45,906 nucleotides of DNA, from NCBI GenBank assembly GCA_030424545.1, contig JAUHWL010000020.1, positions 1-45,906 of the forward strand, given 5' to 3'. The stretch is from Bacteroidia bacterium (lineage in GTDB: Bacteria > Bacteroidota > Bacteroidia > Flavobacteriales > Schleiferiaceae). Made by a program: the position numbers and the translations under genes. Positions within the stretch are counted from its first letter, which is position 1, and each line of letters begins with the position of its first letter. The notes beneath the pieces were generated by a model that did no database searches, had not been told where the DNA came from, and saw nothing but the letters and a program-made list of their open reading frames with translations. Positions 1-45,906 of this stretch are shown here, one piece after another.

Positions 1-134
1 AATGTTGAATGTTGAATGTTGAATGTTGAATGTTGAATGTTGAATGTTGAATGTTGAATGTTGAATGTTGAATGTTGAATGTTGAATGTTGAATGTTGAA
101 TGTTGAATGTTGAATGTTGAATGTTGAATGTTGA
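1..134. repeat. 7-bp tandem repeat array (unit AATGTTG)
   Basis: About 19 perfect copies of AATGTTG run from the first base to about 134 without visible variation. The array probably continues beyond the window. Seven is not a multiple of three, so it is unlikely to be coding. It lies just outside a strong terminator. Such perfect arrays usually vary in copy number between strains; no function can be assigned. Confidence 0.95.
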
Positions 135-140
135 GAATAT

Positions 141-170
141 AAAAAAAGGCCTCCGATGGAGGCTTTTTTT
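141..170. terminator. Intrinsic terminator, probably bidirectional
   Basis: A GCCTCC/GGAGGC stem (149-154 with 158-163) and a 3-nt loop are flanked by seven A on one side and seven T on the other. On the minus strand it follows the delta-60 repeat gene that ends at 237. On the plus strand it could end a gene lying left of the window. Confidence 0.85.
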
Positions 171-198
171 GTGCGCTAAGCTTAACCAAATCATTAAC

Positions 199-229
199 CC
201 CCTTTCAGGGTTTTGAACCCAGAAAGGGG
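199..229 (-). terminator. Long hairpin after the delta-60 repeat gene
   Basis: CCCCTTTC (199-206) pairs with GAAAGGGG (222-229). After one A-A mismatch, GGGTT (208-212) pairs with AACCC (216-220) around a 3-nt loop. The hairpin starts 8 bases past the stop codon on the minus strand. It has no adjacent U tract, so it may protect the 3' end or pause polymerase ahead of the stronger terminator at 141-170. Confidence 0.5.
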
Positions 230-236
230 TAACACT

Positions 237-2375
237 TTACAATTTCACCACACGCTGGCTGAGTTTGCTGTTTTTTGTTTCCACTTCAACAACATAAACA
301 CCTTTCGGCCATGTTTTTGTGTTAACCTCAAGTTGATTTGCCGTGATTTTTTCTTCCACCACCAACTTACCATTTGCATTAAAAACACGCAACGTGCCTG
401 TGCCCAATTGGCCCGAGTAACCAATAACAATGTGTTCTGTTGCTGGATTCGGGAAGATTTTTAAAGCATTGTTGTTGGCATTTTCACTTACACTCCACGC
501 CTGCATAACAACACAAGAAGAAGTATCAGCGCAATTTCCTTCTGTAATGATTACGGCATATTGCCCAACAAAACCCGGTGTAAATGCCTGTAGCGTATCG
601 TTTGGCAGCGCAACAAACTGCCCCGTACCACATTCGCCCCATTGGTATGTTGCGGTGCTAGATGTATGCGCAGCTTCCCAGGTAAACGGGCCTACATAAT
701 TTACGGCTGTATCTATGGCCAACACTTCAATATATTGTGTGTCTATGGCAATGTTGTAATGTCCATCATCAAAAAGCCAAGGTAATTTGTAATTTCCAGG
801 TGCGGTGTAACTCAATGGCCCTTTTGGCACTCCCACTACAGTACCAACACAAAAATCTGTAGCCAAAGGCGCATCTTGCGGAAGAATAGAAACATTGCAA
901 TACGCGGTTATTGCCGGTAGCGGTGCATTGATTTGCGGAGCAACTGTATCGGCAACAATAAGCTGAACAGTAACACAATTTGCTGCACCCGAAGATTTTA
1001 CCGCAAATGTTGTGGTATCTGACTGTGGAGCAAATTTTACAACCAAACCTGTGTCTAATAAAGTAGATTGGCAATCATTCATTCTCCATTCCCAAAAATC
1101 AGTAGGGCTAATATTTCCCCCTGTAATTTCTAAAACCACCGTATCGCCAAAACATGTGGCCGTATATTGGGGTTGAGAAAAAACAGGCACAACAGGAACA
1201 GAGGGAACAGAATCTCCATAAAGCCGAATAATGCGTGGCGATGAACTTCCCTGAAACTGGGTAAACGCTCCGCCAACAAGCACTTTATTGTCTTGTTGTA
1301 TGGCCAACGCATGCGTGCTGCCGTTAAACCCTGTACCTGTCTGGAAATTTTGATCTACTGTACCGTTTTGATTTAATTGCACAATGAAATTCACGGTATT
1401 ACCATTAAACGTCATAAACTGACCAGCAACCACAATTTTGCCTGTAACGGTTACAGCAAGTGCTCTAACTGTAGTATTTGCCCCTAACGAAACATTAAAA
1501 CTAGCATCTACGCTCCCATTTTGATTTAACCGTGCAACACGATTTGCTACCTGACCATTGATACTTGTAAAGCTACCCCCTATTAAAATCTTTCCATTTG
1601 GCTGAATGGCAATAGCTTCAACTGGCCCACTAGCGCCACTTCCTGGATTAAAGGTTGTATCTATACTACCATCTATATTTAATCTTGCAATCCTATTGAA
1701 AGGTGCATTCTGAAAACTTGAAAAATTTCCGCCAACAATTACTTTACCGTTGGGCAAAACATGTTGTGTTCTAATTTGGCTTGACCAAGTAGAATTGGTA
1801 AAATTTGTATCTATTGTTCCGTTTTGATTTAAATAGGCAAAACCAGATTTAGATTGGCCGTTGTATTGTGAGAAAAATCCGCTGATGGCAATTTTTTGCC
1901 CATTGCTAGAAATGCACGAAACCTCGTTATTAGGCCCCGTACCAACTGTAAAAGTATTGTCTAAGGTACCATTGGGTTTTAATCTAGCCAATTTATTCAT
2001 GGCCGAGCCATTTACAGTGGTAAAAAATCCACCAATTAAGATATCGCCATTGGCCTCTACAAAACCACTTCTTACATCGGCACCTGTGTTTAGGGTAGCG
2101 TTGGCCGAAAATGTAGAATCTGGGCTACCGTTGGGAGACAGTACCACCAACCCAACATGAGGTTGACTGTTGTACGTATCAAAATCCCCTCCAACAAACA
2201 CGCTGCCATTGGGCAAAACACCAAGTGCATTTACCATATGGCTCGTGCCTGTGCCTGTGATAAAAGTAACATCTCTGGTGCCACTAGTTTGGGCTTGTAA
2301 AACAAATGTGCCCAGCCAAACCGAGAAAATAAAAATATAATGTATGCATTGCCGAAACGAAAAGAAACTAAACAT
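237..2375 (-). CDS. Secreted delta-60 repeat protein with T9SS sorting domain
   Basis: This 712-residue exported protein starts at ATG 2375 with a signal peptide (hydrophobic stretch about 11-27, LQAQ cleavage region). Residues about 45-385 hold seven repeats of roughly 45 residues with the pattern LPNGKVLVGGxF...RLNxNGxxDxxF, the delta-60 or beta-propeller-like repeat family. An Ig/HYR-like region with paired cysteines follows (about 390-620). The last 80 residues carry the type A T9SS sorting signature (KIFPNPATE, then VFNANGK, GVYVVEV and a final VVKL). It is therefore likely exported through the T9SS and displayed or released at the cell surface. The substrate is unknown; a structural or adhesive role is only an inference. 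It lies downstream of a second T9SS gene on the same strand, with a terminator between them. Confidence 0.9.
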   Translation of the reverse strand: MFSFFSFRQCIHYIFIFSVWLGTFVLQAQTSGTRDVTFITGTGTSHMVNALGVLPNGSVFVGGDFDTYNSQPHVGLVVLSPNGSPDSTFSANATLNTGADVRSGFVEANGDILIGGFFTTVNGSAMNKLARLKPNGTLDNTFTVGTGPNNEVSCISSNGQKIAISGFFSQYNGQSKSGFAYLNQNGTIDTNFTNSTWSSQIRTQHVLPNGKVIVGGNFSSFQNAPFNRIARLNIDGSIDTTFNPGSGASGPVEAIAIQPNGKILIGGSFTSINGQVANRVARLNQNGSVDASFNVSLGANTTVRALAVTVTGKIVVAGQFMTFNGNTVNFIVQLNQNGTVDQNFQTGTGFNGSTHALAIQQDNKVLVGGAFTQFQGSSSPRIIRLYGDSVPSVPVVPVFSQPQYTATCFGDTVVLEITGGNISPTDFWEWRMNDCQSTLLDTGLVVKFAPQSDTTTFAVKSSGAANCVTVQLIVADTVAPQINAPLPAITAYCNVSILPQDAPLATDFCVGTVVGVPKGPLSYTAPGNYKLPWLFDDGHYNIAIDTQYIEVLAIDTAVNYVGPFTWEAAHTSSTATYQWGECGTGQFVALPNDTLQAFTPGFVGQYAVIITEGNCADTSSCVVMQAWSVSENANNNALKIFPNPATEHIVIGYSGQLGTGTLRVFNANGKLVVEEKITANQLEVNTKTWPKGVYVVEVETKNSKLSQRVVKL

Positions 2376-2408
2376 TACAACGTGATTTAAAGTATCTTAC
2401 TAAAATAA

Positions 2409-2421
2409 CCTAATATTTAGG
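2409..2421. other. Short palindrome upstream of the delta-60 gene
   Basis: CCTAA-TAT-TTAGG is a perfect 5-bp dyad located 34 bases before the start codon at 2375. It could be an operator or chance in AT-rich DNA. No matching second copy was noticed. Confidence 0.25.
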
Positions 2422-2450
2422 ACATAAAACCGTGATGAATACTAAAAAAG

Positions 2451-2478
2451 AAACCCTCTAAAAAACTTAGAGGGTTTT
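2451..2478 (-). terminator. Intrinsic terminator of the 439-aa T9SS gene
   Basis: AAACCCTCTAA (2451-2461) and TTAGAGGGTTT (2467-2477) form a perfect 11-bp stem with a 5-nt loop. Read on the minus strand it is followed by a T-rich run. It sits about 60 bases past the stop of the gene ending at 2540 and separates that gene from the next one. Confidence 0.85.
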
Positions 2479-2539
2479 GTATTCTACGCGCACTGAACAT
2501 GCTTATGCACATGCAATGTTTCTAAATGATCTCAATTTT

Positions 2540-3859
2540 TTACTGCTTGTTCAATTTTAAAACTTTCGATTTACCATTGATCGTCATTTTTACAAAATAA
2601 AGCCCAGGTATTAATTCTTCTGTTGGAAGTGTTATTTCATTTTTACCTCCCGCAAGTTGAGCTTTACTACTATAAACCACTTGACCTGTAATATTTACTA
2701 TTGCCAATTCCATTTCTTCTGTTAAACCACCTTCTAGTGCAAGTATCGTTTTGCCATGAGTTGGATTTGGATACATCACAACGTTATTCAAAGCAGACAA
2801 ATCTTCAATGCCTACGTTATTAGAAACTACAATCTCCTTCGTTACCTTATCGTTACTTGCAATTGCATCTGTAGAACCATTTACATTAGACAACCACATT
2901 TCTACAGTATACGTGCCCAATCCAGGGTTCCATGTAGTTGGATGCGTAAGCGTTGTTGTTGTATTTCCGATAAAATTCAATCCTGATAAAGGGGCGGAAA
3001 CCGTAGAACCACCATTGATACGATAATTAATGCTTGCACTGCTTATAATTGATGTTCCGTAATTACCAAATTTGGCTTGCAACGTATAAGGTGCCGAAGC
3101 CAGTGCAATAGGCGAAGCCAATAGCACTTCATGACCTGCTGCATCTAACGCAGGTTGCGGTCCGGGATAAATACTGTAATAAATATTGTCAGAACTATTT
3201 CCGCTTTGACCCGCCATACCCGGCACGTTTGGAGAACCTGGTACAGAATAAGCCACTGCTCCGTTTACCTGTGTGCCTAATGTTAGATTAACGCTTCCTT
3301 TTTTACGCTGGTCTACAATAAACATATGGTTTGTTCCTTCTTCTAAAACAATACTGTAATAAGCATAATCACTATTACCGCTGTTTAAAAAACTAAAAGA
3401 AGCAAAAAACACCCAAAACTGTCTGTTTGGAGCCGTGCCAAATACCTTGGTAGCAATGGCATCATTATTTCCTGTTCCACGCAATCCCCAAACTAAAATA
3501 GATTTGTTAGGAATGCCACTGTTAGGAAGAATAGCATTTGTATAGCTTGGTGCGCTCAAGCTTGTATTTACATCAAAAGTTAATACGCCAGAACTAGAAA
3601 CCTTAAATTGCGTAACAGGTGTACCGTCATAATCAAATGCAAACGGCAAAGTTTGAATTGTAGACCAAGTTGGCGAAAAATTTCCTCCAGATAAAATTGA
3701 TGTCCATGAAGCTGGCAAACCGCTTCCTACTGGACTTTCTGGATCATTGTTCAATCCCCCAGGATTGCCAGGTGCGCTTGGGTTTATGTAATAAATTTGA
3801 GCATGTAAACTTACCATTGCAAAGCAGGCAATGAAGAGCGTTGTAATTGTTTTTTTCAT
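2540..3859 (-). CDS. Secreted protein with T9SS type A sorting domain
   Basis: The 439-residue product has a clear signal peptide (MKKTITTLFIACFAMVSLHAQ). Residues about 45-235 form a beta-rich domain with aromatic patches (PFAFDYDG, GVLTFD, YAYYSIVLEEG) resembling N-terminal domains of Bacteroidota surface proteins. An Ig-like domain (about 255-350) follows. The C-terminal 80 residues contain VVMYPNPTHGK, VNITGQVV, PGLYFVKM and KVLKLNKQ, the usual T9SS type A signal. The start is the ATG before the lysine-rich n-region. No catalytic motif was seen, so the role is unknown beyond export to the cell surface. It is transcribed away from pabB, with 233 bp of AT-rich DNA between the two starts. 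Confidence 0.85.
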   Translation of the reverse strand: MKKTITTLFIACFAMVSLHAQIYYINPSAPGNPGGLNNDPESPVGSGLPASWTSILSGGNFSPTWSTIQTLPFAFDYDGTPVTQFKVSSSGVLTFDVNTSLSAPSYTNAILPNSGIPNKSILVWGLRGTGNNDAIATKVFGTAPNRQFWVFFASFSFLNSGNSDYAYYSIVLEEGTNHMFIVDQRKKGSVNLTLGTQVNGAVAYSVPGSPNVPGMAGQSGNSSDNIYYSIYPGPQPALDAAGHEVLLASPIALASAPYTLQAKFGNYGTSIISSASINYRINGGSTVSAPLSGLNFIGNTTTTLTHPTTWNPGLGTYTVEMWLSNVNGSTDAIASNDKVTKEIVVSNNVGIEDLSALNNVVMYPNPTHGKTILALEGGLTEEMELAIVNITGQVVYSSKAQLAGGKNEITLPTEELIPGLYFVKMTINGKSKVLKLNKQ

Positions 3860-4092
3860 TTTGATTTATGTGTTTTATAAGGCAGTTAAAATAGCTTTTT
3901 ACGCAAATCCATTTTTATTTAAATATTTATTTTTTAATAAAAATAAACACAGTTAAAATAAACACATAAACATCTATTTAGAATTGTGCTATGAAATATA
4001 AAACAACAGTTTACTAAAACCACAGAATATGTTTTATCAGTGCTTTATGTGTAATCAAACTGCATGGATAGAAATTTCCATTTATTTGCATC

Positions 4093-5370
4093 ATGCAAAA
4101 AAAAGACGTTTTCGAGATTGAAATTAACACTGCACAACTTGGCGGTAAGCTCTTAAATTGGGGCAAATCTCACAAGCATTTTGCATTATACCCCGGTAAC
4201 CACTACCCTGACCCCTACCACAAATACGACTTAATTTTTGCGGCAGGCGCGAAGAAAATAATTGCACCCAAAAAAAACGCGCTAGACGAGCTCTACTGCG
4301 AGTGGCAAGAAAATCCAGATTGGCTTTTTGGGTACATGGGTTATGATGTAAAAAACGATCTTGAAAATGTGCACTCTAAAAACCCTGACAGCATTGGGGC
4401 AAAAGACCTCTATTTTTTTGTTCCAGAAATTGTAGGCACGTTACAAGGAAACACCCTGAAACTAGAAAGCACGGTTTACGATGTTGAAAAAATTTATGCA
4501 CAAATAAGTGCAACTTCAGCGCTTGCCGCAACACCTTTGCCGCAGATAAATTTTAATGCCCGGCTTACGCGGGAAGATTATTTAACACGCGTTAAAAGTT
4601 TACAAGAGCACATACAACAAGGCAATATTTACGAGGTAAATTTTTGTCAAGAATTTTTTGCCGAGCACGTTTTTGTAGATTCTGCAATGGTTTTTCAACA
4701 ACTTAACGATAAAGTAAATCCTCCTTTTGCAGCTTATTTAAACTTGCCCAAACATGCCATTATGTGTGCCAGCCCAGAAAGGTATATGCAAAAAAATGGC
4801 CATCAAATTATTTCTCAACCTATAAAAGGTACCGCCAGACGAAGCAACATTGCTGCCGAAGAAGAAAAAATTAAAAGTGCTTTGTACAACTCTGTAAAAG
4901 AGCGTGCCGAAAACGTGATGATTGTTGATTTGGTTAGAAATGACCTTAGTCGCATAGCAAAAAGCGGCAGCGTACATGTTCCCGAATTGTTTGGCGTGCA
5001 CACGTTTCCTACGGTACATCAACTTATAAGTACTGTAAAAGCCGAGATGGATACAAATAAAACGTGGTTAGATGTACTAAAAGCAAGCTTCCCCATGGGC
5101 AGCATGACGGGCGCGCCAAAAGTGAGTGCAATGAATTTGATAGAAGAGTTTGAAGTACACAAACGCGGCATTTATTCGGGCGCGGTTGGCTACATTACGC
5201 CTGCTGGCGATTTCGATTTTAATGTGGTCATCCGCAGTTTGATTTATAACAAACCAAATCAATACCTTTCATTAAGTGTGGGTGGCGCCATCACCATTTT
5301 GGCTATTGCCGAAGATGAATATGATGAGTGTTTGTTGAAAGCAGAAGCGATATTAGGTTTGTTTAGTTAA
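4093..5370 (+). CDS. pabB: Aminodeoxychorismate synthase component I
   Basis: This 425-residue chorismate-binding enzyme converts chorismate with ammonia to 4-amino-4-deoxychorismate for p-aminobenzoate and folate synthesis in the cytoplasm. The C-terminal two thirds carry the family landmarks in order: PIKGTARR with the lysine typical of PabB, ERAENVMIVDLVRNDL, FPTVHQL, GSMTGAPK and GIYSGAVGYI. The PIKGT motif favours PabB over TrpE or isochorismate synthases. No glutamine amidotransferase partner (pabA) or lyase (pabC) is adjacent, so those subunits must be elsewhere. The gene stands alone, divergent from a T9SS gene and closed by a terminator at 5381-5413. Confidence 0.9.
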   Translation: MQKKDVFEIEINTAQLGGKLLNWGKSHKHFALYPGNHYPDPYHKYDLIFAAGAKKIIAPKKNALDELYCEWQENPDWLFGYMGYDVKNDLENVHSKNPDSIGAKDLYFFVPEIVGTLQGNTLKLESTVYDVEKIYAQISATSALAATPLPQINFNARLTREDYLTRVKSLQEHIQQGNIYEVNFCQEFFAEHVFVDSAMVFQQLNDKVNPPFAAYLNLPKHAIMCASPERYMQKNGHQIISQPIKGTARRSNIAAEEEKIKSALYNSVKERAENVMIVDLVRNDLSRIAKSGSVHVPELFGVHTFPTVHQLISTVKAEMDTNKTWLDVLKASFPMGSMTGAPKVSAMNLIEEFEVHKRGIYSGAVGYITPAGDFDFNVVIRSLIYNKPNQYLSLSVGGAITILAIAEDEYDECLLKAEAILGLFS

Positions 5371-5380
5371 ACAAAATTAA

Positions 5381-5413
5381 AAAAACCAATCAGCCAAAAG
5401 CCTGATAGGTTTT
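5381..5413. terminator. Intrinsic terminator after pabB
   Basis: AAAACC-A-ATCAG (5382-5393) pairs with CTGAT-A-GGTTTT (5402-5413), with one A-A mismatch and an 8-nt loop. It has A and T runs on both sides. It lies 11 bases after the pabB stop and 27 bases beyond the end of the convergent lipoprotein gene, so it probably serves both. Confidence 0.8.
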
Positions 5414-5439
5414 AATCATTTTACTATTTGTAATGTGTA

Positions 5440-6048
5440 TTATAGAGTTGTTAGTTCTCTACAACCCCAATTTGATGATAATAATTTTATCAAATATTTC
5501 TGTTTAATACCTTTAAGTTCTGAAGTCATGTAATTTACCTCAATTTGATTTATTCCTTTTTTTGCTTGTATTTTTTGATTCAAAGTATTTCCTGATACAA
5601 AGGGTAAAATACTTAATGAATACTCATCATCATTTGGAGAGTAAAATGACAAAACCAAAGTGTTTTCTCCTGATTTGTAATTTGTATTGATAACTCCCAT
5701 TTGATTATTATTTTCCAATATAAATTCATAGATTGCTTCATCTATGCTAACCTGAAATGCTGGACTATTGTTAAATTCTTCAATTTGTAATCTAATATCA
5801 TCAGGTACAGAAGAATCGATGCTCACATTTTGAGATGAGCTAGGACAACAATTTTTTCCATTAATTCCTCCGTATGAATTTCCGTGTCCAACTGGTATGC
5901 CATTTATAAAATAAATATGGTGCATTTCTATACAACAAAACTCACCATCATCATCTTTAATCTGCCCAGACACATAACTCCATACATCCATTGAAAAACA
6001 TGAGGTGTAAAAAAACAACCCGAACAATAAAACTAAATACTTTTTCAT
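5440..6048 (-). CDS. Putative lipoprotein of unknown function
   Basis: I do not recognise this 202-residue protein. It begins with a lysine pair and a hydrophobic stretch ending FYTSC, so Cys17 is a plausible lipidation site; a plain signal peptide cut after FSM is the alternative. The mature part has two adjacent-cysteine pairs (GEFCCIE and GKNCCPSS), which suggests disulfides in the periplasm or outer envelope. The C-terminal half is rich in beta-type residues, asparagine and serine and has no repeats or sorting domain. Its codon use looks more AT-rich than neighbouring enzymes. It is convergent with pabB and has no operon partner. Confidence 0.7.
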   Translation of the reverse strand: MKKYLVLLFGLFFYTSCFSMDVWSYVSGQIKDDDGEFCCIEMHHIYFINGIPVGHGNSYGGINGKNCCPSSSQNVSIDSSVPDDIRLQIEEFNNSPAFQVSIDEAIYEFILENNNQMGVINTNYKSGENTLVLSFYSPNDDEYSLSILPFVSGNTLNQKIQAKKGINQIEVNYMTSELKGIKQKYLIKLLSSNWGCRELTTL

Positions 6049-6376
6049 AAATAATAAATATTACCTTATACCTACTCTTTTACAGTTTTCGGTTACCCTG
6101 TGCTTATTGGCCAATAATGCTACGTAAAGAAAAAAAAAAATCGAATTAACCAAACTAAAACACTGATTTACACATATTTGAGAGTTTAATACTAAGAGAT
6201 TTAATGACAGAGGGTTTTTCACTTATTCTTTTTTTCACTTGAATATCAAGCTTAATCACAGTATTGTGAAAATCCTCTTCTCTTGAAAAATGTTGTGAAG
6301 CGAAGTTTTTCTTCCCGAAAATTCGCACCCATTAGGATACTCTTAAAAATTCAAGTTAACATTCCATCGCGACTAC
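6049..6376. other. Gene-free AT-rich intergenic region
   Basis: About 330 bp lie between the divergent lipoprotein gene and tilS. The region is AT-rich with homopolymer A and T runs. It holds two short dyads, CTTGA-ATA-TCAAG (6238-6250) and TCACA-GTAT-TGTGA near 6257. A short frame that crosses into tilS has no family resemblance. I see no RNA gene. The left part should contain the lipoprotein promoter and the right end the tilS promoter. Confidence 0.6.
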
Positions 6377-6384
6377 TACATTTG
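6377..6384 (+). promoter_or_regulatory. Candidate promoter -7 box of the tilS operon
   Basis: TACATTTG is a perfect match to the Bacteroidota TAnnTTTG box. It ends only 4 bases before the tilS ATG at 6389, so the message would be leaderless or nearly so. A weak -33 element (TTA at 6356-6358) sits 18 bases upstream. If the box is real, the true start might be a little further downstream than 6389. Confidence 0.5.
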
Positions 6385-6388
6385 CCAC

Positions 6389-7720
6389 ATGCACATTGTA
6401 CATTCTGTAAAAGCATTTTTAACAAAACACAAAATTTCTCCGGCAAGCGGGATTGTTGTGGGCGTTTCTACAGGGATAGACAGCATGGTTTTACTGCATG
6501 TTTTACAGCAACTCAATTTTAGAATTGCCATTGCGCATGTGAATCATGGCGCGCGAGAAGCCTCTGAAAACGAAGAAATTTTTATTCAGAATTTCGGCAA
6601 TACACAAAACATTCCTGTTAAAATTTTTCATTTAAACGCCAAAGAAAATTTGCCGCAGGGCGAAAACTTCCAGGCGTGGGCGCGCAAAAAACGCTACGAA
6701 TTTTTCAATCAAGTAGCGGCTGCTAATCAATGCCAATTTATTGCCACCGCACACCATCAAGACGATAAAGCCGAAACCTTTTTTATGCACGCGTTACGCG
6801 GAAGTGGTTTAAACGGACTTACAAGTTTGCTGCCTGTAAACGGCAATGTTATTCGCCCATTGTTGCACATAAACCGGCAAGAAATTGAAGGTTTTGCCCA
6901 AACAGAAAAACTTGTTTGGCATGAAGACGAAAGCAATCAATCCGACCATTATTTTAGAAACAGAGTGCGGCATAACTTAATTACGGCTTTAGACCAAGTA
7001 GAAAAAGATTGGCGCCACGGTATTGCCCTGTCTCAACAAAACCTTATTGACGAAAAAAACCTGTTGCAAGATTTTGTAGCAATTTGGGCTGCTGAACATG
7101 TTGTTACTAAAAATAACCAATGGCATATTTCAATCCCTGCCCTGCAAAAACTATCATCGCCAACAACTTTACTTAGGTATTTGCTTTTGCAGGTAGATGA
7201 ATTTTTACCCTTTCAGCAAATGGCAAATTGTATGCATGATGATACAGGAAGCTACTACCTTGGTAAAACCCATAGGGCACTTAAAAACAGAGATTGGCTT
7301 ATTGTTGAACCCCATGCCAAAATAGATGACCAACCAATTGTCATCAACAACAAAACAAAGGAGATTATAGACCCGCTACATATACGTTTCCATCAACAAG
7401 AAAAACCAAAAACATTTAAGGTAACAGACCTAATTCTAACTAAAAATGATGCCTTGCTTGATTTTGACAAATTGGTGTTTCCTTTAGAATTGCGCCTATG
7501 GCAAGCGGGAGATCATTTTATTCCGCTAGGTATGAAAGGAACCAAAAAAATTAGCGACTACCTGATTGATCAAAAAGTAGCCCGAAACATCAAAGAAAAA
7601 ACCTATGTTTTAACATCAGACAATCAAATTATTTGGCTTGTTGGACATCGAATTGATGAACGCTTTAAAGTTTGTGAACAAACGCAAAAAATGTACCTTG
7701 GCCAACTTCATAAATTCTAA
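6389..7720 (+). CDS. tilS: tRNA(Ile)-lysidine synthetase with variant PP-loop
   Basis: TilS attaches lysine to C34 of the tRNA-Ile with anticodon CAU, so that AUA codons are read as isoleucine; it is normally essential. The 443-residue protein matches the family in length and order: an N-terminal PP-loop ATPase domain, ATAHHQDDKAETFFMHALRGSG, RPLL, and HEDESN.S..YFRNRVRHNLI, then a C-terminal domain with LRLWQAGDHFIPLGMKGTKKISDYLIDQK. The pyrophosphate-binding motif, normally SGGxDS, reads STGIDS at residues 27-32. The gene is the first of a compact run: its stop is 2 bases before the dsbD-like start. The start at 6389 is the only ATG upstream of the PP-loop; a candidate promoter lies very close. 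Confidence 0.92.
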   Translation: MHIVHSVKAFLTKHKISPASGIVVGVSTGIDSMVLLHVLQQLNFRIAIAHVNHGAREASENEEIFIQNFGNTQNIPVKIFHLNAKENLPQGENFQAWARKKRYEFFNQVAAANQCQFIATAHHQDDKAETFFMHALRGSGLNGLTSLLPVNGNVIRPLLHINRQEIEGFAQTEKLVWHEDESNQSDHYFRNRVRHNLITALDQVEKDWRHGIALSQQNLIDEKNLLQDFVAIWAAEHVVTKNNQWHISIPALQKLSSPTTLLRYLLLQVDEFLPFQQMANCMHDDTGSYYLGKTHRALKNRDWLIVEPHAKIDDQPIVINNKTKEIIDPLHIRFHQQEKPKTFKVTDLILTKNDALLDFDKLVFPLELRLWQAGDHFIPLGMKGTKKISDYLIDQKVARNIKEKTYVLTSDNQIIWLVGHRIDERFKVCEQTQKMYLGQLHKF

Positions 7721-7722
7721 GA

Positions 7723-10143
7723 ATGAAAAATATCTTAACAGCATTTTTACTTGCTTTTTCTGCGCTTCTTATTGCGCAACCAAAACCAGTAACATGGAGT
7801 ACTTCTGTAGAAAAAACAGGAGATAATCAAGCATGGTTAATTATTTCTGCAACCATAGAAGACGGTTGGCATTTGTATAGCCAAGATATCCCCGAAGGCG
7901 GACCAATACCCACAAGTTTTGCGTTTACACCAAGCGCTGACTACTCTAAAAAAGGTAAGGTTGTAGAAGGTAATCCTCACGAAGAATACGACCCCAATTT
8001 TGAAATGGTTTTAAAGTACTATGGAGAAAAAGCTGTTTTTAAACAAAAAATAAACATTAACTCTACGTCAGACTTTACAATAGTTGGCGAGTTAGAGTTT
8101 ATGGTTTGTAATGATGAAATGTGTTTGCCACCAGAATATGTTGACATTGCCTTTAAGGTGAAAGGTGCTACATCAGTACCAGAAGATACACCCAAAGAAG
8201 CATCAACCACAAAAGAGCCAAACACCCCAATTGCTGTGGCCAATGCCGCACCTGCAAACCCCGTATCTTGGTCAACATCGGTAGAGCAAAGCGCAGACGA
8301 AACATGGCTCGTAATAAAAGCCACTATAGAAGAGGGATGGCACCTGTACTCTCAACACGTGCCCGAAGAATTTCCTAATCCAACACGATTTGCATTTACA
8401 CCTAGCGATAAATATCAACTTTCTGGCGAAACGCAAGAGAGTGAATCAATAGAAGAATATGAAGAGCTTTCTGAAATGACCTTGAGCTTCTTTAAAAACG
8501 AAGCCATTTTCAGACAAAAAATAGACGTTCTATCTACCGAAGATTTTAAAGTATTGGGCGAATTAGAGTTTATGACCTGCGACAACTCAATGTGTTTTCC
8601 TCCAGAATACGTAGATATTTCTTTTGATGTTAAAGGTGTATCCGAAGCGGCATCCGCAGCTAATGCAGCCAATACTTCTGCTGGTGGCGGCACCGAAGCA
8701 AAAAGCTTATGGCGCATTTTTATCTTGGGCTTTTTAGGTGGATTGGCAGCCTTGTTCATGCCTTGTATTTTCCCTATGATTCCGCTAACGGTAAGTTTCT
8801 TTACCAAACAAAGTAAAACCAAAGCCGAAGGAATTCGCAAAGCCACCATATATGGAGCTTCAATCATCGTCATTTATGTGCTTTTAGGGATGATGGTATC
8901 GCTCGTTTTCGGTGCCGATGCCTTAAACAAACTCAGCACAAACCCATGGTTTAACATTGCCTTCTTTGTTCTTTTTGTTGTTTTCGCGCTTAGCTTTTTT
9001 GGAGCTTTTGAAATTACCTTGCCTAGCAGTTGGGTTAACAAAGCAGACGAAGCCAGTAACAAAGGTGGTTTGGCCGGGATATTCTTCATGGCCTTTACGC
9101 TTTCGTTGGTTTCGTTTTCTTGTACCGGACCTATTATTGGCACGCTACTGGTAGATGCGGCAAGCAAAGGAGAGTTTTTCGGACCCGCCATTGGTATGTT
9201 TGCTTTTGCCTTGGCCTTGGCTCTACCCTTTACGCTTTTTGCAGCATTCCCGGGATGGTTAAATAGCATGCCTAAATCAGGAGGTTGGTTAAACAACGTA
9301 AAAGTTGTGTTAGGGTTTTTAGAGCTTGCATTCGCCTTTAAATTTCTTTCTACAGCCGATATGGTTCTACAAGCACACTACCTAGAGCGCGAAATGTTTT
9401 TCGCGATTTGGGTTGGTATAGATTTCTTGTTGGTACTTTATTTATTGGGCGTTTACCTTACCCCTAACGATAGCAAAGTAGAACGCATTGGTGTATCACG
9501 CTTGGCGTTTGCCATTGTCTTTACTGTTTTCGGGTTTTACTTATTACCCGGAATTTGGGGCGCACCTGTAAAACTCGTTTCAGGTTTCCCTCCACCAGAA
9601 CATTATGCCGAATCTAAAGGTGGCTCTTTTGCCAAAGGTGGCGGAGGTCATGGAGCTGCGATTAACACCGTTACCGATGCAAGTTTTGGCGACCATTGTC
9701 CGTTTGATTTAAGTTGTTTTAACGACTTTGACGAAGGAATGGCGTATGCCAAAAAAGTGGGCAAACCCGTTTTAGTTGATTTTACAGGCTGGGGCTGCGT
9801 AAACTGTAGAAAAATGGAAGAGCAAGTGTGGAGCGACCCTCGTGTGCTAAGCAGATTACGCGAAAACGTAGTGCTTATTTCTCTTTATGTAGATGAGCGC
9901 ACCAAATTGCCCGAAAGCGAGCAACGTGTTTCCGAAAAAACCGGTCGTAAAATTAAAAACGTTGGTAACAAATGGAGCGAATTTCAAGAAGTGAATTTTG
10001 GTGCTGTAGCGCAACCTTACTACATTATTTTAGGTCATGATGACATGAAACCATTGCACGAAAGTGCCGCATACGACCCAGATATTGATAAATTTATTGA
10101 TTGGTTAGACCGCGGAAAAGCCGCTTTTGAAGCTTCTAAATAA
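7723..10143 (+). CDS. dsbD: DsbD-type thiol:disulfide reductase with duplicated N-terminal domain
   Basis: This 806-residue membrane protein passes electrons from cytoplasmic thioredoxin to periplasmic oxidised proteins. Order: signal peptide (1-19); two homologous DsbD N-terminal domains at about 20-150 and 180-310, each with a cysteine pair before PP (C129/C134 and C286/C291); an eight-helix membrane domain (about 330-620) with the redox pair in [10 protein letters not shown] and FSCTGP; and a C-terminal thioredoxin domain with GWGCVNCRK (C692/C695). The single-domain form in E. coli is about 565 residues, so the extra length is mainly the duplication. It is nested between tilS (2 bp) and gmhA (1 bp), consistent with one transcript. 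Residues 632-650 form a Gly/Lys/His-rich linker. Confidence 0.93.
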
Positions 10144-10144
10144 A

Positions 10145-10720
10145 ATGACCAAAGCCGATTTAATTAAACAGCATTTTACACAGGCTAAATCTGCACTAGA
10201 TGAATTTCTGGCGGATGAACAAAATTTTCTACGCATAGAATCTGCCGGAGAAAAAATGGTAGAATGCGTAAAAAATGGCGGCAAAATTATAAGCTGCGGT
10301 AACGGAGGAAGCATGTGCGATGCTATGCATTTTGCCGAAGAGCTTACGGGTAAATTTAGAAACGACAGACAAGCAATTCCGGCTTTATCTATTTCAGATC
10401 CATCGCACTTGAGTTGTGTGGGAAACGATTATGGTTTTGATTTTGTTTTTTCTAGATACATAGAAGCCGTTGGAAAAACAGGAGATGTACTCTTGGCAAT
10501 TTCTACTAGCGGAAACTCTAAAAATGTAATTGAAGCCATAAAAGTGGCTAAAAACAAAAACATGTTTGTGGTGGCGCTAACGGGTAAAGATGGCGGTAAA
10601 ATTGCCGCACTTGCCGATGTTGAAATTAGAGCACCTCATGCAGAATATGCCGACAGAGCGCAAGAAATGCACATCAAGATCATTCATAGCCTTATTGATT
10701 TTATTGAGCGAAATTTGTAA
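10145..10720 (+). CDS. gmhA: SIS-domain phosphoheptose isomerase, GmhA-like
   Basis: The product (191 residues from ATG 10145) matches GmhA in length. It would convert sedoheptulose 7-phosphate to D-glycero-D-manno-heptose 7-phosphate for lipopolysaccharide core synthesis in the cytoplasm. The SIS fold motifs are visible: [21 protein letters not shown] near 51-71, [13 protein letters not shown], and [18 protein letters not shown] with the Gln and His used by GmhA. A longer reading frame begins at TTG 10127 inside dsbD, but the ATG one base after the dsbD stop gives the family-standard N-terminus. The tight spacing suggests translational coupling. No other heptose genes are beside it. DiaA-type SIS proteins are the alternative, but the His/Gln motif favours GmhA. 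Confidence 0.9.
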
Positions 10721-10750
10721 ACCAACTAGACTATTTCTGGTTGATAAACT

Positions 10751-11170
10751 ATGCCTTTTGTAAACGAAACCAGATTCCGACTACGCATTCAAACCACCAT
10801 TGTGGGCTACGTTAGAATTATAGATGGCAAAAGCAAATTCTTTTCTAAAGACGGATTTTTTTGGAGCGGCCGAAAAATAGACCACAACGAAATTGATGAG
10901 TGGACTGGCTACTTTGACAAAAACAAACAGGCCATTTACGAGTGGGACATCCTTACCTTTAAAATAGACCCCGATGGTGAAGACCACACAGGAGTTGTAC
11001 TTTGGGAGGCCAACCAAAAGCGTTTTGTAATACGCAACGTAAATAACGAATTGTATTTTCCGTTTGAAACAAATGGCCTAAAACTCTTTAGTACGCACCA
11101 ACTAAAAGTATTTTCTTACCTCTTTTTAAACCCAAACCTCAAACACGAGCTTGGTTTTGATGACGATTAA
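10751..11170 (+). CDS. YopX-domain protein
   Basis: This 139-residue cytoplasmic protein carries the YopX family signature at about 50-95: EWTGYFDKNKQAIYEWDILTF followed by GVVLWEANQKRFVIR. The usual form is TGLxDxxGxxIYEGDI...V.W....F. The family is best known from phages and prophages and has no established activity. Here it follows gmhA by 30 bp on the same strand and no phage genes are nearby, so it may be a domesticated cellular copy. The first 40 residues are basic and aromatic. The invariant Gly of IYEGDI is Trp here. Function unknown. Confidence 0.75.
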   Translation: MPFVNETRFRLRIQTTIVGYVRIIDGKSKFFSKDGFFWSGRKIDHNEIDEWTGYFDKNKQAIYEWDILTFKIDPDGEDHTGVVLWEANQKRFVIRNVNNELYFPFETNGLKLFSTHQLKVFSYLFLNPNLKHELGFDDD

Positions 11171-11175
11171 TTTTT

Positions 11176-11200
11176 TAAACCAACTGAAGGTTTATTTTTG
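11176..11200 (+). promoter_or_regulatory. tyrS upstream element: dyad overlapping a TAnnTTTG box
   Basis: TAAACC (11176-11181) and GGTTTA (11189-11194) form a 6-bp dyad with a 7-nt loop, followed by five T, which resembles a weak terminator for the upstream genes. The same stretch contains TATTTTTG (11193-11200), a perfect TAnnTTTG box. A start site near 11207 would leave about a 12-nt leader before the tyrS ATG at 11219. The two functions may be combined; neither is proven. Confidence 0.45.
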
Positions 11201-11218
11201 CCGCCAAATTTTATAGAA

Positions 11219-12493
11219 ATGAAAACCAATATTGTAGACGAGTTGCGCTGGCGCGGAATGATTCAAGACATAACTCCTGGAGCCGAAGAATTATTAAACA
11301 AAGAAATGGTTACTGGCTATGTTGGTTTTGATCCTACTGCCGATAGTTTAGGTGTAGGTAACTTGGTACCAATTATGATGCTGATGCACTTTCAGCGTGC
11401 CGGCCACAAACCCATGGCGTTAATTGGCGGAGCCACGGGCATGGTTGGCGACCCCTCATTTAAATCGAATGAGCGCAACCTGTTGGATTTAGACACACTA
11501 CAAAACAATTTAAATAAGCAGAAAAAACAGCTAGAAAGCTTTCTAGATTTTAACTGTGGAGACAATAGCGCCACCTTGGTTAACAATTACGATTGGTTTA
11601 AAGAGTTTAACTTTTTAAGCTTTATTCGCGATGTTGGTAAGCATATCACCATAAACTATATGTTGGCCAAAGACTCTGTAAAAAGCCGCTTAGATTCCGG
11701 GTTAAGCTTTACAGAATTTAGCTACCAACTTATTCAAGGCTACGATTTTTATCACCTTTGGAAAAACGAAGGTGTAAAGCTACAGATGGGTGGTTCAGAC
11801 CAATGGGGAAACATAACCACAGGTACGGAATTAGTTCGCAGAATGGGCGGTGGCGAGGCTTTTGCCTTAACAACTCCATTGATTAAAAAAGCAGATGGAA
11901 CAAAATTTGGCAAGAGCGAAAGCGGTAATATTTGGTTAGATGCAGAGAAAACTTCGCCCTACGAATTTTACCAATTCTGGTTAAACGCAGCCGATACAGA
12001 TGCCGAAACATACATTAAAATATTCTCGTTAAAAACACGTACCGAAATAGAAGCCTTAATAAACGAGCACAGAGAAGAACCGCATTTGCGTAAATTACAA
12101 AAGGCATTGGCCGAAGAAATTACCATACGCGTACACTCGGCCGAAGCGCTAGAAAAAGCAATTGCCGCATCTTCTATTTTATTTGGTAATGCCACCGAAG
12201 ACGCACTTAGAACACTTGACGAAAAAACCTTGCTTTCTGTTTTTAAAGGCGTACCTCAGTTTAACGTTTCTAAAGCAGATTTAAATAGCAATGTTGTTGA
12301 TTTTCTTGCGGTAACCACCTCTATTTTTCCAAGTAAGGGTGAAGCTAGAAAAATGACACAAGGCAACGGTGTAAGCATTAACAAAAGCAAAGTAACCTTA
12401 GATAAAGAAATTTCTGAATCTGATTTGCTCAACAACAAATACATTTTAGCACAACGAGGTAAGAAAAATTACTTCCTCATTATTGTAGAATAA
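11219..12493 (+). CDS. tyrS: Tyrosyl-tRNA synthetase with altered HIGH motif
   Basis: TyrS activates tyrosine with ATP and charges tRNA-Tyr. From ATG 11219 the product is 424 residues, the standard bacterial length. Recognisable parts: [22 protein letters not shown]82/R86 equivalents in [27 protein letters not shown], the KFGKS loop (equivalent to KMSKS), and a C-terminal S4-like domain (VSINKSKV). Two departures are striking: the class I HIGH motif at residues 45-48 reads GVGN, losing the first catalytic histidine, and the usual GDPSGKS reads GDPSFKS. Everything else looks intact and full length, so it is not an obvious pseudogene. A TTG at 11198 would add seven residues, but the ATG aligns with the family. 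It is convergent with the next gene, 3 bp away. Confidence 0.92.
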
Positions 12494-12496
12494 AAC

Positions 12497-14731
12497 TTAC
12501 CTCTTTTCTATTTTTTGTAGAAAAGAAGATTGATCTGTTTGGATCATCAACACATAAAAACCGCTGGGTTGCGCACTTAAATCCAATTGCACCTGGCGGT
12601 TTTTTGGTTCCTCCTGTTTTACCATCTGACCCAATACATTCCATACGGTTATCAATACTATTTCATCGGCTGCAGTTACCTTAAACACGCCTAAATTGGG
12701 GTTGGGGTAAACCAAAATACTTTCTTTCTGAAAGGTAGAAATGCCAAAATTTCTCGCCAAGGTATACACCGATGTATCCGAAGAAATACAACCGAATTTA
12801 TCTTGCGCAAAACACGCCAAAGTTACTTGAGAAGCTCCTTGTGCTTGCAAAAGTGTAGAATCTACAATAGCCATATTGGTTGTAGAAATGGTATCGCCCT
12901 GCGGCAATTTTACCCAAACGTAATTTGCAAAACCCTGTGAAGCAACCAACGTTGTAGGGTAAAAAGGTAGAATAGTATCAGGAAGTATAGCCACTTTTTG
13001 GGCAGAAACAATTTTTTGAAAAGACATTAATTCTGTTGCGCAATCGCCCAACCTATTAAAGCCGTAGCTATAGTAAAACTTGGCAGCAATGGTTCTGTTT
13101 GGATATGCCGTGCCAAAATTAAATGCAATGCCAGCACCCGATAAAAACGATAATTCTGGGGTAGATTTGGTTACGGGCTGGTTACTACTTTGGTATTGCA
13201 AACTATAATTTTGTTCCATCTGAATGTAAAAAGCCATAGTATCGCCAGAAGTCAAGGTTAAATTAGGCATTGCCAAAGCCAACATATCACCCGAATTTAG
13301 AACAGCAGCCGTATCTTGTACAAACAGCGTCCAAGCCGATGCCGTGCTTTCAAAGCCTTGATAGCTTCCTGGTTTTAAATACACATTTACTGGAATATTG
13401 CCTGCATGAAAACTGTGAAAGACAATAGAGTCTAACACAACATCCTGATGGGCAACTAGGTTAAACATATTGCCATTAAAGTTTATATTTTTTGTTTCTG
13501 AAGCCACTAAACTTTTTGCAAAAGTTGTTTTTCCTGCTACGGCTTGTGCAAATAAAACGGTGTCTTTTATTAAATTAAAGCTGGTGCCAACATTTTGTAA
13601 CGGCACTGTATCTTGCAAGGAAGCGTACCACAACAACGTATCGGCCATACTTGGCTGCGCCATAAAAATTGCGCTTTGATTTGCACACAAGGTATCTGCA
13701 TTTGCATGTAAAGCAGGAGAATTTACCGTTGTGTACGTATTGAATATTTGGTTATTTAAAACGTTGCTATCAGCAGAGGTTACTATTTTTCCTTCTAGTG
13801 CATAATTCCCTACTAAGCCAAAATTTTGTTGTATCCAAAGCGTATCTATTTGGCAAGGATTCATACTATTCGTGGAAACCAAAAACAATGAATCTTGAAT
13901 GTTTCCTGTTTGCCAAACGGCTTTACCGATAGTACTCGCAGGCAACGTATCTCCAAGATTAACCACTATATAACCAATTACTGCCGCAGAATCTACACAA
14001 TGCTGGCTGGGTAAAATAATTTCACTAAACATTAAATCAGGAAAAGGCTTTGTTTTAAAAATGTCTTTTAAGATATCCTTGTTATAAACTTGGTTATACA
14101 AAACCACATGCCCCGAATCGTTTAAATGAACAGCATCGGCAGCATAATGCGGATATACAAGGTTATTTGTATCGGCCAGCGGAGTAAAAAAATCAATTAC
14201 ATACGGGCTGTATTTTAAGGTTAAAGAATCGGCCACAGATTTTTGATATGCACCCGCACTGGTAATGGGCTGTGTGGTGCAGATATACATGGGCACACCA
14301 TTATTCCAAGAATGATGATAAAGACTATCAAAATTTGCCAGCTGCTCTTGCATGGGCCATTGCCTATCGTTAGAGGGAAGATTCACAATAATGGCATCGG
14401 GTTGCAAACTCAGCGCATGTGTAATATTCTTTTGTGGGTTTACGGCCGGCCGGCCTGTAGGTGCCACAAAGTTATCGGGCATTATTTTATAGGTTGTAAA
14501 TCCTCCCACGGCCAAATTTATTACCTGATTCTGTGGATTTATTTTTTGCAACGCTGTGCGATATTTATTTACCCAAGCGCTATCTGGATGGCTAGGACCA
14601 GCCCCCGCTGCTGTTGACGAACCCAATACAACAATGGTAAATGGTTGACTGTTTATGCACGGGTCTAACGTAATTTGTGCTTTTGCCGAAAAAGAAAATA
14701 ACACTGTAAAAAGCAAAAAAAGATGTTTCAT
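12497..14731 (-). CDS. Secreted SGNH/GDSL-like hydrolase with T9SS sorting domain
   Basis: The 744-residue product starts at ATG 14731 (a TTG nine bases upstream is possible) with a signal peptide ending SAKAQ. Residues about 25-235 resemble an SGNH/GDSL esterase: block I IVVLGSSTAAG carries the serine (GSS rather than GDS), block III VNLPSND the asparagine, and DAVHLNDSGH the Asp-His pair. Esterase or carbohydrate deacetylase activity is therefore likely, with unknown substrate. The middle (about 240-660) is beta-rich and Ig-like. The last 75 residues hold ILVYPNPNLGVF, VWNVLGQMV and GFYVLMI, a T9SS type A sorting signal. It stands alone between tyrS and a divergent hydrolase. Confidence 0.85.
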   Translation of the reverse strand: MKHLFLLFTVLFSFSAKAQITLDPCINSQPFTIVVLGSSTAAGAGPSHPDSAWVNKYRTALQKINPQNQVINLAVGGFTTYKIMPDNFVAPTGRPAVNPQKNITHALSLQPDAIIVNLPSNDRQWPMQEQLANFDSLYHHSWNNGVPMYICTTQPITSAGAYQKSVADSLTLKYSPYVIDFFTPLADTNNLVYPHYAADAVHLNDSGHVVLYNQVYNKDILKDIFKTKPFPDLMFSEIILPSQHCVDSAAVIGYIVVNLGDTLPASTIGKAVWQTGNIQDSLFLVSTNSMNPCQIDTLWIQQNFGLVGNYALEGKIVTSADSNVLNNQIFNTYTTVNSPALHANADTLCANQSAIFMAQPSMADTLLWYASLQDTVPLQNVGTSFNLIKDTVLFAQAVAGKTTFAKSLVASETKNINFNGNMFNLVAHQDVVLDSIVFHSFHAGNIPVNVYLKPGSYQGFESTASAWTLFVQDTAAVLNSGDMLALAMPNLTLTSGDTMAFYIQMEQNYSLQYQSSNQPVTKSTPELSFLSGAGIAFNFGTAYPNRTIAAKFYYSYGFNRLGDCATELMSFQKIVSAQKVAILPDTILPFYPTTLVASQGFANYVWVKLPQGDTISTTNMAIVDSTLLQAQGASQVTLACFAQDKFGCISSDTSVYTLARNFGISTFQKESILVYPNPNLGVFKVTAADEIVLITVWNVLGQMVKQEEPKNRQVQLDLSAQPSGFYVLMIQTDQSSFLQKIEKR

Positions 14732-14864
14732 AATCAACAAATATGACAGGCTTGAAGTACGTAAAATAATTACAATCGCACCTTACAAGAAGAACATGAA
14801 TTGTACATTTAAATCACACCTCTAATAATTTAGCATAAGAACTTACTTTTACACAATTAAAGTT

Positions 14865-15641
14865 ATGCTACATCACCAAATATATCTTTTAAATAAAAAT
14901 GCCCCATGGGTAACTTTTGTACATGGTGCAGGAGGTAGTAGTTCTATATGGTATAAGCAAATTAGAGATTTTAAAAAACATTATAATGTGCTCTTGTTAG
15001 ATTTACGTGGTCACGGAAAATCTAAAAAAGCCATTTATGAAAAAATAAAAAACTACACGTTTAAAGTAATTAGTGATGAAGTTATTGAAGTACTAGACCA
15101 CTTAAAAATTGCATCTTCTCACTTTGTAGGCATTTCTTTGGGCACCATTGTTATTCGGGAAATTTCTGAGCGGCATACTACACGTGTAGAAAGTATGATT
15201 ATGGGTGGTGCCGTTATGAAATTAAATACGCGTGGCCAGATATTAATGCACATTGGTAATTGGCTAAAGTCTGTACTACCATATTTAATCTTATACCGAT
15301 TTTTTGCATATGTAATTATGCCCAAAAAAAGCCATAAAGAATCTAGAAACTTATTTATTGGTGAAGCCAAGAAGCTTTATCAGAAAGAGTTTAAGCGATG
15401 GTTTACGCTTGTTGCAGAGGTTAACCCGCTCTTAAAATTTTTTAGAATCAATGATAGTGGCATCCCTACACTTTACATCATGGGCTCTGAAGACCACATG
15501 TTTTTACCATCTATTACTAAGCTTGTTAAAAATCACAAATCATCTACATTATTTGTTATACCCCAATGTGGGCATGTAGTAAACGTAGAACAACCTGCAA
15601 TTTTTAACAATCAAAGTATTTCTTTTATCTCGGGCCTTTAG
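14865..15641 (+). CDS. Alpha/beta hydrolase
   Basis: A 258-residue alpha/beta-hydrolase-fold protein without signal peptide, so probably cytoplasmic. The oxyanion-hole HGAGGSSSIW is near 21-30 and LRGHGKS near 47-53. The nucleophile elbow GISLG has Ser91, and the triad is completed by Asp210 (GSEDH) and His237 (QCGHVV). The lid helices (about 120-190) are rich in lysine and aromatic residues. Sequence alone cannot tell esterase, lipase or carbon-carbon hydrolase. Its 3' end overlaps the convergent TonB receptor gene by 17 bp; the two genes are transcribed towards each other, so they need not be functionally linked. Confidence 0.85.
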   Translation: MLHHQIYLLNKNAPWVTFVHGAGGSSSIWYKQIRDFKKHYNVLLLDLRGHGKSKKAIYEKIKNYTFKVISDEVIEVLDHLKIASSHFVGISLGTIVIREISERHTTRVESMIMGGAVMKLNTRGQILMHIGNWLKSVLPYLILYRFFAYVIMPKKSHKESRNLFIGEAKKLYQKEFKRWFTLVAEVNPLLKFFRINDSGIPTLYIMGSEDHMFLPSITKLVKNHKSSTLFVIPQCGHVVNVEQPAIFNNQSISFISGL

Positions 15642-18003
15642 CCTGCAAATTAATTTGTATTCCAGTTAAAAAGTTAATGCCTGCTTGCGGGTAATAATAG
15701 GCAACACCATAATCTGCACCATTGCTGGCGTAAGAAACATCAAACACATTGTTGATGTTAAAATAAACGCGCACAGAGCCAATCCAACTTGGGTTATATA
15801 GGTAAGAAAAACGTAAGTCGTTTATAAAGTAATCGGCAATAGAAAGGCTTTCTTCCTCGCTATTGTTTAAATATTGGCGGCTAACATATTTAGAAAATAT
15901 GCCTGCACTTAAATTCTTAATCGGCACGAATTCTAAGAAACTTCCTGCCACAACATTTGGAGAGTACGCAATAGCCGTATTGCCAATGTTTACAAACTCT
16001 CCGTTACCGCCTTCTACCAAATAATCTACATTCTGACTGACTATATAGGCCACATTGGGGCTCCATTTTAACCATTTTTTATGGGCAACAATGGCCGATA
16101 GTTCTACTCCAGAACGGTAGCTTTTACCTACATTTTTTCTGATAGGATAACCAACGGCATCTAGCTTACCCGTTAACACCAATTGGTTTGTGTAGTGCAT
16201 GTAAAACGCATTAGCCTTTAGGGTGAAGTTCTCTTTGCTCCAATCAAAACCCAACTCAATATCTTGTAGTGTTTCTGGTTTAGGTAAATCATCTGGGTCT
16301 GCGTAAATTAAATCGGTACGGTTGGGCTCTTTGTTGGCTACTGCGTAGCTTGCAAACAGCTTGCTGTTGGCGTTTAATACATACGTTGCTCCTATTTTAG
16401 GATTAAAAAAAATGTTTTTCTGATCGTAAGAAAATGCAGCAACATCATCATCTACACCATGGGCAGAATAATCTACGCTGCGCACCTGTAAATCTACAAA
16501 CGCCATTATTTTTTTGTTGATAGCATACATGTTTTTCCAATACACATTCCATTCAAACTTGGTAGAAAAGCTGTTGTAATATTCGTGATCGTTTTCTGTT
16601 TGGCTGGCATATCTCGCCCAAATTACCTGGCCAAAATGATTTCCTTCGTAATTGTGAACTCCCCCACCAAAAATGCTTTGCCATTTTTCATTTTCATATT
16701 CAATGTTAAAAATGGCGCCATAAAAATCGTTATCAAGCCATTTTCTTCTTACCAAATCGGTGGTTGTTATGGTATCATTGCCCATAATAATGGGGTACAT
16801 TCCATAGTAAGCCATATCGCCATCTTGCTTGTATTGCTCGTAATAGCCCTGCCCTTTTGTATAATGGCCAGAAACATTTAGCTTAAAAAGTTTAGAGAGC
16901 TTTTGGTTTACATGGAGCTGATAATGCGTTTGCTGGTAATTATCGGTTTCATTATCATAATAAGTAACTGAACCGTCTGGGTGATAAATTGCGCCTGCAC
17001 TATTGTACGTTGGGTCCGAAGCAAATGTTGCCGAATCTACACCATTCCAAGATTGATATGTTTTTTCTTTCCCTCCAAAAACTACGGCACGTACGGCCGT
17101 TTTTTCATTTACAAAACCACCGGTTACAAAATAACTTTGTAAATCAGAGCTGGCTCTATCTACATATCCATCGGTTTTTAGCTTGCTCAATCGCCCGCTC
17201 ATCCACCAATTTTTATTTATTAAGCCCGAGCCAAACTGGGCCGTATAGCGTTGTGTGTTAAAGCTACCGCCACCAACATGAATCATTCCCATTGGTTTTG
17301 CGGTAGGGCCATTGGTTTCCATATTTAAGCTAGCGCCAAAAGCGGAACTCCCGTTGGTGCTTGTTCCTACACCGCGCTGCAGTTGTATACTATTGGTAGA
17401 CGATGCCAAATCGGGCATATTTACCCAATAAACACCATGGCTTTCGGCATCATTCATAGGGATACCATTTACCGTAACATTAATCCTTGAAATATCGCTA
17501 CCGCGCACGCGCATGTTTGTATAGCCAATGCCTGCACCGGCATCGCTGGTGGTGATAACACTAGGCATTTGTTCTAGTAAATATGGTACATCACGGCCGG
17601 TATTTAAAACCTCTATTTCTTCTTTGTTTAAATTCTCATACGCCATGGGCGTGTTGGAATTTGCACGAATTGCATTAACCTCAACTGGCTCTAGCTCAGT
17701 AATTCCGGGTACCAATTTTACTTCAATTTGTTTTGGGTTAGTATTGGGCACCGCCACTTCAATGGTTTGATTTTCGTAACCAAACATGATAAATTTTAGC
17801 TGGTACGTTCCCGTGTCTGTTAGGGTGAACAAAAACTTACCTCCTGAATCGGTTTCTAGCGGAGAAAAATTTTTTAGTTGCAACACTACCCCCGGAATGG
17901 GCTGATTAGATTGTGCATCTAGCACAGTTCCTGTAAGCTTGATTTGTGCCGAAACACGGGCCCAAGCCATAAGCGCCAACGAGAAAAAGATGATCTTTTT
18001 CAT
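15625..18003 (-). CDS. TonB-dependent receptor under TPP riboswitch control, probable thiamine transporter
   Basis: The 792-residue outer-membrane receptor starts at ATG 18003; a GTG at 18024 would only lengthen the signal peptide, which ends ARVSAQ. Order: carboxypeptidase-like regulatory domain (about 20-105), plug domain (about 115-240; VPYLLEQMPSV, MRVRGSDISRINVTVNGIPMNDAESHGVYW), then a 22-strand barrel rich in aromatic beta pairs. The substrate is inferred from its leader, which contains a TPP riboswitch and a strong promoter: thiamine, thiamine phosphates or a precursor such as hydroxymethylpyrimidine. TPP-regulated TonB receptors are known in Bacteroidota. The C-terminus extends six residues past the last aliphatic strand and has no terminal aromatic. 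No thiamine genes are beside it. Confidence 0.9.
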   Translation of the reverse strand: MKKIIFFSLALMAWARVSAQIKLTGTVLDAQSNQPIPGVVLQLKNFSPLETDSGGKFLFTLTDTGTYQLKFIMFGYENQTIEVAVPNTNPKQIEVKLVPGITELEPVEVNAIRANSNTPMAYENLNKEEIEVLNTGRDVPYLLEQMPSVITTSDAGAGIGYTNMRVRGSDISRINVTVNGIPMNDAESHGVYWVNMPDLASSTNSIQLQRGVGTSTNGSSAFGASLNMETNGPTAKPMGMIHVGGGSFNTQRYTAQFGSGLINKNWWMSGRLSKLKTDGYVDRASSDLQSYFVTGGFVNEKTAVRAVVFGGKEKTYQSWNGVDSATFASDPTYNSAGAIYHPDGSVTYYDNETDNYQQTHYQLHVNQKLSKLFKLNVSGHYTKGQGYYEQYKQDGDMAYYGMYPIIMGNDTITTTDLVRRKWLDNDFYGAIFNIEYENEKWQSIFGGGVHNYEGNHFGQVIWARYASQTENDHEYYNSFSTKFEWNVYWKNMYAINKKIMAFVDLQVRSVDYSAHGVDDDVAAFSYDQKNIFFNPKIGATYVLNANSKLFASYAVANKEPNRTDLIYADPDDLPKPETLQDIELGFDWSKENFTLKANAFYMHYTNQLVLTGKLDAVGYPIRKNVGKSYRSGVELSAIVAHKKWLKWSPNVAYIVSQNVDYLVEGGNGEFVNIGNTAIAYSPNVVAGSFLEFVPIKNLSAGIFSKYVSRQYLNNSEEESLSIADYFINDLRFSYLYNPSWIGSVRVYFNINNVFDVSYASNGADYGVAYYYPQAGINFLTGIQINLQAKGPR

Positions 18004-18047
18004 GATAAATGATTTTTTTATCACGAAGTAATCGGGGCTGTTACTCG
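18004..18047 (-). promoter_or_regulatory. Candidate expression platform between riboswitch and start codon
   Basis: Two hairpins sit between the aptamer and the receptor ATG. One pairs 18024-18031 with 18041-18047 (CGA-a-GTAA with TTAC-TCG, 9-nt loop). The other pairs GATAAA (18004-18009) with TTTATC (18017-18022), directly touching the start codon. The second could hide the initiation region, which would fit translational control. No intrinsic terminator with a U tract is visible here. This is inference from pairing only. Confidence 0.45.
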
Positions 18048-18059
18048 ATGGATTTGTTA

Positions 18060-18151
18060 GTAATTAAAATTCCCTTGGCAGCATTATCTGCCCAGGTTCT
18101 ATGGGTATGATCTCAGCCACACCTATGGCGCGGCACCCCTATGAGAATCAC
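18060..18151 (-). ncRNA. TPP riboswitch (THI element)
   Basis: Read on the minus strand the leader contains the conserved THI-box pieces in the right order: GGGGTGCC, GGCTGAGATCATACCC (thiamine pyrimidine-binding CUGAGA), GAACCTG, CAGATAATGCTG and the closing CCAAGGGA. GGGT and ACCC can form P2. A P1 helix is possible between 18146-18151 and 18060-18065 (GUGAUU with AAUUAC). It begins close to the predicted transcription start. The element binds thiamine pyrophosphate and normally turns expression down when thiamine is plentiful. Confidence 0.95.
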
Positions 18152-18153
18152 GG

Positions 18154-18183
18154 CAAATGTACTCTGGTTTTTTAACTTGGCAA
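18154..18183 (-). promoter_or_regulatory. Promoter of the riboswitch-TonB receptor transcript
   Basis: On the minus strand TACATTTG (18154-18161) matches TAnnTTTG perfectly and lies 19 bases after a TTG (18181-18183), the expected -33 element and spacing for Bacteroidota. The predicted start near 18147 would begin the transcript right at the 5' edge of the TPP aptamer, which supports both calls. Confidence 0.8.
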
Positions 18184-18228
18184 GGAAGTTGGAAAGAAAG
18201 CCACAGTAACCTTTAAATAATTTTAATC

Positions 18229-19053
18229 ATGAAAAATTTAACCTTGATCTTGTTGTGCACACTTTCCTTTTTTTCGTGTCATCAAGCAACAGAGCAAACG
18301 GCCGATAACAGGTATACAGCCAAAGAAGCCGAATACGATGAGATGCCACAAACCGCTAGAGTTGATGAAACTTCAGAAGAAATAACGAACGCTGAAATAG
18401 AACGGAAATTAATTAAAAATGCCTTTTTGCAATATGAAACGAAGGATCTTGCAAAAACACATGCAGATATAAATGATGCCGTTAAAAAATGGAATGGCTA
18501 TTTGGCCAATGACGAAGAACAGAAATATTACAACCGTTATGCAAATGTGCTTGAGATAAGGTTACCTGCTGCCCATTTTGACGAATTTCTTGCCGAAATA
18601 ACAAAAGGCATTGCCCGCTTTGACGAAAAAAGCATAAACGTAACAGACGTAACCGAACAGTTTGTTGATTTAGAAGCACGATTAAAAACCAAAAAAGAAC
18701 TTGAAAAAAGATATTTAGCTCTACTTGCCAAAGCCAACACCGTCACCGAAATTTTAGAAATAGAACGAGAAATTGCCCAACTAAGAGGAGACATAGAGGC
18801 TATGGAAGGCCGTTTCAAACTGCTGAAAAATCAAATTTCTTTTTCTACCATTCGCGTTGAGTTTTATGTAACCACAGTAGAAGTTTATGAAGAAGATAGC
18901 CTTGGCCAAAAGATTGCCACCAATTTTATTCGCGGCTGGAACGGCATCATTGATTTTTTTGTGGGATTGGTACGAGTATGGCCGTTTGTTATAATACTCC
19001 TTGTATTAGCCTACTTTATTAAAAAACGATTCTCTAAAAATAAATCGAAATAA
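18229..19053 (+). CDS. DUF4349-family lipoprotein
   Basis: A 274-residue envelope protein. The N-terminus is a lipoprotein signal with SFFSC, Cys17 being the likely lipidated residue. Residues about 55-215 match the DUF4349 pattern: a first strand (KNAFLQYETKDL), LEIRLPAAHFDEFLAEI, VTDVTEQFVDLEARLKTKKELEKRYLALL and a coiled coil (about 150-200) ending ISFSTIRVEF. A single membrane helix at about 243-263 (VWPFVIILLVLAYFI) and a basic tail close it. The fold places the coiled coil outside the inner membrane. Function of the family is unsettled. It is monocistronic, divergent from the TPP-controlled receptor and ended by a strong terminator. Confidence 0.85.
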   Translation: MKNLTLILLCTLSFFSCHQATEQTADNRYTAKEAEYDEMPQTARVDETSEEITNAEIERKLIKNAFLQYETKDLAKTHADINDAVKKWNGYLANDEEQKYYNRYANVLEIRLPAAHFDEFLAEITKGIARFDEKSINVTDVTEQFVDLEARLKTKKELEKRYLALLAKANTVTEILEIEREIAQLRGDIEAMEGRFKLLKNQISFSTIRVEFYVTTVEVYEEDSLGQKIATNFIRGWNGIIDFFVGLVRVWPFVIILLVLAYFIKKRFSKNKSK

Positions 19054-19078
19054 AAAAGGCCCCCAGCGGGGCCTTTTT
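19053..19078. terminator. Bidirectional intrinsic terminator
   Basis: GGCCCC (19058-19063) and GGGGCC (19068-19073) form a GC-only stem with a 4-nt loop, preceded by six A and followed by five T. It begins at the stop of the DUF4349 gene and also sits 18 bases past the end of the convergent Cys-rich gene. Confidence 0.92.
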
Positions 19079-19096
19079 ATTTAATAATTCCAAGAA

Positions 19097-19378
19097 TTAT
19101 TTTTTCTTTTCTTCAGACTTTTTTTCGCCTTTTGCTTTTTCTTTAGAAGCTTTTTCGCCTTTAGAGCAACATGCTTTTTTCTCGCCTGCTGTACATGCTT
19201 TTTTAGCTTCTCCTTCTTTCTTGGCTGAACAACCTGTACAACCTTCCTTACCACAATTATCGCAATCTGCAATAGAGATCTCTACAGTTGTAGTAGTGTT
19301 TGCCGCAGTTGCTGGAATTACTGCAAAAGCAAAAAGCATCAATAATGAAGATGCTAAAACAATCATTTTATTTTTCAT
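19097..19378 (-). CDS. Small secreted Cys-rich, Lys/Glu-rich protein
   Basis: I do not recognise a family. From ATG 19378 the product is 93 residues with a classical signal peptide (MKNKMIVLASSLLMLFAF...ATAA, cleavage near 26). An in-frame extension upstream to 19420 exists but would spoil the signal. The mature part has seven cysteines. The first four are spaced C-x2-C-x4-C-x2-C (C39, C42, C47, C50), a spacing like metal-binding knuckles; C62, C70 and C71 follow. The last 45 residues are an almost uninterrupted Lys/Glu/Ala/Gly low-complexity tail ending in KKK. It could bind metal or be a disulfide-linked envelope protein. It lies 47 bp upstream of nothing on its strand and shares a terminator with the DUF4349 gene. 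Confidence 0.75.
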   Translation of the reverse strand: MKNKMIVLASSLLMLFAFAVIPATAANTTTTVEISIADCDNCGKEGCTGCSAKKEGEAKKACTAGEKKACCSKGEKASKEKAKGEKKSEEKKK

Positions 19379-19425
19379 AATAAGTATTTTAAAACGGTTT
19401 ACGAATATATAAAATAGCATGATTG

Positions 19426-20364
19426 CTATTTCAATTCTTTTATAACGTTTAGTAAACGATTTGGATAGTCAGTTATTATCCCATCCACCTGCATTTGTAT
19501 TAAATCTTTCATGTCACCTTCCTCATTTACGGTCCAAGGTATTACGGCAATATCTTTACTATGTAACTCTTTAATTAACTTTTTGGAAAGTATGGGGTAA
19601 TAACAACTGTAAATTTCGGGGTAAAACCCTAATTTTTTCATCTCCTTTTTAAACGAGGCATTTGTTTTTTTTACATATCCCATTACCAAAAATGCAATTT
19701 TAACATCCGGATAATTTGCCTTTATAAACTGTAGTGTGGCAACATCAAAACTTTGCAGGTAATAATGTTGCAATGGTAAATTCTGTTGCAAGACATCCAT
19801 AACCAATTTGCAAAATTCAGCTACTGGTGGCTGGCTTATTCCCACTTTTTTAGAATTGCTCTTTATTTCTACATTAAAAACAGGCAATTCAATTCCTTTT
19901 ACCAAACAGTAATTCTTTACTGCATGTATAACCTCTTCTAACAAGGGTTTATATTGAAAACTGTTTTCTTGATTTACAAAATCAGGATGACGAAGGGTAC
20001 CGCAATCGCATTTTTTAATTTCGGCATAGGGCATTGTAAAAAGATTAAAATTTTTATTTTTTTTAATCTTTTTACCATTAGGGTCTAAGCAAATTTTCCG
20101 GTTTAAATAGGGTTCATGGCTTACAACTACTTTTCTATCTTTAGAAATAACAACATCCAATTCTAAAGTAGATACGCCTATTTCTACAGCCTTTATAAAT
20201 GAAGCAATAGTGTTTTCCGGCAACAAACTAGGGCAACCACGATGCCCCTGTACATCAAACTTTACTGGAGGAGGATACCCGAAGCTGTGCATACAGAAAA
20301 AACAGAGTATTAAGGTTTGTTTTAAGAACCTTTTGGCTTGCTTAATGAGGCTAAATAATCCCAA
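19426..20364 (-). CDS. Secreted glycerophosphodiester phosphodiesterase
   Basis: The 312-residue product is a GDPD-family TIM-barrel enzyme hydrolysing glycerophosphodiesters to glycerol 3-phosphate and an alcohol. Catalytic signatures: VQGHRGCPSLLPENT (His-Arg and Glu), LELDVVISKDRKVVVSHEP (Glu, Asp, His), VEIKS, and the closing IPWTVNEEGDMKDLIQMQVDGIITDYPN. The N-terminal basic stretch and TLILCFFCMHSFG form a signal or membrane anchor, implying periplasmic location. The start is uncertain: the reading begins at TTG 20364, inside the SDR gene (43 bp overlap). The first ATG (20292) would remove the signal. The overlap suggests co-transcription and coupling with the SDR. Confidence 0.85.
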   Translation of the reverse strand: MGLFSLIKQAKRFLKQTLILCFFCMHSFGYPPPVKFDVQGHRGCPSLLPENTIASFIKAVEIGVSTLELDVVISKDRKVVVSHEPYLNRKICLDPNGKKIKKNKNFNLFTMPYAEIKKCDCGTLRHPDFVNQENSFQYKPLLEEVIHAVKNYCLVKGIELPVFNVEIKSNSKKVGISQPPVAEFCKLVMDVLQQNLPLQHYYLQSFDVATLQFIKANYPDVKIAFLVMGYVKKTNASFKKEMKKLGFYPEIYSCYYPILSKKLIKELHSKDIAVIPWTVNEEGDMKDLIQMQVDGIITDYPNRLLNVIKELK

Positions 20365-21200
20365 TGTTCTGGAGTTAAAACGTCTAAAAAGTTAAGCTGA
20401 CCCGCATCTTGCAACCACTCAGCACCGTCTAAGGTTACTACTTCGCCATTCATATAAGCGGCAAAATCACTAACCATGTAAGCCGCTAAATTGGCCAATT
20501 CTTGATGCTCTCCCGCTCGTTTTAAAGGAACTTGTTTAGCTAAATCTAATTTCTCTTGTAGATTTCCTGGCAACAACCTGCTCCATGCACCTTTTGTTGG
20601 AAACGGCCCAGGCGCAATGGCATTGCTGCGAATACCATATTTTGCCCACTCTACAGCTAAAGATCTTGTCATGGCTAAAACCCCTGCCTTTGCCATAGCA
20701 CTAGGCACAACAAAGCTAGAGCCTGTCCAGGCGTAGGTAGTTACAATATTTAAAAAGCACTTGTCAGTTTGTTTGTTTTCAATCCAATGCTTACCAAAGG
20801 CCAAGGTTACATTTTTACTGCCTTTAAGTACAATGTCTATAACGGCATCAAACGCATTGGGGCTTAAGCGTTCTGTAGGGCTTATAAAATTTCCTGCTGC
20901 ATTGTTTAGTACAACATCGGCTTTGCCATAATGGGCTAACGTTTTGCTTAAAAGTTGTTCTACTTGGTCGTAATGCCGAACATCACAAGCAACAGGAAGC
21001 ACCTCACTGCCATGGCTCGCCATCATCTCTGCTGCTGTTTTTTCTAATACTTCAATTTTACGGCTAGTGATTACCAATTTGGCTCCAAGCCTTAAAAAGT
21101 ACTCGCCCATACTTCGCCCTAAACCAGTGCCACCACCCGTTATAACAATTACTTTATCCTTTAATGCTTCATCGCGAAGCATGCCTTCTTTATATTTCAT
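20322..21200 (-). CDS. SDR oxidoreductase, 2,4-dienoyl-CoA reductase-like
   Basis: A 292-residue short-chain dehydrogenase/reductase. The nucleotide-binding TGGGTGLG is at 21-28, NNAAGNF near 105, and the catalytic arrangement matches mammalian dienoyl-CoA reductases rather than the ordinary YxxxK type: a Tyr in TTYAW, a Ser 11 residues later and a Lys 4 residues after that (SAMAKAG). AIAPGPFPTKGAWSRL and LANLAAYMVSDFAAYMNGE also resemble that subfamily. It likely uses NADPH to reduce 2,4-dienoyl-CoA in unsaturated fatty acid breakdown. It overlaps the downstream GDPD by 43 bp and is divergent from oligopeptidase B (48 bp gap). No thiolase or hydratase is adjacent. Confidence 0.88.
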   Translation of the reverse strand: MKYKEGMLRDEALKDKVIVITGGGTGLGRSMGEYFLRLGAKLVITSRKIEVLEKTAAEMMASHGSEVLPVACDVRHYDQVEQLLSKTLAHYGKADVVLNNAAGNFISPTERLSPNAFDAVIDIVLKGSKNVTLAFGKHWIENKQTDKCFLNIVTTYAWTGSSFVVPSAMAKAGVLAMTRSLAVEWAKYGIRSNAIAPGPFPTKGAWSRLLPGNLQEKLDLAKQVPLKRAGEHQELANLAAYMVSDFAAYMNGEVVTLDGAEWLQDAGQLNFLDVLTPEHWDYLASLSKPKGS

Positions 21201-21248
21201 GATGTTGTATTTTCAACGCGCTCGAAAGTACATTTTAATAAATAGATT

Positions 21249-23315
21249 ATGAAAGGTAGCGATTCTATTCCTCAACCAAAAGCGCAAAAGAAACCACACC
21301 AAATTATTACCCACGGTATTACTAGGCAAGATGATTATTTCTGGCTAAATGATAGGGACAACAAAGAGGTTATTGACTATTTAAATGCCGAAAACAATTA
21401 CAGAGAAAAGATCATGGAAGACACCAAAGACTTTCAGCAAAATCTTTTTGACGAGATGGTTGGTAGAATAAAAAAAGATGATAGCAGCGTGCCGTACAAA
21501 TTAGATGGTTGGTTTTACTATACCCGATTTGAAGGTGATCAAGAATATCCCTTCTTCTGTAGGAAAAAAGAAACCTTAGATGCACCAGAAGAAATAATGC
21601 TAAACGTTAATGAACTGGCTAAGGGCCATAGCTATTATCATGTGGGCGGAATTAGTGTAAGCCCAGATAAAAAGATGATTGCGTTTGGCGTTGATACCGT
21701 TAGCAGAAGAATTTATACCGTTTACTTTAAAAATTTAGAAACGGGCGAAATTCTAGATGAGACCATTGAGAATACTACTGGAAGTGCTATTTGGGCTGCT
21801 GATAATAAAACACTTTTTTATAGTCGTAAAAACGAAAAAACGCTGAGGAGTGAGCGCATTTTAAAGCACAAATTTGGCACCAACATTCCGGACAGTGAAG
21901 TTTATTTTGAAGAGGATGAAACTTTCTCCACGTTTGTTTACAAATCAAAAAGCAAAAAATACTTGCTTATTGGCAGCTCAAGTACATTAAGTGATGAGTA
22001 CCGGTTTTTATCTGCTGATAATCCTGATGGAGAATTTAAAATTATACAACCCAGAGTACGAGAATTAGAATATAGCGTAGCACATTTTAATGACAGCTGG
22101 TTTATAAGGACCAATAAAGACGGGGCTACCAATTTTAAAATCATGAAAACACCTTTGTTAGCTACTACAAAAGAAAATTGGGTAGAGGTAATTCCGCATC
22201 GCGAATATGTATTTATTGAAGGAATGGAGCTTTTTACAAACTTTTTTACGCTTGAAGAAAGAAGCAAGGGGCTTACCCAAATGCGTATAGAAAGGTGGGA
22301 CACTGGCGAAAAGCATTATTTAGACTTTGGCGAAGAAAGCTACACGGCCTATACCGGAACCAACCCTGATTTTAACACAGAATATTTACGGTACGGATAT
22401 ACATCGCACACTACACCCAGTTCTGTTATTGATTACAACATGCGCACAAAAGAAAAAAAAGTGCTTAAAGAACAAGAGGTTGTTGGTGGGTATGATAAAA
22501 CAAAATATACAAGCAAAAGAATTTGGGCCACTGCGAAAGACGGAACAAAAATTCCTGTTTCACTTGTTTATAAAAATGACCTTAAGAATGATAAGGAAGG
22601 GAACCCTCTGTTGTTATACGGCTATGGGGCGTATGGTGTAACCGTTGATGCTACGTTTTCTTCAACCCGATTAAGCCTACTAGACCGCGGGTTTATTTTT
22701 GCCGTTGCCCACATTAGAGGAGGGCAATACTTAGGACGGAAATGGTACGAAAGTGGCAAATTGCTTAAAAAGAAAAATTCGTTTAATGACTTTATTTCTT
22801 GTGCCCAAAGCCTGATTGATGAAAAATACACCAACCCAGCCAAACTCTTTGCTATGGGCGGAAGCGCAGGTGGGCTGCTCATGGGAGCTGTAATAAATAT
22901 GCGGCCAAATCTTTTTAAAGGTGTAATTGCCGCTGTGCCGTTTGTAGATGTAGTTTCTACAATGCTTGACGATAGCATCCCACTAACAACTGGTGAATAT
23001 GATGAATGGGGAAACCCCAACAACAAAGAGTACTTTGAGTACATGCTAAGCTACTCACCTTACGATCAAGTAGAGGCCAAAGATTACCCTGCTTTGCTAA
23101 TAACTACAGGTTTGCATGATAGCCAAGTACAATATTGGGAACCCGCCAAATGGATTGCCAAGCTACGTGATCTGCGCACCAACAAAGACAAACCACTGCT
23201 TATGTTTTGCAATATGGAAACGGGTCATGGTGGAGCATCTGGCCGTTTTGAAAGTTATAAAGAGACCGCCATGGAGTATGCATTTCTCTTAGATTTAATG
23301 GATATAAAATCATAG
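21249..23315 (+). CDS. ptrB: Oligopeptidase B (S9 prolyl oligopeptidase family)
   Basis: The 688-residue serine peptidase cleaves short peptides after basic residues. It lacks a signal peptide, so it acts in the cytoplasm or periplasm by unknown export. An N-terminal seven-bladed propeller (about 70-405) precedes the alpha/beta-hydrolase domain. The catalytic triad is Ser539 in GGSAGG, Asp624 in LHDSQVQYWEPAKW and His660 in TGHGGASGRF. The HDSQVQYWEPAKW block is diagnostic for oligopeptidase B over prolyl endopeptidase. It is the only gene on the plus strand here, divergent from the SDR and closed by a strong terminator. Confidence 0.92.
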   Translation: MKGSDSIPQPKAQKKPHQIITHGITRQDDYFWLNDRDNKEVIDYLNAENNYREKIMEDTKDFQQNLFDEMVGRIKKDDSSVPYKLDGWFYYTRFEGDQEYPFFCRKKETLDAPEEIMLNVNELAKGHSYYHVGGISVSPDKKMIAFGVDTVSRRIYTVYFKNLETGEILDETIENTTGSAIWAADNKTLFYSRKNEKTLRSERILKHKFGTNIPDSEVYFEEDETFSTFVYKSKSKKYLLIGSSSTLSDEYRFLSADNPDGEFKIIQPRVRELEYSVAHFNDSWFIRTNKDGATNFKIMKTPLLATTKENWVEVIPHREYVFIEGMELFTNFFTLEERSKGLTQMRIERWDTGEKHYLDFGEESYTAYTGTNPDFNTEYLRYGYTSHTTPSSVIDYNMRTKEKKVLKEQEVVGGYDKTKYTSKRIWATAKDGTKIPVSLVYKNDLKNDKEGNPLLLYGYGAYGVTVDATFSSTRLSLLDRGFIFAVAHIRGGQYLGRKWYESGKLLKKKNSFNDFISCAQSLIDEKYTNPAKLFAMGGSAGGLLMGAVINMRPNLFKGVIAAVPFVDVVSTMLDDSIPLTTGEYDEWGNPNNKEYFEYMLSYSPYDQVEAKDYPALLITTGLHDSQVQYWEPAKWIAKLRDLRTNKDKPLLMFCNMETGHGGASGRFESYKETAMEYAFLLDLMDIKS

Positions 23316-23370
23316 CGAATCATTTATTTTAGAAGAGACAATAAAAATTAATACGTACGTTTTTACACAA

Positions 23371-23402
23371 AAAAGCCCCGCGCCATTGGCGCGGGGCTTT
23401 TT
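23371..23402. terminator. Strong bidirectional intrinsic terminator
   Basis: A perfect 10-bp GC stem (GCCCCGCGCC at 23375-23384 with GGCGCGGGGC at 23388-23397) closes a 3-nt loop and is flanked by A and T runs. It lies between the convergent ends of oligopeptidase B and the 3359-residue surface protein and can serve both. Confidence 0.95.
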
Positions 23403-23422
23403 GTTTTTAATCACCAACTTAC

Positions 23423-26400
23423 TTACCGAACCACTTTAAATGTTTCTATAACTTCTGGTGTAGTTATGGTTACCATGTAAACTTGGATGTCTGGATCCGT
23501 AACTGGTATTACATAGTTTTCTTTTGTGCTTACTTTATCATTTCTGTGCAACACTTGGCCTAGTAAATTAGTTACCTGCACATTGGCTTGTAAGCTGCTC
23601 ATATTGCTGAATGAAACTTCTATACCTTCTGATGTTCCCCATGCTAACGTTGCAGGAGCAACAGGCTGGATAGGCGTAGAATTCATGCTAAAGTGAAGAA
23701 CAAAACGCTCCATTCTAAAGCTTGTTTTATTCATAAATTCATAAGCGCTAGAAGATAATTCGTGCCAAGCACCTGTTGCTTTATCTTCTAAGTATACTCT
23801 CCAACTTGGTGATGGAACTGCCACCATCTCTATGCGGAAAGGCTTATTATCTTTTGTAGAATAAAAACCTAAAGGCACTGTTGTTACATCTACAGGGTAT
23901 TGCATTTTGTTAATGATTAATGCTCTATTTTCTATAGATGAAAACAATACCGGAGCACCTTCTTGTGCACCATTCTTTTCAATATCGTATCCAAGATCAT
24001 ATCCATTGGTATAATCATAATCAAATACCAATTCTGTTGCATCTCCCAAAGAAGGGTTATCTACGTCTACTGCATACAGCATCATAAAATCATCTCCTTT
24101 TTTATAGTGAGGTGTGATTTCGCAACTAGAACGATAATCTGGCGAAAGGGTAACATTAATCGGGCCTGTTGTACCGTTTGCTGTAATACGATCTGCATCT
24201 ACATTATTGGCAGAGCTATTATTTGGATCAACAGCTGGATTTGGAGAATAAGGATCTAAATCTGCATTTGGAATAAAATCTTTTCTTCTTGTCTGGCTAC
24301 CGGTTACACGTCTAATATAGAACGATTGGAAAGGTGCGATTAAACGCGCTGTGGTTAACACGTTACCTGTTCCATTGCCTGGATAGGCAACAACGTTTCC
24401 GTTAGAAGCATCTACCGCAACATATGCACCTTTGCTAAATTGACCTGGTATAGGAGATGTGAATGCATCACCAGGATTCCAAATCCAAATGGCATGGTCA
24501 AACTCAGAACCAAAGAAATCTGCAGCTCCATTACCATTCATTTTCTGAACATCAAGTGTTACTGGGAAAACGTTTGGAACAAGATTCCATCCTCCCCAAT
24601 TATCATGTGTAGAAATAATTGCCGCTTCTGCATTTGTAGTTCCTTGTAGATTTACAATTGCTGGGAAAGAAGAAACGTTGTTATCATCTACAAAGAAGTT
24701 CATTCCATGGGCATTCAACTCATCCGTGCTTGAAACCATTCTCCAAGTTCCGTAAGCATGAGAGCTATAACCTGAACCACCTAAACCACCTGCAATAGAA
24801 TTGTTAGATCTGTTCATAAAGAATCCTTGCTCTTTTCCACTCGCATATTCTGTATCGTACCACCACAAGTTGTGTGTTCCTTCATCCATTGTTAAGTGAA
24901 CAAAATCAGGATTTACCAAATCATTATTTGCAGCGGCAAAATCAGCACCCGTTAATGGGTTGCCATTTTCTGCAGATACTGGAAATGCAATGTTATGCCA
25001 ACCGTCTTCACTTAAGGCCATTTCAAATATTGCATTTGGCATTTTTGGTCCTAAGTATTGGCCGTATTCTGGTGAGTTTGCTCCCGAACCATCATCAACC
25101 GCTAAGAATCTGATTGTACCATCATTCTTAATATTATCAGTAACTTTTAAACAGCTAGAAACTACGGCCTCTGTACCCGAATAGATAATGATGTTTTTAA
25201 CTGTTGCTGGAATATCTAAAATATCAGCATTTACATTAGGAGGATCAATCCAGAATAATGTTTTATCGCCATCATTAACATTTGGTTTACCGCTTCCATC
25301 AGAACCGTTTTCCCATCCTCCACCAGAGGTAAACTTAAGGGCGACAAACGGAATACTCAATGTCGTGGTATTGTCGCTTTCTGCTCCACTATCTGGGCCA
25401 TTGGCAACCTCTGCGTTATCTATTACTTTATAATCAATTGTTACACCATTACCATCTAAGAAAGATTCTATTGGAGTTACACTAATTGGTTGAGTAGGTA
25501 TGCCTAATGCATTTGTTGGCACTAACAATCCTGCAGCAGGAAGAAGTTGACAACTTGCCGTAGGACATGGACCTGCAGGCACTGAACCTTTATAGTACGT
25601 AGTTGTTCCAACCGATATACTCAATGTTTGCGCAGAAAAATCTGTAATCAGTAGGTTGGTAACTTCTCCATCAGGATCAGAACCACCAAAAGCAGCAACG
25701 GGTATCTCAAACGCACCAATTACACCTGGGTTATAACGCGTTCCTTGAACTACGTTGTTGATTACCGTTCCGGCTAAGTCTACAGCACCACTTGTTGGAA
25801 TTTGTTGAATTCCAAGATCGGCACTTACAACATTGCCCAACAATGAGTTAATGGGTGTACGTGTTGCTGGTGAAGTTGCTACCCAACCTGATGGAAGCAA
25901 TTCTGTTGGAATACCAGTTCCTTGATTTGTACCATCATCACCTTGATTGAAGCTATTGTCTGTTGACAATACAATGCTAAAATCGTCTCCTTGAATACAA
26001 TCATCAAAACTAAATGTACCATTTGCATTTACTGTGGCTTTATCCAGTACGGTTTGTAAACCTGTTTCCGGATTGATTCCAACTACATAAGCGTACAACC
26101 CTGTGGCATCTGTACCCGCTTCGCCAGCGGTAAAGATGTTTGCCCATGCTGCATCTCCACTACCATCAACATCTTGCCAAACTGTTCCGGCAATACTTGC
26201 TCTTGGCTCTGAGGCACAGAATGGAGTGCTTGGTGGATAATCTACCGCTCCAGAAATTTCTGCTGTTGGATTTACGGTTATTTGAAATTTAGTATCATTT
26301 GATCTATACCCACTAAAGCCATCTTCTTGGTTTACCCAACCTGCGCCCGTAAGAACCCATGCTGGCCAATTAGAGGCAACAGCTCCTAACGTAGTGTCAG

Positions 26401-29400
26401 CTCCTGGCCAAAGTGTTCTACCGTTATAAACAGTTCCCGATAAAACTGGTGTGCTTGCGGCAAACGTTGCATTTGTTCCAGCTAATACATTAGGATCTGG
26501 AATGCTTTGGTTGGTACCTTTTGTCCACAAAATGTCTCCAACCAAGCCTGTCATATCAAAATTGGCGGTTATGGTGTAATCCATAAACGGAACATCATTC
26601 ACACAAACAGCAGTTCCAACAACTGTAAGGGTTCTTTCTCCGCTAAATACTAAGTTCACTACGCCAGTACCATCATCTTCTAATCCTGCATTATCTACAA
26701 CTTTATATGTAAATACAGGAATGATAGAACCCAATACATTGTCGAAAGGATCAATAGCCACAACAGGAACTGGATTACCTCCAGCATTCCCAACTGCTGG
26801 AAACTCTACTGAACCAACTGAACTAAAGTCTACACATGAATATGGTGTAGGGCAAACTCCTGGAATTGCTGCCGCATTTGGATAGTATCTATTTGTACCT
26901 ACCGTAAAACTTGTTGTGTTTGACGGGAAGGCTGTAATTTTTATAACTTCAACCGTACCATCCGCATCAGTACCCGTAAACAAAGCTGCATCAACTGTTT
27001 CTAAAGATGTTCCTCCCGGGTTTGGTTTACCTGCTGCAGTAATTGTTGGTGTTGTTACTGGTGCAATTTCAAATCCAAAATTTATATCAAGTTGATCTGC
27101 TGTTAACGTAACAACAAATTCTCCGTCTGGAGTACCGTCTCCACTTGTAGACGTTCCAATACCTTCACCAACATTGCCCCATCCTATAGGTAGGCTTGTT
27201 GCTGGTTTAGGCTGACCTTCTACACCTTGTACGGTGCTTAGTTGTATTGTTGCTCCGGGTATTGAAGCTACATCAAGGCTCCAAGATCCGTTTGTCTCTA
27301 CAGGTGTTGTAGCTACAACATTTCCATTATCATCTATATAATTAATAAATAATGGCGCAGTGCCTGTATTGCCCAAATCTGCACTTCCTTGAGATGTACC
27401 GTTAAAAGTATTATCAGTCAATCCGTTTGGATCATACCAAACTGTACCTCCAATGCTAAATGTTTCTGGTTTAACCAGTACATGTAGGGTTGCTTCGGTA
27501 CATGCCTGAGGAGAGCCATTATCACAAACGGTATACACAAATTCTCCTGGTCCAGTGTAACCTGCGGCCGGGGTAAATGTATACGAACCATCTATACCAA
27601 ATGTTACAGAACCAGCAGGGTTAGAAACTGTACCTGCTGTAACGGATAATGTATTTCCTTCTGGATCAACATCATTACTTAAAACGTTGCCAGATACACT
27701 TATTCCTTTTTCTGTTTCTATATAATCATCACTCGCACTAATAGAGTTTTGTGCTTCGGTAGGTAATACCGTAATTTCTTGAACTGCTTCCGTACAAAGT
27801 GCTGGACTTTGATTGTCGCATACGATATATGTATAGCTAACCACACCGGTAAATCCTGATGTAGGAACAAATTCAATTTCACCTGTTGCAGGGTTCACCG
27901 TTAACGAACCTTGAGTTCCCGCATTTGGTTCTGTACCCGCTTTTATAGATACGCTTGCAGGATCTAACAAAGTTCCTGGTGTACCTACGGCATCATTAGC
28001 AAGTGTATTTAAAACTACTGTTTGTCCTTTTTTCGTTGTGGCCATATCTGTATTGGCAACTGGAGGAACATTTGTAGTAAGTCCTTGGTCTTCTACAGTA
28101 ATGGTTAATGTTTCTGTTTTGCAAGTTGATTCTGGCGCTTGCCCATCCAAACATACAGGAACTTCAAATACATAAACACCTATTAAGGTTGGTGTAAATG
28201 AATATGTACCATCTGGATTCATTGTAGGAACAACACCATTTGGATTTCCACCATCTGCGACAGGGGTTCCGTAGGTTGTACCTGCAACAAGATTATCATT
28301 TGTATTTACATCACCTGTTACAGCTTGATTTACAAAAGTAGCATTGAAGTCTGGGTTGGTCTCAAATGGATCTACAACAATATAAAGCGTAGCACTTGCA
28401 CAAGCATTTCCGTCACATACCTCATAATCTAAAGAAACAGGCCCTGTAAACCCAGGTGCAGGTGTAAATGAGTAACTTCCATCTAAGGCGATTAAGAATG
28501 TTCCTTTACCTGGTACAGTTCTAGATCCTGCTGAGGCCACAGAAACTTCTAACGTTGCCAAATTATCTGTTGTATGATCATTGGCTAAAAGACCTTCTGC
28601 TGCTGTTGCCGTTACTGCATTTCCTTGTTGCGTTCTGTTGTAATCGTCTGCAGCAGAAACAGCACTACTTGTTGCACCAAGTACTGTAATTTCTTGTGTT
28701 GCCGTGGCACAGTTTGCTGTTAGCACCGTTTCGCAAACTTGATATTCGTAAGAAAGTGTACCAACAAAACCTGCAACTGGTGTAAACGTAATTTCACCCG
28801 TTGTGGAATTTATGGTCAACGAACCTTCTGTTGCTGGATTTGGTGTACCCGATACTATCGTTACAGATGCTGGATTAAGCGTAGCGCTTGTACTTCCTGC
28901 TTTATCATTTGCCAACGTGTTTAAAACTACAGGTATTTCTTCTAAAGTAGTTGCTATATCTGTGTTTGCTGTTGGTGCATTTGTATTGATGGTCTGGTCT
29001 GTAACAACAATGCTTAATTCGGTAGATTCACAGTTTGGGGTCACCAAAGGCGGCACACAAACTTCTACACTATACTCATACACTCCTGGTAAGTTTCCAG
29101 TAAACTCATATGTTCCATCTGCCAACATGGTAATTGTAGGCGCACTTCCTGATGGGCTAGATGTTAGCGATGGTGACGTTCCATAAGTAGTTCCTGCCGG
29201 TACGTTATCGTTTGTAGATACATCTCCCGGAACGGGAACATTAACATGTGTTGCGTTAACATCAGGGTTTACATTTTCACAACGTGTAGTAATTACTGCA
29301 ATGTTGTTAGCATAATCACACTCAGCATAACTGGTAGTTGGCATTTCAATGGGCGATGCTTGTGTACCATCATCATTGGCTACAGCAAATATTTTAGTGT

Positions 29401-32400
29401 TGGGAGATATGCCTGTAATGTTCACACTTAACACACCCGAACTCTGACCTGCTAATATTGCATTGGCCAATGTTTCCGTTTGTAATACTGTAGCTCCTGG
29501 CGTCAGTGGACTTCCTGCATAAAAGGTAATTTTCATTCCTGCAGGTATGGCAACCAAATCAGCAAAATTGGTTATGGTGTAGGTTAATGATAACGTTGTG
29601 CTTGGACATGGTAGCGTTGCTGACTCTATGACCAAAGCGGCATCAAATACTGGGAAAGAAGGACAACCATCTACAGTGAAATAGGTAGACTGAACGTTAA
29701 ATGTATTTAATGGACGTTCTGCAAATTGCGTAGGGCAAAATTGATTATTAAAATAAAGTTGTTGCCCATGATTTGATTGATACTGAGGAATAGAAAGGTT
29801 ATCATTAATATGCGTATTGAAATATGCATATTGATTCCAAACATTTCTTGCTGGTGCCCATGGTGCTAAAGAAGACTCATATACTTCAATATCACCAAAT
29901 CCGCTTCCTTCTTGATCGTTTACCACAATTTCTGCGGCTCCATCGCCATCCACATCACCAACAATAGGGCTTTCCATACCTGTTGAAGAATTTACAGGTA
30001 TAGTAGCTAATACAATCGGTGCTGCTCCTGAACCATCAAAAATTCGTAATTCATCTTCATCGCGATAAACCATTTCTTGTTTACCGTCTTGATTAAAATC
30101 AAACATGGTAATACCTGTTCTACCAGAATCATCAGTAGTTGTTAGCACCCATTTTACAGAAAAAGTTTTTGTATTTGGGTCATAGCTTAACATTTTTACC
30201 GCATAGCGAACACATAACCCCATATCAGGATCTCCATCTCCATCTACATCTCCAACAAAGAATGCACCGTGTTGCTCACCAACACCACTACCACCTACGG
30301 CAATGCTTCCCATGCTTCGATTTCCTGAAGCTAGACGTGGGTTCCATGCATAAACTCTGGTGTCATCAGCACCAACTCTTGCACTTACCAAAACGTCAAG
30401 TTCTCCATCTAAGTCAATATCGGCCAATGCAGTATAACCATCTATATCGGTTCCGCTATTAACGCCTGTAAAGTTTATAGGCGTCATGCTATTTCCAGAA
30501 GTTCCTGTTGTATTAGTAATTACAACATTATACACTGTTCTACCTGCGGCCAATTCTAAACCTGGACTAGATGTTAAATCACCCGCTACCGAAATAGCTT
30601 GAATTACACCTCCATACGCATAAGGGCTACCAATACCATTTGCACCACCTTGCGCAAGCTTCACACCCGATTGGGCATTAAATATTTCGTTATAAACATA
30701 AACCTCAGGAATTCCGTCTTCGTTAAAATCGGCAATACCAACAGAAGAACCACTTCCGTTAGCCCCTGCATTAACACCGTACTGGGCATTCGACTTCCAT
30801 TTTAACGCACCTGTGTGTTCGTAACAATAAAGATATCTTTGATCTGCCGCAGCATTTCTTGCATATAAAGAAGCTACAATAAATTCGGCAAAACCATCGC
30901 CATCTACATCAGCAACTGCAAAAGCACTTGGGCCATCGGTTGATAAATAAGGTGTATTTATGGTTGTTTGTACCGTACCGTCTTCTCCATTAAAAACTAG
31001 AATATTAGTTGCACTTCTCTGCCCAGAAGTTCCAAAAGTATGATCAAGATTTTCATCGCTTAAAGAAATGATTTCTGTGGTACCATCACCATCAATATCT
31101 GCCATTAATGGAGAACTGTACAAGGCGATTAAATCTGTACCTGGAGTTTGATATTTTTTAGAAATGCCAAATGTAGTGGTTGGATCTGGTGCCGATTGAC
31201 ACAATGGAACCGGTTGATTTATATAACCATCTACTAGGTCTGAGATAAATACACGCGCTGTTGCCTGATGACAATTTGTAGGGTTAGCAATTTCACAAAT
31301 TTCATACACTACCGTTAAGTCGCCTGGTTGCGTGTTAGCCGCTACATTTAATTCCCCCTTGTTTGTTCCTGAAGTTATTAAGGTTAACCCCGGAGAGCTA
31401 GAAATTACTGATAACGTTACTGCAGCTGGTGCAAGCTGCGAGCCATTTAAATGATCATTGGCCAATACATCTGCAATGGCAATTCCCCCTGCACTAGAAA
31501 GTGCTGTAGAAAAATCATCTACGGCAACAAGACAAGCAACCGAGCCATAGCTTGGTACTGTTCCCGCAACGGCCAAGTTATTATTTGGTGAAGGATCTTT
31601 TGTAGTAACATCGCTTATTGTTGCTGTGTTTATGTAACTACCATCACAATTTACAATGCAGTTAATTTTTAGAGTAGCACTACTGTTTGCCGCTAGTGTA
31701 CCAATATTCCAAACTCCTGTAGCACTATTGTAGGTACCTACAGGTGAATTGCCAAGGTTAGCAAACGTGTAACCAGAAGGCAATAAATCGTTAACAATTA
31801 CAGAAGTCGCATCTTCTGTTGAAGAATTGTTTACTGCTGTTAATTCAAATGTTATTACATCTCCCGTTAAAGGTGTACTATTAGTAACCGTTTTGAAAAT
31901 AGCTAAATCTACTGGAACCAACGGTAGGTATTCAAAAATCAATTCTGCTGCGTTACTCGCAGAGCCATTGTCATACGAATCTGCAATTCTTCTCGAATTT
32001 ATATCGCCTGTTCCTGAAATAATAATAACAATATCATTGCCAGAAACCCATCCTGGTCTATCAATGATTTCTTGTAAAATAGGAGAAATATCTACCGTAC
32101 GTTCTGACGCAGTTCTGTCATCATTGGTCCAAGTTCCAGGCGACCAAGTAACGGTAGCCGAAGTAGTGGTTCTTGAAGTAATATCAAAATTTGTAGCGAC
32201 AAAGGTTGGAGCATCGTCTATAGCTTGCCCTTTGATTGTTAACGTAATGGGGTCTGAATGCGAAGCATCTGCCGTAAATTGTATATAAGCATTGGATATT
32301 GTCATACCCTTTGGCACAGTAACGTTAGTAAAACGTAAACCATTGGTTTGATTTCCTGTACCATCATCATCAAATGGTAACTCCAAATCTGTACTGGCTA

Positions 32401-33502
32401 AACTCACATTACCGTTAGAAGATTGTTGCTCGGCATCATCACTACCTGAGTTTACTAAACGATTGAATGTAAAAGGCACATTTGGATCGTAAACCTCAAT
32501 CAAACGGGTACCACTGCCCGTTGATGGATTTGCATTTCCATCTGTTGCTCTAAGTGTTGCTACATAAGACCCAACCGTATTATACGTATGACTTGCCATA
32601 AAAGGACCAGCACCAGGACTACCAGAAGCAGGTGCATAGGCTGTTGCCGCAGTAGGCCTCCAATCTGCACTTACTACTCCATCTGCATCTGTTGCGCTCC
32701 AAGCAAAATTTACTGTAGATCCAACCGCCACATACAGCGGGCTAGGCGTTGCGCTTGGCGATGTAATGGTAAGTACAGGTGCTGGGTTTGCAACTGGTTT
32801 TACCGAAACAGCACCTAATGCCCAATCGCGTGAATTGTTTACTGTATAACTAACCGTTGCACTAGTGGAACCGCCTTTTGTAGAACCTCCAGCAGAAATT
32901 CTATCACCTTGCCCTGAATTTCCCGTAATATGTGAATAAGTATTCAACTGACCAGCGCCAAAACCCGTATTTGGGTCACTATCTCTAGTAGAATAAGCAC
33001 TAAAGATAATTTCGTTTGAAGCCGAAGCTATGCTGTTTCTAGATAAATTACTTCCACTACCCGTTGAGCTGATAAACGTATTGAGCGGGTTTATTTGATC
33101 TACACCAGAAAAGGTAACAACACCCATAACAATTCCTCTATTGGTACTACTCGTTAAAGTAGCTGTTAGGTTTGCCGTACTTCCAGGAAAGTTAGCATTT
33201 AATAAATAATAGAAGCGAACATTTGCTCGGTTCCCATTCGTTACAAGTCCGCTTGGAACTGGAGTTAAAGCGTTCCCACCATATGTAACACCAGTTGCTG
33301 TTTCTCCTTGTGCGCCTGAAACGGCTACCATTAACAACCTGTTACTTCCTGCAGGTGGCGCATATGAAAGTGTAATTGTAGATGAAGCTGTTCCTGATGC
33401 CACAGTAGTAGAACTTCTGTTAAGCACCGTAACTTGCCCATACGCAAGTTGCGTAAAAATAAAAGCAACGATTAATAATAAGCTCTTTGTAATTGTTTGC
33501 AT
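23423..33502 (-). CDS. Giant secreted multidomain surface protein (3359 aa)
   Basis: A 3359-residue exported protein with a signal peptide ending QLAYGQ. Domains in order: beta-rich N-terminal domain (about 25-235); PKD/Ig-like (about 240-335); a module of about 180 residues (about 345-535) also present in the neighbouring giant protein; a DUF11 domain (about 540-650, VDLAIFKTV...NNNLAV); seven FG-GAP/VCBS-type calcium loops with DxDGDG (about 790-1190); Ig-like and tandem-95/cadherin-like repeats with ANDxATTL and GSYSFTPAPGFTG motifs (about 1400-1980); SdrD-B-like domains (GGTVWYDPNG, AGTVWQDVDG); then a long beta region. The C-terminus (VQVTNLLGQVLHR...YMVTITTPEVIETFKVVR) resembles a T9SS sorting domain but lacks the YPNP box. 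Likely a calcium-stabilised adhesin or exopolymer-binding protein. Confidence 0.88.
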   Translation of the reverse strand: MQTITKSLLLIVAFIFTQLAYGQVTVLNRSSTTVASGTASSTITLSYAPPAGSNRLLMVAVSGAQGETATGVTYGGNALTPVPSGLVTNGNRANVRFYYLLNANFPGSTANLTATLTSSTNRGIVMGVVTFSGVDQINPLNTFISSTGSGSNLSRNSIASASNEIIFSAYSTRDSDPNTGFGAGQLNTYSHITGNSGQGDRISAGGSTKGGSTSATVSYTVNNSRDWALGAVSVKPVANPAPVLTITSPSATPSPLYVAVGSTVNFAWSATDADGVVSADWRPTAATAYAPASGSPGAGPFMASHTYNTVGSYVATLRATDGNANPSTGSGTRLIEVYDPNVPFTFNRLVNSGSDDAEQQSSNGNVSLASTDLELPFDDDGTGNQTNGLRFTNVTVPKGMTISNAYIQFTADASHSDPITLTIKGQAIDDAPTFVATNFDITSRTTTSATVTWSPGTWTNDDRTASERTVDISPILQEIIDRPGWVSGNDIVIIISGTGDINSRRIADSYDNGSASNAAELIFEYLPLVPVDLAIFKTVTNSTPLTGDVITFELTAVNNSSTEDATSVIVNDLLPSGYTFANLGNSPVGTYNSATGVWNIGTLAANSSATLKINCIVNCDGSYINTATISDVTTKDPSPNNNLAVAGTVPSYGSVACLVAVDDFSTALSSAGGIAIADVLANDHLNGSQLAPAAVTLSVISSSPGLTLITSGTNKGELNVAANTQPGDLTVVYEICEIANPTNCHQATARVFISDLVDGYINQPVPLCQSAPDPTTTFGISKKYQTPGTDLIALYSSPLMADIDGDGTTEIISLSDENLDHTFGTSGQRSATNILVFNGEDGTVQTTINTPYLSTDGPSAFAVADVDGDGFAEFIVASLYARNAAADQRYLYCYEHTGALKWKSNAQYGVNAGANGSGSSVGIADFNEDGIPEVYVYNEIFNAQSGVKLAQGGANGIGSPYAYGGVIQAISVAGDLTSSPGLELAAGRTVYNVVITNTTGTSGNSMTPINFTGVNSGTDIDGYTALADIDLDGELDVLVSARVGADDTRVYAWNPRLASGNRSMGSIAVGGSGVGEQHGAFFVGDVDGDGDPDMGLCVRYAVKMLSYDPNTKTFSVKWVLTTTDDSGRTGITMFDFNQDGKQEMVYRDEDELRIFDGSGAAPIVLATIPVNSSTGMESPIVGDVDGDGAAEIVVNDQEGSGFGDIEVYESSLAPWAPARNVWNQYAYFNTHINDNLSIPQYQSNHGQQLYFNNQFCPTQFAERPLNTFNVQSTYFTVDGCPSFPVFDAALVIESATLPCPSTTLSLTYTITNFADLVAIPAGMKITFYAGSPLTPGATVLQTETLANAILAGQSSGVLSVNITGISPNTKIFAVANDDGTQASPIEMPTTSYAECDYANNIAVITTRCENVNPDVNATHVNVPVPGDVSTNDNVPAGTTYGTSPSLTSSPSGSAPTITMLADGTYEFTGNLPGVYEYSVEVCVPPLVTPNCESTELSIVVTDQTINTNAPTANTDIATTLEEIPVVLNTLANDKAGSTSATLNPASVTIVSGTPNPATEGSLTINSTTGEITFTPVAGFVGTLSYEYQVCETVLTANCATATQEITVLGATSSAVSAADDYNRTQQGNAVTATAAEGLLANDHTTDNLATLEVSVASAGSRTVPGKGTFLIALDGSYSFTPAPGFTGPVSLDYEVCDGNACASATLYIVVDPFETNPDFNATFVNQAVTGDVNTNDNLVAGTTYGTPVADGGNPNGVVPTMNPDGTYSFTPTLIGVYVFEVPVCLDGQAPESTCKTETLTITVEDQGLTTNVPPVANTDMATTKKGQTVVLNTLANDAVGTPGTLLDPASVSIKAGTEPNAGTQGSLTVNPATGEIEFVPTSGFTGVVSYTYIVCDNQSPALCTEAVQEITVLPTEAQNSISASDDYIETEKGISVSGNVLSNDVDPEGNTLSVTAGTVSNPAGSVTFGIDGSYTFTPAAGYTGPGEFVYTVCDNGSPQACTEATLHVLVKPETFSIGGTVWYDPNGLTDNTFNGTSQGSADLGNTGTAPLFINYIDDNGNVVATTPVETNGSWSLDVASIPGATIQLSTVQGVEGQPKPATSLPIGWGNVGEGIGTSTSGDGTPDGEFVVTLTADQLDINFGFEIAPVTTPTITAAGKPNPGGTSLETVDAALFTGTDADGTVEVIKITAFPSNTTSFTVGTNRYYPNAAAIPGVCPTPYSCVDFSSVGSVEFPAVGNAGGNPVPVVAIDPFDNVLGSIIPVFTYKVVDNAGLEDDGTGVVNLVFSGERTLTVVGTAVCVNDVPFMDYTITANFDMTGLVGDILWTKGTNQSIPDPNVLAGTNATFAASTPVLSGTVYNGRTLWPGADTTLGAVASNWPAWVLTGAGWVNQEDGFSGYRSNDTKFQITVNPTAEISGAVDYPPSTPFCASEPRASIAGTVWQDVDGSGDAAWANIFTAGEAGTDATGLYAYVVGINPETGLQTVLDKATVNANGTFSFDDCIQGDDFSIVLSTDNSFNQGDDGTNQGTGIPTELLPSGWVATSPATRTPINSLLGNVVSADLGIQQIPTSGAVDLAGTVINNVVQGTRYNPGVIGAFEIPVAAFGGSDPDGEVTNLLITDFSAQTLSISVGTTTYYKGSVPAGPCPTASCQLLPAAGLLVPTNALGIPTQPISVTPIESFLDGNGVTIDYKVIDNAEVANGPDSGAESDNTTTLSIPFVALKFTSGGGWENGSDGSGKPNVNDGDKTLFWIDPPNVNADILDIPATVKNIIIYSGTEAVVSSCLKVTDNIKNDGTIRFLAVDDGSGANSPEYGQYLGPKMPNAIFEMALSEDGWHNIAFPVSAENGNPLTGADFAAANNDLVNPDFVHLTMDEGTHNLWWYDTEYASGKEQGFFMNRSNNSIAGGLGGSGYSSHAYGTWRMVSSTDELNAHGMNFFVDDNNVSSFPAIVNLQGTTNAEAAIISTHDNWGGWNLVPNVFPVTLDVQKMNGNGAADFFGSEFDHAIWIWNPGDAFTSPIPGQFSKGAYVAVDASNGNVVAYPGNGTGNVLTTARLIAPFQSFYIRRVTGSQTRRKDFIPNADLDPYSPNPAVDPNNSSANNVDADRITANGTTGPINVTLSPDYRSSCEITPHYKKGDDFMMLYAVDVDNPSLGDATELVFDYDYTNGYDLGYDIEKNGAQEGAPVLFSSIENRALIINKMQYPVDVTTVPLGFYSTKDNKPFRIEMVAVPSPSWRVYLEDKATGAWHELSSSAYEFMNKTSFRMERFVLHFSMNSTPIQPVAPATLAWGTSEGIEVSFSNMSSLQANVQVTNLLGQVLHRNDKVSTKENYVIPVTDPDIQVYMVTITTPEVIETFKVVR

Positions 33503-33650
33503 GTGTGGTTAGTTGTGTTGATTTTTTAACTATAGAGAATTCTGCGAAAATAGGACATTCAATGTAAAGTTTTTATGACATGAATAGGATTTTAGACTTA
33601 TTCTAAATAGCCTTTTAAATGTTAATTATTTAACTATGAAATAATTACAA

Positions 33651-33686
33651 AAAAAAGCCGCTAGTACAATGTCCAACGGCTTTTTT
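33651..33686 (-). terminator. Intrinsic terminator of the 1538-aa gene
   Basis: AAAAAAGCCG (33651-33660) pairs with CGGCTTTTTT (33677-33686) across a 16-nt loop. The minus-strand transcript of the gene ending at 33708 would run into it after 21 bases and end in a T run. Confidence 0.8.
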
Positions 33687-33707
33687 GCATTTTAGATTTA
33701 ATACTTA

Positions 33708-36700
33708 CTACCTAAATATAACAATGGGCAAACGTTGCGTAGTTAGGTCATTTTGTATCACTACAAAGTACTGGCCTGTTGGCAAGTTTGCTAGTTCTAT
33801 TGTTTCGGTAATATTTCCTTCAATCCTTATGTTTTGCTCCATAAGTATTTTTCCATATACATCTATTAATTGCAGTTTAGCCTTTGTGCCAATTTCTTTG
33901 TTAAAGCTTACCACAAACTGATCTACAACTGGATTTGGATATAGCTTGGCCTGAATAGCATTTTGATCATGGTTGGTGGTAACCAACGAACCTTGATTTG
34001 TGTTGCTATTCTTGGTTGCAATAAAGGTACCGAAGGCCAAGTAAGCAATCTGCTCTGAATTGTGGCTACGGCTATTGTCCCGTAATTGATCCTCATCTGC
34101 CCACATAGTTAAGCTAGTTCCGGTAGGTCCGTTTGCACCCGCAAACACTGGCCAATGTCCTTCGCTACCATCCATGCCCGCTGCACTTAAAATTGCATTT
34201 GTTGCATTTAATGGTAACCCTACGCTATACCCGCTGCTTGAGTTATCAGGTCCTTGAATATAGTCTCCAGTATTCCCTGCGGTATAATCCATTCCATTCA
34301 CAGATCCATCTCCGGCTTCAATCACAATAACGCCAATGGTTTCATCATTTCTACTTCGGTCACTATCTTCTGCCACATGCTTGCTTGCATTATACCCTCT
34401 GTATCCAGCATTTGCTACAGCTTTTCGGTCGCGGTCATCGCTGCTCCAAAATACACTCCAATCTGCATCGTTCACACTCATTACTTGGCCCAATACAATC
34501 GGGTTGGTATAAGCATTTGCATAGCTTCTGTTTTCTGTTCTAAACTTCTTTCTGTATGAAGTTTCGTCAGACACAAAAAGATTGGCTTCCATTTTTATAC
34601 CATGGCTTGCTATCGTATATGTTCCTTCTTCTACAACCATATACTGTACTGCATAATTGCCAACAGAAGAACTGTTGTTTGGACGTTGCACTTTTATCTG
34701 GAATGAATTTCCGCTAGCGTTGTTGATACGCGTAACAACAGGATCTACCGAGTTTGATGCGTAAACAGGATTAGCAATAACCACCATATTGGTGTACGTA
34801 TTTGTTAACGTTACCGTTTGCCATGTCCCTGTAACACTTGCTAAGCTCCCCACTTCTAGTGGAATTCCAACAGGTGCTGTTTGCACACTTATACTTTCGG
34901 TTAATGTTGCTGTTAATCCTTGATCATCAGTTACGGTTAAAGTTGCCGAATAGTTGCCTGAACTAAGGTACGTGTGGGTAGTTGTTTGCCCTGAACCTGA
35001 ATTTCCATCGCCAAAATCCCACGCATAACTCACTATACTACCATCGGCATCAGCACTAGAAGTTGCATCAAAGTTTACTGGCAAAGGAGCATATCCGCTG
35101 GTTGCCGATGCTACAAATGCAGCTGTTGGCGCCATATTAGGAGCAGCAACTGTAATAGAGGTAAATGCCATACCCGTTGCACCTTGGTTGTCTGTTACTG
35201 TAAGTACAGCGGTAAAATTGCCACCAGAAGTATAGGTGTGATTTGTGTTTGATGCCGTAGAAGTAGCTCCATCACCAAAATCCCAAGCATAACTAATAAT
35301 GCTTCCATCAGAATCTACACTACCTGCACTAGAAAAAGCAATGGCAAGTGGCGCCTGGCCGCTCGTAGTGCTCGCTCCTAAAACTGCAGTTGGTGCTAAA
35401 TTAGCTGGAGAAATTGTAATTGTTTTAGAATATGTTCCTGTTGCACCAAAATTATCGGTTACCGTAAGCACGGCCGAGAATACACCACTACTTGTATAGG
35501 TATGAGAAACAATTTTGTGCGTACCTCCTGGCCCTGACGATGTGTTTCCATCTCCAAAATCCCAGGAATAAAGGTCGATAGTTCCATCTCCATCTAAAGC
35601 GCCCGAAGCATTAAATGAAATTGCCTTTGGTGCTTGCCCTCCGTTAGAAGAAGTTGTAAACGATGCCGTTGGAGCAGAATTCGGAATATTTACAGTAATC
35701 GTTGCCGTTGCATTGGCGGTAGCGCCCATATCATCGGTAACTACCAAAGTAACTGTGTAAACTCCAGCAACATAATATGTATGCCATGGCAATGTTCCTG
35801 TTCCTGTACTTCCATCATCAAAATCCCAAGCATAGCTAACAATGCTACCGTCTACATCCACAGATGCTGACGCATCAAAATATACGGTAAACGGAGCGTT
35901 GCCTGTAGCCGTTGCCGGTGTAAAGGAAGCTGTTGGAATAACATTAGGTAAACCTGTAGTAACAATCGTTATGGTTTCTTCGTCTGTATCTCCATCGTCA
36001 TCATAGGCAATAGCTTTTACAGAATAATTACCTACGTTATTAAAATTCATGGAAAAACTGTAAGGAGCAGAAAAATCAGTGCCTATTAGATTACCATCTT
36101 GATAGAACTCAACTTTATCAATGTTTCCATCAGAATCTGTTGCATTTACATCTATAGAGATAGTTGCTGGCGCTGGATAAGAAGAGTTATTTGCCGGGCT
36201 TGAAATATTCATGGTTGGCGGCACATTAGGCTGCACAGTAGAATATTCAATAAACAGCTCTGCGGCTTGTGCGGCAGACCCTTCATAGGCTTCTGCCGTT
36301 CTTGTACCTGTACCCGTTATGATAATGGAAAGCGCATTTCCAGAAGTCCACCCAGCTCTAGAAACAATCTCAGCGATAATTGCCTTTATGTCTGGCGTTT
36401 GCTGGCCGGCACCACTTTGGCCTGTACTTGACCACGTTGGCGGAGACCATGCTACGTTTGCTGTTGTATTTGTTCTAGAACTAACATCGCCATTAGAAGT
36501 TGAGAATGCCACAGAATTATCTGCATCATGCCCGTGAATGTTTAATGAGGCTGTTCCTGTTGAAGTTTCATCTGCTGTAAACTGAATGTATGCATTGGTA
36601 ATGGTAGCTCCTTGCGGAATGGTTACGCCATTAAAACGCAATCCAACCGTTTGATTATTTTGGCTATTGTAACTATCATAAACCAGCTCAATATCTGTAC

Positions 36701-38324
36701 TATTTGTATAAACGGTGCCGTTTTCTCCTTCTTCAACATCATCGTTACCATTGTTAATACGTTTGCTAAAAGAAAAGTTTGTACCGCTAGTAATATTCAC
36801 TGCGTTTGAATTTCCTGTTGCGCCTAAATCGTCTGTTGCTACCGCATACAGGGTATAATTTCCTGTAGCAGGTATTGTCCAGTTGATGCTATATGGTGCT
36901 GTTGCATCGCTACCAATAAAAATATTGTTTTGGAAGAAATCAACTTTTTGCACCGTTCCATCAGCATCAGAGGCATTGGCCGTAATTGTAATTTGCTGTG
37001 GAGTTGGGAAATTTGTTCCGTTTGTAGGAGACGTAATGCTTGCTACAGGATATGTATTCGGAATAGCGTTGGTTAGGGTAACTACACTTCCAGAACTCGG
37101 GTTCCAAATATCTAAGTTGGCGGGTGCTAAAAAACGCGAAGCATCAGTAACAGACCCAACCGAACTAGCGTTGTCAACCTTAATGGTTCTAATTTCTATA
37201 CTTCCCTGATCTATAAAAATCCATTTAAACTGGTTAAACATTCCACTAGCGCGTGTCCAAGATTTATCATCATTGTTTGTTCTAAGTGGGGCACCCCAAC
37301 AACCTTCTCCAACATAAACACTGCCGTTTGCATCATCACGAACAAACCCCATATCATTGCCGCTGCCCGTGGTAGGAACAACCGGCCATGTGGTTTTTAC
37401 TGTATGTGCATCACACTCTACAATAACCTTTACACCGTTGTTGTGAAATAAATTGGCCCAATTGTTATACTGATCATTTCCTTCTACTTTTCCAGAAGTG
37501 TGCGGACGCATAGGCTTGTGATATTGTGCCATTTTCCAAGTTACCGCCTGTGAGCTTGGACTTGTTAAATCATTTTGCAACCAAGTTGTTTGATTTCCAG
37601 AAATAGAAATCTCCGTATTAAGCGTATAGGTTCTCACCAAAGAGCCACCAAGGGTTAACGCATAATATGCATCTGTACCCGGTATATCAAACAAATCAAT
37701 AATACTGCTATTCGATTGCTCGTGATTCCCTCTTGTGGCAATAATTTGAGTCATTCTGCCGTCTGGAGCGATGGTATTTTGCCAATCATCCATCCACTCT
37801 TCCCATTCAGCATCGGTATCACCATTGGTCATATCTCCTCCAAACATTACCGCATGTGGTCTTAATTTGGCAACCAATGTATTGGCCGCTACGCGCGGGG
37901 TTTGATTATTTCTTGAGTCTCCACCGGCAATGATGGAAAGGCGCTCCGTTGGATCATTAGGCAACGTTCTAAATGAATATCGCGCACTTGTTCCTTGAGA
38001 ATCATGTATAACAAAATAATAAACGGTATCAGGCAATAGCCCCGTTATTCTTGCAAACTGATTGTTCATTCCTTTTGTAGTGGTAGAGCGGCTTACCGCC
38101 TGAGAAAGTGGATAAGAGGCGTATGCTGTACCAAAGTCTGTTGTACCATAATGAACAACACCGTTACTCCCAGATATCTGATCCCAGGCAACAACGATAG
38201 TTGTACTCGGATCGTCTCTTAGCGTTAATCTGTATCTTCCCGTTGTAGCCGAAGCAATATCTGCTAACAAAACAAACAATACCAACAAAGGGAGCATTAT
38301 TTTGAAGTGTAATTTTTTAATCAT
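33708..38324 (-). CDS. Giant secreted metallophosphoesterase with PKD repeats and T9SS domain (1538 aa)
   Basis: The signal peptide ends near residue 26 (ADIASA). Residues about 28-120 resemble the fibronectin-like N-terminal domain of purple acid phosphatases. About 125-385 is a calcineurin-like phosphoesterase with GGDSRNN, MFGGDMTNGD, TRGNHEQ and VECDAHTV; the first and last motifs depart from the usual GDxG and GHxH. Then follow an Ig-like domain, the module shared with the upstream neighbour (about 515-700), a second Ig-like domain and four PKD domains (about 795-1150, each with WDFGDG or WDFDDG). A beta-rich domain (about 1155-1445) resembles paired carbohydrate-binding-like modules. 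The tail LYPNPVVDQF...PTGQYFVVIQ is a T9SS type A signal. It probably acts on phosphate esters outside the cell. Confidence 0.88.
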   Translation of the reverse strand: MIKKLHFKIMLPLLVLFVLLADIASATTGRYRLTLRDDPSTTIVVAWDQISGSNGVVHYGTTDFGTAYASYPLSQAVSRSTTTKGMNNQFARITGLLPDTVYYFVIHDSQGTSARYSFRTLPNDPTERLSIIAGGDSRNNQTPRVAANTLVAKLRPHAVMFGGDMTNGDTDAEWEEWMDDWQNTIAPDGRMTQIIATRGNHEQSNSSIIDLFDIPGTDAYYALTLGGSLVRTYTLNTEISISGNQTTWLQNDLTSPSSQAVTWKMAQYHKPMRPHTSGKVEGNDQYNNWANLFHNNGVKVIVECDAHTVKTTWPVVPTTGSGNDMGFVRDDANGSVYVGEGCWGAPLRTNNDDKSWTRASGMFNQFKWIFIDQGSIEIRTIKVDNASSVGSVTDASRFLAPANLDIWNPSSGSVVTLTNAIPNTYPVASITSPTNGTNFPTPQQITITANASDADGTVQKVDFFQNNIFIGSDATAPYSINWTIPATGNYTLYAVATDDLGATGNSNAVNITSGTNFSFSKRINNGNDDVEEGENGTVYTNSTDIELVYDSYNSQNNQTVGLRFNGVTIPQGATITNAYIQFTADETSTGTASLNIHGHDADNSVAFSTSNGDVSSRTNTTANVAWSPPTWSSTGQSGAGQQTPDIKAIIAEIVSRAGWTSGNALSIIITGTGTRTAEAYEGSAAQAAELFIEYSTVQPNVPPTMNISSPANNSSYPAPATISIDVNATDSDGNIDKVEFYQDGNLIGTDFSAPYSFSMNFNNVGNYSVKAIAYDDDGDTDEETITIVTTGLPNVIPTASFTPATATGNAPFTVYFDASASVDVDGSIVSYAWDFDDGSTGTGTLPWHTYYVAGVYTVTLVVTDDMGATANATATITVNIPNSAPTASFTTSSNGGQAPKAISFNASGALDGDGTIDLYSWDFGDGNTSSGPGGTHKIVSHTYTSSGVFSAVLTVTDNFGATGTYSKTITISPANLAPTAVLGASTTSGQAPLAIAFSSAGSVDSDGSIISYAWDFGDGATSTASNTNHTYTSGGNFTAVLTVTDNQGATGMAFTSITVAAPNMAPTAAFVASATSGYAPLPVNFDATSSADADGSIVSYAWDFGDGNSGSGQTTTHTYLSSGNYSATLTVTDDQGLTATLTESISVQTAPVGIPLEVGSLASVTGTWQTVTLTNTYTNMVVIANPVYASNSVDPVVTRINNASGNSFQIKVQRPNNSSSVGNYAVQYMVVEEGTYTIASHGIKMEANLFVSDETSYRKKFRTENRSYANAYTNPIVLGQVMSVNDADWSVFWSSDDRDRKAVANAGYRGYNASKHVAEDSDRSRNDETIGVIVIEAGDGSVNGMDYTAGNTGDYIQGPDNSSSGYSVGLPLNATNAILSAAGMDGSEGHWPVFAGANGPTGTSLTMWADEDQLRDNSRSHNSEQIAYLAFGTFIATKNSNTNQGSLVTTNHDQNAIQAKLYPNPVVDQFVVSFNKEIGTKAKLQLIDVYGKILMEQNIRIEGNITETIELANLPTGQYFVVIQNDLTTQRLPIVIFR

Positions 38325-38485
38325 AATAGACCATTTTTATTTTGCTAGAAATATAGATTATTAAATCATTCACTTTAACATTGTACTCTAAAAAAACTGG
38401 CCTCAGAAGGCTCTATGGGTGGTTAGTATTAAAAACTCTTCAGAATTTTCTGTCATTTAAACAACAAAATCATACCGTTTTTAGC

Positions 38486-39367
38486 ATGAATATTATTACA
38501 TCTCAAAACATAAAATCTAAAGAGCTAAGCAGTTCCAATTTTTTATTTATTCTCCAATTGGCCTGTTTCCTGATTTTTGCAGGAAGAGCTTGGCAACATT
38601 GGTTTTGGGATGGCCCTTATCGCTCCGTATTATGGGATCAAGCGCTTTTAAAAGGTCTTGTAGAAGGCGTGTTTGGTGTAGACTGGGGGAGCTATGTTAC
38701 AAATCCAAACACAGATAAATCTATAGAGCTAGTCACCCGGATTATCGGCTTTATTTACACGTTAAGCGCTATATCAGTGTATATGGTGTTTTCAAAATTT
38801 AGAAAACTAGCAACCTTTATACTATCAATTGGTGTTGGCTTTTTGTTAATGATGGCCTTTATCAGCTTTAAATCACGCTTTTTTCAATTAGGAGAATGGA
38901 TGGAATTCGGCATCCAAATCTTTAGCCCGATTTTACTTTTAATGATAATAAAAGGCAATTTTAAAAGAAAGACTCTTGTTTTTATTGGGTCTCTTGCTGT
39001 TGCACTAACCTTTATTGGCCATGGGCTTTATGCGTTTGGCTTTTACCCCCAACCGGGCAATTATGTAGATATGGTAATTAACATTTTTGGCTGGCAAGAA
39101 GATGCTGTAAGACAAATACTCCGTATTGCGGGCTTTCTTGATTTTATTATCGCCTTCCTTTTATTCGTCCCAGAAGTTTCTAGATACGCTTTAATCTACT
39201 GTGTTATTTGGGGAACATTAACCGCTCTAGCCAGATTAGTAGCCGGTTTTGATGCTGATTTTGCATTATCTACCTTAAACCAGTGGACCTTTGAAACGGT
39301 ATACAGGCTTGCACACGGAATATTACCCTTGTGGCTTTTTTTAATTACAAAAAAGAACTCGAATTAA
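38486..39367 (+). CDS. Polytopic membrane protein of unknown function
   Basis: I do not recognise a characterised family. From ATG 38486 the product has 293 residues; an upstream TTG at 38381 would add 35 residues without family support. About seven or eight hydrophobic helices are visible, starting with FLFILQLACFLIFAGRAW. The loop WQHWFWDGPYRSVLWDQ is tryptophan-rich and is followed by a soluble stretch; later loops carry HGLYAFGFYPQPGNYVDM and GWQEDAVRQILRIAGFLDF. It resembles bacterial inner-membrane proteins of uncertain role. It sits 118 bp after the divergent giant phosphoesterase start and 357 bp before gldA. Confidence 0.75.
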   Translation: MNIITSQNIKSKELSSSNFLFILQLACFLIFAGRAWQHWFWDGPYRSVLWDQALLKGLVEGVFGVDWGSYVTNPNTDKSIELVTRIIGFIYTLSAISVYMVFSKFRKLATFILSIGVGFLLMMAFISFKSRFFQLGEWMEFGIQIFSPILLLMIIKGNFKRKTLVFIGSLAVALTFIGHGLYAFGFYPQPGNYVDMVINIFGWQEDAVRQILRIAGFLDFIIAFLLFVPEVSRYALIYCVIWGTLTALARLVAGFDADFALSTLNQWTFETVYRLAHGILPLWLFLITKKNSN

Positions 39368-39383
39368 CCGTTAATATTTAAGA

Positions 39384-39401
39384 ACAAAGCATAAGCTTTG
39401 T
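39384..39401 (+). terminator. Weak hairpin after the membrane protein gene
   Basis: ACAAAGC (39384-39390) and GCTTTGT (39395-39401) form a perfect 7-bp stem with an ATAA loop, 17 bases after the stop at 39367. The following sequence is only moderately T-rich, so termination may be partial. Confidence 0.5.
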
Positions 39402-39686
39402 AAGATTTTACCGTAAGCGGAAAATACCAAGAAATGTTTTACAAAATCGGTTATTAGACTAAAACCTCAGGTATTTAATCTGTAAGCAATTCCTTATGAT
39501 ATGATTAAGCTCTTCGATTCCAATCTCTATTTTTGATCAAAATTCTTCTTATCGCACACAAAAAAGTGAAAAAAGTTTACAGTTTTAAACTATTTTTTCA
39601 AGGGAAACAGATGGTAACTTTTATTAATTTTTATGGTCTTGGCATTTCAACACATTTACCGCAAATATTTTATATCTAGCAGCGTT
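39402..39686. other. Gene-free region upstream of gldA
   Basis: About 285 bp of AT-rich DNA with no convincing open frame. It contains a perfect 12-bp palindrome TTTTGATCAAAA (39531-39542), a possible operator. No RNA gene was recognised. Confidence 0.6.
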
Positions 39687-39694
39687 TAAATTTG
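39687..39694 (+). promoter_or_regulatory. Candidate promoter -7 box of gldA
   Basis: TAAATTTG matches TAnnTTTG exactly. It lies 30 bases before the gldA ATG at 39725, predicting a leader of about 23 nt. No convincing -33 TTG was found at the usual spacing. Confidence 0.55.
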
Positions 39695-39724
39695 CAGCCA
39701 TATTTCTTTTCTTAAAAAGCTCCT

Positions 39725-40624
39725 ATGTCAATTTCAGTAGAAAATATTACCAAAGTTTATAACCAACAAAAGGCATTAAACGATGTAACCTTTAAGATTG
39801 CTAAAGGTGAGATTGTTGGCTTTCTGGGGCCCAATGGTGCTGGAAAAAGTACCATGATGAAAATTCTAACAGGCTACATCCCGCAAACCAAAGGCACTGC
39901 ATTTATTAACGAATTAAATGTTCAGGAAAACGACAAAAAAGTAAAAGGCTTGGTTGGCTATCTTCCAGAAAACAATCCATTATATACAGATATGTATATA
40001 AAAGAGTACCTTAATTTTATTGCAGGCACATATCATTCTGATAAAAACCGAATAAGCTCTTTTATTGAATTAACTGGGTTAACCAATGAAATGCATAAAA
40101 AAATCGGTCAATTAAGTAAAGGGTACCGCCAACGTGTTGGCCTTGCAGCCGCTTTAATACACGACCCCGAAGTTTTAATTTTAGACGAACCTACCACTGG
40201 CCTAGACCCAAATCAGCTTGTTGAAATAAGAAACCTGATAAAAAATGTTGGAAAAGAAAAAACGGTTTTGCTAAGCACGCATATTATGCAAGAAGTTGAA
40301 CTGCTTTGCGACCGTGTCATTATAATCAACAAAGGAGAAATTGTAGCAGACAAGCCAACCAAAGAATTAAAACAAACGTCAAATCAAAAAATAATTATTG
40401 TTGAGTTTGACGCAGAAACCCCAGTAAGTTTATTAAAAAAACTAAAAGCCGTGCATCAGGTTACAAAGGTAAATTCTGTGCGCTTTGAAATACAAACGCC
40501 CAGTAGCGCTGAAGCAAAAAAGGCCATTTTTGATTTTGCTGTAAAAGAAAATTTAAGCATCGTAGAAATATCAGAAAAAGAGCAAAATTTAGAATCCGTA
40601 TTCCAGTCGCTTACCCAGAATTGA
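39725..40624 (+). CDS. gldA: Gliding-motility ABC transporter ATP-binding subunit GldA
   Basis: The 299-residue cytoplasmic ATPase belongs to the GldAFG transporter needed for gliding in Flavobacterium johnsoniae. Walker A GPNGAGKS is at 35-42; GQLSKGYRQRVGLA is the ABC signature and LILDEPTTGLDPNQL the Walker B with D-loop; STHIMQEVELLCDRVIII contains the switch histidine. The N-terminus (VENITKVYNQQKALNDVTF) and the C-terminal 80-residue extension also match GldA rather than general ABC-2 ATPases. The partners GldF and GldG are not in the window; gldA is commonly separated from gldFG. Its presence fits the surrounding T9SS cargo genes. Confidence 0.88.
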   Translation: MSISVENITKVYNQQKALNDVTFKIAKGEIVGFLGPNGAGKSTMMKILTGYIPQTKGTAFINELNVQENDKKVKGLVGYLPENNPLYTDMYIKEYLNFIAGTYHSDKNRISSFIELTGLTNEMHKKIGQLSKGYRQRVGLAAALIHDPEVLILDEPTTGLDPNQLVEIRNLIKNVGKEKTVLLSTHIMQEVELLCDRVIIINKGEIVADKPTKELKQTSNQKIIIVEFDAETPVSLLKKLKAVHQVTKVNSVRFEIQTPSSAEAKKAIFDFAVKENLSIVEISEKEQNLESVFQSLTQN

Positions 40625-40721
40625 GTGCTTAAAACTTTCTTTTTTCTTTAACCCCCTCTATATCAAGAGAGATAAGCGAGAAATGTTTTTACCTTACTAT
40701 TAAGGCATTATGATGATGTAT

Positions 40722-40729
40722 TATATTTG
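40722..40729 (+). promoter_or_regulatory. Candidate promoter -7 box of the HTTM gene
   Basis: TATATTTG matches TAnnTTTG exactly, 26 bases before the ATG at 40756. A TTA at 40700-40702 is the nearest -33-like element at 19 bases. It implies that the gene is transcribed separately from gldA, 131 bp upstream. Confidence 0.55.
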
Positions 40730-40755
40730 AGCTCAACCGAAAACGAGCCAAAATA

Positions 40756-42186
40756 ATGTCTAAAACCAACCCCAACCTTTTTACGGGAGAAATATTTGAA
40801 ATCGTAGGAAAAAACAAGTGGAAAAATTTATTTGGTCAAACTGATATTTCCACGCTTGTACTTTTTCGAGTTGTGTTTGGATGCATAATGCTTTGGGAAG
40901 TATTTCGCTATATAGAATACGACTGGATTTACAGATATTGGATTGAACCAAAAATGAACCTTACATATTGGCCATTTGATTGGGTGCACCCTTTGCCTGG
41001 AGATGGCATGTATTTTCTTTTTTATGCACTTGGGATTCTCGCTTTTTTTATCACCATTGGTTTCGCCTACAGAATAAGCACCGTTCTGTTCTTTCTTGGC
41101 TTTAGTTATCAGTTTTTATTAGAACAAACCCGATATCTTAATCACTTTTACTTAGTTATTCTGGTAGCTTTTATCATGATTTTTTTACCCCTAAACAGAT
41201 CTATGTCTGTGGATGCTAAAATAAATCCGAAAATAAAAAGCGAAACAGCTTCCTTATGGTGCTTGTGGTTAATCCGTTTTGTACTTGCATTACCCTATTT
41301 TTTCGGAGGAATTGCGAAAATAAATTATGATTGGCTGCACGGACAGCCTTTAGCCATTTGGCTAGCCGATGACACTAGCCTACCCATTATTGGCAAATAT
41401 TTTACAGAAAATTGGATGATATTATTTATGTCCTACTCAGGGATGCTTTTGGATTTATTAATCATTCCCGTGCTGCTATTTAAAAGAACCCGACTAATCG
41501 GTTTTATTGCTATACTTTCATTTCACCTAATTAATGATCAAATTTTTACTATTGGTATTTTTCCTTGGTTTATGATTTTTGCAACTACGCTATTTTTCTC
41601 GCCTTCTTGGCCCAGAAAAATATACAATGCCCTAAGGCCAGAGCCTAAAAAATGGAATCTTGATATCCAAAACATTTCGCCAGCACCAATTAAACTAAAC
41701 AAAAACCAAAAAATTGTTGCTTATTTTTTAGCCGCTTGGTTCTTATTTCACATAACCGTTCCTTTAAGACATTTTATAATTCCCGGGAATTCCAACTGGA
41801 CCGAAGAAGGGCATAGATATGCTTGGCATATGAAGCTAAGAACGAAAAGAGGGATTGGGCAATACAAAGTAGTTGATAAATCTAACGGAGAAACCATTGC
41901 GTTTGTTGATCCTGCAGATTATCTAGAAGATTGGCAATTGCGAAAAATGGCGGGAAGACCTTATTTAATACATGCATTTGTAAAGCAAGTAGCAAAAGCT
42001 TATTCAAAAAAAGGTATTGATGTAGCTATATACGCTCAGGTTATAGCAACCTTAAACGGTAGGGCATATCAAGATTTAATAGACCCAAACGTAGATTTAG
42101 CTAACCAGAAAAGACCAAGCTTCCCTCCTGCTTCTTGGATTATTCCGTTAACCACTCCTTTAGAAAACCGGCTAGAAGATCAATAA
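40756..42186 (+). CDS. HTTM / vitamin K-dependent gamma-carboxylase-like membrane protein
   Basis: The 476-residue protein shows the HTTM layout: an amphipathic N-terminus, about eight membrane helices in 35-310 (FRVVFGCIMLWEVFRYIEY, YRYWIEPKMNLTYWPFDWV, RYLNHFYLVILVAFIMIFLPLNRS, GGIAKINYDWLHGQPLAIWL), and a C-terminal soluble region (about 330-470) with RHFIIPGNSNWTEEGHRYAWHMKLRTKRG. These blocks match bacterial relatives of vertebrate gamma-glutamyl carboxylase. In bacteria the activity is mostly unproven, and no substrate is apparent. It may modify or sense an exported protein, but that is inference. A strong terminator follows its stop. Confidence 0.85.
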   Translation: MSKTNPNLFTGEIFEIVGKNKWKNLFGQTDISTLVLFRVVFGCIMLWEVFRYIEYDWIYRYWIEPKMNLTYWPFDWVHPLPGDGMYFLFYALGILAFFITIGFAYRISTVLFFLGFSYQFLLEQTRYLNHFYLVILVAFIMIFLPLNRSMSVDAKINPKIKSETASLWCLWLIRFVLALPYFFGGIAKINYDWLHGQPLAIWLADDTSLPIIGKYFTENWMILFMSYSGMLLDLLIIPVLLFKRTRLIGFIAILSFHLINDQIFTIGIFPWFMIFATTLFFSPSWPRKIYNALRPEPKKWNLDIQNISPAPIKLNKNQKIVAYFLAAWFLFHITVPLRHFIIPGNSNWTEEGHRYAWHMKLRTKRGIGQYKVVDKSNGETIAFVDPADYLEDWQLRKMAGRPYLIHAFVKQVAKAYSKKGIDVAIYAQVIATLNGRAYQDLIDPNVDLANQKRPSFPPASWIIPLTTPLENRLEDQ

Positions 42187-42193
42187 ATTAGAT

Positions 42194-42223
42194 AAAAAAA
42201 GAGCACGGCTTACCGTGCTCTTT
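42194..42223. terminator. Bidirectional intrinsic terminator
   Basis: GAGCACGG (42201-42208) and CCGTGCTC (42213-42220) form an 8-bp stem with a CTTA loop, flanked by seven A and three T. It lies between the convergent ends of the HTTM gene (42186) and the Asp-rich T9SS gene (42246). Confidence 0.9.
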
Positions 42224-42245
42224 ACAAATTATATGTTTAAAAGAT

Positions 42246-44702
42246 CTATTTAAGTATTTGAAGTTTTTCGGTAAACACATCTCCAAACGCTTGTACATTT
42301 AATATATACAAACCAGCAGGCACGTTGCCTAGATCTAATACATCATCGTACAAGCCGCCTTCAGCAAAAGAGTTACTTTCAAATACAACTCTTCCCATAT
42401 AGTCAACAACTTGCATATGCAACTCTGTATCTTCTAACAATTCATAACTCATTAAGAATTTGCCATCGTTGCTAGGGTTAGGCGAAACTGTGAGAGAATT
42501 AAATAATCCAACTGCTTCTGTTTTATTACTACAAGCACCTAACACGTAATTGCCTGTATTCAGTAACCACTCTACATTTTTGGATTTTGTACAAATTGTT
42601 CTTGGTCCATTATTACATCCAGAACCAGAAATTTTACAAAGGGTAACTTTACATTTCTTTTTGTACGAAATAGCCTCACACGGATCTGGTGGACAACCTC
42701 CTAAAATGTCTCCATGAGCAAGGTGAGCTGCAACAGCATTCTGGCTTACTGTAATATTATGAGCATTTCCAGGGTTTCCAGGAGGGATGTGACAGATTAC
42801 AACTTTATTATTGTTTCCGCAATTTCCTCCATCGTCATCATCATCAGATGATCCTCTACCTCTTCTACCTCTTTTCGAGCTACCATCATCATCGTCATCA
42901 GAACAACCTCCGTCATCATCGTCATCAGAGCAACTTCCTCCATCATCGTCATCATCAGAGCTTCCTCCAGTAGAAACTATAGGATCGCAATTTCCTCCAC
43001 AACGTAAGTCTACATACGTAATTGTTTGCGTTTCCGAAGCGCTACAACCCGAACCATCTGTAACCGTTACAGCATAAGAAGTTGTAGCCGTAGGCACAAC
43101 GCTTATAGATTCTGTTGTATCGCCCGTGCTCCATAAATACGTATATGGACCCGATCCCGATGCACTAGCCGTTAACTGTAGTCCAGTTGTATATCCTCTA
43201 TAAAAGGTATTGGCATCTCCAAATGTTGAACAATTGTTCACAGAAATAAACGCGGTACATGAATTTGGCAATACGCCTGTTGGAACCGGAGCAGATAAAT
43301 TGATAACACAATTATCTTCATTAATCCAAACCGCTGCCAATGCTGCTGAAGTTGGAACTGACGTTAAGTTTATACATTCTGTAGTATATATATTACCGTC
43401 TATATCCCATTCGTAATCAACATCAAAACCTACAAATCCTGGAATGACCAAACATAAATCTGCACTTATGGTATAGCCTGGGTAAAACACATTTTGTGGT
43501 ACTCCTGGGTAATCTACAGACATATTAGGTGGCTGATTGTATAAGATATGAACATAAGGATTTGAACCTGTGAATTCAAAGCATTTATCAACATCAATTG
43601 TAATCACTCGTGTTTCTCCTACGGTACAATCATCATTATATGCTGTAAACTCTAATGCCTTTGTGATTATTCTGTCAGGAGTCCAGTTAAAAGTCAACGT
43701 GGTATTTCCAAATCCATCCGTACCTGAAGTAAATGTCGCTCCGGGTAATGCTTGAATAATAGGATCTGTAATTTTAGCAATTGACGACCCTCCGTTTAAT
43801 GTTTTTGCATACATCGTAAAACTAAATGGCACATTTACAGACGCCATAATAACATCTCCATTGTTTGGCGAGTCAGCCCCTGCGTCATCAACAAAGGCAG
43901 ATTTATCTCCAGTACATGGCACAACTACTTGATAGATAAAGTCAATTATTCCTGATCCCGTAATATCATCTTCAACACGAATCTGTGCGGCATAAAACCC
44001 TAATGGTTGAGCAGCTGGCACATTTAATGTTGCTACTCCTGGCATAGATAAAGAAGTTAAAAACGATGGCTTAACAGGGTTTAATCCTGATTCATTGCTT
44101 GTTGGAATGAAGAAATCTGGTGTACCATTGATTTGAGACTCATCCACACGATCTACAAAATTCTCGGTTAAACCACTTGCACCTTGCTCCACTTGCTTAA
44201 TTGGCGAATAGGTTAAGGCTGGTGAATCGTATCCCCTTCCTTTATTAATAACCTTCGATTTTAGATTGTAAAACGACAGGTTGTTTCCATCTGTTAGCAT
44301 TGGTGTGCGTTTTTGAGCAATCATGTATGCGTCAAAAGTTGTTCCCGGCCCACCATCATAAGTGTGAAATAATGTTGACGTTCCTCTTACAACATCATCT
44401 CCCGTAAATGGATCTACAAATACTTTATCTACATCCATAAACAAAAAAGCAGAGCTACCATCGCCATAGTGAAAGTCTGGTAGTAACAAAAATGACGTTG
44501 GTAAAATAACTGCCGGAAAGCCTGGATAACCTACATCCCAATAAGATTCTATGGTAAATTCAACATCAAATGTTGTGTCTGTTACATCCGTAATACGGTA
44601 TGTAATTTCTGAATAGCGCATTCCACCTGCGGCCTCAGATTGTAATGTTAAGCCAACAATCAGTATAAATGTTGGCAAAATAAGTGTGAGTGTTTTTTTC
44701 AT
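42246..44702 (-). CDS. Secreted T9SS protein with Asp-rich runs (818 aa)
   Basis: An 818-residue exported protein with a signal peptide (MKKTLTLILPTFILIVGL, cleavage near SEA). The first 480 residues are beta-rich with paired cysteines and no recognised family. A SprB-like repeat follows (about 500-565; YLWSTGDTTESISVVPTATTSYAVTVTD). Residues about 577-625 hold four runs of five aspartates, SDDDDDGG or SDDDDDGS, interrupted by cysteines and an Arg/Lys patch (KRGRRGRG). A Cys/His block with CHIPPGNPGNAHNITVS and AVAAHLAHGD follows; this motif recurs in secreted proteins of many bacteria. The end carries LTVSPNPSNDGKF, VVDYMGRVV and GLYILNV, a T9SS type A signal. Calcium binding by the Asp runs is an inference. 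Confidence 0.85.
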   Translation of the reverse strand: MKKTLTLILPTFILIVGLTLQSEAAGGMRYSEITYRITDVTDTTFDVEFTIESYWDVGYPGFPAVILPTSFLLLPDFHYGDGSSAFLFMDVDKVFVDPFTGDDVVRGTSTLFHTYDGGPGTTFDAYMIAQKRTPMLTDGNNLSFYNLKSKVINKGRGYDSPALTYSPIKQVEQGASGLTENFVDRVDESQINGTPDFFIPTSNESGLNPVKPSFLTSLSMPGVATLNVPAAQPLGFYAAQIRVEDDITGSGIIDFIYQVVVPCTGDKSAFVDDAGADSPNNGDVIMASVNVPFSFTMYAKTLNGGSSIAKITDPIIQALPGATFTSGTDGFGNTTLTFNWTPDRIITKALEFTAYNDDCTVGETRVITIDVDKCFEFTGSNPYVHILYNQPPNMSVDYPGVPQNVFYPGYTISADLCLVIPGFVGFDVDYEWDIDGNIYTTECINLTSVPTSAALAAVWINEDNCVINLSAPVPTGVLPNSCTAFISVNNCSTFGDANTFYRGYTTGLQLTASASGSGPYTYLWSTGDTTESISVVPTATTSYAVTVTDGSGCSASETQTITYVDLRCGGNCDPIVSTGGSSDDDDDGGSCSDDDDDGGCSDDDDDGSSKRGRRGRGSSDDDDDGGNCGNNNKVVICHIPPGNPGNAHNITVSQNAVAAHLAHGDILGGCPPDPCEAISYKKKCKVTLCKISGSGCNNGPRTICTKSKNVEWLLNTGNYVLGACSNKTEAVGLFNSLTVSPNPSNDGKFLMSYELLEDTELHMQVVDYMGRVVFESNSFAEGGLYDDVLDLGNVPAGLYILNVQAFGDVFTEKLQILK
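42825..42968 (-). repeat. Tandem coding repeats of an Asp5-Gly motif
   Basis: Within the 818-residue gene four copies of a GAT/GAC-run encoding SDDDDDGG occur in 144 bp, separated by short Cys-Ser or basic linkers. The near identity at DNA level implies recent expansion and likely copy-number variation. Their antisense reads as serine runs, which has no significance. Confidence 0.85.
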
Positions 44703-44724
44703 AATTGATTTATTTAAGATGATT

Positions 44725-44732
44725 CAAAATTA
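44725..44732 (-). promoter_or_regulatory. Candidate promoter -7 box of the Asp-rich T9SS gene
   Basis: On the minus strand TAATTTTG matches TAnnTTTG, 22 bases before the ATG at 44702. No good -33 element was seen. Confidence 0.5.
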
Positions 44733-44989
44733 GCATAAGTAGGTAAGATGTGTCCTACGTATTTGCGCTCTAAGCGTTATTGTAACATATGTACAACGTA
44801 TTGAAACATGAGTGAAAACGGGCGTTCTGAGAAAGGAGAAAATGACAATAAGTATTTACACTTAGCGCAAAAGGACTATTCCCTCACCAGACCGCATGAG
44901 AATTGATATTTTTAAGAAATTATATTCTTAACAAAGTTTTAAAAAACAAAAACCCTCCTCAGACTCTTTACTAATGAATCATTTATAAT
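44733..44989. other. Gene-free divergent intergenic region
   Basis: About 260 bp between two divergent exported-protein genes. AT-rich with no recognised RNA gene or long dyad; the two TAnnTTTG boxes at its ends are the only signals I can support. Confidence 0.55.
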
Positions 44990-44997
44990 TAGTTTTG
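44990..44997 (+). promoter_or_regulatory. Candidate promoter -7 box of the right-end gene
   Basis: TAGTTTTG matches TAnnTTTG, with TTTA (44967-44970) 19 bases upstream as an imperfect -33 element. A start near 45004 leaves a leader of about 19 nt before the ATG at 45023. Confidence 0.6.
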
Positions 44998-45022
44998 CGT
45001 ATTCACTAAAATTTCAACACCA

Positions 45023-45906
45023 ATGAAAAGATCAATAATTATCTTAAGCTTATTACTTATAGCCAAATTTGGCATCAGCCAAACTACATATACAGCAAGT
45101 GCAAATGGTGACTGGGACAATCCAGCCACATGGGGTGGCGGTGGTTTTCCGAGCACCAACAATGATGTGGCCAACATTCCTTCTGGAATTTCTGTTGATA
45201 TTTCAGGATCTGAATTATGTGGCAAACTAACGTTAAGCGGAACTTTAAATCTAGTTGCCGCAACAAGCGCACAACTAACCATTGATCGTGGCGGTGCTTT
45301 GCTATCTGGCGATTGCTTACTTAAGCCAAACTCTATATTAAATGCAAATGATGGGAGAATACGTGTTGATGAGATTTCATATTTTGAAAAAGACATTACA
45401 GGTGAATGCACGTTTAATGCAGGAACAAGCACCTGGGAATTTACTGGAGAGACGAAATCTTTTTCTCTTTTCAGAGGGTTATCTGTTATTTTTGGCGGTA
45501 TAGGAGGCCATACTATTTCTTTTTACAATCTAGAAATCAACCCTTCTTCTATTGCATCAGGAAATGTTGCGTTGTCATCTAGCGCCTCAGACGCACAATA
45601 TGAAGTTACTAACGTATTAAGCGTGGTTCAAGGGGAGCTTGAAGTTGGCGCTCCGGGCGGACCTGGTTCTCTCACTTTAAAAGCCACATCACCAACAGAA
45701 TATGGACGTATAGCACTAAATGATGGCAATCCCGTTATTGGCTCAAGAGTTTCATATACAGGTACAATCAGCGGTTCTATTACCATGGAGAAAGAATTAG
45801 GAACAAGCCTACTTTCGGGTACTGTGGTTAATCCGGCTACAAACAACACTGTTTACAACGGCACATGGTTTCAGATGAGTTTGCCCTTAGAAGCCAACTT
45901 AGACCA
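45023..45906 (+). CDS. Secreted G8-like/beta-helix protein, truncated by window end
   Basis: An open frame runs from ATG 45023 for 294 codons and leaves the window without a stop. The signal peptide (MKRSIIILSLLLIAKFGISQ) is followed by TYTASANGDWDNPATWGGGGFPSTNNDVANIP, the opening typical of G8-type and T9SS-exported proteins that start with a W-x-x-P-x-x-W-G-G block. The rest (about 55-294) is a run of short hydrophobic strands with Gly turns (LTLSGTLNLVAATSAQLTIDRGG), consistent with a right-handed beta-helix. A T9SS sorting domain would be expected at the unseen C-terminus. The role is unknown; carbohydrate binding is possible. Confidence 0.75.
   Translation, partial: MKRSIIILSLLLIAKFGISQTTYTASANGDWDNPATWGGGGFPSTNNDVANIPSGISVDISGSELCGKLTLSGTLNLVAATSAQLTIDRGGALLSGDCLLKPNSILNANDGRIRVDEISYFEKDITGECTFNAGTSTWEFTGETKSFSLFRGLSVIFGGIGGHTISFYNLEINPSSIASGNVALSSSASDAQYEVTNVLSVVQGELEVGAPGGPGSLTLKATSPTEYGRIALNDGNPVIGSRVSYTGTISGSITMEKELGTSLLSGTVVNPATNNTVYNGTWFQMSLPLEANLD

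Follow-up and report, generated by a model that had tools for sequence, protein, structure and literature searches.

The locus studied here raises the question of what the leader of a TonB receptor gene senses, and how such a leader could stop translation in a phylum without Shine-Dalgarno sequences. The window, i.e., the whole stretch of DNA that was analysed, comprises 45,906 nucleotides of contig JAUHWL010000020.1 from a Bacteroidia bacterium (Flavobacteriales; Schleiferiaceae; assembly GCA_030424545.1). An earlier note, made from the letters alone, had read the leader as a complete TPP riboswitch with its own promoter and a hairpin at the start codon of a receptor for a thiamine-type substrate. 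Elsewhere, the window contains a 3359-aa ORF (23423-33502, minus strand), a protein of 1538 aa whose N-terminus resembles purple acid phosphatases/metallophosphatases and which carries Ig and PKD repeats plus a Por secretion tail (33708-38324, minus strand), and an HTTM domain protein whose lumenal domain resembles that of vitamin K-dependent gamma-carboxylase (40756-42186, plus strand).

The whole leader element lies on the minus strand, which the earlier note had not named, and reads in the order TTG, 19 nt, TACATTTG, aptamer, linker and ATG of a 792-aa TonB receptor (Table 1). The TAnnTTTG box and the TTG at 19 bp that the note had described are both present. Since the -7 box of Flavobacterium psychrophilum is described as spanning -12 to -5 (PMC9723704), the window transcript should begin at about 18149, directly at the aptamer, whose Rfam match runs from 18150; this predicted start agrees with the start site at the aptamer edge proposed earlier. 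The arrangement recurs in relatives: of 225 distinct leaders, 194 carry a TAnnTTYG box within 45 nt 5' of the P2 GGGG, compared with 409 of 11250 shuffles, and its usual distance to the P2 strand is 10-16 nt. As judged by sequence comparison, the predicted promoter sits at the aptamer edge and leaves scant space for P1. The predicted transcripts of many relatives start with (G)UCUCA, and in the free RNA this UCUCA may pair with the core UGAGA. A consensus scan of the minus strand of 17950-18250 found no terminator-like site, in agreement with the absence of a terminator reported before.

Table 1. Features of the leader and of the receptor gene in the window (the transcript start is predicted).
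Feature	Position	Strand	Basis
-33 TTG element	18181..18183	-	sequence; 19 nt from -7 box
-7 box TACATTTG	18154..18161	-	sequence; predicted transcript start ~18149
UCUCA at predicted transcript 5' end, complementary to core UGAGA	18142..18146	-	sequence
Aptamer as predicted transcribed	18071..18149	-	RF00059 match 18054-18150; own model R1 88.5 bits
AGGGGU, P2 5' strand; GGGGU also complementary to HpA loop	18135..18140	-	RF00059 alignment, leader comparison
CUGAGA core (J3/2, aminopyrimidine pocket)	18111..18116	-	RF00059 alignment; contacts as described in passages of PMC7824784
Collapsed P4-P5 arm CCUGGGCAGAUAAUGCUGCCAAGG, single G.A mismatch replacing J4/5	18073..18096	-	RF00059 alignment, arm comparison
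HpA (anti-sequestor), CGAGUAA / UUACU(U)CG, loop CAGCCCCGA	18024..18047	-	leader comparison, covariation
CCCC of HpA loop, complementary to GGGG of P2	18034..18037	-	fold, leader comparison
HpB (sequestor), 11 bp, pairs whole AUG; 18027-18017 with 18009-17999	17999..18027	-	fold, leader comparison, covariation
Start codon AUG	18001..18003	-	sequence; signal-peptide-like N-terminus after it
TonB-dependent receptor, 792 aa: carboxypeptidase-regulatory-like domain, plug, barrel	15625..18003	-	Pfam PF13715, PF07715, PF00593

The TPP riboswitch model RF00059 matched the leader with 49.2 bits (E 8.3e-9, 401 bases searched), and this is the sole RF00059 match at E <=1 in the window genome (3.4 Mb, 99.97% complete). 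Under Rfam's own thresholds, no match is listed in the window, because the score lies below the gathering cut-off of 54.3 bits. The covariance search that had been suggested as a check is therefore positive by its E value and falls short by Rfam's cut-off. P2, P3 and the CUGAGA core are visible in the alignment; the leader has the P2/P3 core with the CUGAGA lonepair triloop as well as a P4-P5 arm with the U-turn loop. What it lacks is the J4/5 loop with the pyrophosphate contacts C77 and G78, as either strand of J4/5 lacks a nucleotide and the consensus AU/CG reads G-/C-. Canonical P1 is also lacking, with two of five pairs possible; an alternative P1-like GAUUC/GAAUU pairing, noticed by eye, is a candidate only. 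The claim that all conserved THI-box blocks are present thus fails at J4/5 and P1. The 171-nt leader stretch folds better than all but one of 200 shuffles. In the canonical riboswitch, the pyrophosphate is described as being held by two Mg2+ ions plus direct contacts from C77 and G78, and the nucleotides near TPP as highly conserved (PMC7824784); U59, A80, G60, C77 and G78 are listed among the highly conserved positions (PMC3764141). Since the pyrophosphate loop is absent, TPP is a presumed ligand of the window aptamer. In the explanation that we favour as probable (see below), the aptamer descends from a TPP riboswitch and keeps the aminopyrimidine-binding core, base pairs having replaced the J4/5 that grips the pyrophosphate.

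This collapse of the arm is conserved. RF00059 matches at E <=0.01 occur in 73 of the 88 genomes of the window's GTDB family and exceed the cut-off in nine. Among 80 family loci whose arm was read, 58 had a collapsed arm, 21 a canonical one and one neither. Only three of the 58 collapsed matches pass the Rfam cut-off; it misses the other 55 together with 15 of the 21 canonical matches, so that these elements are under-annotated in the family and a low score alone does not mark the collapsed variant. Counting collapsed forms by the bit score of our own model R1, built from 39 sequences including that of the window, was likewise rejected, since the canonical arm at L286 scores 63.8 bits with it. 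Across 39 collapsed aptamers, 97.6% of cells were paired, with eight doubly changed pairs, and none of 500 shuffles came as high, although our pair-shuffle tests, here and below, ignore the kinship of the sequences. Both P3 and P4-P5 covary, the P4-P5 arm alone being 100% paired. In 62 distinct 24-nt arms, retrieved with an expression under which the former loop need not pair, the two bottom pairs of P5, which occupy the former J4/5 positions, form in 59 and 60 arms (35.8 and 29.6 after shuffling), and five pair types (GC, AU, CG, UA and wobble) occur at each position. The expression for canonical arms, by comparison, demands U66, C81 and G82, and their constancy there is by construction. One G.A mismatch is retained in 60 of the 62 arms. 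Other collapsed subtypes carry a bulged N with a G.U pair, or no mismatch at all (L349), and this variety indicates at the sequence level that the pocket is replaced by helix by more than one route.

Collapsed arms are found well beyond the window's family. In named genomes, a degenerate pattern retrieved at least 118 stretches, and among the matches listed a CUGAGA core lay within 45 nt in 117 of 118. Going by their titles, these matches are mostly from Flavobacteriales, some from Bacteroidales and rarely from outside Bacteroidota (Pontiella, Gallionellales, Mobiluncus). In a phylum sample of 395 genomes, the collapsed pattern occurred in 19, all in the window's class, and the canonical pattern in 196. 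In the window's order, 80 of 296 genomes carried the collapsed pattern (one of them, G225, by chance match) and 62 the canonical one, where the strict pattern makes the 80 a lower bound. All 19 further R1 matches without the strict pattern that were read had a collapsed arm in front of a TonB receptor (L352 left out). In the order around G635, apparently Bacteroidales, most arms are canonical: of 26 arms read in 30 loci, five are of the 24-nt collapsed kind, L301 is of the bulged kind, and L298 and L306 are intermediate. For the leader comparisons, 194 of 198 leaders were located, namely from 80 family loci (of which L005, L046, L067 and L080 were missing) and 118 pattern loci; at least four pattern loci duplicate family loci (L123 = L019 was checked; L169, L170 and L194 were recognised by eye). 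Outside Bacteroidota, collapsed or near-collapsed arms precede ThiC in Gallionellales (L114, with an A.C mismatch in P5) and Pontiella (L109 and L133). Our verdict from these comparisons is that the collapsed form is real and widespread in Bacteroidia.

The gene downstream in the window matches the TonB plug and barrel families (PF07715, PF00593) like an OMthi-type receptor, so the assignment of a TPP-family leader to a TonB receptor is sound. Sequence comparison of the receptor with the PDB yielded zero solved relatives, and the only NCBIfam model to respond was a siderophore-receptor model (91.3 bits vs a cut-off of 223.5). An in-frame GTG at 18024 would extend its ORF to 799 aa. Among the matches listed, a TonB receptor is the first gene behind collapsed aptamers in 156 of 168 readable loci. 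In the family this holds for all 56 loci that could be read out of 58, and in the pattern set for 100 of the 112 that could be read out of 118. The remaining pattern loci encode, according to Pfam, ThiC (L109, L114, L133), hydroxyethylthiazole kinase (L145, L193), TenA (L159) and solute-binding proteins (L157, L179), and by eye another ThiM (L164), a THI4-like protein (L160) and two stubs (L090, L190). Collapsed aptamers are consequently not exclusive to TonB genes, and ThiC, hydroxyethylthiazole kinase and TenA place the collapsed group, as RF00059, in control of thiamine synthesis or transport genes. In the phylum sample, a TonB receptor follows 18 of 19 collapsed aptamers (the exception, L229, is THI4-like by eye) and 12 of 30 canonical ones. 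Of the 16 readable canonical aptamers of the family, 10 stand before a TonB receptor, two before a PF04973 transporter and four before a methyltransferase-like protein. Methyltransferase-like ORFs follow canonical aptamers at L003, L004, L006, L007 and L265 (Methyltransf_11 at L004, the rest by eye).

The window genome has no match to ThiC, nor to the thiamine pyrophosphokinase family PF04263. It does encode a transporter of PF04973, the family to which PnuC and PnuT belong, and no RF00059 match accompanies it. This gene lies at L278 1486-2085 (G000 contig 24), and the relatives L012 and L033 carry a canonical leader there. The lack of ThiC and the presence of the transporter agree with the thiamine-type substrate postulated earlier, and by context the window receptor is a putative thiamine uptake gene. 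Of the 88 family genomes, some of them incomplete, 86 are without ThiC irrespective of aptamer class; the collapsed form is accordingly not supported as a marker of thiamine auxotrophs.

What, then, could an aptamer with such an arm bind? We put TPP at roughly even chances, thiamine or TMP a little below that, and any other compound as quite unlikely. If TPP is still sensed, which we regard as evenly balanced, the collapsed arm would grip the pyrophosphate in another way, one candidate being Mg2+ at the G.A mismatch; affinity might then be lower, which would make the outer-membrane receptor the last to be shut off. A quick tree of 101 receptors, a few of them on long branches, points in this direction: the collapsed and canonical classes interchange eight times on it, seven of the changes being forced by well supported branches, and sister pairs such as L040/L035, L269/L234 and L250/L191 differ in aptamer class, which speaks for a common ligand. 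The presence of ThiC, hydroxyethylthiazole kinase and TenA genes behind collapsed aptamers in a few genomes and the retention of the G.A mismatch fit as well. Against continued TPP sensing, the remnant of J4/5 differs among the subtypes, and by the published descriptions of the contacts (PMC7824784, PMC3764141) the pyrophosphate-contacting C77 and G78 cannot both be present and unpaired in a collapsed arm.

Alternatively, loss of the pocket may have moved the ligand to imported thiamine (or TMP), making the riboswitch phosphate-blind or thiamine-selective, as would befit an uptake gene; we hold this to be possible, though the less probable answer. It accounts for the replacement of the pyrophosphate loop by arbitrary pairs next to an invariant aminopyrimidine core, and for genomes that contain both classes. 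In genus g21, the collapsed leader precedes a TonB receptor in all nine genomes in which it was read, and eight of the nine have a canonical aptamer elsewhere; in the window's family, G023, G025, G026 and G030 combine a collapsed aptamer at the TonB gene with a canonical one at a PF04973 transporter or methyltransferase gene. A change of ligand fits less well with the interchange of classes on orthologous receptors, with the ThiC genes behind collapsed aptamers in Pontiella and with canonical aptamers that precede TonB genes too in relatives without ThiC.

Between the aptamer and the receptor gene, leader comparison revealed two hairpins, HpA and HpB (Table 1). The hairpin said to touch the AUG corresponds to HpB, which pairs the whole start codon in the window; HpA, its overlap with HpB and the complementarity of its loop to P2 are new relative to the earlier note. 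In many Flavobacteriaceae, HpA reads GAAUAA-nn-RCCCCUU-UUAUUC, with the CCCC mostly 25-35 nt before the AUG, and HpB pairs the AUG as in the example UUUUAUUCGUAA / UUACGAAUGAAA. TCTC at the predicted transcript start is associated with HpA (111/11/24/79, counts that ignore kinship). In 53 nonredundant leaders, the covariation scores were 0.392 for HpA (shuffled 0.250; slid versions <=0.163) and 0.318 for HpB (shuffled 0.220; slid versions <=0.120), and none of 500 shuffles reached either; the count of doubly changed pairs alone was unexceptional, being reached by 220 of 500 (HpA) and 74 of 500 (HpB) shuffles. The two hairpins share six alignment columns (28-33) and are thus mutually exclusive. 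The Mobiluncus leaders L157 and L179 were excluded from the HpA/HpB covariation, the stability and the loop-P2 analyses.

The start region is also unusually structured. Over -24 to +12, 55 nonredundant leaders, picked for a CCCC 22-40 nt before the AUG and not for a hairpin, had a mean of -7.27 kcal/mol; the values were -2.42 with the flanks shuffled and -2.16 at 130 other starts of the same loci. The AUG was fully paired in 38 of the 55 leaders, in 326 of 1100 shuffled flanks and in 22 of the 130 other gene starts. The comparison with the other gene starts gave p 5e-18. Start codons were picked automatically, and some look wrong (e.g., L010, L103, L115, L121, L145); part of these were corrected in the 55-leader set. 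Canonical-aptamer relatives of genus g7 follow the same hairpin logic with different letters, and several genomes of family f6 show, by eye, a CCUUUUAUUC / GAAUGAAAGG hairpin pairing. The conserved start-site pairing for which the note had proposed to align orthologous leaders is therefore present in many relatives; in some clades the aptamer is kept and the hairpin pairs the AUG region partly or not at all, so that the outcome named in the note as refuting the platform model does occur in part. Between aptamer and AUG, 56 of the 167 distinct leaders lack a CCCC. Six from Bacteroidales (L112, L117, L129, L151, L156, L187) have 3-4 nt between the collapsed arm and the called AUG, which suggests that the aptamer itself could mask the start codon there. 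The platform is thus not universal.

The loop of HpA, RCCCCU, is complementary to AGGGGU on the P2 5' strand. We examined this complementarity in 59 leaders, i.e., the 53 plus six added by hand. Of the 59, 55 can pair loop and P2 at position -1 (45.8 after shuffling, p 1e-4), by A-U, C-G, U-A or U-G; at -2, pairing is possible in 44 of 59 (p 0.014), and at -3 the covariation stops (p 1.0). The window leader is an exception, with A.G at -1 that leaves GGGGU:GCCCC only. Its minimum-energy fold contains the loop-P2 pairing together with HpB while HpA is missing, a coexistence that argues against simple mutual exclusion of the two pairings in this leader. In 45 of 53 leaders, HpB is the more stable hairpin when HpA is taken by itself; with the loop-P2 pairing included, in nearest-neighbour sums that have no pseudoknot term, the ligand-free ON state beats the OFF state in only 25 of 53. 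Such near parity of the computed states would suit a switch, yet it proves none.

In the mechanism that we propose, the CCCC of the HpA loop would pair with GGGGU of the P2 5' strand when ligand is absent, and HpA would occupy the strand that HpB requires and so keep the AUG free (ON). With ligand, P2 would be fixed, HpA would be left alone and weaker than HpB, and HpB would form over the AUG, stopping receptor synthesis (OFF). As the phylum lacks Shine-Dalgarno sequences, the AUG itself would be the target of masking; in Flavobacterium johnsoniae, initiation is described as depending partly on start-site structure (PMC6847099). The collapsed arm, HpA, HpB and their overlap emerge directly from sequence comparison; we infer which way the leader switches, that loop and P2 pair in vivo and what the ligand is. 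On balance, we consider it probable that this is a thiamine-responsive OFF switch at the level of translation, composed of a TPP-derived collapsed aptamer and the HpA/HpB platform. The translational platform assumed in the earlier note is in this way strengthened, by the conserved and covarying start-site hairpin and the missing terminator, and extended by HpA and its complementarity to P2.

A hairpin at the start codon could also act uncoupled from the aptamer, as a constitutive brake or an RNA thermometer. Some leaders do have HpB without a recognisable CCCC loop, and the weakened loop-P2 pairing of the window, coexisting with HpB in the predicted fold, would suit such a hairpin; we nevertheless think it unlikely, because the HpA/HpB overlap and the loop-P2 complementarity accompany the aptamer in both aptamer classes. 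A decaying remnant without function that resembles RF00059 by chance is scarcely credible despite the score under the Rfam cut-off and the almost vanished P1, and is already refuted at the sequence level by a core, P3 and P5 that are conserved or covary over 39 collapsed aptamers and in many genera, and by a conserved promoter and platform.

The collapsed aptamer and its platform have two wider implications. A widespread form without the pyrophosphate contacts would mean either a second mode of TPP binding or a changed ligand, and the platform offers a concrete, covariation-backed model for riboswitch action in a phylum without Shine-Dalgarno sequences. Tentatively, these leaders could constitute a widespread natural class for unphosphorylated thiamine (or for thiamine whatever its phosphorylation) that arose from the TPP aptamer by pocket collapse and gates the AUG independently of Shine-Dalgarno sequences through two exclusive hairpins and an anti-P2 loop pairing, a proposal we regard as possible rather than probable. 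Variant riboswitches were reportedly surveyed by Weinberg et al. (PNAS, 2017), and a 2019 preprint (bioRxiv 867226) is said to concern TPP riboswitches of Bacteroides and their control of transcription or translation. A translational mode of TPP control in Bacteroides may thus be on record already, and the collapsed pocket is the newer part.

Among bacterial riboswitches, those for TPP have been described as forming the most abundant single class. In the portions of the open literature consulted, we found no description of TPP aptamers without J4/5, nor of the HpA/HpB platform. Covariation models of whole riboswitches published in 2026 include a TPP model that starts from predicted terminators, and the terms Bacteroid, Flavobacter and TonB are all absent from the main text as accessible (PMC13273304). 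A 5' element that senses thiamine is also on record for F. psychrophilum, with no detail in the passages concerned (PMC9723704). A near counterpart by published description is OMthi (BT2390) of Bacteroides thetaiotaomicron, likewise a TPP-family leader on the gene of a putative TonB-dependent thiamine receptor. OMthi mRNA is reported to change minimally with thiamine, which fits control after transcription, and the same source calls the mode of action of TPP riboswitches in the phylum uncertain (PMC5613172, in the sections cited). In the AdoCbl riboswitch, a C-rich loop also pairs with a distant element to control expression, but according to the description of that platform its pseudoknot forms upon ligand binding (PMC2258182). 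The HMP-PP (thiS motif) riboswitch likewise senses a compound of the thiamine pathway, but is described as having another architecture and an aptamer embedded in a terminator (PMC6478431). With the TPP riboswitch (THI element, RF00059) itself, the collapsed form shares P2, P3, the CUGAGA core, a P4-P5 arm with UNAU loop and the thiamine gene context, whereas it differs in having J4/5 turned to base pairs, canonical P1 almost missing and the predicted transcript start at the aptamer edge.
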